NCBI GenBank assembly: GCA_030849065.1
Contig: JASAON010001645.1
Coordinates: 91,923-155,922 of the forward strand
Direction: 5' to 3'
DNA length: 64,000 nt
Origin: Jaenimonas drosophilae
Lineage: Eukaryota > Euglenozoa > Kinetoplastea > Trypanosomatida > Trypanosomatidae
Position numbers and translations under genes: made by a program. This document shows, one piece after another, positions 1 through 64,000 of this stretch. Position 1 is the stretch's first letter. The number at the start of each line of letters is the position of its first letter. Under the pieces are notes generated by a model. It was not told where the DNA came from and made no database searches. It saw nothing but the letters and a program-made list of their open reading frames with translations.

Positions 1-216
1 GAGGAGGAAATAGATTCCGATGCGACGGAGGAGTACGAGGTTGAGCTGGAGGCCGTCACCGCGAAGCAGAAGTGCCCGTATGGGGCCTCGTGCTTCCGCA
101 CCAATCCCGAACACTTTGCGCAGTTTTCCCACGACGATGGTGACGAGGATCTCGGATCTGCGACCTCCATGAAACCGGTTCTTCGTGGGAAAAAGAAGGC
201 CAGGGTGGAAGGCTGA
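1..216 (+). CDS. C-terminal end of a PBZ zinc-finger protein (5' partial)
   Basis: The frame is open from base 1 and ends at a TGA at 214-216, leaving 71 residues. An acidic stretch is followed by KQKCPYGASCFRTNPEHF and then AQFSH. This C-x5-C, then H and H spacing with the aromatic/Gly and Arg positions is the poly(ADP-ribose)-binding zinc finger (PBZ) of APLF and CHFR. The zinc ligands would be C25, C31, H38 and H44. A basic GKKKAR tail follows and could help nuclear import. PBZ proteins bind PAR chains at DNA damage or checkpoint sites; that role is inferred from the family. The catalytic or scaffold part lies outside the window, so the full protein cannot be named. Codon use matches the + strand genes downstream. 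Confidence 0.8.
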   Translation, partial: EEEIDSDATEEYEVELEAVTAKQKCPYGASCFRTNPEHFAQFSHDDGDEDLGSATSMKPVLRGKKKARVEG

Positions 217-249
217 GCTCCCCTACCCAACACCTCCCCTCGCTCTCTA

Positions 250-272
250 CCACACACACACACACACACACA
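250..272. repeat. (CA)n microsatellite
   Basis: About eleven CA units in the 3' UTR of the PBZ gene, ending in CAACAACA. It lies just upstream of the next gene's splice-acceptor tract. Confidence 0.9.
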
Positions 273-322
273 ACAACACTCTGCTGCTCATCACACATTC
301 ACTTCATGCCTTCGTCACATCC

Positions 323-361
323 TTGTACTCTTCTTCTTCACCTTCTCTCCTTTGTGTGTAG
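323..361 (+). promoter_or_regulatory. Polypyrimidine tract and likely trans-splice acceptor
   Basis: A 28-base stretch of C and T (with one A) is followed by TTTGTGTGTAG, placing a candidate spliced-leader acceptor AG at 360-361, 26 bases before the ATG at 388. No AG intervenes between tract and acceptor. Confidence 0.65.
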
Positions 362-387
362 GTGGCTGAGAGAGAGAATCACAGAAC

Positions 388-1242
388 ATGGGCTGCACAG
401 AATCTGCTGATATTCCCCACAAGCGAACGCTGACGCAGCTCCGCAGCCTTCAGGACACCATTGTCGTGTTGCGTGAACGCATATCGGCCACACTCCAGTG
501 CTCTGAGAAGCTGATTGACAGCATCCGCATTTCAGTGAACCGGTACAACCAGCTAGGTGCGACGAACTTTGCCGCCATCAAGCGGTACAGGGGTGATGTG
601 CCACACACCAACATCAACCGACAGCTTGCCGCGAATGTTCAGAATTCCATGGAAATTGTGACCACCGACGAGGCCCCCCGCTTCCGGGCCATCAACACCA
701 AGTTGTTAGAGCAGCTGGAGGAGTTGAATAGCGACCGCAGGGCCATCGAGGCACGGTTCAAGAGCCTCAGTCGGCTCATCGAGTCAAGGCAATCGGCAGA
801 GATGTCGCTACGCAGCGCCCAGGAGAAAGGGACAACCACAGACAAGGAACGTGAGAAGCTCGATGAGCTCAATCGAAAGGTGGCACACCTTCAAGCAGAA
901 TCCAAGGACAGCGAGGAGCGGCGTATGAGGGAACTGGAAATGCTCCAGGCNAGCGAGGCTTCACCAGTGGGCAAAGAAGCATCATTCCGCAATTCGTCAT
1001 CCTGCCCCGACGCCGGCCCCGTGAGCAACAATCCTCCGTTCAACAGCTGTACGGCAGACCTACCGCCATCACAGGACGACCAACAGGCTCCCGCCACCAA
1101 GATTTCCGTGGGTCGAACACAGACATCCGAGGCTGCGTGGGGGTTTGATTCTGCTGCACGGGTCTCACCCGCCCCGCAGGAGCCAGTGGATGGGGAAGAC
1201 ATCTACAATATGCAGCCACCCACACAACGGGCAACCGTGTAG
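388..1242 (+). CDS. Putative N-myristoylated coiled-coil protein
   Basis: This is a 284-residue protein of unknown function. It begins MGCTES, an N-myristoylation context (Gly2, Ser6) with Cys3 available for palmitoylation, so attachment to a membrane (plasma or flagellar) is likely. Residues about 12-190 are rich in Leu, Glu, Arg and Lys in heptad-like spacing and should form long helices. The last 90 residues are Pro/Ser-rich and look disordered. The start is the first ATG after the acceptor at 360-361. One undetermined base (N) at 951 makes residue 188 unknown; the frame continues cleanly on both sides. The overall shape (acyl anchor plus helical bundle) resembles membrane-shaping or scaffold proteins, but I recognise no family. 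Confidence 0.85.
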   Translation: MGCTESADIPHKRTLTQLRSLQDTIVVLRERISATLQCSEKLIDSIRISVNRYNQLGATNFAAIKRYRGDVPHTNINRQLAANVQNSMEIVTTDEAPRFRAINTKLLEQLEELNSDRRAIEARFKSLSRLIESRQSAEMSLRSAQEKGTTTDKEREKLDELNRKVAHLQAESKDSEERRMRELEMLQXSEASPVGKEASFRNSSSCPDAGPVSNNPPFNSCTADLPPSQDDQQAPATKISVGRTQTSEAAWGFDSAARVSPAPQEPVDGEDIYNMQPPTQRATV

Positions 1243-1420
1243 GACGTTAACATCACCCAGTTGCAGCAGAAAATAGATTTTAGCTTCATTAATCGTAACC
1301 AAACCCATGCCTTCGCTCTTGATAAGACCTGCGCTGCGCTGCTCCTCAATGGTTGCATCACCCCCCTCCTTAAATAGATCCACCGAAGCTGATTCAAATC
1401 AAGGCGAATCAGGCGAGGGC

Positions 1421-1426
1421 AAAAAA
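1421..1426 (-). terminator. Pol III T-run after tRNA-Arg
   Basis: Read on the - strand this is TTTTTT, two bases beyond the end of tRNA-Arg, a typical RNA polymerase III stop. Confidence 0.8.
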
Positions 1427-1427
1427 T

Positions 1428-1499
1428 CATCCGTGACAGGATTCGAACCTGCAACCCTCTGATCCGTAGTCAGATGCTCTTCCATTGAGCCACACGGAC
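1428..1499 (-). tRNA. tRNA-Arg (ACG)
   Basis: The - strand folds as a complete 72-base cloverleaf. The acceptor stem is GTCCGTG with CACGGAT (one terminal G-U) and discriminator G. The D arm is GCTC/GAGC, and the anticodon stem TCTGA/TCAGA closes the loop CTACGGA. The T arm carries TTCGAAT. Anticodon ACG reads CGN arginine codons, with A34 probably edited to inosine. There is no intron, and a T-run follows. Confidence 0.95.
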
Positions 1500-1557
1500 A
1501 CATTAACAAACAAAAGATGAAAATTGCAAATATTATTGATTTCTGGATGAAAAGGAA

Positions 1558-1641
1558 TCCTTCCGGCCGGAATCGAACCAGCGACCCTGTGATACCTGCT
1601 ATCTCTACAGTCACATGCTCTACCAATTGAGCTACAGAAGG
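1558..1641 (-). tRNA. tRNA-Tyr (GUA) with 11-nt intron
   Basis: The 84-base - strand gene has an acceptor stem CCTTCTG/CGGAAGG, discriminator A, D arm GCTC/GAGC and T loop TTCGATT. Anticodon stem TGTGA/TCACA encloses CTGTAG, then 11 extra bases, then A. Removing the bases at 1594-1604 gives a normal 7-base loop with anticodon GUA (1606-1608) and a 73-base tRNA. An 11-nt intron just 3' of the anticodon in tRNA-Tyr is the arrangement known from trypanosomes, which supports a kinetoplastid source. A short T4 run lies 4 bases past the 3' end. Confidence 0.95.
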
Positions 1642-1714
1642 TTCTGAAAAACCTGTTTTTTGGAATTATTTAAACAGAACTTCTTGTGATTATTCAGCAA
1701 ACTGTGCTTATGTG

Positions 1715-1786
1715 TTCTCGGTAGTATAGTGGTTAGTATACCCGCCTGTCACGCGGGTGACCCGGGTTCAATTCCCGGCCGGGAAG
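1715..1786 (+). tRNA. tRNA-Asp (GUC)
   Basis: This 72-base cloverleaf on the + strand has acceptor stem TTCTCGG/CCGGGAA with discriminator G. The D arm contains AGTGGTTAGT, the anticodon stem is CCCGC/GCGGG with loop CTGTCAC (anticodon GTC), and the T arm CCGGG/CCCGG closes TTCAATT. It is the only + strand member of the cluster and is transcribed away from the Arg and Tyr genes. Confidence 0.95.
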
Positions 1787-1793
1787 CTTTTTT
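1787..1793 (+). terminator. Pol III T-run after tRNA-Asp
   Basis: CTTTTTT begins directly after the discriminator base of tRNA-Asp. Confidence 0.8.
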
Positions 1794-1799
1794 AACTAC

Positions 1800-3120
1800 T
1801 CCGAATTTCTGCCCCTCCCACCGCGTCTAAATTAAGAGGTGTGCCGCGGAACGGTCCCGGGCGTAACCCCCACCCGTTCGTGTTTCACCCCCTCGGGAAA
1901 ACAAGACGCGAATTCCATACATTGCAACGGTGGGTTTGTTAATGGCCTTGGATTTCCACCAAGAAGTTGGTGGCCAGCAATTGGCCTTTCGCCACCCGCG
2001 AAGCCGCAAGGAACAACCATTCGAAACAATACGCAGCTGGAATGATATGCGTCGCGAATTTAAGAAGAACTACAACTCTTCCGCGGAGTTGTTTTGGTAA
2101 TGCTTTTCGTGGTGAGACCCAATTCCTCCCAAACAATCCCGGGAATCCGGGCCACCCCCCCCCAAGGCAGCCATCAGAAGCCGAACCCCGCCAGGGGAAT
2201 TGAAGACCGCCAGCGCAAGCGCAGAAGCATTCCCCGACAAGCCCGCCGGCTGTTAAACAAACGAACGGCCTTTGCAAATCACATAGCAGCGTAACTTTCC
2301 TCGATGCCCCTGGATCCCGCAACCGAGAATGCTTTCCAGCCGCGCGGGGCGGGTTTTCTATGTTCTACAGAATCCGCGCCAGGTCCGCTTTGGGGTGGTG
2401 GGGTTTTCGATTTCCGCGTTGCGGAACGTTCGCGCCGCCCCATGCTTGGGCACCAACAAATCCCGCATAGTTGGCGTTGGCGGTGTGGTTGCAATGCGGC
2501 GCGCTTTGGGGGTTTGGCGGCCCCCCCAATCCCCCATTTCAGATTTGCGTTGGGAAGGCGCGTCGGCCGTTTAATTTCGAGGTTTCGTGCGCGCGCGCGG
2601 GGGGGGGGGTTGATTCCGGCGGAAAAGCTTTTTTCACCGGGCCCGTTCCGCGTTTGGAGGATGGATTGCCCCCGATCCTCTTCGGCAAAATCGTGCGCAA
2701 ACTGGGCGGGTCCTTGGTTTGGCGCGGGGGTATGCGGCCCCCCCCCTGTTCAATGTTTTTGTGGGTGTGTATATTGGGGGGGGGGGGGTTATCCATGGTG
2801 TGCGATTCCCGTTTCTTGGCGTTTCGTGGCTGCGAACCCCCCTCGGGGGGGGGGGGGGGGGTTGTGCTTCTCTTTTTGCGGGCGGCGGGTTGTGTTTTTT
2901 CGACGATTTGGATTTCCACTTCTTCCCGGTTCCAGAATAGGGCAACCCCCGCAAACAAGACGAGGAGCCCATGCAACCCCGAAGCAATATCCCACGCACG
3001 CTTGGTTCGCCGGGCGAATTTGTGATGTCTGTTTGGTGCTTCGCTGGCGGTGCTTGCCATTGGTGGTGAGCTCCGTAGGCATTGGGTGGTGATATTGATG
3101 CCGCGGAGCATTCTCTGTGT
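1800..3120. other. Gene-free segment with long G and C runs
   Basis: No frame in this 1.3 kb reads like a protein; the longest ones exist only because stops are rare in GC-rich sequence. Bases occur in doublets and triplets almost throughout. There are long homopolymers: C9 at 2155-2163, G11 at 2599-2609, C9 at 2738-2746, G13 at 2776-2788 and G17 at 2845-2861. The texture differs from both flanks. It may be a genuine G-tract region at a transcription start, or consensus sequence inflated in homopolymers. Nothing else is recognised. Confidence 0.6.
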
Positions 3121-5263
3121 CCTGAATTGTGTTTTGCGTCAGGTGATAATGCTGATGGCTATTTGCGTGAGGGTTCCCGTATTGTAACTGATGCAGTAGA
3201 ATCGCCTGCTAAGTGAATTCCGATCGCTCTTGGTAGATTTGAGGGTAGGGCATTTCTGTTCTTTTTTTTTTCTGACTGTCAGCAGTGGCTCTTGTGAGCT
3301 TTGTTGTTTATTCTCATGGAGCACGCAGAGATTGGAATGGGATTGATACAGTGTGATGAAGGCCCGTTCTCTCTGCCTTGGGGATTCTGCAGTTTGCTTG
3401 ACCATCAGCTGCTTTCTTCGTCTGTTTTCTTGTGGGGGATATGCTGCGCTGATCCTTTCTCAAGGATTGCCTTCCTCCCTGCGCAAGCTGTTGGGATCCA
3501 TTGAGAAAAGTTGTCATTGTTCCCCGACAGCAGTGAACTTAGCTACGCACATCTCCCTAATCCACTCTCTCTGAGTCAAGCCGACTAGTGGTTACTTTGA
3601 GGGGAGCTCCCACGTGACATCTGTGGAGTACCCAAAGGAAATGCAGCGAAGTTACTCTTGGTTTCAATCATCTTGCACACACTAACAACCTTCCCAGTTA
3701 GTGAACGATTGCTTCAGGGTCCATGCACGCCAAAACATTTTAAAATAAGCCAAATGAAATTATGGAAGGCTTAGCGTTTCCAAAATCATGTACCGGATAG
3801 CTCTCGGTTCCAACACATTGTCAAGTCAATGATCGCACATCCAGCATTTGGATGTCATGGATCATGACTGGGATGCTGGAGATGTGCAGAGTGACCCTGG
3901 TCTGGAATTCTTGTAACTTTTTCGGTGACCTCTGCAGCGGTCGTCTGAGAGACTGATGATCAATGTGGTTCGAGTTGTAAATCGCAACATGGTTTCTGTT
4001 GCTGTTCTCTTACCCGTTCCACTCTGAGCGCTTACTGTTCTTATTCAGAGGCTCACAATCTGAGCGATGATATTTTTGCGGAATGGCAAGTGTGTTCGGG
4101 CAAACTTGAACCCTACAGGGTGGCTTGCTTCACTCGAGAGTCGTTTCTTTGGTTATCGTCGATCGATTTTGCAGTTGATAAGCAGAGGGAAAAAAACTCG
4201 TTACGCAAGGCAGTTTTGATTGGGTCTATTTCTTATGCGGGATTGGAAGTTTCTCACTTGGAGAAATTGTCAACCCGCTCGATTGCTCACTAAGCATACT
4301 CAGCTCAGCTGTCACAAGCTCAAATACGTTTATCCTTCTCTGAGAAGTTCCCTCTACGCTCAGGGTGTTATAACTGACCGCGGCGCCAAACCGCCGAAGT
4401 GGTGATATCGTGAGCGAGAGACGAAAAAGACTGGCGGCCAGACAGAGAGAGAGAGAGAGAGAGAGTGAACGAAAAGAGCTAAACGAGCAAAATTGTTTTC
4501 CTCGCGCTTGGATTCTGCAGCAATACCACATTCTTCATCTCTACCCGCCACCGATAGCAAAAAGCAACTTTGAATCTCGGTGATTTACCGACCTGTATAT
4601 CGATTGCAGGCGCTGGTTAATATTATCTCCACTGTGCCTTTGCGCGTTTGCGGTGGACGTTTGAACCATATGGAGGCTCCTCAAAGCTATCGATGCGTCT
4701 GACAGAGCAGTTCTAATCTTTGGCTCGATCCTCTTTCTAACTGGCTACACTGGTACACTAAGCGTTATTTATTTCATACTTAAATGGTGGATTATGCGAG
4801 ACCACAGAATTGAGCTTCTGTTTGCGCTAGTGCGTCATGTTGGGAACAGAAGCCGTACGCTAATTTTTGTTCAGGTTGTACGAAGACTGTGGCGTTTCCT
4901 CGTTGTTGATCCAACATGCTGTGTGCTTGTATCTCCATCTCAATCGTCCCTCCTGCCGTCTCACCTCTTTGACTCAGTCCATCAAATAGTTACTTTTCCA
5001 GATACATTGGAGCACTCTATTCAGCCACCAGGGGTAACGATTCGTTTCAAGCTGAAGACTACGACACTTGAATGTTTATACGCTGAGACGACTACTGACT
5101 GCGATTTCACGTGCTTTAATCCTCCCATCCCAAAATTTTGGAACAAGGTGGAGATTTTTTTTCGTTGTGAATTCTCCTTTTGTCATACCACCATTGATCT
5201 TTGTTGATCCACATATAGTTCTTGTTTTGTCTGCTCTCTGCGTGAATTTTGCGCGTTCACGAT
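3121..5263. other. Gene-free stretch upstream of the giant gene
   Basis: About 2.1 kb of more AT-rich sequence with frequent stops in all frames. It contains an (AG)11 repeat and scattered T runs but no recognisable gene or RNA. It lies between the tRNA cluster and the first gene of the next same-direction array, where a kinetoplastid transcription-start region could lie. Confidence 0.55.
4444..4465. repeat. (AG)11 microsatellite
   Basis: Eleven uninterrupted AG units inside the gene-free stretch; no other function is visible. Confidence 0.95.
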
Positions 5264-5298
5264 ACTTCCCACTCCTTCGTTGCTGCACTGTGACACAG
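5264..5298 (+). promoter_or_regulatory. Likely trans-splice acceptor of the giant gene
   Basis: A pyrimidine-rich stretch (ACTTCCCACTCCTTCGTTGC) leads to CACAG with the AG at 5297-5298, 20 bases before the ATG at 5319. This supports that ATG over the open frame's upstream TTG at 5280, which is not a plausible start. Confidence 0.55.
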
Positions 5299-5318
5299 GC
5301 AAAAGAACTCTCCTTCCC

Positions 5319-8300
5319 ATGCGGATTCACATCAAGTTTGGTGACACGAACCATGTGGTAGAGATCTCAACAGATGCAACCCTCGGAGATTTGAGAGAGA
5401 AAGTTCGAGATGCTACCAGGGTACTTCCGCCGATGCAGAAACTGCTGGGAAAGCCAAACCTTCAAACAAAACCGGAAGATTCTCTATTATCAGAGTTGGG
5501 AATTCGTGATGGGACAAAACTTATGCTAATCGGAAACCAAGTTGCGGATGTGGTGGAGGCAAATCGTGCATCGGCAGTTGAGCAGCAGCATGAATCCAAA
5601 CAAGTTCAGCTTCGGCTTCGCCTTCCTCATCACGTATGGATGCTTTCTCCGTACGCTTCTGCTCTTGCGGATGCGTATGTTGATGGCCGTGGCGCCCCTT
5701 TGGAAGGAGGTGGTCATCTCCTCTCCCTCCTTGCCCTCGACCTTATTTTGACGCGCATCAATCGACTGGGGGTTGCTTCGACAGCGGGCTCCGCCCAGCT
5801 CCTTGCTGCTATGGGGAATGAGGGGGCAGCACAGATTCGTCATCCATTTCTGGCTTCTTTTTCCGATCAGCACAGCGTTGCCCTCCAGTACGTACACCGT
5901 ATTGTTCGACGGTGCTATGAATTTACCGCCGCTGCTACCGGTGCTCAGGAGCCTGGGGCCATTCGAGAGGTGGTGGATCGTTGCATCCGTGATATTGATA
6001 GTCTCTCGGTGGGAGAGTGGCTGTTGCTTCCTGCGGGATGGGTTGGTCAAACGTCGTCCAACTACTGTTTTTTGTTATTGCATCGCGTGACATCCGAAAA
6101 ATACACAGTTGTCGTGATGAATCGTGGACGTGATGGACAAGAGTACCATCCGCGGTGGGCAACCGCTGAGAAGATCCGAGTATCCCCAATTCTTCACGTT
6201 GATGGGGTGCACCGGGAACGTGTTGTTGATCACGGATTCTGGCTTACACTCCTATCTCTCTGGATGCGTGGCAACGATCCACAGGATCAATCCGAGTTTA
6301 TTCGTGCTGAAGTGTTTTACGATGTTTTGCTCCCCTGGCTTGTTGAGCATGGAGCTCATCAGGAAAATTTTGAAACGAGAGGAGCTTCCGAGGCGCTCTT
6401 TCCATGGGCAGCGGATGCAACCGCCACTGCAGCTCCCTATCCGAAATCAGTTACCCAGCAGGGATGTAGCACCATTTGCAGTGCGTCTAGCGCAATGAAA
6501 GGAGCAATGACAGCAGCTTGCTTTCTCGCAGGCCGGCTAGGAGAGATGACTCCTGCAGAAGTGAAGCAGCTGAAGTTTGCTCTCAAGTACGAGCTGTTCG
6601 TCCGTGCAGCGGAGGATGTGCACAACTACGCCAAGCGATTTGTGGTCAATGAGTCGCTCTCTTTCCCCAGCCGCGTGAAGTCCGTCCCAGGGTCGTTGAC
6701 TCAGGATGGTGCATCCAACGTGGTGGACCAGCAGCGATTATGTCGAGCGATGTCATCATTAGTGGCTGCAGGGGTAAAAGATACCGCCTCTGGTATAAAC
6801 CTACGAGATGTCTTATCAGCTGCTGGCGAACAAGGCGTCGTTCTCACGCAAGCTAATCATGTACTGCTCTCCACTGATTCCTTGATGAACAAAATGGTGT
6901 TCGTCTATATCGGTTCTCTCTCTGTGCCTGAATGTGCTACCTTCACTGCGCTGGTAGCTGATGTGGTACCCTGTTTGGCCCGTGCTGTGCTGCGTGGAGC
7001 CCCACCCGTGGAGATTCTATTTGTGAGCGCCGACCAAACTCGGGAACTCTATGACCAGCATGCGGCGATGCTTCCGTGCTCACGGGCGGGCTTTTCTCCA
7101 GTTGCTCTCATTCAATCTCTGGATTGCTCCAAGGTACCTGAAATGATTGCCTTTGGCCCAGATGGGGCATTACTGCACCGAGATGGGGTTCAGGCTCTAC
7201 GAGCTGACCCAGAGGCACTTCTTTTCCCTCATGGACCGTGGAGGGCAGCCAACCCCCTCTCCGCCACAGACGTGCGCATGTTAGAGGTAAGTTCAGCACA
7301 GCTAGCCCATCACACCAACCGCCGCCTATCAAACGGCGCGATCACTGAGGATGTTGGCCAGCAGATACTACGCCTCGTTGAGGCGGTGAAAGACGTGGTG
7401 GACGCGTTGCCTCAAGATGACATCCGCGACTGGACATCAACCTCAGCAACAGGTCGACCCAACGACGCCCACAAATCTCACGGGAGCAGCGACTGCATCG
7501 AATCTCAAGATCCAACTTCGCTCGACACTTTGCTCACTTCCACTGTGCTTAACAGTAGGGACAATGGGTACCCTGAATGCAGTCTACTCCCAACTGTGTC
7601 TACAGCACGTTACTGTGGGAACCTATTTCACACAACTCCAGGCACTGCTGATGACCTAACTGAGCTTACAATTCCTCAGAGTTTGCGCGACCTGCATAGA
7701 GTGCTGGTGCATTGCAAAATGATTGTTTCACGTCTGTGGGCTCGTGCCGGAGATAGCGGCACCTCCTCGCGCGTAGCAGTTGAGATGCAGCTAATCGAGT
7801 TCATTTCGTGGGCCTTTATGGAACTTATACCCGTTCCCGGGGTGGGCACGGGGGCAACTGTAGGAGCCGACCCCCTTGGCTCGGCTACCAGGTCCGTTAG
7901 CGCCGACTTCTATGAAACCGATAGCTTCGAGTGGGCTCAGCTAAGTGCGGAAGAAGACCCGCAATTGGAGACACTCGCTGCGATACACTACTTACTGCTC
8001 TCTTTCGGGAATGCCTGGCAGGCAGTGGAGACCCCATCCCGCAGTGCCGATGCCGAGCGATGCTTGGTTTCCATGGAGATGCTCCTCGTCTTTGACGCCG
8101 TTGTTCGTCAGGTGAATGGCAGTCGTGGGGGTCAGCAGCTGGCGCTGCTGCTAGCCAGTGACGGGGGCTACTATCTGTCCACCACATTAGGAAAACGCAA
8201 TCTACCCTTCGCGACGGTAGCAGCCTCACTGGAGCTGACCCGCCCACGCTTGCTTCTGGTGCGGGCCTGTATGCTGCGCTATATTAACCACCAACATGCT

Positions 8301-11300
8301 TGCTTTCAGCACGAGCTCTACGATCTCCGAATGCCTGACAAACTTGAAATTCGTCGAGGCAGTCGAACCATTACTTTTCTTCGAACATTCATGGATAATC
8401 TTGGATATTCTATTGATGATGCCGGTGGCCAGCGCGGGGCTCAGGGCTCAGAAATGGAGAAGTTGATGGAATGGCTGTGCTCTGATCGGACGCCCCTTGC
8501 CTCAAAGAATCCTGAGTTTCTTCTCGTTCGAGATGTCGTGCTTTTGGCTAAGTTTTTGGGGACGATGGAGCGGCGCGAGGCGCAGCTTCTAAACAGGCGG
8601 AAGGAACTTGATCACTTTGCGAGCTGGCGCATCTGCTTTGAGGAAGACACACCCGGTCGTCAAATGAGTGCGGGATGGCGCACTAGTCCCACTTCGTTAC
8701 AATGGGAGTGTTTGATGGTGCGAGGTCGGGATTTGGATGTGGCAGATATTACGGTGCATGGCTTCGGGAGACGTGAGCTTCTCTATGGAGAGGGTCTGGT
8801 TCTGTGCTCCCCGATTGATGTTGGTCGTCTACTGGGGATTGACCGGCCCACAGAGGATGATGTGCTACACGCTCGTCAGCTCCCCAACTTGGGAGGTGGT
8901 ACGATGAATATAGAGGAGGTGGAGGTGGTGTTAAGCTGCTTGACTACCCCCTATCTCCGTATACCACTTCTGCTCGACTTCTTCAGCACGCAGGACCGTC
9001 ACACCTACTTGTTTCTCCCTCCAGTTCAGGCTCTCTTGCGGGCGGTGCTCTTTGAGCCCGCTGACTTTGTGCTCCCCGAACGCTTGCTGCAGGCTGACCC
9101 GAGAGAGGTTCCAATGCGCCTTAGCGCTGCGCAGCGAGAGGAGATAGAGCGACAGCACCTCCACGGGGACTTCCATCGCCATATTGATGAGGATTGCCTG
9201 GGCACTACCTATGGCTTGCTCCTGAACGAACTGGCCAATGCTCCTTCAACGGTACTACAGCCTGTGTCACGATTAGTGGATTCAGTGAAGGAGCTAGGCC
9301 CAAGCTCTGTTTACAGCGCCAATGCTAGCTACGTTCTCTTTGTGGTGGAACTGGTGACGGGGGTACTGAACTTCGTTCGATTTTCTGTAGAGCACCGCAC
9401 CTCGTCCGAAGTGAGTACAATGCATCACTTCCATACGGAGCTGCTTCAGTCCCTAGAATCCGTTGTGCTGCCTCTACTGACCGCATGGCTGGAGGAGAGT
9501 GTGGGAAATCTTGATACCCCATCGCAGTGCGTGGTCTATGCCTACCAGAGTATGGTAGTGCGAGCGCTGTGGAAGGGAGCCGTGCTGAACCTGGGTGGGA
9601 CCTCTTCTTGGGGAGACGCCTCCAACCTTCCCACTGTTGCTCGTCACATAACGCGCTTGCTTCGGTGCAGCGCCTTTGTTCGTGCACGCCACGGCTTTGG
9701 CATGGGCATGCAGCGAACTCAGTTGGCGGCGCAGGAGGGTGACAACGAGCTGAGCGCGGAGGACAAGCTGCTTCGATTTCTCCAAGCGCATGGACTCAAT
9801 ACTTCACGTGCCACACCTCAGCTCTTGGAACAAGGCAAGCAGCTCATGATGAGCGGCGGCCGTCGCCGCGCGGTTTTCTTACAAATTATAGGCCAGCATA
9901 CACGTGATACGGTTCGCTTGCCCAATCTCTTCCGAAGTGATCCCAGCAGCACGACGGAGTCCAAGCGCCTCAAGCTTCCTCCAGCTGACCTCCCCGAGCT
10001 TGAGCTTTTCCAGGTGTTACACGAGGATCACAGAGATATCATGTCGTGGATGGAGGGCCTATCATCCGAGGACTTGTCGACTTTGCTCAGCAGTGTGGTA
10101 CAGACTGTTCTCTGTGATGTGGACGGTTCCAGCCCCACCAGTTCAGGGCACCTCACCAGTCACGGCAGCTCCTCTGGTTTTGCACATTTTGACGCCACTG
10201 CAGAGGAACTATGGACGCGTGAGCAACCTGGCTGCTACGCGAGCAGCTCTAGAAGCGGCCTTGCATTCCATCTTCAGAGTTGCGAGCTGTTTTGGCATCA
10301 TGATGAATTGCGACCTGTGCCTGATAGCATGTCTCACTTCACGGATTTTGAGAATATTTTGGGCAAAGACCTTCTCCAGTGTGGCCTAGTTAGCCGTCAC
10401 GAGCACCGCCATTGGGTCCATATTGTTGGAACACCATATGACGTTGTGGAGTGGACCTCTCCACCAGAAGCAACCGACCAGGGCGTCCATCATCCCATCA
10501 TTCTAAGCGGGGACTGGCCGGGAGAGATGGCTCGTAGTGCGGCCTTCGAGGGCGACATTTTTGACCGACCGGTGGAAGTTATGAGCCCCGATCCATGGCC
10601 GGTGAGGGCGGAGCGGTGGGCGGTCGAGCTGGTGAAGTGTGTATATGCGGCATCCTACCCACATGGTGTTCAATTCGCTCCACTTGCGATGGCCCTCCCC
10701 GAGGATACGACAGGGGCAACGGAGACTGAATGCGATGAGATGCATTTTCTGTACAACGATGCACCGCAGTACCCCAGGAATCCAGAGAATGCCACGTGGA
10801 AGGAGATCGTCGCTTATCGGCGCCCACAACCACACTTTCATGTTTTCAACCTGGTTCCACATGCCCGAAAGATGTATCGCTCTTTGGTCTACAGCACCAA
10901 TCAGCGATTGTGCTTGCACAGCCTGGCTTTGATGGGACGGGAGCGGCGGCGCGATGCACTTCAATCGACCGCCTTCGTTGCGGGTGAACTGAAGCGTCGC
11001 ATTAGCGTTGATACCACTCTTGAAATCCACAGGCATAATGCAACTCTCGGTGGCCGGGAGACGTACGTACCTGCAGCTCTGTTGCAAGGGTTGGTGCCAA
11101 GTGCGCTTCTCGAGGCTTTTTATATTTGGCAGGGCGACGACGATCTCTTGCGTGGATATCATATGCCGCAACAGCGCAACGCCTTGTCCGACGCCGCGCT
11201 TAGTGCACCTGAGAGTGAGGAGCACGATCACTGGTTCAATTACAGCGTTGAAATCCACTTGCGGGGAACGGGTGAAGCACAGAGCCTTTCGCATTGTACT

Positions 11301-14300
11301 GTGGTTCGCCGCAACGATCGCAGTTATACCCCAATTTCTCAGCTCGGAAATAGCACAGAAGGGGTTGTTGGCGCAACTTCGTCCATGAGTGAAGAGGCCG
11401 CTGACCCAGCTCTCATTGCACTGTTACACCGTGCCATGCCGCACATTCCGCAGGCTGTCTGCGCGGCCATTCTTGAGCGCAGTAAGGCGATGGACATCGC
11501 CGGGGCCATCGCTTGGGCGCGAAGCTCCGATCACCAGGCGGAGGTGGAGGCCTTAGTTAGTGATCATCGTCTTCCCGAAGGTGCCAATCACGTGGCGGCA
11601 GCACCAGGAACCAGGGCTGATGACCTCATCTTGGTTAATCTCCTCCAGTGGCCGCACCTCGCCCCCTTGTTGGCAATCCTCACTCAACTCGAAGACTGCT
11701 CGCATGTGTTAGTGTGGGCACGACGATGTGCGTCCCTCTCTCTGGGCGATCAATTGTCAAAGACAGTGGTGACGTCGGATGAATCCGGTGGGGAGGGAAA
11801 TCTATACATTGACCACATTGATCTCCCCCGTCTTCGTGCACGCTTTGAAGTGCGTCGAGATGGTGCAAATTCTCGGCTTCGGATGTTCCTTGCTGACCAG
11901 CCAGGCTGGCGGTTGGCAGAGGCCGATGATGCTGGTGCGTGGTCAGCACCTCGTCTCAATGTACTTCGAGCACCCTTTCAACAGTGTGTGGTTCTGGTGA
12001 ACAGCACGCATGAGACGACGCTGCTCGTTCCCAACCACGACTTCTCGCCTGTGGAAGTGCGAGAGGACCCGTTCTGCCCATTGCTGCTATTCGACCGGTC
12101 GTCCTTCACCTGGCGCGAGGCAGTGCCATCTCCCTTTTACCTCTACCCCGTACATCCCAGCCACGGCTTCCTTCAGCCGCCAACTCTGGCTGCGTCGCTG
12201 TACTACGCTGTCATGCAGTGTGCAACGCAGCACTACGTGGGCGCCATTCGTACATTGGAGGCGTGCTACACCGACTGCCCATTTTCTGCAGAAGAAGCCT
12301 TTATGGCTGCACTCTTCGAGCGGACGATGACGGACCGATTTCCCGATGCCCATGCTGTGCGCCTCAAGCTTGCCCATGCTGTCCAGTACAGCACCAACAC
12401 ATATGAATGGCCTCTTGTGGCTGAGCTTCACGGATACCTCGAAAAGAAGCGCCACGTTCGGGCGGATTGCCGACTATCGCGAAGTGAGCTGGTGGAGGTG
12501 CTCAAGCGCTGCGATAAGTCATCACCGCTCCCTAAAGCACAGTTGGAGCTATTGGCGGCTTTGATCCGGGCAGAGAGCGCGGCGCGGCGAGTGGATGGAG
12601 ATATTCCAACCTCCTGCACAGCCATCATTGGTACCCCATCGCTGCAGCGCTGCGGTCATCCATGGGAGCAACTGCTGGTCACCCGCTGGGAACATATATC
12701 GCCGCAGAAATTGAAGCGGCTGACGTTTCGGTTTGATCCCAGCCAGTTGGAGGATGACGCGTTGGTGAGCTTTATTTGGGGAGACAAGCTTTTGTCGGAT
12801 GAGGAGAACGGCGGCAACCGCAAGCTCGGCTTCTACTTCTTGTATGCTCTGCACAAGCAGCACGTTTCCCTCCGTCTCGGTGAGGCTGACGTCACCTCCA
12901 CATTGTCGCAGTTGTGGAGTCGTTGGTTCCATCTTCGGCACGCACGATGGGGTCGAGAGGCCGCAGCGGGCAATGGAAGCAGCTCCGAAGACTCGACGGT
13001 ACCACCGTCATGGAGTGCAACTGTGCTTCAGTTGATGGAGCTCTTCCCCACTGCAGCATGGCCCGCCATGGCCCCACCACAGGAGCAGTTTGTATTGGCG
13101 AACGGTATCAATCTTCAAGCCTCTGCAATGGATCGCGATGGCCATCCGATTCAGAATTTGCAATTTGCCCAGGCCCGCCGAAGCACGTTCCCTGACCTTT
13201 TCGAGGCGATCCATCATGTGGCACGAGAGCTTCATACAATTAGCTCATTCACTGAGATGCGCCGGGTACAGATACAGGCAAGCTGGAGGCGTATCCCAAC
13301 AGAACGCGATATGGCGGTGCACATGTATGATCATGTACGAGGCCGAGTGCTACCCCAAAACTCCGCGCTGACCTCCGTGAGCTTGGGGGAAGCCTCGCTG
13401 GGCCACTCCTCTCTGGGCCAGCTTCTGGGGCAGCGACCAGGCGGACTGGGCCAAACCCTGATTGCGCTGTGCGAGGAGCCCATGGGGGAGCTTCAGCTCC
13501 TTGGGCCTGTTATTCATGTTAGCATGCCGGAAGCCGTGAATGAGGAGGAGAGCGGGCAAGACGGTAGCGAGCCCTTGCCATTTGATTTGCGGCGGCACCA
13601 CCTTGCTCGACCTCCCCTCGCCCAGGGCATGCTTGACCGTCTCTCAGAGGATGCTGCTCGGTACCAACACGAGCAGCGTCACACGGTACGCTATACCCTT
13701 TGCTGCCTCTCTGAGAAGGCTGTTGAGTCTCTCCTTACGAGCCCACAGGACAGTGAGGTGCAGGATGCCCTAGCGGAGGCGTGGACCGCTGTCCAGGAGA
13801 TCGTTGATCGCTGCACACAATTGGGCAAGATGGATTCTGAGGCCGTCGAGGTCGCCACGCGCTCTGTCTTGTCAATGGCCAACCGTCCTGCTTCCACGGA
13901 GGAAGCTGACGCTTTGAGTGTGCTGCGCCATCGTCTGCAAGTGGTTTCCAAGGACTGCACTAACGTCACACTGGAGTGGCTGTGTGGGGCAGCGCTGAGC
14001 ACCGAGCTCGGCTCTGATCTCAATGCCATTAATCCCCACCACGGGCCGGTGGAGGCTCTTCGAATGGAGTTAGTCATGCTGATGTTGCTCAGCAACCGCG
14101 TCTACTTCTGTGAGCAGAGTGTGGCCGCGGCTCAGAGCCTCCTCCTGTTTTTGGAGCTCTGCGGACTTCTCCGTGGCCACAGAATCCCTTCCGAGGCATC
14201 ACGTGATGAAGAGTCGGAAGCTGGATTCCGTGTGGGGCTCCGCCAACGTGTTCACGAGCTCGTCCAGCATTTCTCGCTGGAACTAGCACCAGATGACCTC

Positions 14301-17300
14301 CTGCAAGCGGATGGGAGCATCCTCTCTCTCCCGCAGAAAGTGGTGGAACTGCTGACGAGTAGATTGCATCAGCTGCAGCAGGTATTGATGGATGTGCTCA
14401 CAGCTAGGCGTCACTATAGCGCGAAGGAGGCAGAACATGTTGTGGCAACCACGACACCGGCAGGAGTGGTGGAAGCTGTTTCCCGCACTGTGGACCCCAG
14501 ATTTGTGCTTTTCGAGTTCGTCTTCAACATCATGCTACGTGCCAGACAAGTGGAAATGGTACGCTGGTTTGTTGCTAACCTACAACAGGGCCAGTCACGG
14601 GTGCAGCAGATGATCATGGGACAAGGAAAGACCACTGTGGTGGGACCGTTGCTGGCCCTCATTTTGGCAGATGGAAAGCAGCTCGTGACGCAGGTCATGC
14701 CAACTGCTCTTCTGGAGCAAACCCGCGGCATCTTACGCCGGTGCTTTAGTGCGGTCCTCGTCAAACACATCTACACGCTCCAGTTTGATCGGAGTATGAC
14801 CGATGGTGGCGCTGCGGGAGGCGGAGAGGATGGAATTCATCTTCTCTTTCACAAGCTGAAGTCAGCGGAAGAGGATGGCTCCGTCGTGATCGCTGCTCCT
14901 GAGTGCATCAAGGCAGTCTTCTTGAAGTGCATGGAGCAGCTTCACCTCCTTGAGTCTGTTTCCACTTCCGATCTCGAGGCTACCTTCGCCGTGGATGAAC
15001 GTGATTCCTCGCACCGCGTCGCCCTGCGGGAGACAACAGTGGAACGAGGGCGGGTTGCCGACGCCATCTTCCCCATCCTGGATCTGTGGCGCCGCGGTGT
15101 CTTGATGATGGATGAAGTGGATGTTCTCTTGCATCCTCTGCGGTCCGAGCTCAATTTCCCCATTGGCATGCGCCATCCCATGGACATGAGCGGGCCGCGA
15201 TGGCGTCTCCCCATGCATCTGCTAGATGCGATGTTTTTCTCAAAGCGCGGACGTGCTTGCGAAGATCCTCAGCGGCACCTCACAGGAAGTCCGGGTGGAG
15301 ATTGGGAGATGGGCAGCTCAGAGGACCCTCAGCGGCAAGAACTCCGGACTGCCACTCTCCGTCGCATATCAGAGGTGATTGACGAGGGCTTTGCGTGTCG
15401 AGCACTTCAGCGAGAGCCACACTTGGTATTGCTCGACCCTCAGTTCTACCATGATCGTTTGCTCCCCGCGCTGTTGCCGTGGGTGCAGCTGTGGCTATAC
15501 GAGTACTATGATTCGGAACTACCTAAGCAGGTGGCTGCTCGCTCGGGGATCTGCACGTGGGAGGTGTTTCGCAGCCACACGGACGAGTTCCTCACACAGC
15601 CTCGCATTTGTGGAGGTACTCCAGTTGCAACGTACTTGAACCTTCACCTCCCCGCTGATGTCCTGAAGTTACTCGTGCTTGCCCATGACTGGCTGCACCG
15701 ACTTCTTCCTCACGTGATCGCCAAAATTGACCGCGTCAGCTTTGGTGTGCTGCAGCCCACAGACCTCGCCATGACGGAGTCGGCCACTGATGGATCTATG
15801 CCCTATAGCCGTCGCATGATGGCAGTCCCCTTCGTTGCCAAGGATGTGCCCAGTCGTTCATCCGAGTTTGCTCATCCCGATGTTGTTCTCGGTCTCACTA
15901 TCCTCGCATTTCGTTATGAGGGCCTCAGGAAGTTGGATGTGCATGCGCTGTTGGTGCAGCTCAAGCAAGACTTTTCCCGTCAGTCAGGCCCCAAGGCTCA
16001 TCGACCAGCTGCCAAGTTGTATCAGCACTGGCTGCGGCTGAGCTCATTGGAAGCTCTGCCCGTTGATGAGCACGGAGCTTCGCATCGACTAGAGCAAGCT
16101 GGAGTTCCACTCTCTCAGCTTCAGTTGTCAGATCACGAACAGATGGATTCCTTGTGGCACTTGCTGCGCCGGGTGCCAGAAGTTGTACATTACTATCTCT
16201 GCTCCTGTGTCTTCCCACGAACCATGAACTTTCAGCATCTCAAGGTGAGTGCCTGTGGGCATGAACTTGGCAGCTCGTTGTTGTTTACGAGGAGACTGGG
16301 CTTCAGTGGTACACCAAGTAGCTTGCTGCCCATCGACTTGGGTGAATGCCTGTACGAACCTGGGAGTGATGGCCGCGTTCTCTCCGTTCTCACGAACCCA
16401 CACGTGGTGCAGGTGCAGGACCTCCCTGAGCAGTGGACGCCGCTCCACCTCCTGGACCGCATCGCTGCCGCCCAACCGTCCTTCTCTGCCCTCATTGACG
16501 CTGGTGCCCTCATCACGAACATGCGCAATGATGAAGTTGCCCGATACCTCTTGGCACGCCTCCCGAGCGCCTCCTTTGATGGCGTGACGTACCTGGATAA
16601 CCAAGATCGCCAAATGATTGTGCTGCGTGCACATGGTCTCGTGGTACCTGTGGCACAGTGCGGAGTGCCACTATCACGACGATTTACCTTTTTTGATCAA
16701 GTACATACGACAGGCACGGACGTGAAGCAGTGCGCGACAGCAACGGCGGTTCTGACCCTCGGAAAGGATCTTGTGTTCCGAGACTACGCTCAGGCAGCCT
16801 ACCGCATGCGCGGTATTGGCCGCGGCCAGAAGCTCTGCCTATACCTGATACCTGAAGTCCGAACTCGAGTGGAGCAAGTCCTTGGTGAGGGCTTCCGAAG
16901 TGGGGACCTTCTGAGGGATGTTCCAGCCTGGTTGCTCCTCAATTCGATGCGTGTGGAAGGCATGCAGTTCCACAAGCTTTCCCTTCAGGAGGTGGCCAAC
17001 GTGTGGCGAAAGAAGGCTCTCCGCAATTTGGTTGCGGATGCTACCTACGCTGCGTCCCACGCTGACCTCTTCAATGGATTCCTTCGCAGTAGACGTTTTC
17101 AGCTTCCACGTCCCGCTTCTGCGGTGGTGAAGGAGGACTTTTCTTCGCTGCCTTCTGTTGCCGTACTGCAGCGCTCGATTCAGGAGTTCCGAGAGAGCAT
17201 TGACTTCCCACTGCCTTCCACGATCGCCACCCCTCCAACGCTGGCCGATCAGCTTCATCAGGGAATGGCAGAGCGACCGGCGGAGCTTCTGGAGGGCGAT

Positions 17301-19106
17301 GACGCAGCCCATTCTCTGGTGCAGCGGCTGTTGGACCGCATGCTGGCGGCCGTTCACCTTTCCAGCACCACTGATGGAGAGGCTCGCCACGAGCTTGACA
17401 CCATGGATCTCAACGCGGAGGTGGTTCACGAGCAAGAGGCCGAGCAGGAGCAGGAACAAGAGGCCGAGCAGGAGGAGCAGAAGGTGATGGACTTTTGCCG
17501 CGATGATGAGACCCAGATACCGTGGTCCATCAACACCTTACGCAGCTGTGGGGCTGACGCGGAAAAGACACGCCAGCCCAGCGGTGGCTCCTGCTTCTAC
17601 CAACTACGCTCTATGCAAATACGCCCCACTCAACCTCAGCTTGCTGTGGATGAGCACTACCTACTCAGTGACAACTACTTCCGCAGTCAGTGGCATGGAG
17701 TGGGCGAGAGACGCCTGAAGAATGCCTTCATCTTTGTGGAGTGGGTCCCTGTGGATGCCCTCGTTCCTCCAACTGGCGAGGCAGACGTGGCCTTGACATC
17801 CACCACAACTGGACATGTTGTGAATCGGGCTGACAACCTTCTTGCTGGTTTGGTGACGTTGGCAGAGGGAGAGACTTTGCGCTGGATGCTCCATCACAGT
17901 GCCTACGTCCGAGGAAGCCAGGGGCTCGCGCTGCGATTTGTCAGCTCCGGCAGGTATCTGGACCGCACCGCTCTTTTTGCCACCATGATTCCACACCCTA
18001 GCAGTACGCCTCTTCCTGAATCAAGAGAAGTGGCTGGGAATGTACCCACACGTCGGTCATCCTCCCTTCCCCCATCCCCCGCAGCATTGCTGTTCCGATT
18101 CCTGAATAATGACATGTACTACTCGGAAGCGGAGCTGCGGACTCTTGAAGGGGCCCTTGCTGGGGTTCCTCCTTCAGACCGTTTGGAGTTCTTTGTGGAG
18201 TGTTTGCGTCTACGACGGCGACACCGCAACCACTGGGAGGATGCCCCCATCGCGGCACTCTTTGTGCTCCCCGAGGACAAGCCTTTTCTGCGTCAGATCA
18301 CGAGAGCAAAGCGCATGCAGCTGGTCCTGCGCGAGGCCGTGGAGGTGCTTGTTCGACCTGTGGAGAGTCTGTCGGCTGTGGAGAAGGAGCGTGCGACACG
18401 CATGGATGAGCGCCTCCACAACTTTGCTTTGCGGGTGAGTGAGGTGCGGATGCAGGGCGATGAGGAATCCGGCACGGAGGAAGTTGTCCTTGCTCGGGAT
18501 CTCTCCGAGCTCCTTCTTGATTGCTTTTCCGGCATTCTTGGTGGCATGAGTTCATTTGATGTGCAGCAGGCCTTGCTTGCCGTTGCCGCCGCCGACTCGG
18601 CAGGATTGGAGGCCATCTCACTACTGAAGTTTTTTGACGCATTCCCCTCCCTCGATTCGGCACATGTAGTGGAGTGGCGTGCAGCGGCCATGTCGCTAGC
18701 CGGTGGAGCTTCCAGAGGCGCCCACTCCGCTCCTCTCCCGTGGAATTGCCCCACCTGCACATACCTGAACGATCCCTCCACCTCCATGTGCGTCATGTGC
18801 ATGGTTCCACGACCAGGAGGCGCACCCAAGGAGGAAGATGGACCGTGGCAGTGCACGTCCTGCACATTTATCAATGAGAGCCGACAGATGCAACTGTGCT
18901 CTGTGTGCCTAGCCCCCAACCCAAGCCCACTTCAGCAGGAGAAGGGCACCATGGATGATTTGGGGATGGGATCGTGGACATGTCCTGAGGGCTATTGGAC
19001 CTGTGCTGTGGAACAGGGCGGCTGCAGCAAGTTCAACCTCAATTCTTTCTTTTACTGCCAGGTGTGTGAGAAGGCACGCCCAAATCTCGCGAGTATTCGT
19101 TTTTGA
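5319..19106 (+). CDS. Giant UBL - DUF3638/DUF3645 ATPase-like - RanBP2 zinc-finger protein
   Basis: This 4595-residue protein begins with a ubiquitin-like domain (about 1-72, MRIHIKFG to TKLMLIG). The middle has no domain I can name, apart from a weak UBA-like helix set near 2029-2070. Around 3040-3860 lies a DUF3638/DUF3645 region with helicase/SecA-like ATPase motifs: MGQGKTT (Walker A, K3104), DEVD (3265-3268), GFSGTP (3661-3666), HTTGTDV (3796-3802) and YRMRGIGRGQ (3828-3837). A Glu/Gln-rich segment spans 4038-4055. The C-terminus carries two RanBP2-type zinc fingers (WNCPTC at 4475, WQCTSC at 4510) and a third divergent Cys set (4555-4590). RanBP2 fingers often bind ubiquitin, so a ubiquitin-linked unfoldase or translocase is a reasonable inference. 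Substrate and location are unknown. The frame is intact over 13.8 kb. Confidence 0.9.
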   Translation: MRIHIKFGDTNHVVEISTDATLGDLREKVRDATRVLPPMQKLLGKPNLQTKPEDSLLSELGIRDGTKLMLIGNQVADVVEANRASAVEQQHESKQVQLRLRLPHHVWMLSPYASALADAYVDGRGAPLEGGGHLLSLLALDLILTRINRLGVASTAGSAQLLAAMGNEGAAQIRHPFLASFSDQHSVALQYVHRIVRRCYEFTAAATGAQEPGAIREVVDRCIRDIDSLSVGEWLLLPAGWVGQTSSNYCFLLLHRVTSEKYTVVVMNRGRDGQEYHPRWATAEKIRVSPILHVDGVHRERVVDHGFWLTLLSLWMRGNDPQDQSEFIRAEVFYDVLLPWLVEHGAHQENFETRGASEALFPWAADATATAAPYPKSVTQQGCSTICSASSAMKGAMTAACFLAGRLGEMTPAEVKQLKFALKYELFVRAAEDVHNYAKRFVVNESLSFPSRVKSVPGSLTQDGASNVVDQQRLCRAMSSLVAAGVKDTASGINLRDVLSAAGEQGVVLTQANHVLLSTDSLMNKMVFVYIGSLSVPECATFTALVADVVPCLARAVLRGAPPVEILFVSADQTRELYDQHAAMLPCSRAGFSPVALIQSLDCSKVPEMIAFGPDGALLHRDGVQALRADPEALLFPHGPWRAANPLSATDVRMLEVSSAQLAHHTNRRLSNGAITEDVGQQILRLVEAVKDVVDALPQDDIRDWTSTSATGRPNDAHKSHGSSDCIESQDPTSLDTLLTSTVLNSRDNGYPECSLLPTVSTARYCGNLFHTTPGTADDLTELTIPQSLRDLHRVLVHCKMIVSRLWARAGDSGTSSRVAVEMQLIEFISWAFMELIPVPGVGTGATVGADPLGSATRSVSADFYETDSFEWAQLSAEEDPQLETLAAIHYLLLSFGNAWQAVETPSRSADAERCLVSMEMLLVFDAVVRQVNGSRGGQQLALLLASDGGYYLSTTLGKRNLPFATVAASLELTRPRLLLVRACMLRYINHQHACFQHELYDLRMPDKLEIRRGSRTITFLRTFMDNLGYSIDDAGGQRGAQGSEMEKLMEWLCSDRTPLASKNPEFLLVRDVVLLAKFLGTMERREAQLLNRRKELDHFASWRICFEEDTPGRQMSAGWRTSPTSLQWECLMVRGRDLDVADITVHGFGRRELLYGEGLVLCSPIDVGRLLGIDRPTEDDVLHARQLPNLGGGTMNIEEVEVVLSCLTTPYLRIPLLLDFFSTQDRHTYLFLPPVQALLRAVLFEPADFVLPERLLQADPREVPMRLSAAQREEIERQHLHGDFHRHIDEDCLGTTYGLLLNELANAPSTVLQPVSRLVDSVKELGPSSVYSANASYVLFVVELVTGVLNFVRFSVEHRTSSEVSTMHHFHTELLQSLESVVLPLLTAWLEESVGNLDTPSQCVVYAYQSMVVRALWKGAVLNLGGTSSWGDASNLPTVARHITRLLRCSAFVRARHGFGMGMQRTQLAAQEGDNELSAEDKLLRFLQAHGLNTSRATPQLLEQGKQLMMSGGRRRAVFLQIIGQHTRDTVRLPNLFRSDPSSTTESKRLKLPPADLPELELFQVLHEDHRDIMSWMEGLSSEDLSTLLSSVVQTVLCDVDGSSPTSSGHLTSHGSSSGFAHFDATAEELWTREQPGCYASSSRSGLAFHLQSCELFWHHDELRPVPDSMSHFTDFENILGKDLLQCGLVSRHEHRHWVHIVGTPYDVVEWTSPPEATDQGVHHPIILSGDWPGEMARSAAFEGDIFDRPVEVMSPDPWPVRAERWAVELVKCVYAASYPHGVQFAPLAMALPEDTTGATETECDEMHFLYNDAPQYPRNPENATWKEIVAYRRPQPHFHVFNLVPHARKMYRSLVYSTNQRLCLHSLALMGRERRRDALQSTAFVAGELKRRISVDTTLEIHRHNATLGGRETYVPAALLQGLVPSALLEAFYIWQGDDDLLRGYHMPQQRNALSDAALSAPESEEHDHWFNYSVEIHLRGTGEAQSLSHCTVVRRNDRSYTPISQLGNSTEGVVGATSSMSEEAADPALIALLHRAMPHIPQAVCAAILERSKAMDIAGAIAWARSSDHQAEVEALVSDHRLPEGANHVAAAPGTRADDLILVNLLQWPHLAPLLAILTQLEDCSHVLVWARRCASLSLGDQLSKTVVTSDESGGEGNLYIDHIDLPRLRARFEVRRDGANSRLRMFLADQPGWRLAEADDAGAWSAPRLNVLRAPFQQCVVLVNSTHETTLLVPNHDFSPVEVREDPFCPLLLFDRSSFTWREAVPSPFYLYPVHPSHGFLQPPTLAASLYYAVMQCATQHYVGAIRTLEACYTDCPFSAEEAFMAALFERTMTDRFPDAHAVRLKLAHAVQYSTNTYEWPLVAELHGYLEKKRHVRADCRLSRSELVEVLKRCDKSSPLPKAQLELLAALIRAESAARRVDGDIPTSCTAIIGTPSLQRCGHPWEQLLVTRWEHISPQKLKRLTFRFDPSQLEDDALVSFIWGDKLLSDEENGGNRKLGFYFLYALHKQHVSLRLGEADVTSTLSQLWSRWFHLRHARWGREAAAGNGSSSEDSTVPPSWSATVLQLMELFPTAAWPAMAPPQEQFVLANGINLQASAMDRDGHPIQNLQFAQARRSTFPDLFEAIHHVARELHTISSFTEMRRVQIQASWRRIPTERDMAVHMYDHVRGRVLPQNSALTSVSLGEASLGHSSLGQLLGQRPGGLGQTLIALCEEPMGELQLLGPVIHVSMPEAVNEEESGQDGSEPLPFDLRRHHLARPPLAQGMLDRLSEDAARYQHEQRHTVRYTLCCLSEKAVESLLTSPQDSEVQDALAEAWTAVQEIVDRCTQLGKMDSEAVEVATRSVLSMANRPASTEEADALSVLRHRLQVVSKDCTNVTLEWLCGAALSTELGSDLNAINPHHGPVEALRMELVMLMLLSNRVYFCEQSVAAAQSLLLFLELCGLLRGHRIPSEASRDEESEAGFRVGLRQRVHELVQHFSLELAPDDLLQADGSILSLPQKVVELLTSRLHQLQQVLMDVLTARRHYSAKEAEHVVATTTPAGVVEAVSRTVDPRFVLFEFVFNIMLRARQVEMVRWFVANLQQGQSRVQQMIMGQGKTTVVGPLLALILADGKQLVTQVMPTALLEQTRGILRRCFSAVLVKHIYTLQFDRSMTDGGAAGGGEDGIHLLFHKLKSAEEDGSVVIAAPECIKAVFLKCMEQLHLLESVSTSDLEATFAVDERDSSHRVALRETTVERGRVADAIFPILDLWRRGVLMMDEVDVLLHPLRSELNFPIGMRHPMDMSGPRWRLPMHLLDAMFFSKRGRACEDPQRHLTGSPGGDWEMGSSEDPQRQELRTATLRRISEVIDEGFACRALQREPHLVLLDPQFYHDRLLPALLPWVQLWLYEYYDSELPKQVAARSGICTWEVFRSHTDEFLTQPRICGGTPVATYLNLHLPADVLKLLVLAHDWLHRLLPHVIAKIDRVSFGVLQPTDLAMTESATDGSMPYSRRMMAVPFVAKDVPSRSSEFAHPDVVLGLTILAFRYEGLRKLDVHALLVQLKQDFSRQSGPKAHRPAAKLYQHWLRLSSLEALPVDEHGASHRLEQAGVPLSQLQLSDHEQMDSLWHLLRRVPEVVHYYLCSCVFPRTMNFQHLKVSACGHELGSSLLFTRRLGFSGTPSSLLPIDLGECLYEPGSDGRVLSVLTNPHVVQVQDLPEQWTPLHLLDRIAAAQPSFSALIDAGALITNMRNDEVARYLLARLPSASFDGVTYLDNQDRQMIVLRAHGLVVPVAQCGVPLSRRFTFFDQVHTTGTDVKQCATATAVLTLGKDLVFRDYAQAAYRMRGIGRGQKLCLYLIPEVRTRVEQVLGEGFRSGDLLRDVPAWLLLNSMRVEGMQFHKLSLQEVANVWRKKALRNLVADATYAASHADLFNGFLRSRRFQLPRPASAVVKEDFSSLPSVAVLQRSIQEFRESIDFPLPSTIATPPTLADQLHQGMAERPAELLEGDDAAHSLVQRLLDRMLAAVHLSSTTDGEARHELDTMDLNAEVVHEQEAEQEQEQEAEQEEQKVMDFCRDDETQIPWSINTLRSCGADAEKTRQPSGGSCFYQLRSMQIRPTQPQLAVDEHYLLSDNYFRSQWHGVGERRLKNAFIFVEWVPVDALVPPTGEADVALTSTTTGHVVNRADNLLAGLVTLAEGETLRWMLHHSAYVRGSQGLALRFVSSGRYLDRTALFATMIPHPSSTPLPESREVAGNVPTRRSSSLPPSPAALLFRFLNNDMYYSEAELRTLEGALAGVPPSDRLEFFVECLRLRRRHRNHWEDAPIAALFVLPEDKPFLRQITRAKRMQLVLREAVEVLVRPVESLSAVEKERATRMDERLHNFALRVSEVRMQGDEESGTEEVVLARDLSELLLDCFSGILGGMSSFDVQQALLAVAAADSAGLEAISLLKFFDAFPSLDSAHVVEWRAAAMSLAGGASRGAHSAPLPWNCPTCTYLNDPSTSMCVMCMVPRPGGAPKEEDGPWQCTSCTFINESRQMQLCSVCLAPNPSPLQQEKGTMDDLGMGSWTCPEGYWTCAVEQGGCSKFNLNSFFYCQVCEKARPNLASIRF

Positions 19107-19240
19107 TCAATCCTCCCCTCCCTGTCCAACAATGTCGATGTGGAAAACACTATTTTTTTTTGCCATGCCAGAATCTTCATTACCACAACTGATGCCAAAA
19201 GGGCGTTACCTTTACCAGCGAACTTGGGTTGCACACGTCA

Positions 19241-19280
19241 TCTTCCCTCTTTCTTCCGTTGTATCTTGACACTTACGTAG
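19241..19280 (+). promoter_or_regulatory. Polypyrimidine tract and likely trans-splice acceptor
   Basis: CATCTTCCCTCTTTCTTCCG is followed by the AG in ACTTACGTAG (19279-19280), 40 bases before the ATG at 19321. Confidence 0.6.
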
Positions 19281-19320
19281 ATCACATTCACATTCTACAC
19301 CATCACAACCCCACTTAACG

Positions 19321-20256
19321 ATGCCTGCGAAATCTGCGCAGCCAAAGTTGGGCTTCATTGGCCTCGGCAAAATGGGAGCGGCGATGGCGACCAATTTGGT
19401 GAAGGCGGGATTCCCCGTGACGGTGTACAACCGCACCTTCTCCGCGACTGAGCCGCTCACTGCTCTGGGTGCCACTGCCGTCAAGACTCCACAGGAGCTT
19501 GCTGGAGTGGATGTCCTCTTCACAATGCTGGTCAATCATGAAGCCATGGAAAGCTGCGTCGTGAAGAGTGGCCTCCTTGCCGCTATGGCGAGTGCCAGCA
19601 AGGCCCATGGCGGTGCGAAGCCCATTCACGTGAGCTGCACCACCCTCCCCGTGAAGTTCGTGCAGGAGATGGTCGAGCAGCACACGGCCAACGGAGTGGA
19701 CTACGTGGCCCTGCCAGTTATGGGCCGCCCAGATGCAGCGGCAGCGGCCAAGCTACACCTCCTCTTCGCCGGTGATGCGGCGCTCCTGCCCCGCCTGAAC
19801 CCTATCCTCGTGCCGCACATGGGTCAGTCCCTTCGGAACTTTGGAACCGCTCCTGAGAAGGCCAATGTCATGAAGATTGCCTTCAACATGATGATCGCCT
19901 GCTCTATTGAAGCCATCTCCGAAGGATGTGCATTGGTGCAGCGCTACGATATGGAGCCTGAGCAGTTCACCTCCACCATCGCTGAGACGTTGTTCGATTG
20001 TACCGTGTTCCGCGGTTATGGGGATATCATTGCCAACCGCCGTTTTGTTCCTGCTGGAGCCTCTCTGACTGGTGTTGGCCTCAAGGACAACCGACTTGCG
20101 CTGGCGGCTGGAGAGCAGGTGGGGGTTCCTCTGCCCTTTGCCTCCGCGATGCGCGACAAGTACCTCGAGGCCATCGCCAACGGCATGGGGGAGTGGGATT
20201 GGAGTGCCATCGCCGTGGTTGCGGAGCACCAGGCTGGCATCCACAAGAAGGAGTAG
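19321..20256 (+). CDS. NAD(P)-dependent beta-hydroxyacid dehydrogenase (3-hydroxyisobutyrate dehydrogenase family)
   Basis: This 311-residue enzyme has the family's usual length. The N-terminal Rossmann fold shows GFIGLGKMG (G14, G16, G19). VYNRT after strand 2 puts an Arg where it favours NADP. The catalytic region EKANVMKIAFNMM supplies K185 and N189, and GLKDNRLAL supplies K255 and D256 of the all-helical domain. The family oxidises or reduces short beta-hydroxyacids such as 3-hydroxyisobutyrate, tartronate semialdehyde or succinic semialdehyde; the exact substrate cannot be read from sequence. There is no obvious targeting peptide (MPAKSAQPKLG), so it is probably cytosolic. Assignment to the family is secure, to a substrate not. 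Confidence 0.93.
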   Translation: MPAKSAQPKLGFIGLGKMGAAMATNLVKAGFPVTVYNRTFSATEPLTALGATAVKTPQELAGVDVLFTMLVNHEAMESCVVKSGLLAAMASASKAHGGAKPIHVSCTTLPVKFVQEMVEQHTANGVDYVALPVMGRPDAAAAAKLHLLFAGDAALLPRLNPILVPHMGQSLRNFGTAPEKANVMKIAFNMMIACSIEAISEGCALVQRYDMEPEQFTSTIAETLFDCTVFRGYGDIIANRRFVPAGASLTGVGLKDNRLALAAGEQVGVPLPFASAMRDKYLEAIANGMGEWDWSAIAVVAEHQAGIHKKE

Positions 20257-20840
20257 TATCACAACGAGGGTGGTGGCCATATGGATGATACCCTCTGGAC
20301 TCCGTACCACGGTGGCACATACAGACTTACTAGCGCTTTTGATAATTGTTTGGTTCTGTGAGGGACGGCGGCAGCTGCTGAGTCGTTGGTTGTTGTTCAG
20401 CGTGGCAGGCACCACTCATAACCTTGCCTCTCGCGAATATCCCCCCACCTAACTACCGTAGACCTCATCATTGAAGCTGTCTCAGTTCCTATTTCTTTCC
20501 TTCATACAGGCTCCCGAATACTTCAGTTGCGTTTTTGCTGATTTCCTGTTGTAGCATGGTGGTGTTGTGCATCTATTCTTATATACAACAACCGCCCAAA
20601 ACTACTACAAACGTACTACCACAATCCTGTTTCATAATCAGAACATGTAGATACTCGTTGTTTTCCTAATCGGGCTTCTTTCCACCCATCTTTTGGTTCT
20701 CCCAATCTTGTGCATGGTACACGCAAGTACAGGACCCCACCAACCCCCCATATTTGGCGGTGGGCCTCCATCTACCTTCAGAGCGGTCAGCTTGACGCTC
20801 GGCATAGATTGTATTCCATAGAACAGCTCCGCAACTTGCA
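20257..20840. other. Intergenic region
   Basis: 584 bases holding the 3' UTR of the dehydrogenase gene and the 5' flank of the next gene. It contains ordinary pyrimidine stretches; no gene or RNA is seen. Confidence 0.7.
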
Positions 20841-23471
20841 ATGTGGGGAGCGACATCATCTACCACTGCCGCAGAGGCTAAGGTCCACGAGGATGTTAGT
20901 GACCGTAGGGAACAACAGCGCAGCTCATTTGTGATTGATTCACTTCGCATGGAGGGTGGTCAGCGTCTGCCTGTGGTTTCGCAACCGTCTTGGATGCCTT
21001 CCTCAGCCACCGTTTCCGCGCAGCTTGCTACCAGTGGCCCCCTAGACCTCCCTGATCCATGGCCCGGTGCCCATGCCTCACCATCGAGGTCAATTCACAG
21101 CGCAGACGCTGATGAATCTTGCACGACCTCACCTGAGCCATCTTCCTTAGCGCTGATGCTCGTGGCTCGTTATTCTCATCGTGAGCTCCAACTTCAGCAG
21201 TGCTTTTCACATTGGCGGGATCGCCATGAGAGTCGAGCTCAGCGACGGAAGTGGCAGGAGCGATTGGCAGTAGAGTTTCATGGACGCCTTGTGCGCTACA
21301 TCTTCTTTCGAGGATGGCAGTGGAGCTTTGAACAGCGCAAAGCCAGACGAGACCGCGCTCAGGTTGCTGCAGGTCAACGGGCCGTTTCTCTTCAGATGAG
21401 TGTGCTACGTGTGTGGAGGACGTACACTCAGTGGCGCAAAGCGCAACGTGATGAATGTGCAGCCATCACTGACAAGGCCAACATGGAACTTAGTCGGCGT
21501 TATCTCGCACGTTGGAAACATGTTGTGCAGATACGGGCCAGAACAGAAGTGCTGGCCGAGCGGGTTCAGCAAGAGTCTAGGCGCTGGTATCTCAGGGCAT
21601 GGGCGAGCACTGCCCTACAACTCAAACAAGATCGCCTGATGCAGGCTGTTCGTGCTTACTTGTCCAACCGAGAGTCACTGGCGTGTTTGATTGCTGCACC
21701 GACGCCGTATGACCCCTCTTGTGTGGACCTTGCGAGGCAGTATTATTGGCTGCTGTGGCTTCGATACACCAACGCTCAACGTGGAAGGCGGTTAGGCCGA
21801 CATGCCACAGCGTTGCGCCAGCTCGAGCTGAGCGTGGAATCCGTTCGGCGCATTCGGTGCTGGCAGCGATGGACCAGCTGCACACTCAGCACGCACCAGA
21901 ACAAGGCCCAATGCGAAGCGTTGATGTCGAGGTACTACTCCCGATGGAAGAGTATGGCGATGGCTAGTGTGGAGAGCCACATGGTGCGTTCGCGGGCCAA
22001 CGCACGGGACATGATACTGATTCTTCGCCACTGGAATACAAGGGCGTCGAGCAGAGCCTCCCACCGTCAGCGCTGGCAGGTGGCGCTGGAATTCGAGGAG
22101 CAGAAGTCATACCAGCGCCGTGGTCGATGTGCCCTGCGGCTGTGGCGGGCTGCCTTTCACAGATCACGTCAGGCTGATCAATGCCGAGCAGCGGTGGCAC
22201 CCGCTCGCGCTGCTCTTCTCCAGCACATTGCTCTCCGCCGACTGGTGGATGGGGTTCTCGCCACTAGTCCCAGCACCAACTCACGCGATGGCTTCCGTGG
22301 CTCGACCATGAGTGCTGAGAGGAACCGAAGCACCACTGCTGCGCGCGTAGAATGGAAGATGGATCGATGCCCATCGTTGACGCCGCCCATTCCACTGTCT
22401 CGAGATCCACCGCACCTGACAAGGATGAAGTCGGAAATACAGCAGCACAGCTCACGACCACCGAGCTCCTGCGGTGGAGAGGCACTCGCAACACGGAGCA
22501 TCTGCACCCAGACCTCACCCGTGATGGTGCGCAGTCCGCCAGCCGCGGAAGCGCCCATGCGGAGTGATGTGGCCCCTTCCCCGCCTGCCATGGTCTACGT
22601 TCCCATCTACACACCAAGCGTGGCTCCATCTGTCGTACCACCCGCGTCTGTTTCTGTTTCGGCTGTTTCTCATCCAGCGCACCCGTTGCCCACCATGGCC
22701 TCAGCCCCTTCTCAGGGACTCGAGGCCCCCTCGTATCCTTCCGTCTTCTACGGCTTTGACATCCCCCGTCATGCCGATCCCCTCCACCTCGTTGCGGAAA
22801 GATCCCCAGAAACGGCATCTTTGGTGGCTCCACCTGCCATTGGCAGTACTCCTGCTGCTGTGCCGCCTCTCCCTCTGGCGCCGCGATCGGTCGTGGTACC
22901 CCAGACGGTGAGTGAGGTTGGCATCGATGCACAATCACGTTCGGCACCTCTTCAGCACGCGATGGAGAGCTGGAGGAGGTTGAAGACGGAGCGAGTACGC
23001 TCGACAGCTCCACACTCTGCGTCTGTGCGACCGCCAACACCCACAATGTCAAGCCGGGGGCGCCACACTCCTCGCCCTACTTCAGGAAGTGCTCCGGCAC
23101 TCTGGCTCCAGACGTCAACGCAGGAGGAGATCAGTCGTCGTGGTCCCGCGCTGTTGCGTGAGTATCGCGAGCTCAGAAAGTTGGCTGCAGCAGAGGAGGA
23201 TGAGATGCAGGCTATTGAGGATGAGCTAGGTCTCGTCGAGATGGTCCTGGCGACCTCTTTTGTGGAGAGCACCGAGGAAGAGACGAATCGCCTTGTTCGG
23301 GTGCAGGAGCTCCAGAAGAGGTATGCGGTGCTGCTTCAGCAGTGTATGCGGCGCCGCCAGAAGGAGGCGGAGGTCCGGCAGTTGACCTGTGTTCTCCAAG
23401 AGCGCTTTGGCGTGACGATGCGGGGGAGTGGCCTCTCGTGCGCCTCCTCTGAGTACAGCTTCACAACATGA
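20841..23471 (+). CDS. Sfi1-like centrin-binding repeat protein
   Basis: This 876-residue protein carries about ten repeats roughly 33-35 residues apart, each centred on a Trp in an aliphatic/aromatic-x-x-x-W setting. Examples are CFSHWRDR (W125), VLRVWRTY, YLARWKHV, YYSRWKSM, ILRHWNTR and ALRLWRAA (W435). This is the Sfi1 centrin-binding repeat, which forms a long helix coated by centrin at spindle pole bodies, centrosomes and basal bodies. A basal-body or bilobe location is therefore inferred. Residues about 470-760 are Pro/Ser-rich and disordered, and a Glu-rich coiled coil follows at about 770-860. The number of repeats suits an Sfi1/centrosomal protein rather than a single IQ motif. Divergence is high, so orthology to yeast Sfi1 is unproven. 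Confidence 0.75.
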   Translation: MWGATSSTTAAEAKVHEDVSDRREQQRSSFVIDSLRMEGGQRLPVVSQPSWMPSSATVSAQLATSGPLDLPDPWPGAHASPSRSIHSADADESCTTSPEPSSLALMLVARYSHRELQLQQCFSHWRDRHESRAQRRKWQERLAVEFHGRLVRYIFFRGWQWSFEQRKARRDRAQVAAGQRAVSLQMSVLRVWRTYTQWRKAQRDECAAITDKANMELSRRYLARWKHVVQIRARTEVLAERVQQESRRWYLRAWASTALQLKQDRLMQAVRAYLSNRESLACLIAAPTPYDPSCVDLARQYYWLLWLRYTNAQRGRRLGRHATALRQLELSVESVRRIRCWQRWTSCTLSTHQNKAQCEALMSRYYSRWKSMAMASVESHMVRSRANARDMILILRHWNTRASSRASHRQRWQVALEFEEQKSYQRRGRCALRLWRAAFHRSRQADQCRAAVAPARAALLQHIALRRLVDGVLATSPSTNSRDGFRGSTMSAERNRSTTAARVEWKMDRCPSLTPPIPLSRDPPHLTRMKSEIQQHSSRPPSSCGGEALATRSICTQTSPVMVRSPPAAEAPMRSDVAPSPPAMVYVPIYTPSVAPSVVPPASVSVSAVSHPAHPLPTMASAPSQGLEAPSYPSVFYGFDIPRHADPLHLVAERSPETASLVAPPAIGSTPAAVPPLPLAPRSVVVPQTVSEVGIDAQSRSAPLQHAMESWRRLKTERVRSTAPHSASVRPPTPTMSSRGRHTPRPTSGSAPALWLQTSTQEEISRRGPALLREYRELRKLAAAEEDEMQAIEDELGLVEMVLATSFVESTEEETNRLVRVQELQKRYAVLLQQCMRRRQKEAEVRQLTCVLQERFGVTMRGSGLSCASSEYSFTT

Positions 23472-23681
23472 AGCGTCCATACACTTTTCATCTTGCGGAA
23501 GATGGCCATTGTGCCGTACCTATGAAGAGGTCAACTGGCTGAGGTCCAAAGTGTTGCAACGTATGTACATCTCACTTCATCTTATCGTGATCCTATCATT
23601 GCCATTTGTTTGTCTGCCCCAAACCCTTACCAGGCGATCTCTCCATCGCATTAAGAGCTAGTTCAAGCAATCTCCACTGAA

Positions 23682-24632
23682 ATGTGCTGTGGCTGGTGCT
23701 GCGCGGGCCACAACCTGCGGTATGCCACCCCAGACCGCACCCCGCCCGATCCCTCCCTCTTCCCCAACTATATGCAGAACCGCGAGGGCCTATGGCTGCG
23801 CTTCACGTCGTGGTGGCCGCGGGGCGAGTATGCCGCCAACGGCCTCACCGGTGCCGTCCTCATCGTCAGCGGTTTGGGCGAACACAGTGGGCGCTACGAC
23901 TCCGTTGCCGAACGCTTCAATCGCGAGGGCTTTGCCGTCTTTTCCATGGATAACCAAGGTGCGGGAGGTAGCGAAGGAGAACGTACCTACGTGGAGCGCT
24001 TCATGAATTTTGTGGATGACATTGATCAGTTCCAGGACTTGGTGCTGCAGCGTTACCACACTGAGCTCAACGGTCTGCCGCTTGTCCTGGTTGGCCATTC
24101 GATGGGCGGCCTAATTGCCTCTCATGTGGCTCTTCGCCACCCGACTCGCTACGCAGCGGTGGTGCTGAGCGGGCCTGCTTTTGCCACCCCAGATGCACCA
24201 GGCAAGTGCCTGCGAGGCCTTGTTCGTTGTCTGTCCTCGTGCCTGCCAAAGATGCCCGTTGGTCGTTTGAATGCCAGAAAGGTCAGTCGCAATCCGCCTG
24301 TCGTGGAGTTTGTGCAGCAGGATCCCTTCTACACCAACGCCCCACTCCGCGCGCGCTTCGCCGATGAGTTTCTGCTTGCCCAGGACGAAGCTTTTAACCA
24401 AATCCACAAGGCAACTTTCCCCTTCCTCATCGTTCATGGTGAGGAGGACGTCCTCTGCTGCCTCAGTCGGGCAAAGGAGTTCTATATGCTGGCTCCGTCC
24501 ACCCACAAGGAGTTTCGTTCCTACCCGCGAGCTTGCCATGAGGTGCTGACGGAAGTCTGTCGGATGGAGGTTCTGCAGGATGTGATTGACTTTGTTCGAG
24601 CGCATTGCGTGGAAAAGCGAAAAGACGAGTGA
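23682..24632 (+). CDS. Monoglyceride-lipase-like serine hydrolase (alpha/beta, S33 family)
   Basis: This 316-residue alpha/beta hydrolase resembles monoacylglycerol lipase. GLGEHSGRY early in the fold and DNQGAGGSEG are family signatures. The nucleophile is in GHSMGG (S140), and the charge relay is completed by D256 in GEEDVL and H286 in ACHEVL. All three catalytic residues are present at normal spacing. The expected reaction is release of a fatty acid from monoacylglycerol or lysolipid. The N-terminus MCCGWCC has four cysteines within seven residues, a likely palmitoylation site that would tether the enzyme to membranes. The start is the first ATG in frame. Confidence 0.92.
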   Translation: MCCGWCCAGHNLRYATPDRTPPDPSLFPNYMQNREGLWLRFTSWWPRGEYAANGLTGAVLIVSGLGEHSGRYDSVAERFNREGFAVFSMDNQGAGGSEGERTYVERFMNFVDDIDQFQDLVLQRYHTELNGLPLVLVGHSMGGLIASHVALRHPTRYAAVVLSGPAFATPDAPGKCLRGLVRCLSSCLPKMPVGRLNARKVSRNPPVVEFVQQDPFYTNAPLRARFADEFLLAQDEAFNQIHKATFPFLIVHGEEDVLCCLSRAKEFYMLAPSTHKEFRSYPRACHEVLTEVCRMEVLQDVIDFVRAHCVEKRKDE

Positions 24633-24842
24633 CGGCGTTCATCCCTATATCCCAGGATGACCCGTTGTGTGTTTTGTTCCGTTCATTCAGCGTTGCGCAA
24701 ACCACTACCCTACATGAGTGTGGTACAGGCGGGACGTACGTGGGCCCTACACCCTCGCGGAATTCCACCAACTTATGAAAAACGTGTCCTCTGCTCATGT
24801 TGATGTCGCTCTGTTCTCCACATCTCCATCGGCGCACTTATA

Positions 24843-24873
24843 CTTCTTTCTTATCTTGGTTTGTTGGTGCGAG
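24843..24873 (+). promoter_or_regulatory. Polypyrimidine tract and likely trans-splice acceptor
   Basis: CTTCTTTCTTATCTTGGTTT leads to GCGAG with the AG at 24872-24873, 20 bases before the ATG at 24893. The tract lies inside a possible upstream extension of the frame, which argues against that longer form. Confidence 0.6.
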
Positions 24874-24892
24874 CTCACGGACGAGAACAACG

Positions 24893-26131
24893 ATGCCTGC
24901 AGCAACGCACAACCTGGCGCATGAGGTGGACTCATCCGTCATGGAGAGCGTTATGCGGCAGGTCGTCGTGTGGCGTCGTCACATTCACGCGCATCCCGAC
25001 CTCTCCTTTGATGAAGTGCCAACGGCCAACTACATCGCCGAAGAGCTACACAAGATTGACCACTCCGACGGGAAGCCGGTCCTGAACATTTGCCGCCCCA
25101 TACCAAACAGTGTGGTTGTGGATCTCTGCGGCCAGCGTGCGGGGCCAACATCGAAGGAGATCATCGCCCTCCGTGCGGATTGCGATGCTCTACCCATTGA
25201 CGAGCAGTCTGATGAACCCTTTTCCTCGACGAAGCCTGGCGTCATGCACGCCTGCGGTCACGACGCTCACACGGCATCGCTCATGGGTGCGGTGGTGCTT
25301 CTGCGCCAGCAGGTGGCACACATTTCTGGAACCGTGCGCTTCCTCTTCCAGCCCGCGGAGGAGCTCGCCCCGGGTGGGGCTCTTCAACTCATTGAGCATG
25401 GCTGCCTTGATGGCGTGTCTCTCATTTTTGGCCTCCACATGGACCCCCGCCCCCTACTTCCAACCGGAACCGTGGCGATACGTGAGGGGGTGATGTTTGG
25501 CAGCTGTGACGACCTCTGCCTTACCTTCACGGGTCGTGGCGGCCACGCCTCCATGCCGGAGCACTGCGTGGATTTGGTTGCCCTTAGCGCACAAGTCATC
25601 ACTGGTCTGCAGTACCTCGTGACACGACAACTTCCTGCCGCACATGCCCCTGTTCTTACCATTGCCGCCATTCACTCCAACACGAGCGGCTTCAACGTGC
25701 TGCCGTCGTCGGTTGAGCTGAAGGGAACCTTGCGGGCGGTGGACCCTGTTGTGCGTGATACGGCCATCGCTGCCATTGAGAGGTTGGCCACGGGGATGGC
25801 CTCCTTGGCAAAGGCTGAGTGCACCATCGACGTTAGGCCAGGCTACCCAGCCACGGTCAATCATTCACGTGCGTATCAGCTGTCCCAACAGGTGCTGAGA
25901 GAAACGTTGGGGGAAAGCCAGGTTCGTGTGCTGTCGGAGCCCAACTTCCCAGTCGAGGACTTCAGCTACTACGCCCAAAAGGTTCCGGGGAACTATTATC
26001 TGGTGGGCTGCCACAATGCTTCCAAGGGGTGCATTCACTCTCCACACAACTGCCGCTACCGATTGGATGAGGATGCCATGGAGACGGCCGTGCGTGCGCA
26101 CTACGGGCACATTCATCACATTCTCATGTAA
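24893..26131 (+). CDS. M20D-family amidohydrolase (N-acyl-amino acid amidohydrolase type)
   Basis: This 412-residue metallopeptidase-fold enzyme has the family's usual length. The metal-binding signature MHACGHDAHT (118-127; C121, H123) is followed by QPAEE (153-157), which holds the general-base Glu and a metal ligand. GRGGHASMPE marks the inserted dimerisation domain. Relatives remove acyl groups from amino acids (aminoacylase, hippuricase, auxin-conjugate hydrolase). The natural substrate here is unknown. An in-frame ATG at 24797 would add 32 residues, rich in Arg and Ser, that could pass for a mitochondrial presequence. The polypyrimidine tract and acceptor fall inside that extension, so I prefer 24893. 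Confidence 0.9.
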   Translation: MPAATHNLAHEVDSSVMESVMRQVVVWRRHIHAHPDLSFDEVPTANYIAEELHKIDHSDGKPVLNICRPIPNSVVVDLCGQRAGPTSKEIIALRADCDALPIDEQSDEPFSSTKPGVMHACGHDAHTASLMGAVVLLRQQVAHISGTVRFLFQPAEELAPGGALQLIEHGCLDGVSLIFGLHMDPRPLLPTGTVAIREGVMFGSCDDLCLTFTGRGGHASMPEHCVDLVALSAQVITGLQYLVTRQLPAAHAPVLTIAAIHSNTSGFNVLPSSVELKGTLRAVDPVVRDTAIAAIERLATGMASLAKAECTIDVRPGYPATVNHSRAYQLSQQVLRETLGESQVRVLSEPNFPVEDFSYYAQKVPGNYYLVGCHNASKGCIHSPHNCRYRLDEDAMETAVRAHYGHIHHILM

Positions 26132-26520
26132 ACTGGCCTCGGATGGATGGGTTAGTAGTGAGGCTGGAGAGACCACCAGCCATGCTGGCGTGTGTGGGTC
26201 TCCGGGCCGACACCAACAACAAGTGACAAAAATCAGTGCGTTTCTATTTTTGATGAATTTGCCATGGCTTAAGTACTTGTTCCTGAGGTTATTCCATCTG
26301 AACGAGATAAATGGATTGGATGCATCTGGTGCCATTACTTCACGGCCCGGATAGTCAAGTTGCAAGCACGATACGCTACGTGCATTTGTGCAGATGGGCC
26401 TGGCAGTGGAGATGAAGGCTGCTCGTTGATGCTGGTCGATCTTATATGATGACTCGTCCTTCTCGTGGTTCTCATCGTTTGCCATGATTAGCTCAGTTTG
26501 TTGTTTCAATACCAACCACA
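26132..26520. other. Intergenic region
   Basis: 3' UTR of the amidohydrolase gene and 5' flank of the helicase gene; no additional gene is visible. Confidence 0.7.
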
Positions 26521-26540
26521 GACACTTGTTTCTACCGTAG
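26521..26540 (+). promoter_or_regulatory. Likely trans-splice acceptor
   Basis: The short tract ACTTGTTTCTACCGTAG ends in AG at 26539-26540, 22 bases before the ATG at 26563. Confidence 0.5.
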
Positions 26541-26562
26541 AGAAACGGTTGTTCTCACACTC

Positions 26563-29500
26563 ATGCCACCGAGGAGAAAGCGCACAAAGGTGGAAGCTGC
26601 CGCTCAGATTGCGTCTTCTTCCTCCTCCATCACTGTGGATGCCAGCTCCACGAGGAGCTCCGTCACGGTGGATGGCGAGGTGGAGCCCTCCCATCCAAAG
26701 TCCCCCGCCACCCTCGCCGTGGAGGTAGTTGCGTCGGATGAGGATTCAGACCACCTCTTCGAGCCACCAACCACTCGTCGGAAGCGCCAGCGCACACTTG
26801 ACGGGGGAAATGCGAATACTCCACCACGGAAGGCCCCTCCCGTCCATGGACGTGGCCAAAGAGAAACGCCTCCTGCTGCTGTCACATCTTCTGGTGGCGA
26901 GCTCCTGCCATCACGAAAGACCTCTTCAACCTCTTCTCCGGCCTCATCCGCACCACTTCCCTCCTTTTCTGCAGAGGAGCTAGAGGCTGGGCTGGTACAG
27001 CAGCTGCGGCAGGCAAATCTCCTCGCTGCGCTAGACAGGCGGGACATCTTCACCACGACCTATGAGGAGTGCCTCCATGGAGTTGATGCGGAGGATGATT
27101 CTGAGGCGGATGAGGGTGTTAGGAATCGCACTTTTCGTGCACCCCAGGCGTGGCCACAGCAGGGAGACATAGCCCACTTCAGAATGGCCTTCCCCTGTGT
27201 GCAGCGCTTCATCATTCGCGAGTGCCAACGAGTGGCACGTCGAGCCCTGGATGAGGATAATGCCACGAGTGCGATTTGCTACGCCTCTCCAGAGGACGCC
27301 GCCAGGGAGATGCTGGGCTTCTTCACCAACCTTCTCAGTGAAAATGATGGAGGGCTGATGCTGCTGCTCTTCCTCAGCTGCCCTTCGTGCCGCTGGGCAG
27401 GTGCTGAGGTGATGACGGAGATGATCGGCCTCTACGAACTCCTGGCTCGCTCTCACCGCTATGAGCCCTCTCGTCACCCGTGGCTGAAACCTGAGGATCT
27501 GATTAGTTCCTTCAGCTTCACTGGAACTCATGACGAATCATGTTCGTGCCCATTCGGGGGCTCACATAGTCTTATAGCCTCATTGCTGAGGAGTAGCATG
27601 GGCTCAGTCGTGGTGAATGTCTCCTTCGCGTCCCTCCGGGATGTGCTCCCCATGAATGAGTGTCTGGCCGTTTACAAGGAACGGGTGAATCAGCTGGATC
27701 GCATCCTGCGAAACAAGCCTCCGCCGAGGCAGTCCAAGAAGAAGTCACCTCCCGCACCACATACTCGATCCCTTTTGGCTGTGCTGGACGGCATCGTGAG
27801 TAGTGAGGAGCGACTTGAAGGTTCATCGGCATTCATCAGTTCTTCATTTGATGAGGACGTGAGGACGGTCATGGATACCTTGGTGCGGCGGAAGATGCTC
27901 TTTGATGTGACGATCCGGGTACGTTCAGAGTGTCAGCGCTGCAGCATTCAACAGGGCTCGCTTCGGATTGATCCATGGCGGATAAACGTGGAGAGCGCCA
28001 TGCTGCTAATGCATGTGGGCAATCACGTGGCGCTGTCCTTGGACCGACATCAACCACAAAGCTGCCAGTGCTCTTCCACCCCGATGGATGTCTCCACCAC
28101 CGAGGGCCGTGAGTTGTTCGCCATGATTGAGTTCCACGATGCATACCTGATGAAGCTTCGTGCATGTCGTGCTGAGATGAACTCCATCGCCGTGGAGAGG
28201 ACAGAGCATGATACGAGGCAATCCTACGCTGCAGGCTCGCATGAGCTCTTCCGCCAGCAGGCGTTGAGCGTGCAGGGGATGACGGTTCGAGACATTGTTT
28301 CATTTGCGGCTGCGTGCAATCCTGATGCGGAGGATAATCGTGATGAAGGCTCCGTGAGGCCGCCCCCGACCATTCGTGCTTCACTTCACCCCCACCAACT
28401 GGAAAACCTGGATCAGATGCTGGCTCGCGAGGAGTTCGGCAGCACAGAGTATACGGAGATACCGGTGTGGTCCCCTCCAATGTCAATGAAGGGAGATGCC
28501 ATTCAACGTGGCACCTTCTTGTACTGTGCGGCGGTGGCAGAGTGCATTTTTTTTCCCCCATTGATTCCGTCCACCCGACGAGTTGTGGAGCTCCTCCGTG
28601 CGCCGCGGCGCGGTGGGATGCTCTGCGATGATGTTGGCCTGGGAAAGACGCTCACGGTGCTGAGTTTGTGCGCCTTGGATCGGGCGTCGGCGGAGGAGGC
28701 AGGTGCCGTCTCCCCGACCGGTGCGGAGCGGAGTTCAGCTTCTGCTGGCTCCACATACTCATTTGCAGAGACGAGCGATCCAGCAGCCCTTCGTCACTGG
28801 CGGGTGAGATATAAGCCGAGCTCCTATGGGGTCGCGTGCGATGTTGGCCATCTGTTTGAACGCCAGATGAGGTCGGTCTTGATGCGTGCTGAGAAGGTAC
28901 CACTGCGTGTCCTTCCGCGCACAACGCTCATTGTCATGCCTGTGTCTATTGTGGGGCAATGGGCAACGGAGATTGAGCGGTTCTGCCCGGATAGCCGGTA
29001 CATCATCTTCCACGGCAACAAGCGACTGAGATACACTGCGGAGGATTTTTCACAGGCGGACTTTGTCCTCACAACCTTCGAGACGCTCGGGGGGCATCTT
29101 CGTGCGGAGAGCGACCCGGTTGGATGGATGGTGGAGCAGTTCGGCCGGGAGGCAGCTGGGGTGGGAGAGGATGGGAGGCGTCACATGGATCGTTGGCGTG
29201 CGGTGCAGCACTTGGCCGAATCCATTTTTCCGTCTGTTCCTGAGATCAGCGAGGGCGGTCTTACTTTCGAGCGTATGCAAGAGGCGTCGCCTTTCGTATG
29301 GCAGATGAAGAACTCAGCCAACGGCGAAAAGATCTTCACGTGCTCGTATCTCCGTGTGCGGGTCAATCACGAAGGCCTAGGCCGACTCTCCAGACGCAAC
29401 TTGCACTATTCTGGCGAGTTTCTGGATAATCTGATTGAGCTGTTGCTGGGCATCGAATCTCCAGTGGCCGACGCCATGACAACCGAGGAGGAACTTTCAA

Positions 29501-31692
29501 CGGAAGCGAGAAACAAGAGCTCGACGGTAGTGCCACTCTGGAGCGTTCTCACCCTACTAAGGGATCATGTAGCCGTCAGTGACAAGGTGCGCAAGGAGCT
29601 TGTTGGTGCGGTGGTGTTCCCACTCTTGCGCCGCTGTCTTCAGCGCTACTGGAGGGCGATGAACGTCCCTGCGGATGATGTTCTGCGCTTTCGGCATTTT
29701 CAATTCCGCCGTCTTGTGATTGATGAAGGCCACCTCATTGGCAGCACAAGTCTGTGCCACCTCCTGCGTGCAGATCGCCGGTGGGTGCTGTCAGGCACCC
29801 CCATCGCCAACTTCAACACAACCAATCTAGCTCATCCTCTCCGCGTACTTCAGCTGCCAGCCGCTGATGCGTACTTTCGGGGTGATCGGCGCAACATGAT
29901 GAACGGTGGATTTTCTCACCGCAGCCTGCACTTTCATATCATGCTGGCGAAGCAGTCTGTGTGGCGTCGCTATGGTTCTGTGCTACCCACCGATGCTGCA
30001 ATTCCACCCAGTATCATGGATGCGATCCAGACTCAGGCATTCTGGCATTCGTCCATCGCCGTGCAGGATTGCCTCTGCCGGAGGTGCTGTGCCGAGCTAC
30101 AGCGCAGAGGAGGTTTGGGGTTAGGGAGCCCAAGGGAGCTACCAAGCGATGTGTTGGAAGCAACGGAAGAAGCGACGCACGGTTCCGAAAACGACATTCA
30201 GTGCCACCGTGGCGTGTTGCTCTCGATGCTTCATCAGTGGGTGATACGGCATGAGCGCTGGCAGATTGATGCTCGAACGTTTGCCCTCCCACCCGTGGAG
30301 CACCACGCCGTTGTTGTGCAGCTTGATGCTGCAGAGCGAACCATATACGATCGCGTCGCGCCACTGATTGAGCTCGTGGGCCAACGTTGGCATCGCCAGG
30401 GTCTTCTTCAGCGTCGCATGGGGAAGTTGCTGCAGTGGATTGAGGGCCTTGCTCGACTCTGTCTTCACGCGGAGCTCGTACGTGATTCGGTTGCACGTGT
30501 GCGCACGTTGGAGGATGTCCAGGCTGCGGCACCAGTGCAACCTAGTGTGTTCGATGCCGCTGCAGCTGCTACCGAGTATTTGGAGCGCATCACCTTCATT
30601 GAGTGCAGCCCGCAATCTGCTGTGGTCTGGGCCCAGGAGACGGAGATGGCGCTCTTGCGTGAACGGGGACGATCAAACGCCCCGCGCCTGACAGAGTCGG
30701 TGGTGAAGGAGCTTCATGACTTGGGTGAGGTTCCACCGCTTCTCCCGTCGTGTGGGGTGTGTCTCGAGCTCATGCAGCAGCCGACGTTGCTGTCCTGCTA
30801 CCACATGTTCTGCAAGGCGTGCATCCTTGGAGTGGTGGAGAACAGCTGGTCCATGCGTGGCGGGTCCCGCTGCCCGTACTGCCGCACCGGGTTGCAAGAC
30901 GCGGAAATGCGCGTGTTGCAGCTCAACTACGCGGAAGAGGGTGAGGCGGACACTGCGGAGGGAAGCAGCTCTTCAGCCTCTGATGAGGCATCTCATGCTT
31001 CCCCAAACGCAGCCGAGGTGCCGTTGGAGGTGTCATTGGAGGCGATTGGCCACGGTAGTCGAGCAAGGGCGATGGTGGAGCTCCTCCACTCCATTTGGTC
31101 ATCATCACCGGAGGATGGCGTTCTCGTCTTTTGCAAGTATCCAGACATGCTGCGACGAGTTGCGGTGTACGTGGAGGCCGAATTGGGCTGCCTTCCCTGT
31201 GTGATTGATGGCACCACCACCTTGAACCGTCGGCGGAAGATTTTTGGATCCTTGCAGCCGGCCAGCGTGCGGCCACCCAATTCCGAAGGCGCCTACTCGG
31301 CACCACCAGCAAGACGTTTGCTCTTCGTGACGACGCGTGCAGCCAACTGCGGCCTCAACCTCACCTTTGCTAATCACATCATCTTTCTTGGGCCGACGCT
31401 GAATCCAGCAGTCGAGGTCCAGGCAATTGGCCGCGTTCATCGTTTTGGGCAGACGAAGACCGTTCACGTCCACCACCTCTTCACGGAAAACACCATTGAG
31501 CAACGCATCCGGGAGCGTTCCGAACGTCTTTTATCGCAGATGGGCAGCGCACATACTACCGCCGCTACCGCTGCCACTGCCACTGCCGCAGATGGCCACC
31601 TCGACGCAGCGGAGCGGGCACGACTCACGCAATACGGAGCCATGGCCCCCACAGATATGATGCAGCTGCTCTCCTTTTCCCCACTATTATAA
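26563..31692 (+). CDS. SNF2-family DNA translocase with internal RING finger (Rad5/HLTF/SHPRH-like)
   Basis: This is a 1709-residue nuclear protein. The SNF2 ATPase is split as in Rad5-type proteins: DDVGLGKT (Walker A, K695), VIDEGH (1053-1057), and WVLSGTPI. A C3HC4-type RING runs from C1397 (CGVC) through CYHMFCKAC to CPYC (1437-1440). The second lobe follows with TTRAANCGLNL and AIGRVHRFGQ (1621-1630). A RING between the lobes is typical of Rad5, HLTF, SHPRH and Irc20, which combine chromatin or fork remodelling with ubiquitin ligase activity. The first 500 residues are Ser/Pro/acidic then poorly conserved; I see no HIRAN domain. DEGH replaces DEAH, which some family members tolerate. DNA-damage tolerance is the likely role, inferred from the family. 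Confidence 0.92.
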   Translation: MPPRRKRTKVEAAAQIASSSSSITVDASSTRSSVTVDGEVEPSHPKSPATLAVEVVASDEDSDHLFEPPTTRRKRQRTLDGGNANTPPRKAPPVHGRGQRETPPAAVTSSGGELLPSRKTSSTSSPASSAPLPSFSAEELEAGLVQQLRQANLLAALDRRDIFTTTYEECLHGVDAEDDSEADEGVRNRTFRAPQAWPQQGDIAHFRMAFPCVQRFIIRECQRVARRALDEDNATSAICYASPEDAAREMLGFFTNLLSENDGGLMLLLFLSCPSCRWAGAEVMTEMIGLYELLARSHRYEPSRHPWLKPEDLISSFSFTGTHDESCSCPFGGSHSLIASLLRSSMGSVVVNVSFASLRDVLPMNECLAVYKERVNQLDRILRNKPPPRQSKKKSPPAPHTRSLLAVLDGIVSSEERLEGSSAFISSSFDEDVRTVMDTLVRRKMLFDVTIRVRSECQRCSIQQGSLRIDPWRINVESAMLLMHVGNHVALSLDRHQPQSCQCSSTPMDVSTTEGRELFAMIEFHDAYLMKLRACRAEMNSIAVERTEHDTRQSYAAGSHELFRQQALSVQGMTVRDIVSFAAACNPDAEDNRDEGSVRPPPTIRASLHPHQLENLDQMLAREEFGSTEYTEIPVWSPPMSMKGDAIQRGTFLYCAAVAECIFFPPLIPSTRRVVELLRAPRRGGMLCDDVGLGKTLTVLSLCALDRASAEEAGAVSPTGAERSSASAGSTYSFAETSDPAALRHWRVRYKPSSYGVACDVGHLFERQMRSVLMRAEKVPLRVLPRTTLIVMPVSIVGQWATEIERFCPDSRYIIFHGNKRLRYTAEDFSQADFVLTTFETLGGHLRAESDPVGWMVEQFGREAAGVGEDGRRHMDRWRAVQHLAESIFPSVPEISEGGLTFERMQEASPFVWQMKNSANGEKIFTCSYLRVRVNHEGLGRLSRRNLHYSGEFLDNLIELLLGIESPVADAMTTEEELSTEARNKSSTVVPLWSVLTLLRDHVAVSDKVRKELVGAVVFPLLRRCLQRYWRAMNVPADDVLRFRHFQFRRLVIDEGHLIGSTSLCHLLRADRRWVLSGTPIANFNTTNLAHPLRVLQLPAADAYFRGDRRNMMNGGFSHRSLHFHIMLAKQSVWRRYGSVLPTDAAIPPSIMDAIQTQAFWHSSIAVQDCLCRRCCAELQRRGGLGLGSPRELPSDVLEATEEATHGSENDIQCHRGVLLSMLHQWVIRHERWQIDARTFALPPVEHHAVVVQLDAAERTIYDRVAPLIELVGQRWHRQGLLQRRMGKLLQWIEGLARLCLHAELVRDSVARVRTLEDVQAAAPVQPSVFDAAAAATEYLERITFIECSPQSAVVWAQETEMALLRERGRSNAPRLTESVVKELHDLGEVPPLLPSCGVCLELMQQPTLLSCYHMFCKACILGVVENSWSMRGGSRCPYCRTGLQDAEMRVLQLNYAEEGEADTAEGSSSSASDEASHASPNAAEVPLEVSLEAIGHGSRARAMVELLHSIWSSSPEDGVLVFCKYPDMLRRVAVYVEAELGCLPCVIDGTTTLNRRRKIFGSLQPASVRPPNSEGAYSAPPARRLLFVTTRAANCGLNLTFANHIIFLGPTLNPAVEVQAIGRVHRFGQTKTVHVHHLFTENTIEQRIRERSERLLSQMGSAHTTAATAATATAADGHLDAAERARLTQYGAMAPTDMMQLLSFSPLL

Positions 31693-32026
31693 CAGATCTG
31701 CCTCTCTCAGGTGTCTGGGGGGGGGTTGGAGGAACCGCCACGCCAGTCTTCCACGTTCCATCTCATGCACATTGACGGGGAGATGGCTTTCACCCATGCA
31801 CTTCACACTCTTCATCGCTGCTGCCCGCTGTTTCATCACACAGGGGAGGGGGTCCGTGCGTATGCCTTCATCGCCCTGATTCTCCCATGCCCAACACCCC
31901 TTGTCTTCGTCTCGTCCCACCCCTCCCACATACAAACAGCAGAGCTCAAACAACCACACAGAGAGAAGTACTTGGACTGCCCTGCACGTTGCTGCGCACC
32001 CAGGCCCTTTGTTTTCTCCATGAGTG
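31693..32026. other. Intergenic region with an out-of-frame upstream ATG
   Basis: 334 bases. The last part (TTTGTTTTCTCC) is pyrimidine-rich and is followed by an ATG at 32020, out of frame with the gene at 32027. Its 46-codon frame closes at 32160. An AG at 32023-32024 lies immediately upstream of the real start and could be a trans-splice site. Confidence 0.5.
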
Positions 32027-32644
32027 ATGCTCATCCCCGCCGTGTTCCTTCGTGTTGTCACCGCACTCCTCCTCGTCCTCCTCCTGCCGGGTGGAGAATC
32101 TCTCCTGACGAAGGTTGCTGCCGGGGAGGTCTTCATCGTCACGGAGGTGGTGCCACGTGAAACAGGGCTGACGTTTCAGTTCAACGTGCCAAATGGCCAG
32201 TTCCCTATGCAGGTGTCCCTCCGAGACCCAACGACGGGCCATCAATGGCGACGATGGACGGGCATCATTGAGGGTTCCTTCGTGCTCGAGGCTAGCAACG
32301 AGGTACAGCTGGTAGAGGTTGTCTTTGATAATTCGGCATCCTCGATGAGCCACACATCCATCAATTTCTTCTTCCGCCAACATGCGGATCCTCACTTTTC
32401 TGCGACAAAGGCCGACTTGGATCCTATTGAGCAGCGGGTGGCTGCCCTCTCCCTCTCCATGCAGCGGCTGCAGAGCGCGCAGGTGAATCTTCGTCACCAC
32501 GAGAAGGAGCACCGCAGCACCGTGGAAGACTCCAACACCCGCGTTCTGGTGTGGGCTGGGCTGCAGGTTGCCACTCTCATGACTGTTTCTCTGTTCCAGC
32601 TCTACTTGCTCAAACGCCATCTGGAGAAGAAGACCGCGATTTAG
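32027..32644 (+). CDS. p24 (emp24/GOLD) family ER-Golgi cargo receptor
   Basis: This 205-residue type I membrane protein has the p24 layout. There is a signal peptide (about 1-24, with a run of Leu), then a GOLD beta-sandwich domain (to about 110). A heptad-rich coiled coil (about 125-170), one transmembrane helix (about 176-198) and a short cytosolic tail KRHLEKKTAI complete it. The FQ and LL residues before the tail and the lysines fit COPII and COPI sorting signals, although the KK is one position off the classic KKXX. p24 proteins select GPI-anchored and other cargo for COPII vesicles. GOLD domains usually contain a disulfide, but I see no cysteine in the mature part. The frame's first codon at 32024 is GTG, so I start at the ATG. 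Confidence 0.82.
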   Translation: MLIPAVFLRVVTALLLVLLLPGGESLLTKVAAGEVFIVTEVVPRETGLTFQFNVPNGQFPMQVSLRDPTTGHQWRRWTGIIEGSFVLEASNEVQLVEVVFDNSASSMSHTSINFFFRQHADPHFSATKADLDPIEQRVAALSLSMQRLQSAQVNLRHHEKEHRSTVEDSNTRVLVWAGLQVATLMTVSLFQLYLLKRHLEKKTAI

Positions 32645-32980
32645 TGCCCGTGCAGTGCTACATGGTTCCTTCTCGTGAGTGTGCCAATGTGTGGGGCGGC
32701 CTAAATCCAATCGTCCCTGCTTGTACAGTCAGTCGTAGCTTAGCATGGCCACATGTATTACTGGATATACTGCTGGTGGCTGATACTATGCTGTCCTCAT
32801 CCACTCCACCCATACTCCCCAAATACATGCTGAGATACATCCCGAGACAATGATGATCAACCACATGACATGAGTTGTTTCTTTCATCCTCACACGTGTT
32901 TTGCTCCTCATTGTTTGTATTATTATTATTATTATTCAAGCTTCATCCATAGATAGGTGTGTAGGTTGTGTGGCTTGGTC
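32645..32980. other. Intergenic region with (ATT)n repeat
   Basis: 336 bases with a short ATT microsatellite at about 32917-32936 followed by a CTTCATCC stretch and TAG (AG near 32964). No gene is seen. Confidence 0.65.
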
Positions 32981-34072
32981 ATGACAGCTGCTCCAGCCTC
33001 TGCTCACTTCACAGAGGCCAAGACCTCTCTTGCACTCTTCAACGATGTATCCTGCAGAGATGCCCTTGTGAAGTGGGGCCTTCCGCCTACTCCGCGTGCG
33101 TCTGGATGGCTCGTCCAGCACTTCACTTTCTCCACGGCGGACGTGGCCCAACCATCCACTGATGCGATGGCTCTCCCTCTAACCTCCCTACGCTTCTTCC
33201 ACCACGGCTTAGCGAGACCGCTGCTTCAGGCGTTTTTCGCCTCCCCAGCGGTGCGCGCTGCTCTTCGTGCGGCCGCCCCCACCCCACGCCGGCAAGCACC
33301 AGGAGGTGAGGATGTGATGGTGGATGGCCATGACGCACCGCGTGCCTGCGCCGTCACCGCAACGCCCCTTCGTCGCACATGGACCTCCCTCGACCCCCTT
33401 GACCGTCTGGCGGAGAAAGGTGTTGTGCGGCGAGTTCCTGCAAGCACCACCCCAACGGCAGCCCCTGACTCAGCCTATGACGAGGACATCATCTTTGGTG
33501 GCGAACGTATGCCCATTGTGAAGTGCATGGAGAGGTCGCTCCCACAGGAGGTCCTCATTGCCGATGAGCTGCGGTCGCTCTTCCTCTCTGCCCACAGCCG
33601 ATCCACCTACGGAGGGGGTGCGGAAGATGATGAGGAGGACGAGGATGGTATGGGCTACTACGGCTATGGCGGAGGTCGCGGGCTCTCCTCGAAGGAGCTT
33701 CGCAGCATCTTCAGTGATGCCGAGCGCGAGGAGGTGCTCTATCACATTCTGTGGCGTCTCATCGCTGGCGGAGGTGCCATGAACCAGTTTGAGGATGACT
33801 TTTGCATCTACAAGGATGCAGCCCGCACGTGGATGAAGCAGTTGCTGACCTCTATCACCCCTACGAAGTTGGAGGAGGAGGATGCGGAGCTCATCCCCGT
33901 CATTCAATCTCACGTCTATCAGGTGCACTCCGTCGTGGATGAGGCAACGGGCCGTTGTGTGCTCTTTGGGGATGCAGCTGGGGATGATATGGCGCCATCC
34001 AATCTGAACTACTGCTACGTGATTGTGAGCCCGCAACAAGATCAGATGGTGTTGTGGTACCACTGCTCTTGA
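32981..34072 (+). CDS. CFAP300: CFAP300 (C11orf70) homologue, dynein-arm assembly factor
   Basis: The C-terminal half of this 363-residue protein aligns well with animal CFAP300. YDEDI, then IVKCM, a spaced ADELRSLFL, AEREEVLYHILWRL, GGAMNQFEDD, an isolated YVIVSP and a terminal VLWYHC all keep their order and spacing. CFAP300 is needed for assembly or transport of axonemal dynein arms, and loss of it causes immotile cilia in humans; a flagellar motility role is expected here. Two parts differ: a Pro/Ala-rich insertion near residues 95-165, and a Gly/Tyr/acidic insertion (GYYGYGGGRG) around 210-235 between conserved blocks. The frame extends upstream only to a GTG at 32957, so the start is ATG 32981. 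Confidence 0.87.
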   Translation: MTAAPASAHFTEAKTSLALFNDVSCRDALVKWGLPPTPRASGWLVQHFTFSTADVAQPSTDAMALPLTSLRFFHHGLARPLLQAFFASPAVRAALRAAAPTPRRQAPGGEDVMVDGHDAPRACAVTATPLRRTWTSLDPLDRLAEKGVVRRVPASTTPTAAPDSAYDEDIIFGGERMPIVKCMERSLPQEVLIADELRSLFLSAHSRSTYGGGAEDDEEDEDGMGYYGYGGGRGLSSKELRSIFSDAEREEVLYHILWRLIAGGGAMNQFEDDFCIYKDAARTWMKQLLTSITPTKLEEEDAELIPVIQSHVYQVHSVVDEATGRCVLFGDAAGDDMAPSNLNYCYVIVSPQQDQMVLWYHCS

Positions 34073-34881
34073 TAGAGGTGAGTGGCAGCACACACATGCA
34101 TGGGATGTCTGGCTAGGATGGCTTTTGTGGCCATCATGGAATATTCTACCATAGAAGTATATGTATAGGTGTTGGCATTGTCTGATGTGCGTATGTGGAG
34201 CTCTTCTTCTTGCGTCTTGTTGGACCCACCCAATTCTCCTGATTTTATTTCACATTTTCTCACATCTTCTGTCTTTGCGTCAACGCATGGTAGCGAAACA
34301 TCCAAAGTAGTCGTGAACTTCTTTGATTTTCATCCGTGACTTGTTTCATTGCGATCGTATCATCTATCGCACGTAGCAGTAGTTCCTCTCGTTTTTTTTT
34401 TCTTTCACTTCCTCTAGGGTAGGTGACGACTTTGCATCTCCCGTGTTTACCGCATTTAGGGTGCTATCAAGACCGCACCTTTGCGTGAGGGTCCGTCTGC
34501 AGAACTAGCTCTTGGCACCCATTGCCCTTCCCATTCTTAGTTCCACGCGCTACACACCCTCCACCTTTTTTTTTACTTCCGTGTCTTCTTGGATTTCTCT
34601 TCTCTTCTGCTACTAGCTTCTCGTGAGACATTCTTCCTTGCTCACAACACGCGCCCCTCTTTTGAGACTCCGAAGGCTCCACTCTTTCTATTTTCTCAAG
34701 TACGGCCACAAGAATCTATATTCCACCAGATTTCAGTTGTGTTCGTCAGTTGTTGTAAGCACCACAATCCTCGATCTGTGCATCGTCTCACAGATCCGTT
34801 TCTATACTTTTTTTTCTTGTTCCGCATTTGGAATTTATCCACACACGTTGCTCGGTATTCATCATCTGCGGAGAGACACAC
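34073..34881. other. Intergenic region with T-rich 5' flank
   Basis: About 810 bases without a credible gene. T runs at 34391-34401, 34566-34573 and 34807-34816 precede the arrestin-fold gene. A candidate acceptor AG lies near 34872. Confidence 0.6.
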
Positions 34882-36339
34882 ATGACCGATCATCCAACAA
34901 ATTCTGGTTTGGACGCAGAGCTGGCCCAGAGGAACCCCTTCGCTCACATCGTCCACAGTGAGGTCCACCTCACTCGCCATGTGTTCTACCCAGGGGAGCC
35001 CATTGAGGGCTACGTGACGATACACGCCAAGCGGAGTTTTGTGGCAAAGAATATACACATTAAGATTGCTGGTGAGGAGCGCGTCGTGACCAATGTGGTG
35101 GAGGTTCAGGACTCTAAAACACCCAACTGCGTTCAGTATGGTGTATCTGCGCAGGACTACGCTTACTACCGAGAGGTGGTGACTCTAGCGGGCGATCTCC
35201 TCACGTGGAAACGGCCGGAAAACGCTGGGAACGAGCGCGGCGATGGAGCTCCGTCGTCGCGTGGTCAGCCCGGTGCCATTATCAGCCCCACCGATGATGA
35301 TGTCATTAGCTACCTTGGTAGCATCACGGACGACCAGCTCCAGCGGTCCTTTGCCGGGATGGCCCAATCCTTTGCGGCTGCGGCTGCTGGCGGCTATATC
35401 CAGTTCCCACAAGGCACCTATACATATCCATTTCGCTTCTTTTTACCTGCACACCTCCCCCCACGCTTCCAGACGGGGTTGCACGTTCGCGACGGCCAAT
35501 TCAGCCAGAGCAAAGCCAGTTTGGACTACTTTGTGAAGGTTTACGTTCAATCTCGGACGCGGGAGCTGAGCACCTCGCGGACGGACTTTGAGGTGTGCGC
35601 GTTGCGGCCAGTGCTTCCAAGCCCCGTACCAGGCTCACGCGTGGTGGAGTGCCACTTCCCCATCGCCGGCTGCTGTCTGAGCTGTTGTTGTGGGTGTGGC
35701 TGGGGAGGTTCCTCAGACTCCACCATGAAGGTGCTCTTTACTTTGCAACAGCAAGTGCTGGAGGCCGGACGAGATGCCATTCACGTGAAGTGCTCCTTCC
35801 ATAACAACTCTTCTCGACCCGTAACCTCGATGGAGATACAACTACTGCAGAACCTCACCTTCAGCACCAGTGTAGCTGGGGTCACCATGACCGTGCCCGC
35901 CCTCACCGCGGACCTTCCCATGAACGTAGCGCCAGAGGCCGATGGTGAATTCCAGCTCACCACCGCCGTGATCGGCGAACAGACCATTCCTAACATTCGC
36001 ACGACGGGTCTGGAGGTGAGCTACAGCATCCGAGTGCGTCTCGTGTGTGCAGATGTGGAGGGGAGCTACTATGACTTTGACAAGGACATTATTGTTGTGG
36101 GCAAACGTGGAGCGTCGTCCTCTGCCTCTGTGGAGCCCGAGGGGCTACCCAGTGGGGAGATGGTCTTTGAGGCCCTTCCGCGCGGCCGCTTAACTTCTCG
36201 TGAGGCCTTCTACTGCGTGCCGCCAGACCCGCCCATCTCCGCGAAGCTTCCCATTCTCGAGCAGTCATCCGTCGTCCAAACGCCTGCACCTTCGCGTTGG
36301 GTATCTGCCGCACCGAGCCCAGTTAACGAGGAGAGCTAA
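34882..36339 (+). CDS. Arrestin-fold (ARRDC-like) protein
   Basis: This 485-residue protein has a two-lobe arrestin fold. The N-lobe begins HLTRHVFYPGEPIEGYV, close to the start of alpha-arrestins and VPS26-like proteins. The C-lobe contains VLEAGRDAIHVKCSFHN with SSRPVTSMEIQL and VSYSIRVRL. Alpha-arrestins are adaptors that recruit ubiquitin ligases to membrane cargo. No PPxY motif is seen in the C-terminal tail (last about 80 residues, Pro/Ser-rich), so ligase recruitment is not supported. A cysteine-rich insertion CCLSCCCGCGW lies between the lobes and might be acylated or bind metal. Another insertion, rich in Ala and Gly, interrupts the N-lobe. The first in-frame ATG after the likely acceptor is 34882; the upstream TTG at 34828 is discarded. 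Confidence 0.8.
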   Translation: MTDHPTNSGLDAELAQRNPFAHIVHSEVHLTRHVFYPGEPIEGYVTIHAKRSFVAKNIHIKIAGEERVVTNVVEVQDSKTPNCVQYGVSAQDYAYYREVVTLAGDLLTWKRPENAGNERGDGAPSSRGQPGAIISPTDDDVISYLGSITDDQLQRSFAGMAQSFAAAAAGGYIQFPQGTYTYPFRFFLPAHLPPRFQTGLHVRDGQFSQSKASLDYFVKVYVQSRTRELSTSRTDFEVCALRPVLPSPVPGSRVVECHFPIAGCCLSCCCGCGWGGSSDSTMKVLFTLQQQVLEAGRDAIHVKCSFHNNSSRPVTSMEIQLLQNLTFSTSVAGVTMTVPALTADLPMNVAPEADGEFQLTTAVIGEQTIPNIRTTGLEVSYSIRVRLVCADVEGSYYDFDKDIIVVGKRGASSSASVEPEGLPSGEMVFEALPRGRLTSREAFYCVPPDPPISAKLPILEQSSVVQTPAPSRWVSAAPSPVNEES

Positions 36340-37331
36340 GAAGAGTGCCCCCACACGTGGGAAGACAGTAGGGTAGTGGCCCGTGATTTCTCTCTTCATA
36401 TTTGTTTGAACCTGGATTGGCCATGGAAACATCCTCTGTTTCAGTTTCTTCATCTCCACTTGTGTATTGTTTTTTTTCGTTGTGATTTCGGATGGCAACG
36501 GACCGCTCGCTGCGATGGTTAACGTCTGTGTTCCGCATGCTTCCAAATACACACAAACTCTGCGAATACACGGAAGGAATCTTTTCACGTGTTGGCTGCT
36601 GATATACGTGGTATCTGCACCACGCCACTCTCTCCTTGTTTCATTCTCTCTCTCTCTCTCTCACCAACCTTCATCAGAGAATTCAACCAGTAGATCATCA
36701 CCAAGAAGAGCAGAAGAGATTCACGTCATGGCCAGAAGTTACGGTTTTATTTTTCTTTATTACTAGAGAGCAACAGCACCTTTAGAACAAAAAGCAGATT
36801 TTCTGCGGGACCAGATGCCCCCGCTATTTATATTCTTCACAGAAAGAGTTTTCACCTATCACTAACTGAGAAATGGAGCAGCTTCTCATGAAGCACAGGC
36901 ACTGACCTCACATAATGCGTTCATCTGGAACCATTCAGGAGATCCTGTACGAGAGCGTTCATGATATCCGAGACCACTCCTTGGTGCTGCCGTATTGCCA
37001 GCAGCAGTGGGCGGTGTCTGGGGCATGGCGGTACCTTCATTCATTGGATGAGTACGTTGTTGTTTTATCTGCTTGTACGTCCTTCGCGAATACCATCACT
37101 TTTTCTTGGTGTGGGTGCTATTCAACGATGCCCCCTCGTAGTGGTGATCCTGCTCAACAACACCTATTCTGCTTCTCACTCCCTCTTTCATATTAGTCCA
37201 TCCATCACCCCTGTGTTTAGGCCCAAGTACCAGCACGCATTTGTGAAAGCCTACACGAGGAAGGATTTTCTTCAAACAAGAGCCTACCATCTGCAACGTA
37301 GCATCGTCTTCTCGTCTTCACGCAGCACGGA
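36340..37331. other. Intergenic region
   Basis: About 990 bases containing a (TC)n stretch at about 36643-36661. A weak short frame lies at 36915-37196 (listed separately). A likely trans-splice acceptor TGTGTTTAG (AG 37219-37220) precedes the next gene. Confidence 0.6.
36915..37196 (+). CDS. Weak small ORF, possibly a short gene
   Basis: 93 codons. The first 46 (ending near HSLDE) use G/C third positions like the neighbouring genes and read like globular protein. The rest resembles pyrimidine-rich UTR. A pyrimidine tract and ACAG (near 36841) lie upstream. No family is recognised. It could also be 5' UTR noise. Confidence 0.15.
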   Translation: MRSSGTIQEILYESVHDIRDHSLVLPYCQQQWAVSGAWRYLHSLDEYVVVLSACTSFANTITFSWCGCYSTMPPRSGDPAQQHLFCFSLPLSY

Positions 37332-38138
37332 ATGGCCGACGTGACCAAAGGCGCAGGGACCAAGGTCGAGGGAAAGTCTGTGAAGCGGCAGGCGATGGTC
37401 CCAGACACCACCCAGACGGGCCGCAACCCATCCAAATTTTTGGCACGCAAGTGCAATGGCACGGCCACGGCTCCTGCTGCTGCCGCCACCGACGCCACAT
37501 CTAGCGGGGCTAAACCGAAGCGCACCGTTTCTACTCCTACCGCCACCCGCGCGTCCAGCACCGGCCCCTCGCATCGCTCAACGAAGGGATGTAGCACCCC
37601 CAACAAGCCACGCAAGTATCTCGCCATGACGGAGGTTGAGTTCTCCAAGGAGGTGCTGGAGCCTTCGATCCGCCCTGGCAGCGCCGTGCCCACCAAAGCC
37701 TCTGTTGCCAAGAAGAAGAAGAGCAAGCGCCAGGCATCACGGGCTGCGGGCACGGCGGGAGCCACCACGACGCCACGCAGCCGGGCTGCCAGCTGCCCCG
37801 CTGGACGGATGAGCAGCGAGGCACGTCTCACAGGCACACCTGTACGTGCTACGGCAACCCCACGCACCCCATGTACGCCACGCACCCCACGTACCCCACG
37901 TACGCCACGCACGCCACGTACGGCTCGCCAGGAGCATCTTGCTCTCTCGAGCCCAGTGCTTGGTGGTACGCCCCTGCAGCGCAGCCACAGCTCCACAACC
38001 CCCAACCGCTCAACCATGCGCGGCGGTGGCCGAGTGACGCCGGTGATTGGCATGACCCTCGAGGATATCAAGCGCGAGCGAGACGCTCGGGCGGAGGAGC
38101 GAAACCAACGCCGACTGGAGATGGAGGCAACGGCTTAG
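37332..38138 (+). CDS. Basic low-complexity protein with RTP repeats
   Basis: This 268-residue protein is highly basic and rich in Ala, Thr, Ser, Pro, Arg and Lys, with little predicted fold. Residues about 176-197 are a tandem of R/C-T-P triplets, each a TP site next to a basic residue, as recognised by proline-directed kinases such as CDKs. KKKKSKR (about 125-131) could act as a nuclear signal. The C-terminal TLEDIKRERDARAEERNQRR is a short charged helix. A cytoskeletal, chromatin or kinetochore role is possible, but nothing in the sequence decides. The start is the first ATG after the acceptor at 37219-37220. Confidence 0.75.
   Translation: MADVTKGAGTKVEGKSVKRQAMVPDTTQTGRNPSKFLARKCNGTATAPAAAATDATSSGAKPKRTVSTPTATRASSTGPSHRSTKGCSTPNKPRKYLAMTEVEFSKEVLEPSIRPGSAVPTKASVAKKKKSKRQASRAAGTAGATTTPRSRAASCPAGRMSSEARLTGTPVRATATPRTPCTPRTPRTPRTPRTPRTARQEHLALSSPVLGGTPLQRSHSSTTPNRSTMRGGGRVTPVIGMTLEDIKRERDARAEERNQRRLEMEATA
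37862..37923 (+). repeat. 9-bp coding tandem repeat (RTP)n
   Basis: About seven copies of a nine-base unit close to ACGYACSCC, kept in frame so each copy encodes R-T-P (one copy C-T-P). The copies differ only in Y/S positions, which suggests recent expansion. Confidence 0.85.
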
Positions 38139-41066
38139 GAGTGTGGGGCCACATTCACACAAGAGAGAGTATGTGTGTGTGCGTACATGTGCAAGTGGGT
38201 GGGAGGACCTCCAAACCTCTTCCATCTCCAGCAATACCGCCCCCCTCACTCCATCATCCATCTCCCTGTGGCTGAGATAAATGTGCTGCGGTTCGTATTC
38301 TTTGCGACGATGTGACTTCGCTGGGCATGGAACACGCTTCTTCCGGCATGATGTGTTTGCAGCACATAGTACAGCCAGTGGCTGCACCCACGCCAGATGA
38401 GGTTGGGGGAAGAGACATAAGCCACCCACACACTAACGGATCGATAATTTGTGTTGTATCGATGGAAGTTGATGAATATCGAGGCACTCGCTTCGTGAAG
38501 CTCTGCCACACTGGGCGGTGAGAGCACGCAATGCCCTCGTTGTGATGGGGAGGTCAACGCATTCTCGATCGCTGTGGATGATCTCACAAAAACAAAAAAT
38601 CATCTGTGCGCCATGAGTCGGCAAGCGTACATGAGAGGTCAGTCATGAGCTCTAACCCGCGTGCTTTCACTAATCGCCGTTGACGAAGATACTGCTTCAT
38701 TTTCTCTTCCCTCACTTCTTCTCTTTCTATGATGTTGGCATGCTTCTGCCCATCATTGCACGTTCATTCTTGTTCTTGTTGCTGTTGCTTTATCTAGTTC
38801 GCTTACTATTCCACTCCTCAACCGAGCCTTCACAGACGTTTTCGAGCCTTCATTCGCAAGATTGCTGAGAACGACTTGCGCGTCCCGACTACACACACAC
38901 ACACACACACACAGACGGAACAGCAGCGCATCAATTCCTTTCCCACCCCCATCTAGTTCGTTCGTCCTTCACATACACCTCCCAGCGGGGCTAGCACGCC
39001 ACAGAGACAGCCATCTTCTCTCTCTCTCTAGTTGGCCAAACACACACACACACACTTCCACATCCACACCACACAGAAGGAAGACAGAGAAGCGTTCCAG
39101 TAGGTGGATTCGTATCTTCTTTTTCCTTGATTTTCTTTTCTTTTTTATTGTTGCTCGCAGTTGTCGGAAAGTTCGTACAGTAACGAATAGAGGTGTGAGG
39201 GTTCAAGTCAATACACACAAACACAACCCTTGCTTCTCTGGGCCCTCCCTCACGGTCGGCATCAGCAAGACCAGACCACAACACACGCACACACACACAC
39301 ACCATCCCAATACAGACAGGATTCCATCCACACAGATCCGCTCATTCCACAACTCACTCGCTGAGAGCACGAAGGAGTCGCAGAGCCATTCGAACGACGC
39401 CATTGACCATATTATCTACAAAAAAATTGGTTCCATTAGCTTATCTGGACCCCGAATTTTTTTTCCTTTTTTCTGTGTCTTAACGTGTTCGTCGTACGTA
39501 GCCCGAGAGACGAAGGCACACCGGCGCTCACGCACTTTTTTTTTTGATTCTATTTTTGTAGCATCTTTTTGGCGTGTGTTGTTGTGACCTTCGCCGATTG
39601 TGCAGCGAGAGGATTCACCACATCAACTCACCACACCCATCACACAGAGAACTCTCCCTCCCCCCGACGAAGGTTGCGGCCGATTCATCTCCACATTCGT
39701 CTCAGTACATCCAGAGTCGCAAACACGCAACCCTGTTGGGTAGTACGTAGCAAAGCCGTAGAACCGGTATTAGGAAAGCTGGGTTGGACGCATTCAGTGC
39801 TCCTCTCATCCCAAGAACCTCAGAAGTGAAAACCGATAGAAGGGAAGCAGTGGAAGCTAGCACCCTCCCTCTCGTACCCACGCCACAAGAAGTCGCAGAC
39901 GTACACGGAGAGCGGAAGCATCATCTTCGTAGGCTCTTCATCGTTTGATCCTCTCTCACTGGCTGGTGGCCCGTCGCTGACGTTTATCCTGCCTTGGATC
40001 CCTTCGCGGATTTTCAGCAGCGACAACAAAAAAACCAACAAAGGCCATTATTTTTCGTGCTTCCGCAATCAATCTTCTTCTTTTAGCGGAATTATCTCTG
40101 GACCGAGCACAGTGCAAGTTGCTTCGTGTGCCGAGACAATTACGTAGTAGCGGCTAGAAAGTCAGACAGAGCTACACCCGTATTTTTTTGGTTGTACTCA
40201 CAACTTTTTTATCGGGTGAGTTCTCGTGACACTCCTTCTTTTGTTGTTGGACTTCATTGTGCTTTCAATTGCGGTATAGGTGTGATCCCATTTTTCTCTT
40301 CCTCGTTCCCGTGTAGTAGTGCCCCTGACTGCTTCGTGCATTTTGTTGGCCCCAGAACACACTTTCCCCATTTTTTCACGTCACGAGGGAAGTCCATCTT
40401 GCAGTAGAGACATCAGTTTCATTTTTTGTGAGACCTTTTTTTTTTATTGAAGAGAAACACACTGCATAGCCCGTACGTGATAAATAGAAACAAAAGAAGA
40501 GCATTGATTGGTCACAACCGCCGTTGAAAAGCGTTCTGTTTTGTGCGTAGGTGCGTGTTCTTGAGCTTTTTGGTCGTCATTAGTTACTGGGGATTTTTGT
40601 CTTTCCGGTGCAATTTGTGAACGTGCGTCAATATAACGGTAGCCAATTCACACTTCATTTTTTCTGTTTTCATACCGGAATACGACCCCCTTCGTGTACT
40701 ACCAAGCTCATTTGATTGCGCCATCATCATCTCCTTTTCCCAGCACAGCAGGTGGAGCTCCTCACACATCCGTTTGGATAGCATTTTCGTTACAGAACGC
40801 CGTATTTTCTCGAGTATTTCTCTCTTTTTCCCTTCCAAACCCACCCACTTGCTGGACTACACGAACTTCGCGTCCTCACCAAAAACAGACTCACGTTGGA
40901 TCCATCCACGGCAGCAGCAGCAGCAACAACCAGCCTTTACACGGATTGACCTCTACTCGCTATCCCAGTTCTATACCTACCCCGTACCACGTGAAGGCCT
41001 ACACTCTCACACCACTTGTTGTTGTCCCCAACTTTGCCACTTCTCACACCCACACCCCAATCGCAC
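38139..41066. other. Long gene-free region, probably UTRs
   Basis: 2.9 kb between the RTP-repeat gene and the RRM gene. It is rich in CA microsatellites, T runs and C/T tracts; the open frames in it consist of repeat-encoded His/Thr or Ser/Phe. It probably holds the 3' UTR of the left gene and a very long 5' UTR of the RRM gene. No RNA gene is recognised. Confidence 0.6.
38890..38913. repeat. (CA)n microsatellite
   Basis: About eleven CA units; further CA runs lie at about 39039-39055 and 39283-39303 in the same region. Confidence 0.9.
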
Positions 41067-43325
41067 ATGACCGAGGAGCCGACACTCGTATTCAGCACGG
41101 CCCTACAGCCGCCGACTGCTTTGGGTGGCACCCCCGCCAAGCGCACCTCCCCCAACACCTTCACGGTGACCAGTGGGGACCTGATCTCCATCTTCAGCAG
41201 CAACCCTAACTCACCTCCGAACAACACTAAAACCGCACAGAACAACAACAATAACAACAACACACGCTCCTATGCCCCCACCACCAACCCCACGACCACT
41301 GACCCCAGCCGGACCTCCAACCCATATACCTACCGAGGCCCGCACGCGGAGTACGGCCATCGTTTTCATCGCCTTCACCAAGACTTCAAGTCACTCACAA
41401 AGGAGGAGCGGCAGAAGGTGGTGCAGCAAGAAGCTGAACAAACCGACCTCCTCGCACGCACCGTCCATCTCCGCTTTCTTCCCACGATGATGAAGCAGGG
41501 CGAGCTTGCCGCCATTTGCCGTGAGTGTGGTGAATACCAACGCGTACGCATCTGCGGCAACAGCACCAACAACCAAAACTGGATTTATGGCTTCGTGGAG
41601 TTCAGCAGCCCTGAAGGGGCGGCCAACATGATGCGTCGCAGCGGGATGGAGCTCCCCAACGGCCCAGGCCGCCCCCCACTCCGCCTGAAGTGCAACAACG
41701 CCAAATCTCCGATTGTGGATCGCATCTTTCACGACGCCAACCCCGAAGACAGCCGCTCCAAGTGCATCTTTGGCCACGATAACTACGCCCACCGCACCTT
41801 GAAGGATGCCCTGGATAGCTACTTCCACCTGAAGGCGAAGGAGGCACAGCAACGTGATGAGCAAAACAGCCCCGGCGTGGGGAGCGGCTCCGACAGCGGG
41901 GAGGCTGGCCAGAGCGCCTCGGGCCTCACCTCGGCCGAGCGCAGCCCACACGCGAAGCCCTTCACCCTCAGCCCGAGCGCCGTGGCCTTCAACCCGCTCC
42001 ACCTGAGCCCTGCCCTGCAGGGTCTCCCCCCGCCAGGATTCCCCTCATCGGCGGCTGCGATGAACGAGGATGGCGGCATCCCGCCCCCGCCCTCCTACGA
42101 GGTGGCGAGTGCCACAACCTCACTCCACGCCACCCCAGGCCTGCACTTCCAGCCGCCTAACCTTGCCATGCTGCCACCTCCTCTTGCCGAGCCTACGGGG
42201 GCAGGAGGATACTTGATGCTTCCCGCGAGCGTCACCTCCGTCGGGGAGGCGCGCGAGCGGCAGACGCCCTCGCTCGGCCCGGTGGATGCCGCGGCTTCGC
42301 AGCTCTCTCACGCCTTGGAGCAGCTCATGCACAACACCTCCGGCACCGATGGGGAGGAGATCGTGGCCCGCGGGCGTGCCCTGGCCACGTTGGGCATGCA
42401 GCAATCGTGGACGGCGATGCAGGCCAACCACAACTGCCACCACGCCCTTGGCACCCTCAGCTCACTCCTCACGTTGCTCGATGAGCATGCCGCCGTCACG
42501 GGCGGGGAGAAGAACACCGGGGCGGGGGATCTCTACTCGGAGCTCCCTCAGCGTGTTACTCAGCTGCGGCTGCTGGCCAACCTGCTCAATATGCTCTTGT
42601 GCATGTATCGCCGTCGGCCCAACGAGGCCCTGCCCTACATCCAAAACATCGTCACCGTGGCCACGGGGGTGCCATCCACCCCGGTGGCTGCCCCGGCCGC
42701 GGTGTTGCTGCGACGCATGAAGCTGAAGAGCAACAGCAACACGTCAGAGGACTACTCCAACAACGCCCCATCCGCCAACCAACGCAGCCGCGCGGTGGAG
42801 GCGGGCATGTTCGCCTTCCTCGACGGGGAGTCGGATGAGCTGCGCCAGGCCATCATGGACTGCATGGCCGATGAGGAGGTTGAGGCAGAGACGGATCGTC
42901 ACCGTGAGGAGGATGCCGCGGCAGAGACCCTCTACGCACGCGATGTGGCCTTCCACGCCTTCGTTCTCAACGTGCTCGTCACGGTTGGCTTGGCCATGGA
43001 GGGCATTCAGCCTAACATAGCCCGAAGCACCTACACCTGTGCCGCCACACGTGCGGAGGAGGTGCTGGGCCTATCGTCCTCCGCCGTCAGCCGCCGTCTG
43101 GCCGAGAGTGGGCCTATCACGGAGGCCTTGTGGCAGGCGCTGTTGGGCCGCGAGGGCGCCGAGAGTGCCGCCACCAATGCTCAGCGCGATATCACCACCT
43201 TCCCGCGTGAGTTCTTCGCCGCGATGGAGTCACTGGACCTCGAGACGCATGGCGAAGATGATGATGCATTCTGGCGCCATCTGCCGCCCCTCCACCACGT
43301 CTGCCCCTTCACCATAGAGGCGTAA
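41067..43325 (+). CDS. RRM-domain RNA-binding protein
   Basis: This 752-residue protein has one RNA recognition motif at about 131-215. RNP2 is VHLRFL (133-138) and RNP1 is IYGFVEF (173-179), with YGF supplying the aromatic residues that stack on RNA. A short run of asparagines (about 57-66) precedes it, and long Pro/Ser-rich disorder follows. The C-terminal third is helical (LLANLLNMLLCMYRR, VAFHAFVLNVLVTVGLAM) and may be a separate helical-repeat domain. Kinetoplastids regulate expression mainly after transcription, so an mRNA-binding regulator is plausible. The specific orthologue is not identified. The ATG at 41067 follows a TTG-started extension that I discard. Confidence 0.82.
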   Translation: MTEEPTLVFSTALQPPTALGGTPAKRTSPNTFTVTSGDLISIFSSNPNSPPNNTKTAQNNNNNNNTRSYAPTTNPTTTDPSRTSNPYTYRGPHAEYGHRFHRLHQDFKSLTKEERQKVVQQEAEQTDLLARTVHLRFLPTMMKQGELAAICRECGEYQRVRICGNSTNNQNWIYGFVEFSSPEGAANMMRRSGMELPNGPGRPPLRLKCNNAKSPIVDRIFHDANPEDSRSKCIFGHDNYAHRTLKDALDSYFHLKAKEAQQRDEQNSPGVGSGSDSGEAGQSASGLTSAERSPHAKPFTLSPSAVAFNPLHLSPALQGLPPPGFPSSAAAMNEDGGIPPPPSYEVASATTSLHATPGLHFQPPNLAMLPPPLAEPTGAGGYLMLPASVTSVGEARERQTPSLGPVDAAASQLSHALEQLMHNTSGTDGEEIVARGRALATLGMQQSWTAMQANHNCHHALGTLSSLLTLLDEHAAVTGGEKNTGAGDLYSELPQRVTQLRLLANLLNMLLCMYRRRPNEALPYIQNIVTVATGVPSTPVAAPAAVLLRRMKLKSNSNTSEDYSNNAPSANQRSRAVEAGMFAFLDGESDELRQAIMDCMADEEVEAETDRHREEDAAAETLYARDVAFHAFVLNVLVTVGLAMEGIQPNIARSTYTCAATRAEEVLGLSSSAVSRRLAESGPITEALWQALLGREGAESAATNAQRDITTFPREFFAAMESLDLETHGEDDDAFWRHLPPLHHVCPFTIEA

Positions 43326-44746
43326 CTGCACCGCGACGTGTTGTGCATGATGTATTTGTTTGTGTTGCGCGCACAGCAACACTTTGATGGGCTCATCATC
43401 ATCATCACGGAAGAGAGTAGGGAGGTTGGGTGCGGACGTGGAGGCAAACACTCGTGTTGGCTATATAGATACTGCCATGGCAACACACCAACACTGAAGT
43501 GTTCCATCTCCGCCTTCCCCCTGTTCGTGCCTCTCCTCATCTCCGTTCATGTGTGTAGGGGCTACGCAACAACATTCCACCAGGCCACAGCGGCACTGAC
43601 ACGTATTGGTGCCCGCACCAGGTGAATTGTGTAGCTCCACACGTTTCATATTTTTATGTTTTTTTTTTCCTGCGCTGGTCGTAGTCGCCGTCAGCGTTTG
43701 GAACCGTTATGGATCGTTTGTCTTGATGTATATCTCACCCACACCACCAAACCACCACCACACACACTCTTGCATGTTGCAGAAAACATGAAGATGTGCG
43801 TGCGTGTGTCTGCGTGCACTGCACTTGGTAAGCGTGTGCGTGTTTTCTGCATATAAGAGTGAGTGAGTGTGTGAGAGAATGAGATTGAGGGGATGTGGTG
43901 GTGAGTAGATGATGGGACGCCCATGAGCGTGTTGCCGTCACTCCATCCATGTTGTGCAGCACCACGTACAACACCACAATTTGCCTTCCGAATTCTCCTC
44001 CTCCTCACTCCTCGGCAACAGCGGCCTCTGTTCCTCTTTTTTCTCATTTCCCCGCACGCCGCTGTGCAGCCTCCACTGCACATGGCGGCATGTTTGGGCG
44101 TTGATCTTCTGTTCCAGTCGCTGTTTGTGTTTTTTGGTTGTTCTTTTTTTCTTCCTTTTCTTGTGTGTGTGTGTTGGCTCTACCGGCGATGACCAACCTG
44201 AGGGTGATGGCGTCTGTGAAGGAGGTGGAGCACTTGGATGAGTCTCTTGCTCTCCACTAACCTCTCACATTGCTCAAACACTTATTGATGCTATTTACCC
44301 ACAATGAAACAACACATGCGTCCTACCAACAGGCTACGTGCTCATCTCTCTCCCTCGCTCTCTGTCGGTGCGTGCTGATGCGATTGAGCCATGCTTCCAT
44401 CTAATTCTCCCTCTCTCTTGTTGTTGTTGTTGTACGTTCTTCCATCCATAGCGTTGCCGCATTGCTCCATCTCACAGCGTCGGCATTCATAACAGCATAT
44501 AGAAACTCACGAATACTGAAGCTGTACGTGAGATACGCACACACATCTCGTTCACGTACTTCGCCTACAACAACTTTTTCTATTTTTTTCTTTCTTGTGC
44601 CATCACAGTGTGGCAATTCACGATTGCAAGAGACATCGGCTGTCGTGGTTGTGGTGGAGGTTAATCGTGTGTGGTTGTGCATCCCCAACACAGCACGCAC
44701 ACGCACCACCCTTTTTTTTCTCTTCCCCACTTAGAACAACAACATC
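43326..44746. other. Intergenic region
   Basis: 1.4 kb rich in T runs, GTGT and CTC tracts. Several short frames exist on both strands but none looks coding. It probably contains the 3' UTR of the RRM gene and the 5' flank of the DUF1935 gene. Confidence 0.6.
44711..44733 (+). promoter_or_regulatory. Polypyrimidine tract and trans-splice acceptor
   Basis: CTTTTTTTTCTCTTCCCCAC followed by TTAG (AG at 44732-44733), 13 bases before the ATG at 44747. This is one of the clearest acceptors in the window. Confidence 0.75.
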
Positions 44747-45748
44747 ATGCCCCGCTCCACCTCTCCCGCGGCAAAAACCAACTCCAGCGGAGGCTCCCTC
44801 GCCGACTTTTTAAATCGCCACTCGCGCAACTCCGAAGAAACATCGCAGGCCGATGGTCGTCGCAGCCGTAGCACCGAGCGCGGCGGCAAGAAGGGCAAGA
44901 AGGGCAAGAAGAAGTACGTTGAGGGAGATTTGCTTTCCGACACCTCCGCCGTGGATGTGCCACCTCTCCCACTGGTGAAGGTCAGGCGTTCCAGCCCAGG
45001 GGCGACGAGCATCACAAGCACGAACCCAACCGGCGGGCACCACCAACACTACTCCGACCTCTCAGACGATGAGCTCCTCACCGGCCGCCGTGGTGAGCTC
45101 CTCCGCGTCCCAGAGCATCGCCGCCACCACCGCAGCTACAACATGCTGCCCAGCACGCAGATTGCACCTCATCTCAATGGCGGGCCTGCGCTCTACGTCC
45201 ATGGGCGCCCCTCCGTCACCGGCGATGTTGTGGAGCGCTGTTTCCCCTCGGGCAACGGCCTCCTCTTCCGCATCTACGAACATGATAAGATGCGTTGGTC
45301 CTTCTACAACGATACCATCGCCTTCATGATGTATGTATTCTATTCACTGGGCCCACACAGCAAGGTGAAGCCGAGTGAGCGGGCCACGATGAATCGTAAT
45401 CCGAGCACCGACCGCATCGAGGGGGAGTTGTGGGTGGCGCCAGGACGCACCGAGACGTTGCTCACCGGGGCGGTAAACGGCTTCAAGTTTTGGTACAGCG
45501 CAGTGCCAAAGAGGTCTGGGGAGAGCGACGAGGATCTGCTTGGTGGGCCGGAGGATGATGAGAAGATGATGAGCCCCGACGAAATGACGGAGCAATGGAC
45601 GCAGCGGCAGCAGCGGCGGAATGTGCGCGAAAACCTTCTTCAGCCGATGGAGCAGGAGGCGATGGATCGTGAGCTTCGGCGGATGCAGGTTTTTGCTGAT
45701 AGCAATCCAAAGGAGCGACGTAGCCCAACACCAGATCGTGGCTTCTAG
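44747..45748 (+). CDS. DUF1935 (kinetoplastid calpain-related) protein without protease domain
   Basis: Residues about 160-255 of this 333-residue protein match DUF1935, the module at the N-terminus of kinetoplastid calpain-like proteins. Landmarks are GNGLLFRIYE, WSFYNDTIAF, VAPGRTETLLTGAVNGFKF and the closing YSAVPK. No cysteine-protease core follows, so this is one of the small calpain-related proteins built from this domain alone, usually cytoskeletal or membrane-associated. The N-terminal 160 residues are Ser/Arg-rich and contain GKKGKKGKKK, a possible membrane-lipid or nucleic-acid contact. There is no N-terminal acylation motif. The C-terminal 70 residues are Glu/Gln/Arg-rich and probably helical. 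The family is restricted to kinetoplastids, which supports the assignment of the window. Confidence 0.83.
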   Translation: MPRSTSPAAKTNSSGGSLADFLNRHSRNSEETSQADGRRSRSTERGGKKGKKGKKKYVEGDLLSDTSAVDVPPLPLVKVRRSSPGATSITSTNPTGGHHQHYSDLSDDELLTGRRGELLRVPEHRRHHRSYNMLPSTQIAPHLNGGPALYVHGRPSVTGDVVERCFPSGNGLLFRIYEHDKMRWSFYNDTIAFMMYVFYSLGPHSKVKPSERATMNRNPSTDRIEGELWVAPGRTETLLTGAVNGFKFWYSAVPKRSGESDEDLLGGPEDDEKMMSPDEMTEQWTQRQQRRNVRENLLQPMEQEAMDRELRRMQVFADSNPKERRSPTPDRGF

Positions 45749-46040
45749 TAGGTGTCGTGTACGTGTGTGAAGGGATGGTTGTTGTTGCAAGAGACGTTCG
45801 CAACCTGCCACCTTCCTTCTCTCTTCTTCGTCAGTGGGGCTAGTGCTGCACCACTACAGATTTGTTTGAGAGCTTGCTTCACTTCATGTGTGTATGTGTG
45901 TGGGTGTGTAGGTATGTGGCGTGCAAAGCCAGGCATCATCGTTCTTCTTCTTTTTTTTTGTTGTTGTTGTTGCAATCCTGCAGGTCAACCCATCTTCACT
46001 AGAACACACGCCTTTGGGAGCGTTGCGTGTGTGCTGAAAC

Positions 46041-47285
46041 ATGCGCGCGAGTGTTCCTCACAGGATGAGATGCCCCCGCCACATTCTCGTAGCAGCGGTG
46101 CTGCTTCTGTGTTTGGCAGCATCCTTCTCCACCGCCACTGCCGCACCATCAGCGGCTGGTGAGGCCTCGCCTGCCCAAGGTGTTCGCTCAACCACGCAGA
46201 ATGGCGGAGTGGCTGATGAGAAGAAGACGGAGGAGGAGGAGCTCGATCCGCGCGCTCCAGTAGAGCACATCAACTGCCGGGCGTGCACCACGATGGCCTT
46301 CTTGTTTTTTGAGGAGGCGATGCGGCCCGCCACTACGCGCTACGGCGTGTACCTGCGCTCCCGCAAAAACGTCGCGGGCGGAGCAGTGCGGGAGCGGCTG
46401 CCATCAGAACAAGCAGATGTTGCAGCGTCATCCTTGTCGGGGCCAATGACGAAGGAGCTCCCGCACTTTTTCCGGGATCGCATGGTGGCGGAGCTCCACG
46501 AGTCGGTGGATGGCCTGTGCGAGCGCCTCTCTAACTTCCATGGCGTTCTTCGCAAGCATCTTGAGATGGAGGTGGATATGCTCTCAGATTTAGACGAGGA
46601 TCTCCACAGCACATCTCATCAAGGGCAGATCTATGCCGCCAAACGGCAGCTCTTCGTGGATGGGGAGGTGGGAAATGCTTGCGGAGAGGTGCTGGAGGAG
46701 GTTGACGAGGCACTTTCATCCACGGCCTTTGAGGCGCTGCTTCCGTCGCGCTTCCCAACCTCTGACAAGCCATCATCATCATCATCATCATCGTCGTTGG
46801 ATGAGGACGTTAACCAACTAGCGGAGGAGTCTTCCGAATCGTGGTCCTTCACCTTCTGCACGCGCCATGCGCTCTGCACGGCGGAGCAGCGCTCATCCAT
46901 TCTCACGAGCGGGAGTACCCCTCTTGCGCCACGCTACGAGCAATCTCAGCGTCCTGCACCCGCGTACGTGAGCAAGAAGAAGAGGCTCCAACAAGAACAG
47001 CAACAGAAGAAGAAGCACAAGAAGAAGACAGCGGCATCAGCGCCGGCAGAGGCCAAGACGAAGCGGGTGAAGGCTGAGTCTCGTGGCTCCTCATCGACGA
47101 TGATCGGGGGCGTGGCGGTGGCGGTGATGGCGGTTGTGGTGGGGCTGGCCTGGCGCCTGACGCAGAAACCTGCTTCTGCACCACCTCCATCTGCATCATC
47201 ATCGCCATGGCCCGCCGCAGCGAAGGAGATGGTGCCGGCGGAGGAGAAGCCGCCGGAGCTTCCTGCCGCTACGTCTTCTGAGTGA
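46041..47285 (+). CDS. Canopy-like (DUF3456/saposin-type) ER membrane protein
   Basis: This 414-residue protein has a signal peptide (hydrophobic core at about 15-30, cleavage near ATAAP). It also has a C-terminal transmembrane helix (354-371, MIGGVAVAVMAVVVGLAW). Between them are exactly six cysteines in canopy order: CRAC (79, 82), GLC (160), AC (214), FC (273) and LC (279). VDGLCERLSNF and GEVLEEVDEAL match the second and third canopy signatures. Canopy proteins are ER chaperones that help surface receptors fold. A poly-Ser run (about 244-252) interrupts the last part and a Lys-rich linker precedes the membrane helix. Animal canopy proteins lack a transmembrane helix, so this would be a membrane-anchored variant. 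Family assignment rests on the cysteine pattern. Confidence 0.65.
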   Translation: MRASVPHRMRCPRHILVAAVLLLCLAASFSTATAAPSAAGEASPAQGVRSTTQNGGVADEKKTEEEELDPRAPVEHINCRACTTMAFLFFEEAMRPATTRYGVYLRSRKNVAGGAVRERLPSEQADVAASSLSGPMTKELPHFFRDRMVAELHESVDGLCERLSNFHGVLRKHLEMEVDMLSDLDEDLHSTSHQGQIYAAKRQLFVDGEVGNACGEVLEEVDEALSSTAFEALLPSRFPTSDKPSSSSSSSSLDEDVNQLAEESSESWSFTFCTRHALCTAEQRSSILTSGSTPLAPRYEQSQRPAPAYVSKKKRLQQEQQQKKKHKKKTAASAPAEAKTKRVKAESRGSSSTMIGGVAVAVMAVVVGLAWRLTQKPASAPPPSASSSPWPAAAKEMVPAEEKPPELPAATSSE

Positions 47286-47630
47286 GTGAGTTATTGTGGC
47301 CCATATTCAGCGCAACAACAACGCGAACACCAACACAGGTACATGAATAATTGCATGCTCAACCAACTAACTGCTGCCACGACGTATCACCTCCCCCTCC
47401 TCACTCACTCTTATTTCTGTAGTTGGTTGTTTTTTTTCCGCATGTACAGCGACGAAGGACGTCTTCACTGACGTCTGCAACACTTCTTCATCTCTTGTGT
47501 TGTGAGGGAGGTGTTGGTGTTGGTGGTGGCGGGGAACGTCTTTCTCTTGAATAGCCGTCTTGTACGGCCAACAACAACCACTTCAGCTCCCCCAACAACA
47601 ACATCATCATCATCATCACAATTGCATTAG
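47286..47630. other. Intergenic region
   Basis: 345 bases with pyrimidine runs and CAACAACA/CATCATCA repeats just before the next ATG. A candidate acceptor CTTCAG (AG near 47584) lies before it. No gene is seen. Confidence 0.65.
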
Positions 47631-49571
47631 ATGTTCGCCACATTCCTGCCCTTTTGGGGCGCGCCCACCTCCACCAACAAAAGCCACGACGCCCGCTCTC
47701 CATCGCGGCGAGGCCGCCCCGCCCGCCACGATCGGCGCAGCGGCATGTTTCCCGAGCTCCTCAATCGCCTCCTCTGCTCCGCCGAGGTGTACGACCCGCA
47801 TGTGGAGGCAGCACCCGTTATTAGCAGCCTGCATCTGCACTCAGACTTCTTCACAAGCGATGATGATGATGAGCGCACATCAACCACGAAGCTCGAGAAC
47901 TTTTCTTCGTCACCGACAACAACCCCAACGCTGGCCACGACCTCGGAGGAGGAGGAGGGCCACGCTGATGTTGTTGCCACACCCAACATCTCCCCCTTCA
48001 CCGTCACCGACACACGCGTCATGGTGCAGCCTATCACCACCCACAACAACACCGATGTGGCGCGATTGCGCCGACCACGAATCAATGAGCGTCGTCCTCG
48101 CCGACGGAACATGCGAGCATCATTGCGACCCGACAGCCCACCCATCACCTTGTTGGCAAAGGTGGTGGATGAATCCGCGCATGCCGATGATGCCAATGAT
48201 GTTCCTCCGATGCCATCCTTCTCTTCCTGCACCTCTGCGACGGAGGAGCAGGAGGATAAGGATCACCCCAGCGATTTGAGCCGCCACGCGTGGATGAGCC
48301 GCCGACGTTGTCTCGCACCAACATCTTGCCCGTCACCACCACCTCCACCTCCTCCGATGAATGATGAATATGATGCCCATCTTGCTCTACGCACAGCTTC
48401 ACTCTATCCGCTGGCTTCCCACGCCTACGTGGATCGCATCATCTTCTGCCAACACACGCAGCAGTGCTTCGCCCTGCTCACCCGCCTCACCGCCGCCCAC
48501 GACCACGCCTGGAGCCTTCACTTGCGGCTATATCAGCTCTATTACTACTACGTGGCACCACTGCTGCACGGGCGGAGCATGTCGGAGCTCCCGCCCGACG
48601 TGCAGCAGAGTGCCATCCTACAACCGCCCCTCTCCAGGATGGAGCAGAGGCAGATGGAGCACCAACTACTACACACCGGAACAGGTGCTGTGAAGCGTTT
48701 TCACGCATCCTTCATCCCCGCAGTACCAACCGCCTCCTCCAAATCGTCGGCATGTGAAGGTGACGATGATGATGATGATGATGAGCAGAGATCATCGGTG
48801 GTGTTGGATTATCAAGTTTTTACGTACCGCTTCGATGCCACCTGGAGTGCCTTGTTGCGTTCTGTGAAGGCCTTCATTGCAGAACCGCAGATACCAACTC
48901 CATCAACCTCGCAATCCTCCACGGACGATGGTACCACAGCGACGGAGGTGGAGGAGCGCTGGCCGCCCATGCAGCAACAGAGCAGCGTGAGCTTCGCCGC
49001 CACGATGCTTCATTCGATGGAGCTCTTTGAACGGGATTGCGAGGTGCAGGTGGCGATCCAGGAGATTGAGCGTTGGGTGTGTTGGTGCCGAGAGATCTTC
49101 TTTGCCACGCGGATGCACGACGCGAAGGCCGTGGCGACGCAGAGTGCCGCCAGCCGCCATGTGGATGAGACGGAGCCCACATCATTTGGTGCCATCGCCA
49201 CGACGGCCACGACGACATCGCACCACTCACCCATCAACTGGACCTATGCTCAACAAGAGCGCATCTCTGAGCGCATTGCGCTCGAACGCCAGCATGCACG
49301 TTGGCTCGTTATTCAGCGGGCAAGAGAAGATGGAAGCTGGAAGAAGAAGCCACCAACGCCAACAACACCAACACCAACACCACCTGCGGAGCAGCAACGC
49401 ATCGTGGATGATGGAGGTGGCGGGCGCGGAGAACGCGAGGTTCCTAGCGCACCTCGAGCGATGCGAGGAGCCAATCACCGCCACGTTTTTCACGCCGATG
49501 ATGACGCGATGGAAATGCACCACCGACCCATCAACACAAGCTGCTTCGGTTTTGGTGGCTTCTTCAGCTGA
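47631..49571 (+). CDS. Hypothetical protein with acidic and Pro-rich segments
   Basis: This is a 646-residue protein that I do not recognise. The first 240 residues are disordered (Ser, Thr, Asp, Arg) and end in a seven-Pro run. Residues about 250-350 look folded and helical (HAYVDRIIFCQHTQQCFALL, LRLYQLYYYYVAPLL). An acidic Asp run sits near 380, and a second folded helical part (about 395-560) follows, including LLRSVKAFI and IEERIALERQHARWLVI-like helices. The tail is Pro/Thr-rich and ends GFGGFFS. The even coding texture and the absence of stops over 1.9 kb support a real gene. The start is the ATG immediately after a CATCAT repeat. Confidence 0.75.
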   Translation: MFATFLPFWGAPTSTNKSHDARSPSRRGRPARHDRRSGMFPELLNRLLCSAEVYDPHVEAAPVISSLHLHSDFFTSDDDDERTSTTKLENFSSSPTTTPTLATTSEEEEGHADVVATPNISPFTVTDTRVMVQPITTHNNTDVARLRRPRINERRPRRRNMRASLRPDSPPITLLAKVVDESAHADDANDVPPMPSFSSCTSATEEQEDKDHPSDLSRHAWMSRRRCLAPTSCPSPPPPPPPMNDEYDAHLALRTASLYPLASHAYVDRIIFCQHTQQCFALLTRLTAAHDHAWSLHLRLYQLYYYYVAPLLHGRSMSELPPDVQQSAILQPPLSRMEQRQMEHQLLHTGTGAVKRFHASFIPAVPTASSKSSACEGDDDDDDDEQRSSVVLDYQVFTYRFDATWSALLRSVKAFIAEPQIPTPSTSQSSTDDGTTATEVEERWPPMQQQSSVSFAATMLHSMELFERDCEVQVAIQEIERWVCWCREIFFATRMHDAKAVATQSAASRHVDETEPTSFGAIATTATTTSHHSPINWTYAQQERISERIALERQHARWLVIQRAREDGSWKKKPPTPTTPTPTPPAEQQRIVDDGGGGRGEREVPSAPRAMRGANHRHVFHADDDAMEMHHRPINTSCFGFGGFFS

Positions 49572-49590
49572 TGTGCTGCGCATTGCACGA

Positions 49591-49612
49591 CCACACACAC
49601 ACACACACACGC
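49591..49612. repeat. (CA)n microsatellite
   Basis: About ten CA units in the 3' UTR just after the hypothetical gene. Confidence 0.9.
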
Positions 49613-49817
49613 ACATCAGCGGTACTCATCCTCTCTCTTCCTGCCCTACTTCATCCCTCTTGGTGGGGAGTTGGTCTGCGGCCCACGTGCGATTCCACCA
49701 TCATCATCTACATCATTTATGCGGCTTGTTTGTCGTCGTGCCCTTGCTACACGCAGATACGCACAACACCACCTCCCCCCCTTTCATTGTGCTCGTTGAA
49801 TCCAATGTTCCTGTTCC

Positions 49818-49818
<1 letters not shown>

Positions 49819-49852
<34 letters not shown>
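49819..49852. repeat. (TTG)n microsatellite
   Basis: About eleven TTG units (CAA on the other strand). The 453-base intergenic region around it holds only repeats and the acceptor below. Confidence 0.9.
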
Positions 49853-49853
<1 letters not shown>

Positions 49854-49918
49854 ACGACTCTCACGCAGAGTTACAGTGTTCGCACACTTGTACTCCTCTT
49901 CCTTCTTCTTATCTCGAA

Positions 49919-49938
49919 GTTTTTTTTTTCTTGCTCAG
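49919..49938 (+). promoter_or_regulatory. Polypyrimidine tract and trans-splice acceptor
   Basis: A T11 run plus CTTGCTCAG, with AG at 49937-49938. It implies an 86-base 5' UTR containing the CA repeat at 49981-50013 before the ATG at 50025. Confidence 0.7.
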
Positions 49939-49980
49939 TCTGAGTATTGGTCGCTGGTATCTACTTCGTGTGTAAATCCG

Positions 49981-50013
49981 TCACACACACACACACACAC
50001 ACTCACACACACA
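49981..50013. repeat. (CA)n microsatellite in 5' UTR
   Basis: CA units interrupted once by TCA, inside the predicted 5' UTR of the DEAD-box-like gene. Confidence 0.9.
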
Positions 50014-50024
50014 TCTTCATCATC

Positions 50025-52355
50025 ATGAGCGGCCGCAGCCACGCCAACACCAGTCGTGGCCTCCGCCACATTAAGAAGTACCTCGGCGAGGATGCCGAGC
50101 GTCTCGCTCGCTCCAACCGCGCCGCCGACGTTGTTCCTGTGCTTCAGAAGAGGCAGCGCACCGCCACCACAGCGGCGGAGGAGGGCCCCTTGTCGGCGGA
50201 GGTGTTGGCGCATGTGCGGGCGAGCTGCCCCAATGCCGCCAAGAAGCTCAGCACACGCCAAACACGTCTCGTTGAATCTCTCGCCGATGTTCGTGCGCTG
50301 CGACGCCTCAAGACGGACCTTACACATGAATCTTCCATCTCAATAAAACGCGTGCATCTCGAGAGCATCGAGGCCATGAGCGATGCCATCGCCATCGCCA
50401 GCATTCAGCGCCAGTGGAGCGCTGCGGCTGGATCGCATGAGGTTGCGCACGCCCACGCCGTGGAAGGTGCCTCGCTCTGTGTGTTGGTGGATGATCATGA
50501 TGCCGCGGTGGCGATGCAAGCCGACCTCGCGGCGCGCTACCCATGCGCAACGGTTGCGCTGCTCGATGCGGATGCCACCACATCGTCCACCGACGAGGAG
50601 GCGATGACGGCGTTGCGTTTCCCAACGTTTCCGCTCGGCGATGCGCCGACACGGCGTGGCGGGCAATCGCCACGCCGCCGTTCACCCTCGCCCACCCGGG
50701 GCGGCGCGGGGAGTGAGCCCCGCTCACCGCCTTCACCAACGTGCCCTGAATCCGAGTCTGTCGCGTCCTGCGCCATTGTGCTCATCACGCCCGCTGCATT
50801 CGTGGCCGTTGACCGTCGCAGCGCCATTTGGAAGTTTTTTGGTGCTTTCGTCGTCATCCTCTCCCGCCACAACTCCGCCCTCCTCCAGCTCCCCATGAGC
50901 GATGCGCATCATGATGTGCTGAGCATGCCGCAGCTCTCCGCGCACCGATGGAGCTGCCTCGGGCATGTGGCCGTGGCCGCTGTTCTCTCCACCACATCCG
51001 CCACCCTCACGGCACCACGCCTCGACTGGCTCACAACACACCGCCCCACCACCAACAACAACAACACATCATCATCCTCCGCCCACAACACCAGCCTCTC
51101 ACCCACAAAGGATGCCTCCATCTCACCCAACAAGGCGCCGGTGGCCCTCGCCGCGGCCCCCCTCGCCGCCAGCCGTCGCGAGGTGCGCATCCATTACGCC
51201 GCCCTCGATGGCATGCCACGCTTCCTCCTCCTCTTCTCACTCATCAAGGGTCTCGTGCCTGGGCGCGGGTTGGTGGTACACGTTGCCACCAAGGCCATGG
51301 CGGCATACCTCTACGAGGCGCTCTACGCCCTCGACGCAGAGGTGCCATCCTTCGTCCGCCTCCTCACCGACTACGATGGTGCGAGCAGCTTGAGCGTGGT
51401 GCAGAGCCCCGAGGGCCGTGCTCAGCTCATCCACGTTTTTGCGGAGGTGGTGAGCGCTGGACGTCAAACCACCTCCACGCCCCCACCCGTTGGCGCGCAC
51501 ACATCTGCGGTGCTCATCTCGTGCTATGGCATCGTGCCACCAGCGGGAGATGTATTTGTGTGCTACGACATCATCCCCGACGTGCCCAACTTTGGCCTCT
51601 TCGTCGCTGACTCCCTCACTCCTGGCGCGGTGGAACAGCCATCACCCGCAGCCAACAACAACAACAACAACAACGACACCACCACGACGACGGGCCAGCG
51701 CGAGACGAAGGCGCACAAACGTACCCGCTGCCACTCCCCCATTCCGCTCATTGGCCAGGACGGTGAGAGCCCGCGTGGCAGCCAACAACACACCGATCCC
51801 CGCAGCCCCTCCACACCCAACAACACCGATCAGCACAGCTTCAGCTCCAGTGGCACACTGCACAACTACTCCTTCATCATTCTTCTTCTCCGCACGAATG
51901 AGATGAGCGGGGCGCTGCGCCATCTTCGCGCCGCGGGGAAGCGCCTCCACATCACGTACACACCTCTCGAGGCACGCCAGATGCCATCGGTGGCGCGCTT
52001 TCGGTTGGTGGCGGATAAGATGCAATCCCTGCACCAAAAAATGTTCTCCATTCAGAATTTGGCCTACAGCGCCTACAAGGACACCATGACGGCGTACGCC
52101 ACGGTTGGGCCACGCGACGTTTATGATGAGCGCAACGTATCGCTCGAGAAGGTGGCGGAGGAGTTTGGTTTTACGGAGGTGCCGCTGCTCGATTTGCGTT
52201 TGCGCGATACGCCATTCCGCCCGAAGGAGGACTACTTCAAGGCGGCGCAGAAGAAGGCGGTGGAGGAGCGACGGCGCTATCGCAGCTTTGCCGATCAGCA
52301 CATCATTGGCGAGGCACCCGAGCCACATGAAGTGGATGAGGAGCCCCAGGAGTAG
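50025..52355 (+). CDS. DEAD-box-helicase-derived protein lacking ATPase motifs
   Basis: This 776-residue protein keeps the outline of a DEAD-box helicase of the Has1/DDX18-Dbp4/DDX10 type. The C-terminal DUF4217-like module is clear (666-725: SIQNLAYSAYKDTMTAY, VSLEKVAEEFGF, VPLLDLRL). A motif Ia-like strand (SLCVLVDDHDAAVAMQADLA), ITPAAF (cf. TPGRL) and a lobe-2 strand GLVVHVATKAMAAYL are also recognisable. The catalytic motifs are gone: the Walker A position reads AAGSHEV (134-140) and the DEAD position VVILSRHN (276-283). It therefore cannot hydrolyse ATP in the usual way. The intact frame and good codon use argue against a pseudogene. The paralogues act in ribosome biogenesis, so a structural role in pre-rRNA processing is inferred. 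Two low-complexity insertions (Asn/Thr/Ser) interrupt the lobes. Confidence 0.65.
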   Translation: MSGRSHANTSRGLRHIKKYLGEDAERLARSNRAADVVPVLQKRQRTATTAAEEGPLSAEVLAHVRASCPNAAKKLSTRQTRLVESLADVRALRRLKTDLTHESSISIKRVHLESIEAMSDAIAIASIQRQWSAAAGSHEVAHAHAVEGASLCVLVDDHDAAVAMQADLAARYPCATVALLDADATTSSTDEEAMTALRFPTFPLGDAPTRRGGQSPRRRSPSPTRGGAGSEPRSPPSPTCPESESVASCAIVLITPAAFVAVDRRSAIWKFFGAFVVILSRHNSALLQLPMSDAHHDVLSMPQLSAHRWSCLGHVAVAAVLSTTSATLTAPRLDWLTTHRPTTNNNNTSSSSAHNTSLSPTKDASISPNKAPVALAAAPLAASRREVRIHYAALDGMPRFLLLFSLIKGLVPGRGLVVHVATKAMAAYLYEALYALDAEVPSFVRLLTDYDGASSLSVVQSPEGRAQLIHVFAEVVSAGRQTTSTPPPVGAHTSAVLISCYGIVPPAGDVFVCYDIIPDVPNFGLFVADSLTPGAVEQPSPAANNNNNNNDTTTTTGQRETKAHKRTRCHSPIPLIGQDGESPRGSQQHTDPRSPSTPNNTDQHSFSSSGTLHNYSFIILLLRTNEMSGALRHLRAAGKRLHITYTPLEARQMPSVARFRLVADKMQSLHQKMFSIQNLAYSAYKDTMTAYATVGPRDVYDERNVSLEKVAEEFGFTEVPLLDLRLRDTPFRPKEDYFKAAQKKAVEERRRYRSFADQHIIGEAPEPHEVDEEPQE

Positions 52356-52864
52356 CAATATATGAGCTGTTGTTGTTGTTGTTGTTGTTGTGTGCCATCA
52401 TCAACATCATCATCATCATCATCATCATCATCAACATCATCATCAACGACAGCTTCTTTTTTTTTCCCCCATCGGATAAGAGAAGAGACCGCGGAGGTCG
52501 CTCAACGTGTTTCTTTTTTTTTTTTTTTGTAAGAGTTGTTTTCCAAGACTAACTAATTCAGTTTCATGAGGTACGCGAACATCATCGTCATGTACTACTG
52601 CATCTATGCGTGATACAGATTGTGGAGGTAGTAGGTGAGATGGCGATGATGTTGTTGTGTGCCATTACAAAAAAAAATGTTGTTCTTCTTCCTACGCAGG
52701 TGATGGAGTACATGTGCGTCGTGCATCTCATTGTGGGCAATCGTAAGCACAACAACACAAATCTTCTTCTCCTTCTTCATTTTCATTCTCGTGTCGCAGT
52801 AAGGTGAGCCGAGACACACACACACACACACAACACGTTGCGTCCTTCTTCACACCACACATCC
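52356..52864. other. Intergenic region rich in repeats
   Basis: 510 bases: repeats at 52369-52446, a T16 run at about 52514-52529 and a pyrimidine tract (52761-52790). The acceptor GTGTCGCAG has its AG at 52798-52799, followed by a short CA run. No gene is seen. Confidence 0.7.
52369..52446. repeat. (TTG)n followed by (CAT)n microsatellites
   Basis: TTG units at 52369-52391, then TGCCATCATCAACATC and a long CAT/CAA array to about 52446. Confidence 0.85.
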
Positions 52865-55777
52865 ATGGCGAGTGCTGTTCCCACGCAGCATGACCTCATT
52901 GCGGAGAGCGCCGCAGCGGTGGCCGCGCACAAGGAGCTCCTCACAACCCCGTGCATGGTTTATGATGCGATCAACCGCCGCATCTCCCCCAATCCGTCGT
53001 ACAGCCGTCCACGAATGATGCATATGGCGCGTGTGCAGTCCAGCTTCATTGGCCTCATCCGCAACGCTCACCGTTTGCGCGAGGAACGCACACCGAAGGA
53101 GCTCCTCTTCGCCGTGGAGCAGGCGCTCATCTATGCCATGGCCTCCACCGCCGCCACAACAGCCACCCATGAAGTGCGTACGCCAATGACGTACACCTCC
53201 ATCACCAATGATGCGGAGCTGCAACCTCATCTTGTGCTGCTCGAGCACGTCCTGGCACATCATGATGTTGCCAGCAGCTCCATCACCGCCATGGGCCACC
53301 TCCTCGCCAATGATGTGTGCTACGAGGCCCTCACCACCGTTCTGGATCATTTGTTGGTGCGCCTCACGCAGGAGAAGCTCGAGGATGGCCGACGTAGTGC
53401 GGAGGAGCGCAAGGCCTTGGCGGCAACACTGCAAAATGCGCGCGACTGCAAACGTTGTGTGGAGGAGATGCATACCGCCTACCACACCATTGATACACCA
53501 TCTCAACATCAACGCCGCACACCTCTCACAATGATCGCACCGCTGCCACAACAACGTGCGGCGATGCTCCACGCCTCCACCACCGCCAGCAAGCTGCTCA
53601 TGGCGAGCTATTACGGCCTTCTTGGTTGTGTTACGACGCTTGATCCCGATCGGCGTGCGCTTCAGGGGGTGAACGTGGATGCACGCACATCTTCATCTAC
53701 ATCATCATCATCAATATCATCATCAGCCATGGTGGAGGAGTACGACCCCTACTCTGGCAAGCTTGTCTTGGCGCGGCCGTTGAGCTCATGTCGCTGGGGC
53801 CTCTCCTTCAACGAGGCGGGCTTTGTTGTTGGGGTGAGCAACACGCTACGCACATCAACGGAGGCGGGTGAGCGGCTCTTCCACGCTCTTCAGCTCCGCG
53901 CCACGACGGGATTGCGTGTGCGAGAGGTTCAGCGCCGCCGCATTGGTGGGGCCAAGTCTTCCACCTCTCCCCTCGCCGAGATCATTAACAAGATGCAGAG
54001 CATGGCGGATAGCGATAGCTTAACGTTGTTGCTGGAGAAGGTGCCACAGCCAGATCTCACCTCCGCACACGAGGTGCTCTTCACGGTGGCTGACCAGGGC
54101 AACGAACGCAGCAGTGGCCAACATGCCGTGTTGGTGTTGCAGCGCTTCTCCACGGCGGTGCCGTGGGGCTGCCGGTTTGCGATGGATGCGCCATCTCAAC
54201 AACTTCACCTCGTGGATTGTGCGTCATCGGTGCGTCTCTGCCCCGCGGCGAAGGAGTTTCTCTTTGATTTTCGCAACCGACTTCGTGTGGTGCAGCTCAA
54301 TTATCGTGATGTGCGGCAGATTGATGGTATGGCACGAGTGGAGGATGTGGTGGGCTCTACGGTGTTGTTGGCACTAGGGCTGCAGGTGCTGCCGGCAACA
54401 ACAACGGATGAGGCGACGATGGCCGTACCACCACCACCACCACCACCAACAACAACAACAGCAACTTTAGATGATGTTTCGTCCTCCTCTCCCGCAGGAC
54501 TAGATGATACGGATGCAGATGTGGTTAGAAGTGAGATGTTTGCTTCTGCGGAGACAACGGCTGCCGTTGATGCGGATCCAACGCTCACTGCAATAGATGC
54601 TGCATCAGGAGAGTTGGGGGATGAGGTGGCACACAACCATGACGAAGATGCTCGTGTGGCTGAGGACGACGTGGAGGATGGCGTTGATGCAGCTCAGCAA
54701 GCTGGAGCCGAGAGAGATGAGATGCTGCCGGGATCGGAGTCTGCCTATGGTGAGCTAGATGATTTGCTGAAGGAGCTGGATGAGGCGGAGGAGCTCATTC
54801 AGCAACATGCGCAGACCGACAATGTTGATGCAAGCGCGGCAATGAAGAACATCGTGCACGTGGAGGCAGAGGCAGAGGAGGAGGTTGATGCTGCAGAGCC
54901 TGAGGTGGTGCCATCTCCTACCGCTGATGCTATCGATGCCGCTGTTGCTGCCGTTGCTGCCTCAACGAATGCTGCTGATGGCACTGACGCATCTCCTTCC
55001 CTCGATGCCATTGATGCTGCTGTTGCTGCTGCTGCTGCTTCATCATGTACTACGGATGCAACAGCCACACAGCCACTCGTTCAGCAACCAAGCACAGACA
55101 TGATTGATTCCATCGTGCAGGAGATCCTCACCAAGAAGAAGACGATGGAGGAGCACAAACCACGGAAGAAGGCTGGCCGCCCACCAAAGAAGGCGGCAGC
55201 AACATTGGCGGTGGAGATGGATGCATCCACGAACAACGCCGCGGAAGATGTGCCTGTGCTTCCACCACGTGCGAGTGCGACGGAGCTTGCCATGGATGAG
55301 ATCTCTACCAAGAAGAAAGATACATCCAACAACATTGCTGATGCTGATGATGCAGTGAAGAACACGAAGGATGGGGAGGAGGCCGCTGCCACAGCCGATG
55401 CTGTGCCACGCGTCTCTCTCGCGCAGCTGATGGAGGCCTCTCCGCTGCACTTCACCAACTCCATCAGCGCCAACACCTTCGATGGCACAACACTCGAGAT
55501 GTCGCGGCCCGGCGTGGAGCATCCGTGGGAGATGCTGATCGCCTTCGCCGGCCCTGACATCCTCCTCACGCGTTTGCCGCCTCTCTCCACTGCGGGCCGC
55601 ACGCACCCCTTCACACGCTATCTCAACCCCGACGCCGATGGCCGTGGACGTTGGCTGATTGAGAGCATCAACGGCGAGGATCTCACCCTGCTCAACAAGA
55701 AGCAGAAGGTGGCAACGCTGGAGCTGCTGAAGAAGTGCGTCAACGTGCGTTTGGCGTTGCGCGGTCTCCCCAAGTAG
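52865..55777 (+). CDS. Three-module PDZ-like protein with AT-hook
   Basis: This is a 970-residue protein not matched to any named gene. The first 250 residues are helical. Three copies of a PDZ-like module follow. Module A (about 300-395) contains CRWGLSFNEAGFVVGV and LTLLLEK. Module B (about 420-510) contains VLVLQRF, PWGCRFA, RLRVVQLN and VLLALGLQV. Module C (about 875-970) contains LEMSRP, PWEMLIAFAG, LIESINGEDL and VRLALRGLPK. Each has a Trp in the ligand loop, a central V/I-x-x-N-strand and a last Leu-rich strand. Between B and C is a 220-residue Asp/Glu/Ala-rich linker, then RKKAGRPPKK (767-776), an AT-hook DNA-binding motif. The next gene carries a fourth copy of the module plus AT-hooks. 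A DNA-organising role is inferred only. The start skips a TTG-initiated extension. Confidence 0.75.
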   Translation: MASAVPTQHDLIAESAAAVAAHKELLTTPCMVYDAINRRISPNPSYSRPRMMHMARVQSSFIGLIRNAHRLREERTPKELLFAVEQALIYAMASTAATTATHEVRTPMTYTSITNDAELQPHLVLLEHVLAHHDVASSSITAMGHLLANDVCYEALTTVLDHLLVRLTQEKLEDGRRSAEERKALAATLQNARDCKRCVEEMHTAYHTIDTPSQHQRRTPLTMIAPLPQQRAAMLHASTTASKLLMASYYGLLGCVTTLDPDRRALQGVNVDARTSSSTSSSSISSSAMVEEYDPYSGKLVLARPLSSCRWGLSFNEAGFVVGVSNTLRTSTEAGERLFHALQLRATTGLRVREVQRRRIGGAKSSTSPLAEIINKMQSMADSDSLTLLLEKVPQPDLTSAHEVLFTVADQGNERSSGQHAVLVLQRFSTAVPWGCRFAMDAPSQQLHLVDCASSVRLCPAAKEFLFDFRNRLRVVQLNYRDVRQIDGMARVEDVVGSTVLLALGLQVLPATTTDEATMAVPPPPPPPTTTTATLDDVSSSSPAGLDDTDADVVRSEMFASAETTAAVDADPTLTAIDAASGELGDEVAHNHDEDARVAEDDVEDGVDAAQQAGAERDEMLPGSESAYGELDDLLKELDEAEELIQQHAQTDNVDASAAMKNIVHVEAEAEEEVDAAEPEVVPSPTADAIDAAVAAVAASTNAADGTDASPSLDAIDAAVAAAAASSCTTDATATQPLVQQPSTDMIDSIVQEILTKKKTMEEHKPRKKAGRPPKKAAATLAVEMDASTNNAAEDVPVLPPRASATELAMDEISTKKKDTSNNIADADDAVKNTKDGEEAAATADAVPRVSLAQLMEASPLHFTNSISANTFDGTTLEMSRPGVEHPWEMLIAFAGPDILLTRLPPLSTAGRTHPFTRYLNPDADGRGRWLIESINGEDLTLLNKKQKVATLELLKKCVNVRLALRGLPK

Positions 55778-56133
55778 TGGAGGGCGTGAGGAGACGAGCA
55801 GGAATGTGCTGCAATAGATAGAGAGCTCAACGCAACACCATTATATAGATCATATCCTACGTACGTGTGGGGTATGACTGCACAGTTCAGCCACACACAC
55901 GTCCCATGGCTGTGGTGAAATGGATGGTGTGTGTTGGTGCTGCGTGGCGTTGCCCATGGATCTCACGTGACGAAGTGTGTGTGGAGGTATTATGACCTCA
56001 TCCTGTCGGTGTGTGCTGCCATATGCATGTGTTGCTCCTTCTTCTTCATTTGCGTTGCTGCCAGCCTTCTACACATAGAGCATAAAAAGCACCATTACAC
56101 ACACACACAAAAAAGGCATCATCACCATTTATT
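55778..56133. other. Intergenic region
   Basis: 356 bases between the two PDZ-like/AT-hook genes. It has a pyrimidine tract near 56034-56060, a possible acceptor CCAG (56063-56064) and a CA run before the next start. Confidence 0.65.
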
Positions 56134-57204
56134 ATGCATCGAAAGTTGTTGTGGCGTAGCTCCCCACTTCGGCACATCTCCGCCGTTGTATCTGATGTTG
56201 GCACACCCTCCACCTCTCTCATCACCATCTCCTCCCTCCCCGCCAACACCTCTGCCGCGTCCTCTGCCACCACACCCGCACCCGATGCGGTGTTCGAGGG
56301 AGATGAGTACTCTATTCATCGTCGGCGGAAGGAGTGGAGGCTGCGCGGGCTGCCACCCTACCTCGTGAGCCACTCCGCCGCGCTCTCCGCCATCTTCCCT
56401 CGCGGTGAGGTGGCGGCGAAGGATGTTGTGCGGCTGCTGAGCATCAACGGCCAGGCGGTGGAGGAGATTCCAGCCAAAGCCATTCGTGAGTCCATGCTGC
56501 CAGACCAGCGCTATACGATTGTTGTATCTCTTGAACGGCCACAGCCCCAACAACAACAACAACAACAACAAGATGATGATAATGAGAATGCTGAGCACAA
56601 GACAACGGTTGTTGCAAAGAAGGTTGGCCGTGGGCGGAAGAAGATGGTACAGACGTTGGAGGAACACACGACTGACGCACACGTTGAGAGCGCCGCCCCC
56701 ACACCAAAACGGCGTGGACGTCCGGCAGGAAGTTGCAACAAGAACAAGATGCTGGCAGCACCGCCCGTGGAGCCAGTAGAGGTGGATGAGAAGCACACAA
56801 CGCTGAAGATTAACAAGGTTGGTCGCGTACGCCGGCGCCGTACAGCGACGGTTGTGATGGATGATGATGCCGCCACACCCTCATCATCATCTACATCAGC
56901 AACACTGCCCCTGGATGACGCCGTTGCTGCGGTGTTGCAATCTTTCCAAACAAGCCAAACAGCTGCGGAAACAACAACAACAACAACAACAACAACACTT
57001 GGCTCCACCGAATTGCGACGAAAGCGTGGACGTAAGCCCGCCGCCACGAAGGAAGTGGCTAAGTCGGAAGACGTTGATGGTATTAACCTACAACACGAAC
57101 AACCATCCTCGAGCAGCATTCCGCTGCCGACCAAGGTGAAGGCGGCTGGCAAACGTGCGGGGCGACGAACACTTCCCAGAGATGGTGAATCATTGGCATT
57201 CTAG
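56134..57204 (+). CDS. PDZ-like protein with multiple AT-hooks, possibly mitochondrial
   Basis: This is a 356-residue protein of unknown function. The N-terminus MHRKLLWRSSPLRHIS lacks acidic residues and has Arg/Lys with hydrophobics, like a mitochondrial presequence. Residues about 59-136 form one PDZ-like module: EYSIHRRRKEWRLRG, then VVRLLSINGQAVEEI and YTIVVSLERP. The rest is disordered with several Gly-Arg cores flanked by basics: VGRGRKK, KRRGRPAG, VGRVRRRR and RKRGRKPA. RGRP and RGRK cores are AT-hooks that bind the minor groove of AT-rich DNA. PolyGln (137-146) and polyThr runs interrupt the tail. AT-rich kinetoplast DNA is a natural target, so a kDNA-binding role is attractive but unproven. 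The gene sits directly after its likely paralogue. Confidence 0.72.
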   Translation: MHRKLLWRSSPLRHISAVVSDVGTPSTSLITISSLPANTSAASSATTPAPDAVFEGDEYSIHRRRKEWRLRGLPPYLVSHSAALSAIFPRGEVAAKDVVRLLSINGQAVEEIPAKAIRESMLPDQRYTIVVSLERPQPQQQQQQQQDDDNENAEHKTTVVAKKVGRGRKKMVQTLEEHTTDAHVESAAPTPKRRGRPAGSCNKNKMLAAPPVEPVEVDEKHTTLKINKVGRVRRRRTATVVMDDDAATPSSSSTSATLPLDDAVAAVLQSFQTSQTAAETTTTTTTTTLGSTELRRKRGRKPAATKEVAKSEDVDGINLQHEQPSSSSIPLPTKVKAAGKRAGRRTLPRDGESLAF

Positions 57205-57558
57205 CATGGTGGTACCCACATGTTGGAGAGGCCATGACATCCACAAACATGAATTTTTTTTTTTTTGTTGTTGTTGTGGTGTTGGATGCTGCCGATTGAT
57301 GGATGTAATCATCATCATCATCATCAACCTCACCCGAACTTCGTACATAGATACATACGAGCATAGAAGAAAACACAAGCGGAGTGGAAGAGTTGCGCTG
57401 CCAATGACCAACATCCATGTTGTATGCATGACGAACACCAGATAAAAGGCACCATGCTCCTACAACCTTCTCCTTCTTATTCTTGTCTCTCACTACTCTA
57501 CTATGTGCTCCTCCTCCGCTCACTACACTTCTTCTTGTGTTGTTTCATCTTCAGAACT
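57205..57558. other. Intergenic region
   Basis: 3' UTR and flank with a T13 run (about 57255-57267), TTG repeats and an ATC microsatellite near 57307-57325. No gene is seen. Confidence 0.65.
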
Positions 57559-57559
57559 G

Positions 57560-57577
57560 TTTTTTTTTTTTTTTTAG
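57560..57577 (+). promoter_or_regulatory. T16 tract and trans-splice acceptor
   Basis: Sixteen T residues run directly into AG at 57576-57577, 51 bases before the ATG at 57629. Confidence 0.75.
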
Positions 57578-57628
57578 GCGATACACGGGTGACATCGCCT
57601 GCACCTCCAACCTTCTCCACATAAAGAT

Positions 57629-59791
57629 ATGGGCTCGTTGGCAGAAGTGGCATGCACCACCACCACCACCACCGCTGTTGCCCGACCGCATAAGCGCTCA
57701 TCCCCGCTTCGATCGAGCACCAACAACACGTTCTCCGCACGTCGGTTACTTTCCTTCGTGTTTGTTGGTCTCATCATTCTTCTTTCGGCAGCTCAGCTTG
57801 TGGTTTATCGTGAGGTGGTGGCAGCGATTCCAGCGCCACTATCGCAATCATCATCTGGATGCCGTGTGCATCAGATCGCGTCGCAACACCTGATGGCCAC
57901 CTCCAACGCCACACACGGCCCTATTACGGTGGAGGAGCTCATGGCGATGCCCGTCTTCGATGCGGTTGATCGCTGGATCGATGGGCGACGTGAGCTCGCC
58001 GATTTTCACGATGATGATCGCGCCATGTGTGGCCTCGCATTTTTATACTTGAATAATTGCCAAGAACACACAGAGCCGCTAATGGCATGTGCGTGGAGGA
58101 TGGGGGCGCGCAACATGGAAGAGTTGGTGCCACCACTCTGCCAACGAACTAACTTCTTCAAGAAGATCTACGCCATCGTGGAGGAGGCGGATCGCATCTG
58201 CGGTGTACCTCCGCAACGTGCAACGCTAGCCTCGTTAAATGTGGGCGTTGTAGATGAAACACAAATGATGAGCCCAAGCTCACTCGGGCCGGAGCTCATG
58301 GAGGCACTTCGTCAGGATCCAGCTCTCTTCACGCGGGTGTTGATGAGTGAGCGTCTCTCGAAGGCGGAGGAGGCGATGGCGCGCCGTGCCTTTTATGTTC
58401 CGCCATCGAAGCGCCCGCCCGACGCCATGCCACCACCGCAAAACTTCACGGTGAGCTCGCCACATCCACGTCGCGTACTATCATTCCCGATTGGCTTTGT
58501 GGTGGGCCCTCGCCCACCCACCATGAGGTACAAGACGAAGCGGCTCTTTGATTTTTTCCCGCTTATTCCTTCTTATTTCGGCCCGGATAAGAAACGCGCC
58601 CCGGCATCACGACGCATTCATCTCATTGAGAGCATGAATGAGGAGTGGCTCTACGCCACCATGCTCCAGTACAGCATGTTTGCCTTTACACACAAGCGTG
58701 GTGGGTGGGATTGCTTCCGCAACGCGGAAATTATGTTTTATGGAGCGGTGCCCGTGGCATCAGATGTTCTTCTTGCCCCCAGCCACACGTTAAGCGCCAT
58801 TCCACGAACTCTCCTCACGTCGTTGTTGTTGCATGAGCCGCTCTTGTCTGTGGTGGGCTACATGAACCCAAACCACACCTTCACTGTTGGTGGCTCGAGG
58901 GTGGCGGTACGCAAGACCCCCTTCATGACGCCATGCAAGCACAGCTGTGAGCTCAATTTTCTCAAACCTGGGCGCATCCATATGGAGGCCTACCGCGCAG
59001 AACATGAGGCGGATGTGGCGGCTGGCAGTGCCACGGGTCTGTTGCGGCGCAATTCCCCCGCCATCATTCGCGCCTATGAACGGTTTGCGCGCCCATTGTG
59101 GGATCTCTACGCCTCTCACTACTCCTCCGCCTCCATCATGAGCTATGTGCTGCGTAGCATTGGCCATGAGGAGCCCAATCGTGTGTTGGTGGTGGGCTAC
59201 AGTGACTTTGAAGGGGATTATCTTCACGAGGGTGTGTGTTCTGGGTTGAGTGAGCTCGGCATCTTCACTGACATGCTCGTTCATCGTGAGCCAGAAAAAT
59301 ACCGCCGTCTGAGCGCATCAGCGATGAAAAATTGGTCCACCGATGCCCGTACAGCAGCCATGAAGGCTGGCCACACCAACGACCCGCGAGGTCTCGGCAC
59401 CACGCACCTCTCACGTCAGCGTCTGTCTCGGTGGAACGGGTGGGGGGGCTACTTCACCGCCCGCGGTCGCTGGAATCCTTTTGTGCTCCATCGCGTCGGG
59501 CTCCCCCACACAAGCAGCGCGGAACAGAAACAAACAGCCAAACGCTCCATTGAGGAGGTGAGGGCGAGGCTGCTGGCACACGTCTACGATTTGGTGATTT
59601 ACAGCGTTGTTCCAGCGCATTGCAAGTCTATTCCATGCAGATCGCTTCCCCTGGCGACGGAGGCTATTCAGATGTTGCCACCGCAACAAATCATCTTCAT
59701 GGATAATAATGACCATCATGGTGCGTGGCATAGGCATTTTGCCAGATACTACTCACAATACGGCACCGTGTTTCAGAGGGAGTACTCCTGA
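57629..59791 (+). CDS. Type II membrane protein with glycosyltransferase-like domain
   Basis: This 720-residue protein has a short cytosolic N-terminus (MGSLAEV, rich in Thr and Ser), one transmembrane helix at 40-60 and a large luminal part. That is the topology of Golgi glycosyltransferases. FTHKRGGWDCFRNAEIMFYG, followed by AVPVASD (from 353), resembles the nucleotide-sugar region of GT-B-type enzymes, in which a GGWDC segment precedes an Arg-x-x-E-x-x-x-x-G-x-x-P pattern. A Cys-rich stem (about 135-190) and several N-x-S/T sites (NATH, NFTV, NHTF) fit a secretory location. No DXD motif stands out. A surface-glycan synthesis role is inferred; the donor and linkage cannot be read. The presence of MG and Ser at the N-terminus is probably incidental. 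Confidence 0.72.
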   Translation: MGSLAEVACTTTTTTAVARPHKRSSPLRSSTNNTFSARRLLSFVFVGLIILLSAAQLVVYREVVAAIPAPLSQSSSGCRVHQIASQHLMATSNATHGPITVEELMAMPVFDAVDRWIDGRRELADFHDDDRAMCGLAFLYLNNCQEHTEPLMACAWRMGARNMEELVPPLCQRTNFFKKIYAIVEEADRICGVPPQRATLASLNVGVVDETQMMSPSSLGPELMEALRQDPALFTRVLMSERLSKAEEAMARRAFYVPPSKRPPDAMPPPQNFTVSSPHPRRVLSFPIGFVVGPRPPTMRYKTKRLFDFFPLIPSYFGPDKKRAPASRRIHLIESMNEEWLYATMLQYSMFAFTHKRGGWDCFRNAEIMFYGAVPVASDVLLAPSHTLSAIPRTLLTSLLLHEPLLSVVGYMNPNHTFTVGGSRVAVRKTPFMTPCKHSCELNFLKPGRIHMEAYRAEHEADVAAGSATGLLRRNSPAIIRAYERFARPLWDLYASHYSSASIMSYVLRSIGHEEPNRVLVVGYSDFEGDYLHEGVCSGLSELGIFTDMLVHREPEKYRRLSASAMKNWSTDARTAAMKAGHTNDPRGLGTTHLSRQRLSRWNGWGGYFTARGRWNPFVLHRVGLPHTSSAEQKQTAKRSIEEVRARLLAHVYDLVIYSVVPAHCKSIPCRSLPLATEAIQMLPPQQIIFMDNNDHHGAWHRHFARYYSQYGTVFQREYS

Positions 59792-60424
59792 GGCTGAAGC
59801 GAGTAGTGGCCAGTAGTGGGTGGGAAGATAATGAGGAATGCTTGAGATGGATGATGATGATGATGATGATGTACCGATGATGCACCAGTGATTCATACCT
59901 GACGATGCAGTGACGCTATGCACGTATGTGGGTGAATGCATCCTCAACATCATTTCTTCGGACGTATATCTCGTTTCATTCTGACACATTTTTTTTTTCT
60001 GCGGTGAAGATTCTCGTTGTGTGTTCCACCGCTCCTCACGTTTGACTAGGGACGATAACCATGCTTCTTGATCGTCTCTTCCTCCGTATTCCATTTTTTT
60101 TTCTTATTCTTTTTCGTTCCCCAGTGCTCCATTTCATTTTTTTTTCCTGTCTTTGTTTGTTTCTATTGTTCGTGTCGGTCCTGTTGTGCATTTGTATCTC
60201 ACTTCTCACGTCACGCAACCTAGCCTGCTCGTGCTGCAATGTTTGGTCGATGTCATGATCATCATCTTCTTCGTGTTCTCCTCATTTTTGTGGACACAGA
60301 CTCTGCCCTCACACCTACCATTTCCAAGCTCTCACGTACCATCATCTCGTAGCACAGACATCACCATCAAACACCCGTCAATCCATCCTACACACACACA
60401 CACACACACTCCATCTACATTATC
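59792..60424. other. Intergenic region
   Basis: 633 bases with a GAT microsatellite (about 59848-59872), T runs, and a CA repeat at 60391-60410 shortly before the next ATG. Short frames here are not coding. Confidence 0.65.
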
Positions 60425-60658
60425 ATGCTGCCCCAAGTGTGCTTCATTCTTCTTGCCGCCCTCGTCTCAACCGGCGTGGAGGCTGGCAAGGAAGACTTTC
60501 CGCTCGTTGCGATTTGCCTCGGCCTGACCGGTGCGTTGATGATCATCTTCACCTACATCGCCTACCGCCGCCCAACGGAGAAGCTGGCAGATACTGATCC
60601 ATCCTTCTCGGAGGAGCATCCACTGGAGGGCCCTCACTCTAATGACCCCCGCGCGTGA
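60425..60658 (+). CDS. Small membrane protein
   Basis: This 77-residue protein begins with a hydrophobic, signal-like segment (MLPQVCFILLAALVSTGVEA), probably cleaved near VEA. It continues with a transmembrane helix (LVAICLGLTGALMIIFTYIA, about 27-46). The cytosolic tail starts YRRPTEK and ends with acidic and Pro residues. It could be a type I single-pass protein or a two-helix protein if the signal is not cleaved. No family is recognised. Position after a CA repeat and pyrimidine stretches, with G/C-biased third positions, supports expression. Several families of tiny secretory-pathway proteins share this shape. Confidence 0.65.
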   Translation: MLPQVCFILLAALVSTGVEAGKEDFPLVAICLGLTGALMIIFTYIAYRRPTEKLADTDPSFSEEHPLEGPHSNDPRA

Positions 60659-61541
60659 TGCACACATCCATCCTCACCACCTTCATCTTCATCTTTTTTT
60701 TTCTTCAGTGTTGTTGTTGTTGTTGTTGTTGCCACACTCCTCCTTACCTGGCAAACATGTGGGATACCCAAACCTAAGATAAAACAACAACACACCTTTC
60801 TTGGATTTTATCCCTCCCCCCACAACGCGTGTTGTTCTTTTTTTTTTTCTTGTGTGTATCTCTTCGTCTTGGGACTTGACGAGTGCACGAAGACCACATG
60901 ACGCAAAACACACTTCATCAACTTTGTTGTGAGAGTGAGTGTGTTGCTTGTTGTGACGCAAGAAGAGCAACTTTTTTTTTTCCTCCCTCAAAAAACGTCT
61001 GGGACTAAGATCTTTCCGAACCAACAACAACGCCCATGTGTACCACAATTGGGGGATATGGAGCGGGTGTGGAGGTGTATCAACGCAGCTCGTGCGGAGA
61101 TAGATGTGCGACGAGCCTCATCTTCCTTCACTCTACAACATGATGAAGGTGGAGAAGGTGAAGACGTGCGGTGATACGTCTCCCTGCGTACACAACTCAC
61201 GTGGTGGCTGACCTACACTCTTGTTGTGTTGCACGAATCATTTTTTTTCTTGTTGTTTCTTCTTTGATATGCCATGTTGATGTGGTTTTTCTTCATAACC
61301 ATCAGCAGCCATCGTATACAAACAACACAATACGTGACGGCTGCTGATGCAGGGGGGAAACCCAAACACGCGCTGACGGAGGTGAGTCAGGCGGGTGCAA
61401 TGCCACAGATGCACTTCCCGAGTACACTTCTTCTTCTTCATCTTCTTCTTTGCTGTCTTTCCCACACTCAACCACGCCACAGAGATCTCCCTTCGTTGGT
61501 TGTTGTGATATACCACCTTCCTACACATTTTATGCATCAAC
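60659..61541. other. Intergenic region with splice tract and upstream ORF
   Basis: 883 bases containing TTG repeats (60709-60731), T runs and pyrimidine tracts. No independent gene is seen apart from the 24-codon upstream frame that overlaps the next start. Confidence 0.65.
61425..61482 (+). promoter_or_regulatory. Polypyrimidine tract and likely trans-splice acceptor
   Basis: CTTCTTCTTCATCTTCTTCT and further pyrimidines lead to CCACAG with AG at 61481-61482, giving a 59-base 5' UTR. Confidence 0.6.
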
Positions 61542-61606
61542 ATGGGCCAAGTCAGCTCCTGCATCTCCTCCGGCCATGCCCATGCCCACAACCCTCCCGA
61601 GTATAG
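61532..61606 (+). other. Overlapping upstream ORF (24 codons)
   Basis: An ATG 10 bases before the main start opens a different frame of 24 codons, closing at 61604-61606 inside the main gene. No AG lies between the two ATGs, so both are in the predicted mRNA unless splicing is unusual. Confidence 0.5.
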
Positions 61607-63908
61607 CCAGGGATTGAGTGCGCTCGAGGCTGGCCGGTTCACCTACGCAGATATTTATTTTCAGCATGCGGTTGAGCATCATCCAGGATATTCATTTTGG
61701 GAAGAGCTTCGCGCCGCCGCCTTCGCTCCTCCTGCCGCAGCCATGAAGGAGGCCTCGGCGGCCCGTGCGGAGCCCACCTCCCCCGTTGGCGCTGACTTGT
61801 TTCTCTCACGCAGTGAAAAAGATTCGATGGCACCTCCATCGGAGGGCGGGATGTTGTCAAGCCACTCTCTCACCACCGGCGGGCGTGCGGAGTCAGGCGG
61901 GAGACACGCCATGCTGGAGTTTTCCGTCTCCGAGGCGGAGTTGCGGCCAAAGATGGATTTTCTGCGCCTCGTCGCTGATGTGGCGATGGCCTACACGAAG
62001 GTGGATTATGAAGAGCGCGCGCTCTATTACTGGCATCTCATTGCGGTGTGCTCCCACTTGTTGTGGCAGCTCATTGCCCACCGCGAGCGATGCGGGCCCA
62101 TGATGGCACCACCACCACCACCTCCGCCACCACCTCCATCAACGGGAGAGGCAGGGCGTCGTGCGTGGATCCACGAGGTGGCCAAGGATGAGCGCGGCAC
62201 CTTGATGAATCCGCTTCACTATAGCACACGCAACATTGATAGTTCCTACCGTGATGGCTTTCGTACCTATGTTGATGCTTCGAAGGAGGCCAAGCTCGAG
62301 CAGCTCCTGACGTCGCTCCAGCAGGTGTTGTGCCGATATTGCGTCTCCGCACTCATGAATTATGGCGTGATTTTGTGCGAGCAGCGAGTGTATTTTGATG
62401 CGGTGTTGCGGCAAACAGTGGATGCGGTGGATGATGGTGCGGCGAGTGGGGGTCGTCCACGACGCGGCACATCGAAGCTCAACGGGCTCGTTATACCAAC
62501 CGATGTAGAGATGCCATCGGAGTGGGTGGAGGAGAAGGTGCGCCTCGTTGCCTATCGCGGCATCTCCGCCACCTTGCCCCCGCTCTCCACGGTGGCGCGC
62601 ATTTCTGCTCTACGCCGCCGACACATTCGCAAGATGTTTCAGGTGTTTGAGTGTACCGTGGTGGTGATGCGGCAGCTGCTCATGATGAGTTGCGGCCACT
62701 GCGACAGCGTCTTCAACACGCAGGTGAAACGATGGATTGAGCAGGCCACCTTCGTCGATGGAGGAAGTGGTGGTGGTGCCACCACCAACAACAACAACAA
62801 CAAAAACAACGTGCATGACGCTGGGAATGATGATGATCGTGAGGAGAATGCGGTGCAACTCCCGCGTAGCCCCATTGGTGATGGCCCCCTGGTGGAGCAA
62901 GCCAGTGGGAGCTCACTTGGCAGCTCAAACACACAAGATTCGTTTGGTAGTAGTGGGCTGTTTGAAGCTGGCACCGATGGGGGCATCGCCTTCATTCTTC
63001 AGCCCGTCACCGCTCTCCCTCTCTCACTGGTCGTTAACATGGAGGAGGTGGCGAAGGGAAACGTGAGCAAGAGCGTGAGTATGGCCGGCGAGCTACCATC
63101 TTTGCATTTTGCTGCACATCAACCATTGGGCGAGGATCTTCCCACGGTGTATGTTGGCCACGTCGCGGATTTTGTTGAGCGCATGTGCCAACGTACGCAG
63201 ATTGATTACCCAACCATGATGGCCGCACGCATGCAGCGGCAGTCCAAGGATATACAACAACAACAACAACAACAAGTGTCCGCGGAGAGGAGGTTGAGCT
63301 ACAATGTGCAGGAGGCAGCACAGGCAGAGCGACGGGCAGATGAGGCCGCTGCTGCTGCAGTAGCGCAATTGAACGCAGAGGATGATGATGCGGGGGAGAT
63401 GGCGGCAGATGGCACCGCACGTGCGCAACGCTCAGCTGATGATGGTGCCGGCGGGGAGAAGACGGCGGCGGAGCGCTATGTGGAGTACATGAGCAAGACC
63501 GTTGGCAACTTAAAACGTGAAGAGGATGAGTTTCGTGCAACGTTGTTGGCGTACCAGCGCCCCAGTGCCGCTGTACTTGGCAAACCTACTCCATCATCAT
63601 CCATGAGTGCTCACCGTGATGGTGGCCCCGTGGATCCGACCATGTTGCATGATGGCTTGTGTGATGAGGAGTGTGTGCTGCTCATGATGTGCCTCCTCTT
63701 CCTCCGCGTGAAGATTTATATCCGCACCGACAATCCCTATCAAGCGTTTCGTACCTTGACGCGAATTGAGCAACAAACGAAGGAGATTTACGGTGAAAAC
63801 ACCGTCATGGCCAAGTTGTTCTTGAATCGCTGCCAGTGGTTGCGTGCACGCGCCTCACGTCGGGCCAAGACGCTACGTGAGAGCAAGAAGCACCGGGAGG
63901 CTAGCTAG
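61542..63908 (+). CDS. Putative dually acylated protein of unknown fold
   Basis: This 788-residue protein begins MGQVSSC, a strong myristoylation motif (Gly2, Ser6) with Cys7 available for palmitoylation, so it is probably bound to the plasma or flagellar membrane. The first 60 residues (YSQGLSALEAGRFTYADIYFQHAVEHHPGY) read like a TPR-type helix pair. A helical core follows at about 140-190 and again at 235-400. Repeat runs (polyPro near 190, polyAsn near 410, polyGln near 570) link the folded parts. The C-terminal 90 residues (LLMMCLLFLRVKIYI, YQAFRTLTRIEQQTKEIYG) again resemble TPR helices. A TPR-containing membrane scaffold is the best guess. The start is the second ATG in the mRNA; the acylation motif supports it. 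Confidence 0.78.
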   Translation: MGQVSSCISSGHAHAHNPPEYSQGLSALEAGRFTYADIYFQHAVEHHPGYSFWEELRAAAFAPPAAAMKEASAARAEPTSPVGADLFLSRSEKDSMAPPSEGGMLSSHSLTTGGRAESGGRHAMLEFSVSEAELRPKMDFLRLVADVAMAYTKVDYEERALYYWHLIAVCSHLLWQLIAHRERCGPMMAPPPPPPPPPPSTGEAGRRAWIHEVAKDERGTLMNPLHYSTRNIDSSYRDGFRTYVDASKEAKLEQLLTSLQQVLCRYCVSALMNYGVILCEQRVYFDAVLRQTVDAVDDGAASGGRPRRGTSKLNGLVIPTDVEMPSEWVEEKVRLVAYRGISATLPPLSTVARISALRRRHIRKMFQVFECTVVVMRQLLMMSCGHCDSVFNTQVKRWIEQATFVDGGSGGGATTNNNNNKNNVHDAGNDDDREENAVQLPRSPIGDGPLVEQASGSSLGSSNTQDSFGSSGLFEAGTDGGIAFILQPVTALPLSLVVNMEEVAKGNVSKSVSMAGELPSLHFAAHQPLGEDLPTVYVGHVADFVERMCQRTQIDYPTMMAARMQRQSKDIQQQQQQQVSAERRLSYNVQEAAQAERRADEAAAAAVAQLNAEDDDAGEMAADGTARAQRSADDGAGGEKTAAERYVEYMSKTVGNLKREEDEFRATLLAYQRPSAAVLGKPTPSSSMSAHRDGGPVDPTMLHDGLCDEECVLLMMCLLFLRVKIYIRTDNPYQAFRTLTRIEQQTKEIYGENTVMAKLFLNRCQWLRARASRRAKTLRESKKHREAS

Positions 63909-64000
63909 CCACGGACGTGGATGATGATTTTTGTTGGATTGCTTTTATTTTTGGGAGAATATCAAGGCCCAACCGAAGTACTTTCTCGTGTTCTTTTTTT
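63909..64000. other. 3' flank of the last gene
   Basis: Ninety-two bases of T-rich sequence ending in a pyrimidine tract, possibly the splice tract of the next gene. Confidence 0.5.

What the first reader, a model, noticed from the sequence alone, without database searches (positions are those of the whole stretch)
5319..19106. Giant ubiquitin-linked ATPase-like protein (UBL + DUF3638/3645 + RanBP2 fingers)
A single intact 4595-residue frame joins an N-terminal ubiquitin-like domain, a helicase/SecA-like ATPase core of a nearly unstudied family, and C-terminal fingers of a type that often binds ubiquitin. The combination suggests a ubiquitin-dependent unfoldase or RNP remodeller. To my knowledge no cellular role is established.
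Basis: partly seen in the sequence, partly recalled or inferred. Interest (0 to 1): 0.75.

Follow-up and report, generated by a model that had tools for sequence, protein, structure and literature searches.

The report
Giant ubiquitin-linked motor with dead protease
A kinetoplastid flagellate encodes one very large, widely conserved protein that looks like an ATP-driven, SecA-like motor flanked by ubiquitin-type domains, and its front end carries an inactivated cysteine-protease-like domain whose apparently intact version survives in other protists and in Legionella-type bacteria.

The parts
5319..19106 (+). whole coding frame, 4595 aa, single-copy giant DUF3638/DUF3645 protein
5319..5540 (+). 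ubiquitin-like (UBL) domain, weak by Pfam; conserved in the kinetoplastid set (QKLLGKP block)
5601..6644 (+). AnkH/AnkD-type cysteine-protease-like domain, catalytic residues lost
6060..6062 (+). Asn261 (P0001 numbering) at the position of the His of intact relatives
   Evidence: alignments
6120..6122 (+). Asn281, retained (third triad member)
   Evidence: alignments
6489..6491 (+). Ser404 at the position of the Cys of intact relatives
   Evidence: alignments
6888..7169 (+). thioredoxin-like domain (Thioredoxin_8), VPEC instead of CxxC (6924-6935)
14427..17054 (+). SF2/SecA-like ATPase core, as modelled
   Evidence: model pLDDT 80, pTM 0.72; fold matches
14490..15230 (+). DUF3638, first RecA-like lobe with Walker A GQGKTT 14619-14636 and DEVD 15111-15122
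15804..15899 (+). DUF3645, conserved stretch between the lobes (AVPFVxKDVPSRSSEFAHPD)
16302..16820 (+). motif III FSGTPS (16302-16319) and second lobe with motif V-like HTTGTD (16704-16721) and motif VI-like RMRGIG (16803-16820)
18741..18800 (+). zinc finger 1, NZF-type (CPTCTY..CVMCM)
18846..18908 (+). zinc finger 2, NZF-type (CTSCTF..CSVCL)
18996..19067 (+). zinc finger 3, variant (C..GGCSKFN..CQVC)

Best explanation
This is a giant ATP-driven remodelling machine of the DUF3638/DUF3645 family. Its C-terminal third holds an SF2, SecA-like two-lobe motor that probably pulls or reshapes a polymer, most likely polypeptide. The N-terminal UBL and C-terminal NZF-type fingers probably tie it to ubiquitin or the proteasome. 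In its ancestor the N-terminal domain was probably an active, clan CE-like cysteine hydrolase working with the motor on ubiquitin- or Ubl-marked cargo. In kinetoplastids that domain and the thioredoxin-like domain have lost their catalytic residues and probably serve as binding or scaffold modules, while the motor motifs stay fixed. Shown by sequence or model: frame, conservation, motor fold and motifs, protease-like fold, absence of catalytic residues. Inferred: ATP hydrolysis, ubiquitin binding, the nature of the substrate, the ancestral activity and the coupling.
Against: No biochemistry. Sequence profiles of the N-terminal domain did not reach AnkH/AnkD in the PDB set, so that homology rests on fold and motif order; Foldseek's best E was 1.3e-3. 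MDA5 and SRCAP rows precede SecA (rank 5) in Foldseek's list for the core, and DEAD-box proteins tie with SecA by Z, so nucleic acid as substrate is open. UBL and fingers fall below Pfam cut-offs in the window's own protein; Nup153 fingers, which are not ubiquitin receptors as far as I recall, also match finger 1 (0.014). AnkH itself showed no protease activity in vitro although its triad was needed for function (PMC6712400, passages), and LegA15/AnkD, of the same fold, has been reported as an atypical GTPase (PMC9757750, passages).
Confidence: 0.5

Rival explanations
1. It is an RNA- or DNA-dependent SF2 ATPase (RNP remodeller, nucleic-acid sensor or translocase); the ubiquitin-type domains only regulate its turnover.
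For: Foldseek's first four rows are MDA5, SRCAP, MDA5 and LGP2:MDA5, and many nucleosome remodellers follow; DEAD-box proteins tie with SecA by Z; weak Pfam ResIII/DEAD matches in relatives. RanBP-type fingers can also bind RNA (recalled).
Against: No RNA-binding family in the Pfam scan. Fingers 1 and 2 carry the T-Y/F plus hydrophobic signature of ubiquitin-binding NZFs (signature recalled; sequence). The AnkH-like protease fold and UBA/UBL partners in relatives point to ubiquitin.
Confidence: 0.25
2. It is an active deubiquitinase, as the automatic UniRef label 'ubiquitinyl hydrolase 1' on many relatives says.
For: Label on many relatives; the N-terminal fold resembles clan CE-like proteases.
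Against: The positions of His, Gln and Cys are Asn261, Ile399 and Ser404 in the window protein; no catalytic deubiquitinase family among the six Pfam families listed at E <= 10 (OTU1_UBXL is the UBL of OTU1, not its catalytic part); Cys in 0 of 21 kinetoplastid-set proteins.
Confidence: 0.04
3. It is mainly a static scaffold: the motor binds ATP as a switch and does not translocate.
For: About 2300 conserved residues between the front domains and the core match no Pfam family; two front domains have already lost their catalytic residues.
Against: Walker A, DEVD, motif III and the arginine-bearing motif VI are nearly invariant in 57 aligned proteins, which a mere scaffold would not need.
Confidence: 0.15

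Closest known systems
Pfam DUF3638 / DUF3645 giant proteins (Leishmania, Trypanosoma, Bodo, oomycetes, Monosiga, Thecamonas, Hondaea and others)
   Same: Same family, same long conserved body and motor motifs
   Different: Front domains vary among relatives (UBL, UBA, EF-hand, thioredoxin-like with or without CxxC, protease-like with or without triad); the window protein has UBL, protease-like without triad, thioredoxin-like without CxxC, and three fingers
Legionella AnkH (6mca) and AnkD/LegA15 (7ew8, 7kj6, 7xql), cysteine-protease-like domain
   Different: Those are ankyrin-repeat proteins with chains of about 430-460 residues; no sequence match found; the window protein lacks His and Cys
SecA translocase
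   Same: Two RecA-like lobes; first-ranked whole-core match
   Different: About 12% identity; tied with DEAD-box proteins; no SecA family among the Pfam hits shown
NPL4/TAB2/TAB3-type NZF fingers
   Same: C4 spacing and T-Y/F...Met/Leu positions in fingers 1 and 2
   Different: Finger 3 departs from the pattern; binding untested
Cdc48-Npl4-OTU1 (recalled, analogy only)
   Same: Motor plus ubiquitin receptors plus hydrolase
   Different: Single chain, SF2 and not AAA+ motor, hydrolase residues lost here

Membership tests
DUF3638/DUF3645 family | both Pfam domains over their cut-offs | tested here: met
   93.3 bits (cut-off 31) and 55.3 bits (cut-off 25)
SF2 helicase/translocase superfamily | Walker A, DExx, motif III, motif V and arginine motif VI in order | tested here: met
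   positions and conservation; motif names beyond Walker A/B are recalled
SF2 helicase/translocase superfamily | two RecA-like lobes | tested here: met
SecA | SecA sequence profile | tested here: not met
   no SecA family listed at E <= 10 for the protein nor among the 25 families shown (of 29) for 42 core sequences at E <= 1; HMMER's filters drop most weak matches
SecA | peptide-crosslinking domain and two-helix finger | not tested
   inserts were not folded and searched alone; features recalled
Clan CE-like / AnkH-type cysteine-protease-like domain | fold | tested here: met
Clan CE-like / AnkH-type cysteine-protease-like domain | His-Asp/Asn-Cys catalytic set | tested here: not met
   Asn261, Asn281, Ser404 in the window protein
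Ubiquitinyl hydrolase (UniRef label) | catalytic Cys in a known deubiquitinase family | tested here: not met
Ubiquitin-like domain | UBL profile over cut-off | tested here: inconclusive
   15.5 bits under the 25.4 cut-off, yet solved UBLs match at 1.7e-5; not folded
NZF/RanBP2 finger | C-x2-C...C-x2-C with T-F/Y signature | tested here: met
   fingers 1 and 2; signature recalled; Pfam score 23.6 under the 27 cut-off
NZF/RanBP2 finger | ubiquitin binding | not testable with these tools
   needs a binding assay
Thioredoxin-like redox protein | CxxC site | tested here: not met
   VPEC in the window protein; domain profile met at 29.7 bits, cut-off 27

The most novel reading that the evidence does not exclude
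A previously undescribed class of single-chain machine couples a clan CE-like ubiquitin/Ubl hydrolase to a SecA-like motor and ubiquitin receptors. Kinetoplastids keep it with a dead hydrolase as a ubiquitin/Ubl grip. Legionella-type bacteria carry whole copies of the machine as well as the small AnkH/AnkD proteins, which may be stripped-down mimics of the front domain of this host protein.
Probability: 0.2. Interest if true: 0.85.

Novelty: new variant of a known kind. Interest (0 to 1): 0.62.

Why it matters
DUF3638 proteins are very large conserved proteins of many protists, and no function was found in print here. Recognising a motor fold and a protease-like front end turns an unknown family into testable enzymology. 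The link to AnkH, an effector kept throughout Legionella whose protease substrates are unknown (PMC11475232, passage), suggests where to look for its host counterpart. If true, it would add a non-AAA+ route by which ubiquitin-marked cargo is pulled apart.

Tried and rejected
A permuted papain fold (first idea, notebook) was dropped once fold search pointed to AnkH and clan CE, where His precedes Cys natively. An OTU domain was considered because of the UniRef label: one of 15 front-domain pieces touched Peptidase_C65, at E 0.098; another single piece matched DUF7648 at 5e-4, which I did not follow. PADLOC gave nothing at E <= 0.1 and NCBIfam one match at E 0.6. The profile search of the core against the PDB gave only low-complexity-type matches, the best in overhanging tails of the alignment. 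Profile searches of the front domain gave only designed proteins. Viral contigs: 17 stretches matched one of two peptide patterns, none a relative. The same two patterns were used for genome contigs, so bacterial relatives without them would be missed. Searches by guessed Leishmania identifiers and by combined terms found no paper on the gene; the guessed identifiers may be wrong. The third protein search returned only 4 proteins, the query included. The tree is the quick version, the careful one did not finish, and long branches meet; I use it only to say that the 7 kinetoplastid-set rows group together (support 100) and that the 4 intact-triad rows group weakly (76). It used 30 of the 57 aligned proteins, P0115, P0118 and 8 bacterial rows. 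The middle of the protein (about residues 690-3050) and the UBL and fingers were not modelled. For A2 I used 41 of the 120 proteins listed, chosen by coverage and variety; for A3, 14 of the 16 homologous pieces printed. 'Kinetoplastid set' means rows that are named kinetoplastids or, for unnamed metagenome proteins, that I placed there by similarity; truncated relatives without the front domain (P0012, P0017 and others) are not in the 21. The viral fold library was not searched.

Full report
What is there. The frame from the ATG at 5319 to the stop at 19106 is intact and encodes 4595 residues. The genome is that of a kinetoplastid: the KMP11 family, which I recall as kinetoplastid-specific, has two strong matches in it. 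The DUF3638 and DUF3645 searches find this one locus only. Numbers below are those of P0001, which starts at 5280, so the ATG Met is residue 14.

Domains by sequence. Pfam gives DUF3638 (3071-3317, 1.8e-26), DUF3645 (3509-3540, 4e-15) and Thioredoxin_8 (537-630, 8.6e-7), with RanBP fingers and UBL under their cut-offs. Solved UBLs match the first 90 residues at 1.7e-5 and weaker. Finger 1 matches the solved finger of TAB3 at 5.7e-4, and 2crc, NPL4, TAB2 and Nup153 fingers more weakly; finger 2 matches RNF31 at 0.093. Three C-terminal fingers are visible at 4488-4507, 4523-4543 and 4573-4596, and all three are seen in all 12 kinetoplastid-set rows shown, window included.

Relatives. The first search listed 120 of 224 proteins at E <= 1e-3: Leptomonas, Leishmania and Trypanosoma at 50-61% identity over the searched region, Bodo, then oomycetes, Thecamonas, Pelomyxa, Monosiga, Hondaea, a dinoflagellate (Durusdinium) and others. 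Of these 120 and the query, 57 were aligned. Conserved blocks run from about residue 800 to 4370, far beyond the two Pfam domains. Identity to Leishmania infantum by 200-residue segments is 31-75%.

Is it alive here? Of 121 proteins, 103 hit the front-domain profile; His is kept in 42, Asn/Asp in 96, Gln in 58, Cys in 4, and His+Asn/Asp+Cys in 4 (P0108, P0115, P0116, P0118). P0242 and P0243, from the third search, show the same motifs. Of 22 kinetoplastid-set proteins looked up, P0002 gave no hit; of the other 21, 0 have the Cys and 1 (P0026) has the His at the aligned position; P0018 has a His one position off. The window protein has Asn261, Asn281, Ile399, Ser404. At the thioredoxin-like site, 1 of 17 kinetoplastid-set rows keeps CxxC (P0018) against 20 of 39 others; of the remaining 19, 15 have no letters there, 2 have half the site and 2 have the site without CxxC. 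So two front-end catalytic sites are gone in nearly all of the kinetoplastid set while the motor motifs are kept. Whether the triad is ancestral is inferred from its presence in bacteria and in a few eukaryotic-type relatives.

Bacteria. The genome scan, with two peptide patterns, gave 200 stretches of which 9 encode relatives. L006, labelled Anaerolineaceae, aligns at 36% over residues 1833-3928, over a far longer stretch and with a far better E-value than the others, and may be a eukaryotic contaminant. The other 8 (Legionella and related gammaproteobacterial records) carry the front domain upstream of the DUF3638 match (profile E 3.2e-15 to 5.6e-9), with open frames of about 2970-4290 residues in the 7 of 8 where both ends lie inside the locus. 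All 8 show G-H and Q-x-SGTC; 7 of 8 show the Asn (L008 has Gln). The order of front domain and motor is thus the same in bacteria and eukaryotes. The quick tree separates the bacteria from the rest on a very long branch and gives no direction of transfer.

Mechanism. I hold an ATP-driven remodeller of ubiquitin-marked protein most likely (0.5), a nucleic-acid motor next (0.25), a switch-like scaffold next (0.15) and an active deubiquitinase unlikely (0.04). A caution for the front domain: LegA15, of this fold, was reported as an atypical GTPase using Cys361 and Lys367, with not much effect of the His268 change (PMC9757750, passages). The fold therefore does not prove proteolysis.

Literature. 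DUF3638 appears in 4 papers and DUF3645 in 1 of the library. I saw the DUF3638 passages of all four. The Tetrahymena paper calls the domain widely distributed with undefined mechanism; the others mention it in a gene table, a list of expanded genes and a figure legend. I found no held paper linking DUF3638 to AnkH or clan CE; this rests on the searches and on the passages. The AnkH paper has no word starting with DUF.

Noticed in passing
L010:4400-15577, and L007-L009, L011-L014 around the match: Legionella and related gammaproteobacterial genomes encode giant ORFs with the same front domain (G-H and Cys motif present in 8 of 8) upstream of a DUF3638 motor; their role is unknown.
   Followed up: partly
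L006:42-6782: A contig binned as an Anaerolineaceae MAG encodes a fragment that matches the query far better than the other bacterial relatives do (36% over residues 1833-3928); perhaps a eukaryotic contaminant.
   Followed up: no
window 26563-31692: SNF2 helicase interrupted by a RING finger (Rad5/HLTF-like arrangement, recalled), another ubiquitin-linked ATPase on the same strand.
   Followed up: no
window 32957-34072 and 34828-36339: CFAP300 cilia/flagella protein and an arrestin-fold protein; the arrestin fold struck me as unexpected in a kinetoplastid, an impression not checked.
   Followed up: no
window 1427-2031: tRNA cluster: ARAGORN and Rfam agree on two genes, but each adds a third that the other lacks (1938-2031 - and 1558-1641 -).
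   Followed up: no
P0018: A metagenome relative inside the kinetoplastid-set clade of the quick tree still has CGPC in the thioredoxin-like domain and TPQR in the protease-like domain; it looks like an intermediate in the decay.
   Followed up: partly
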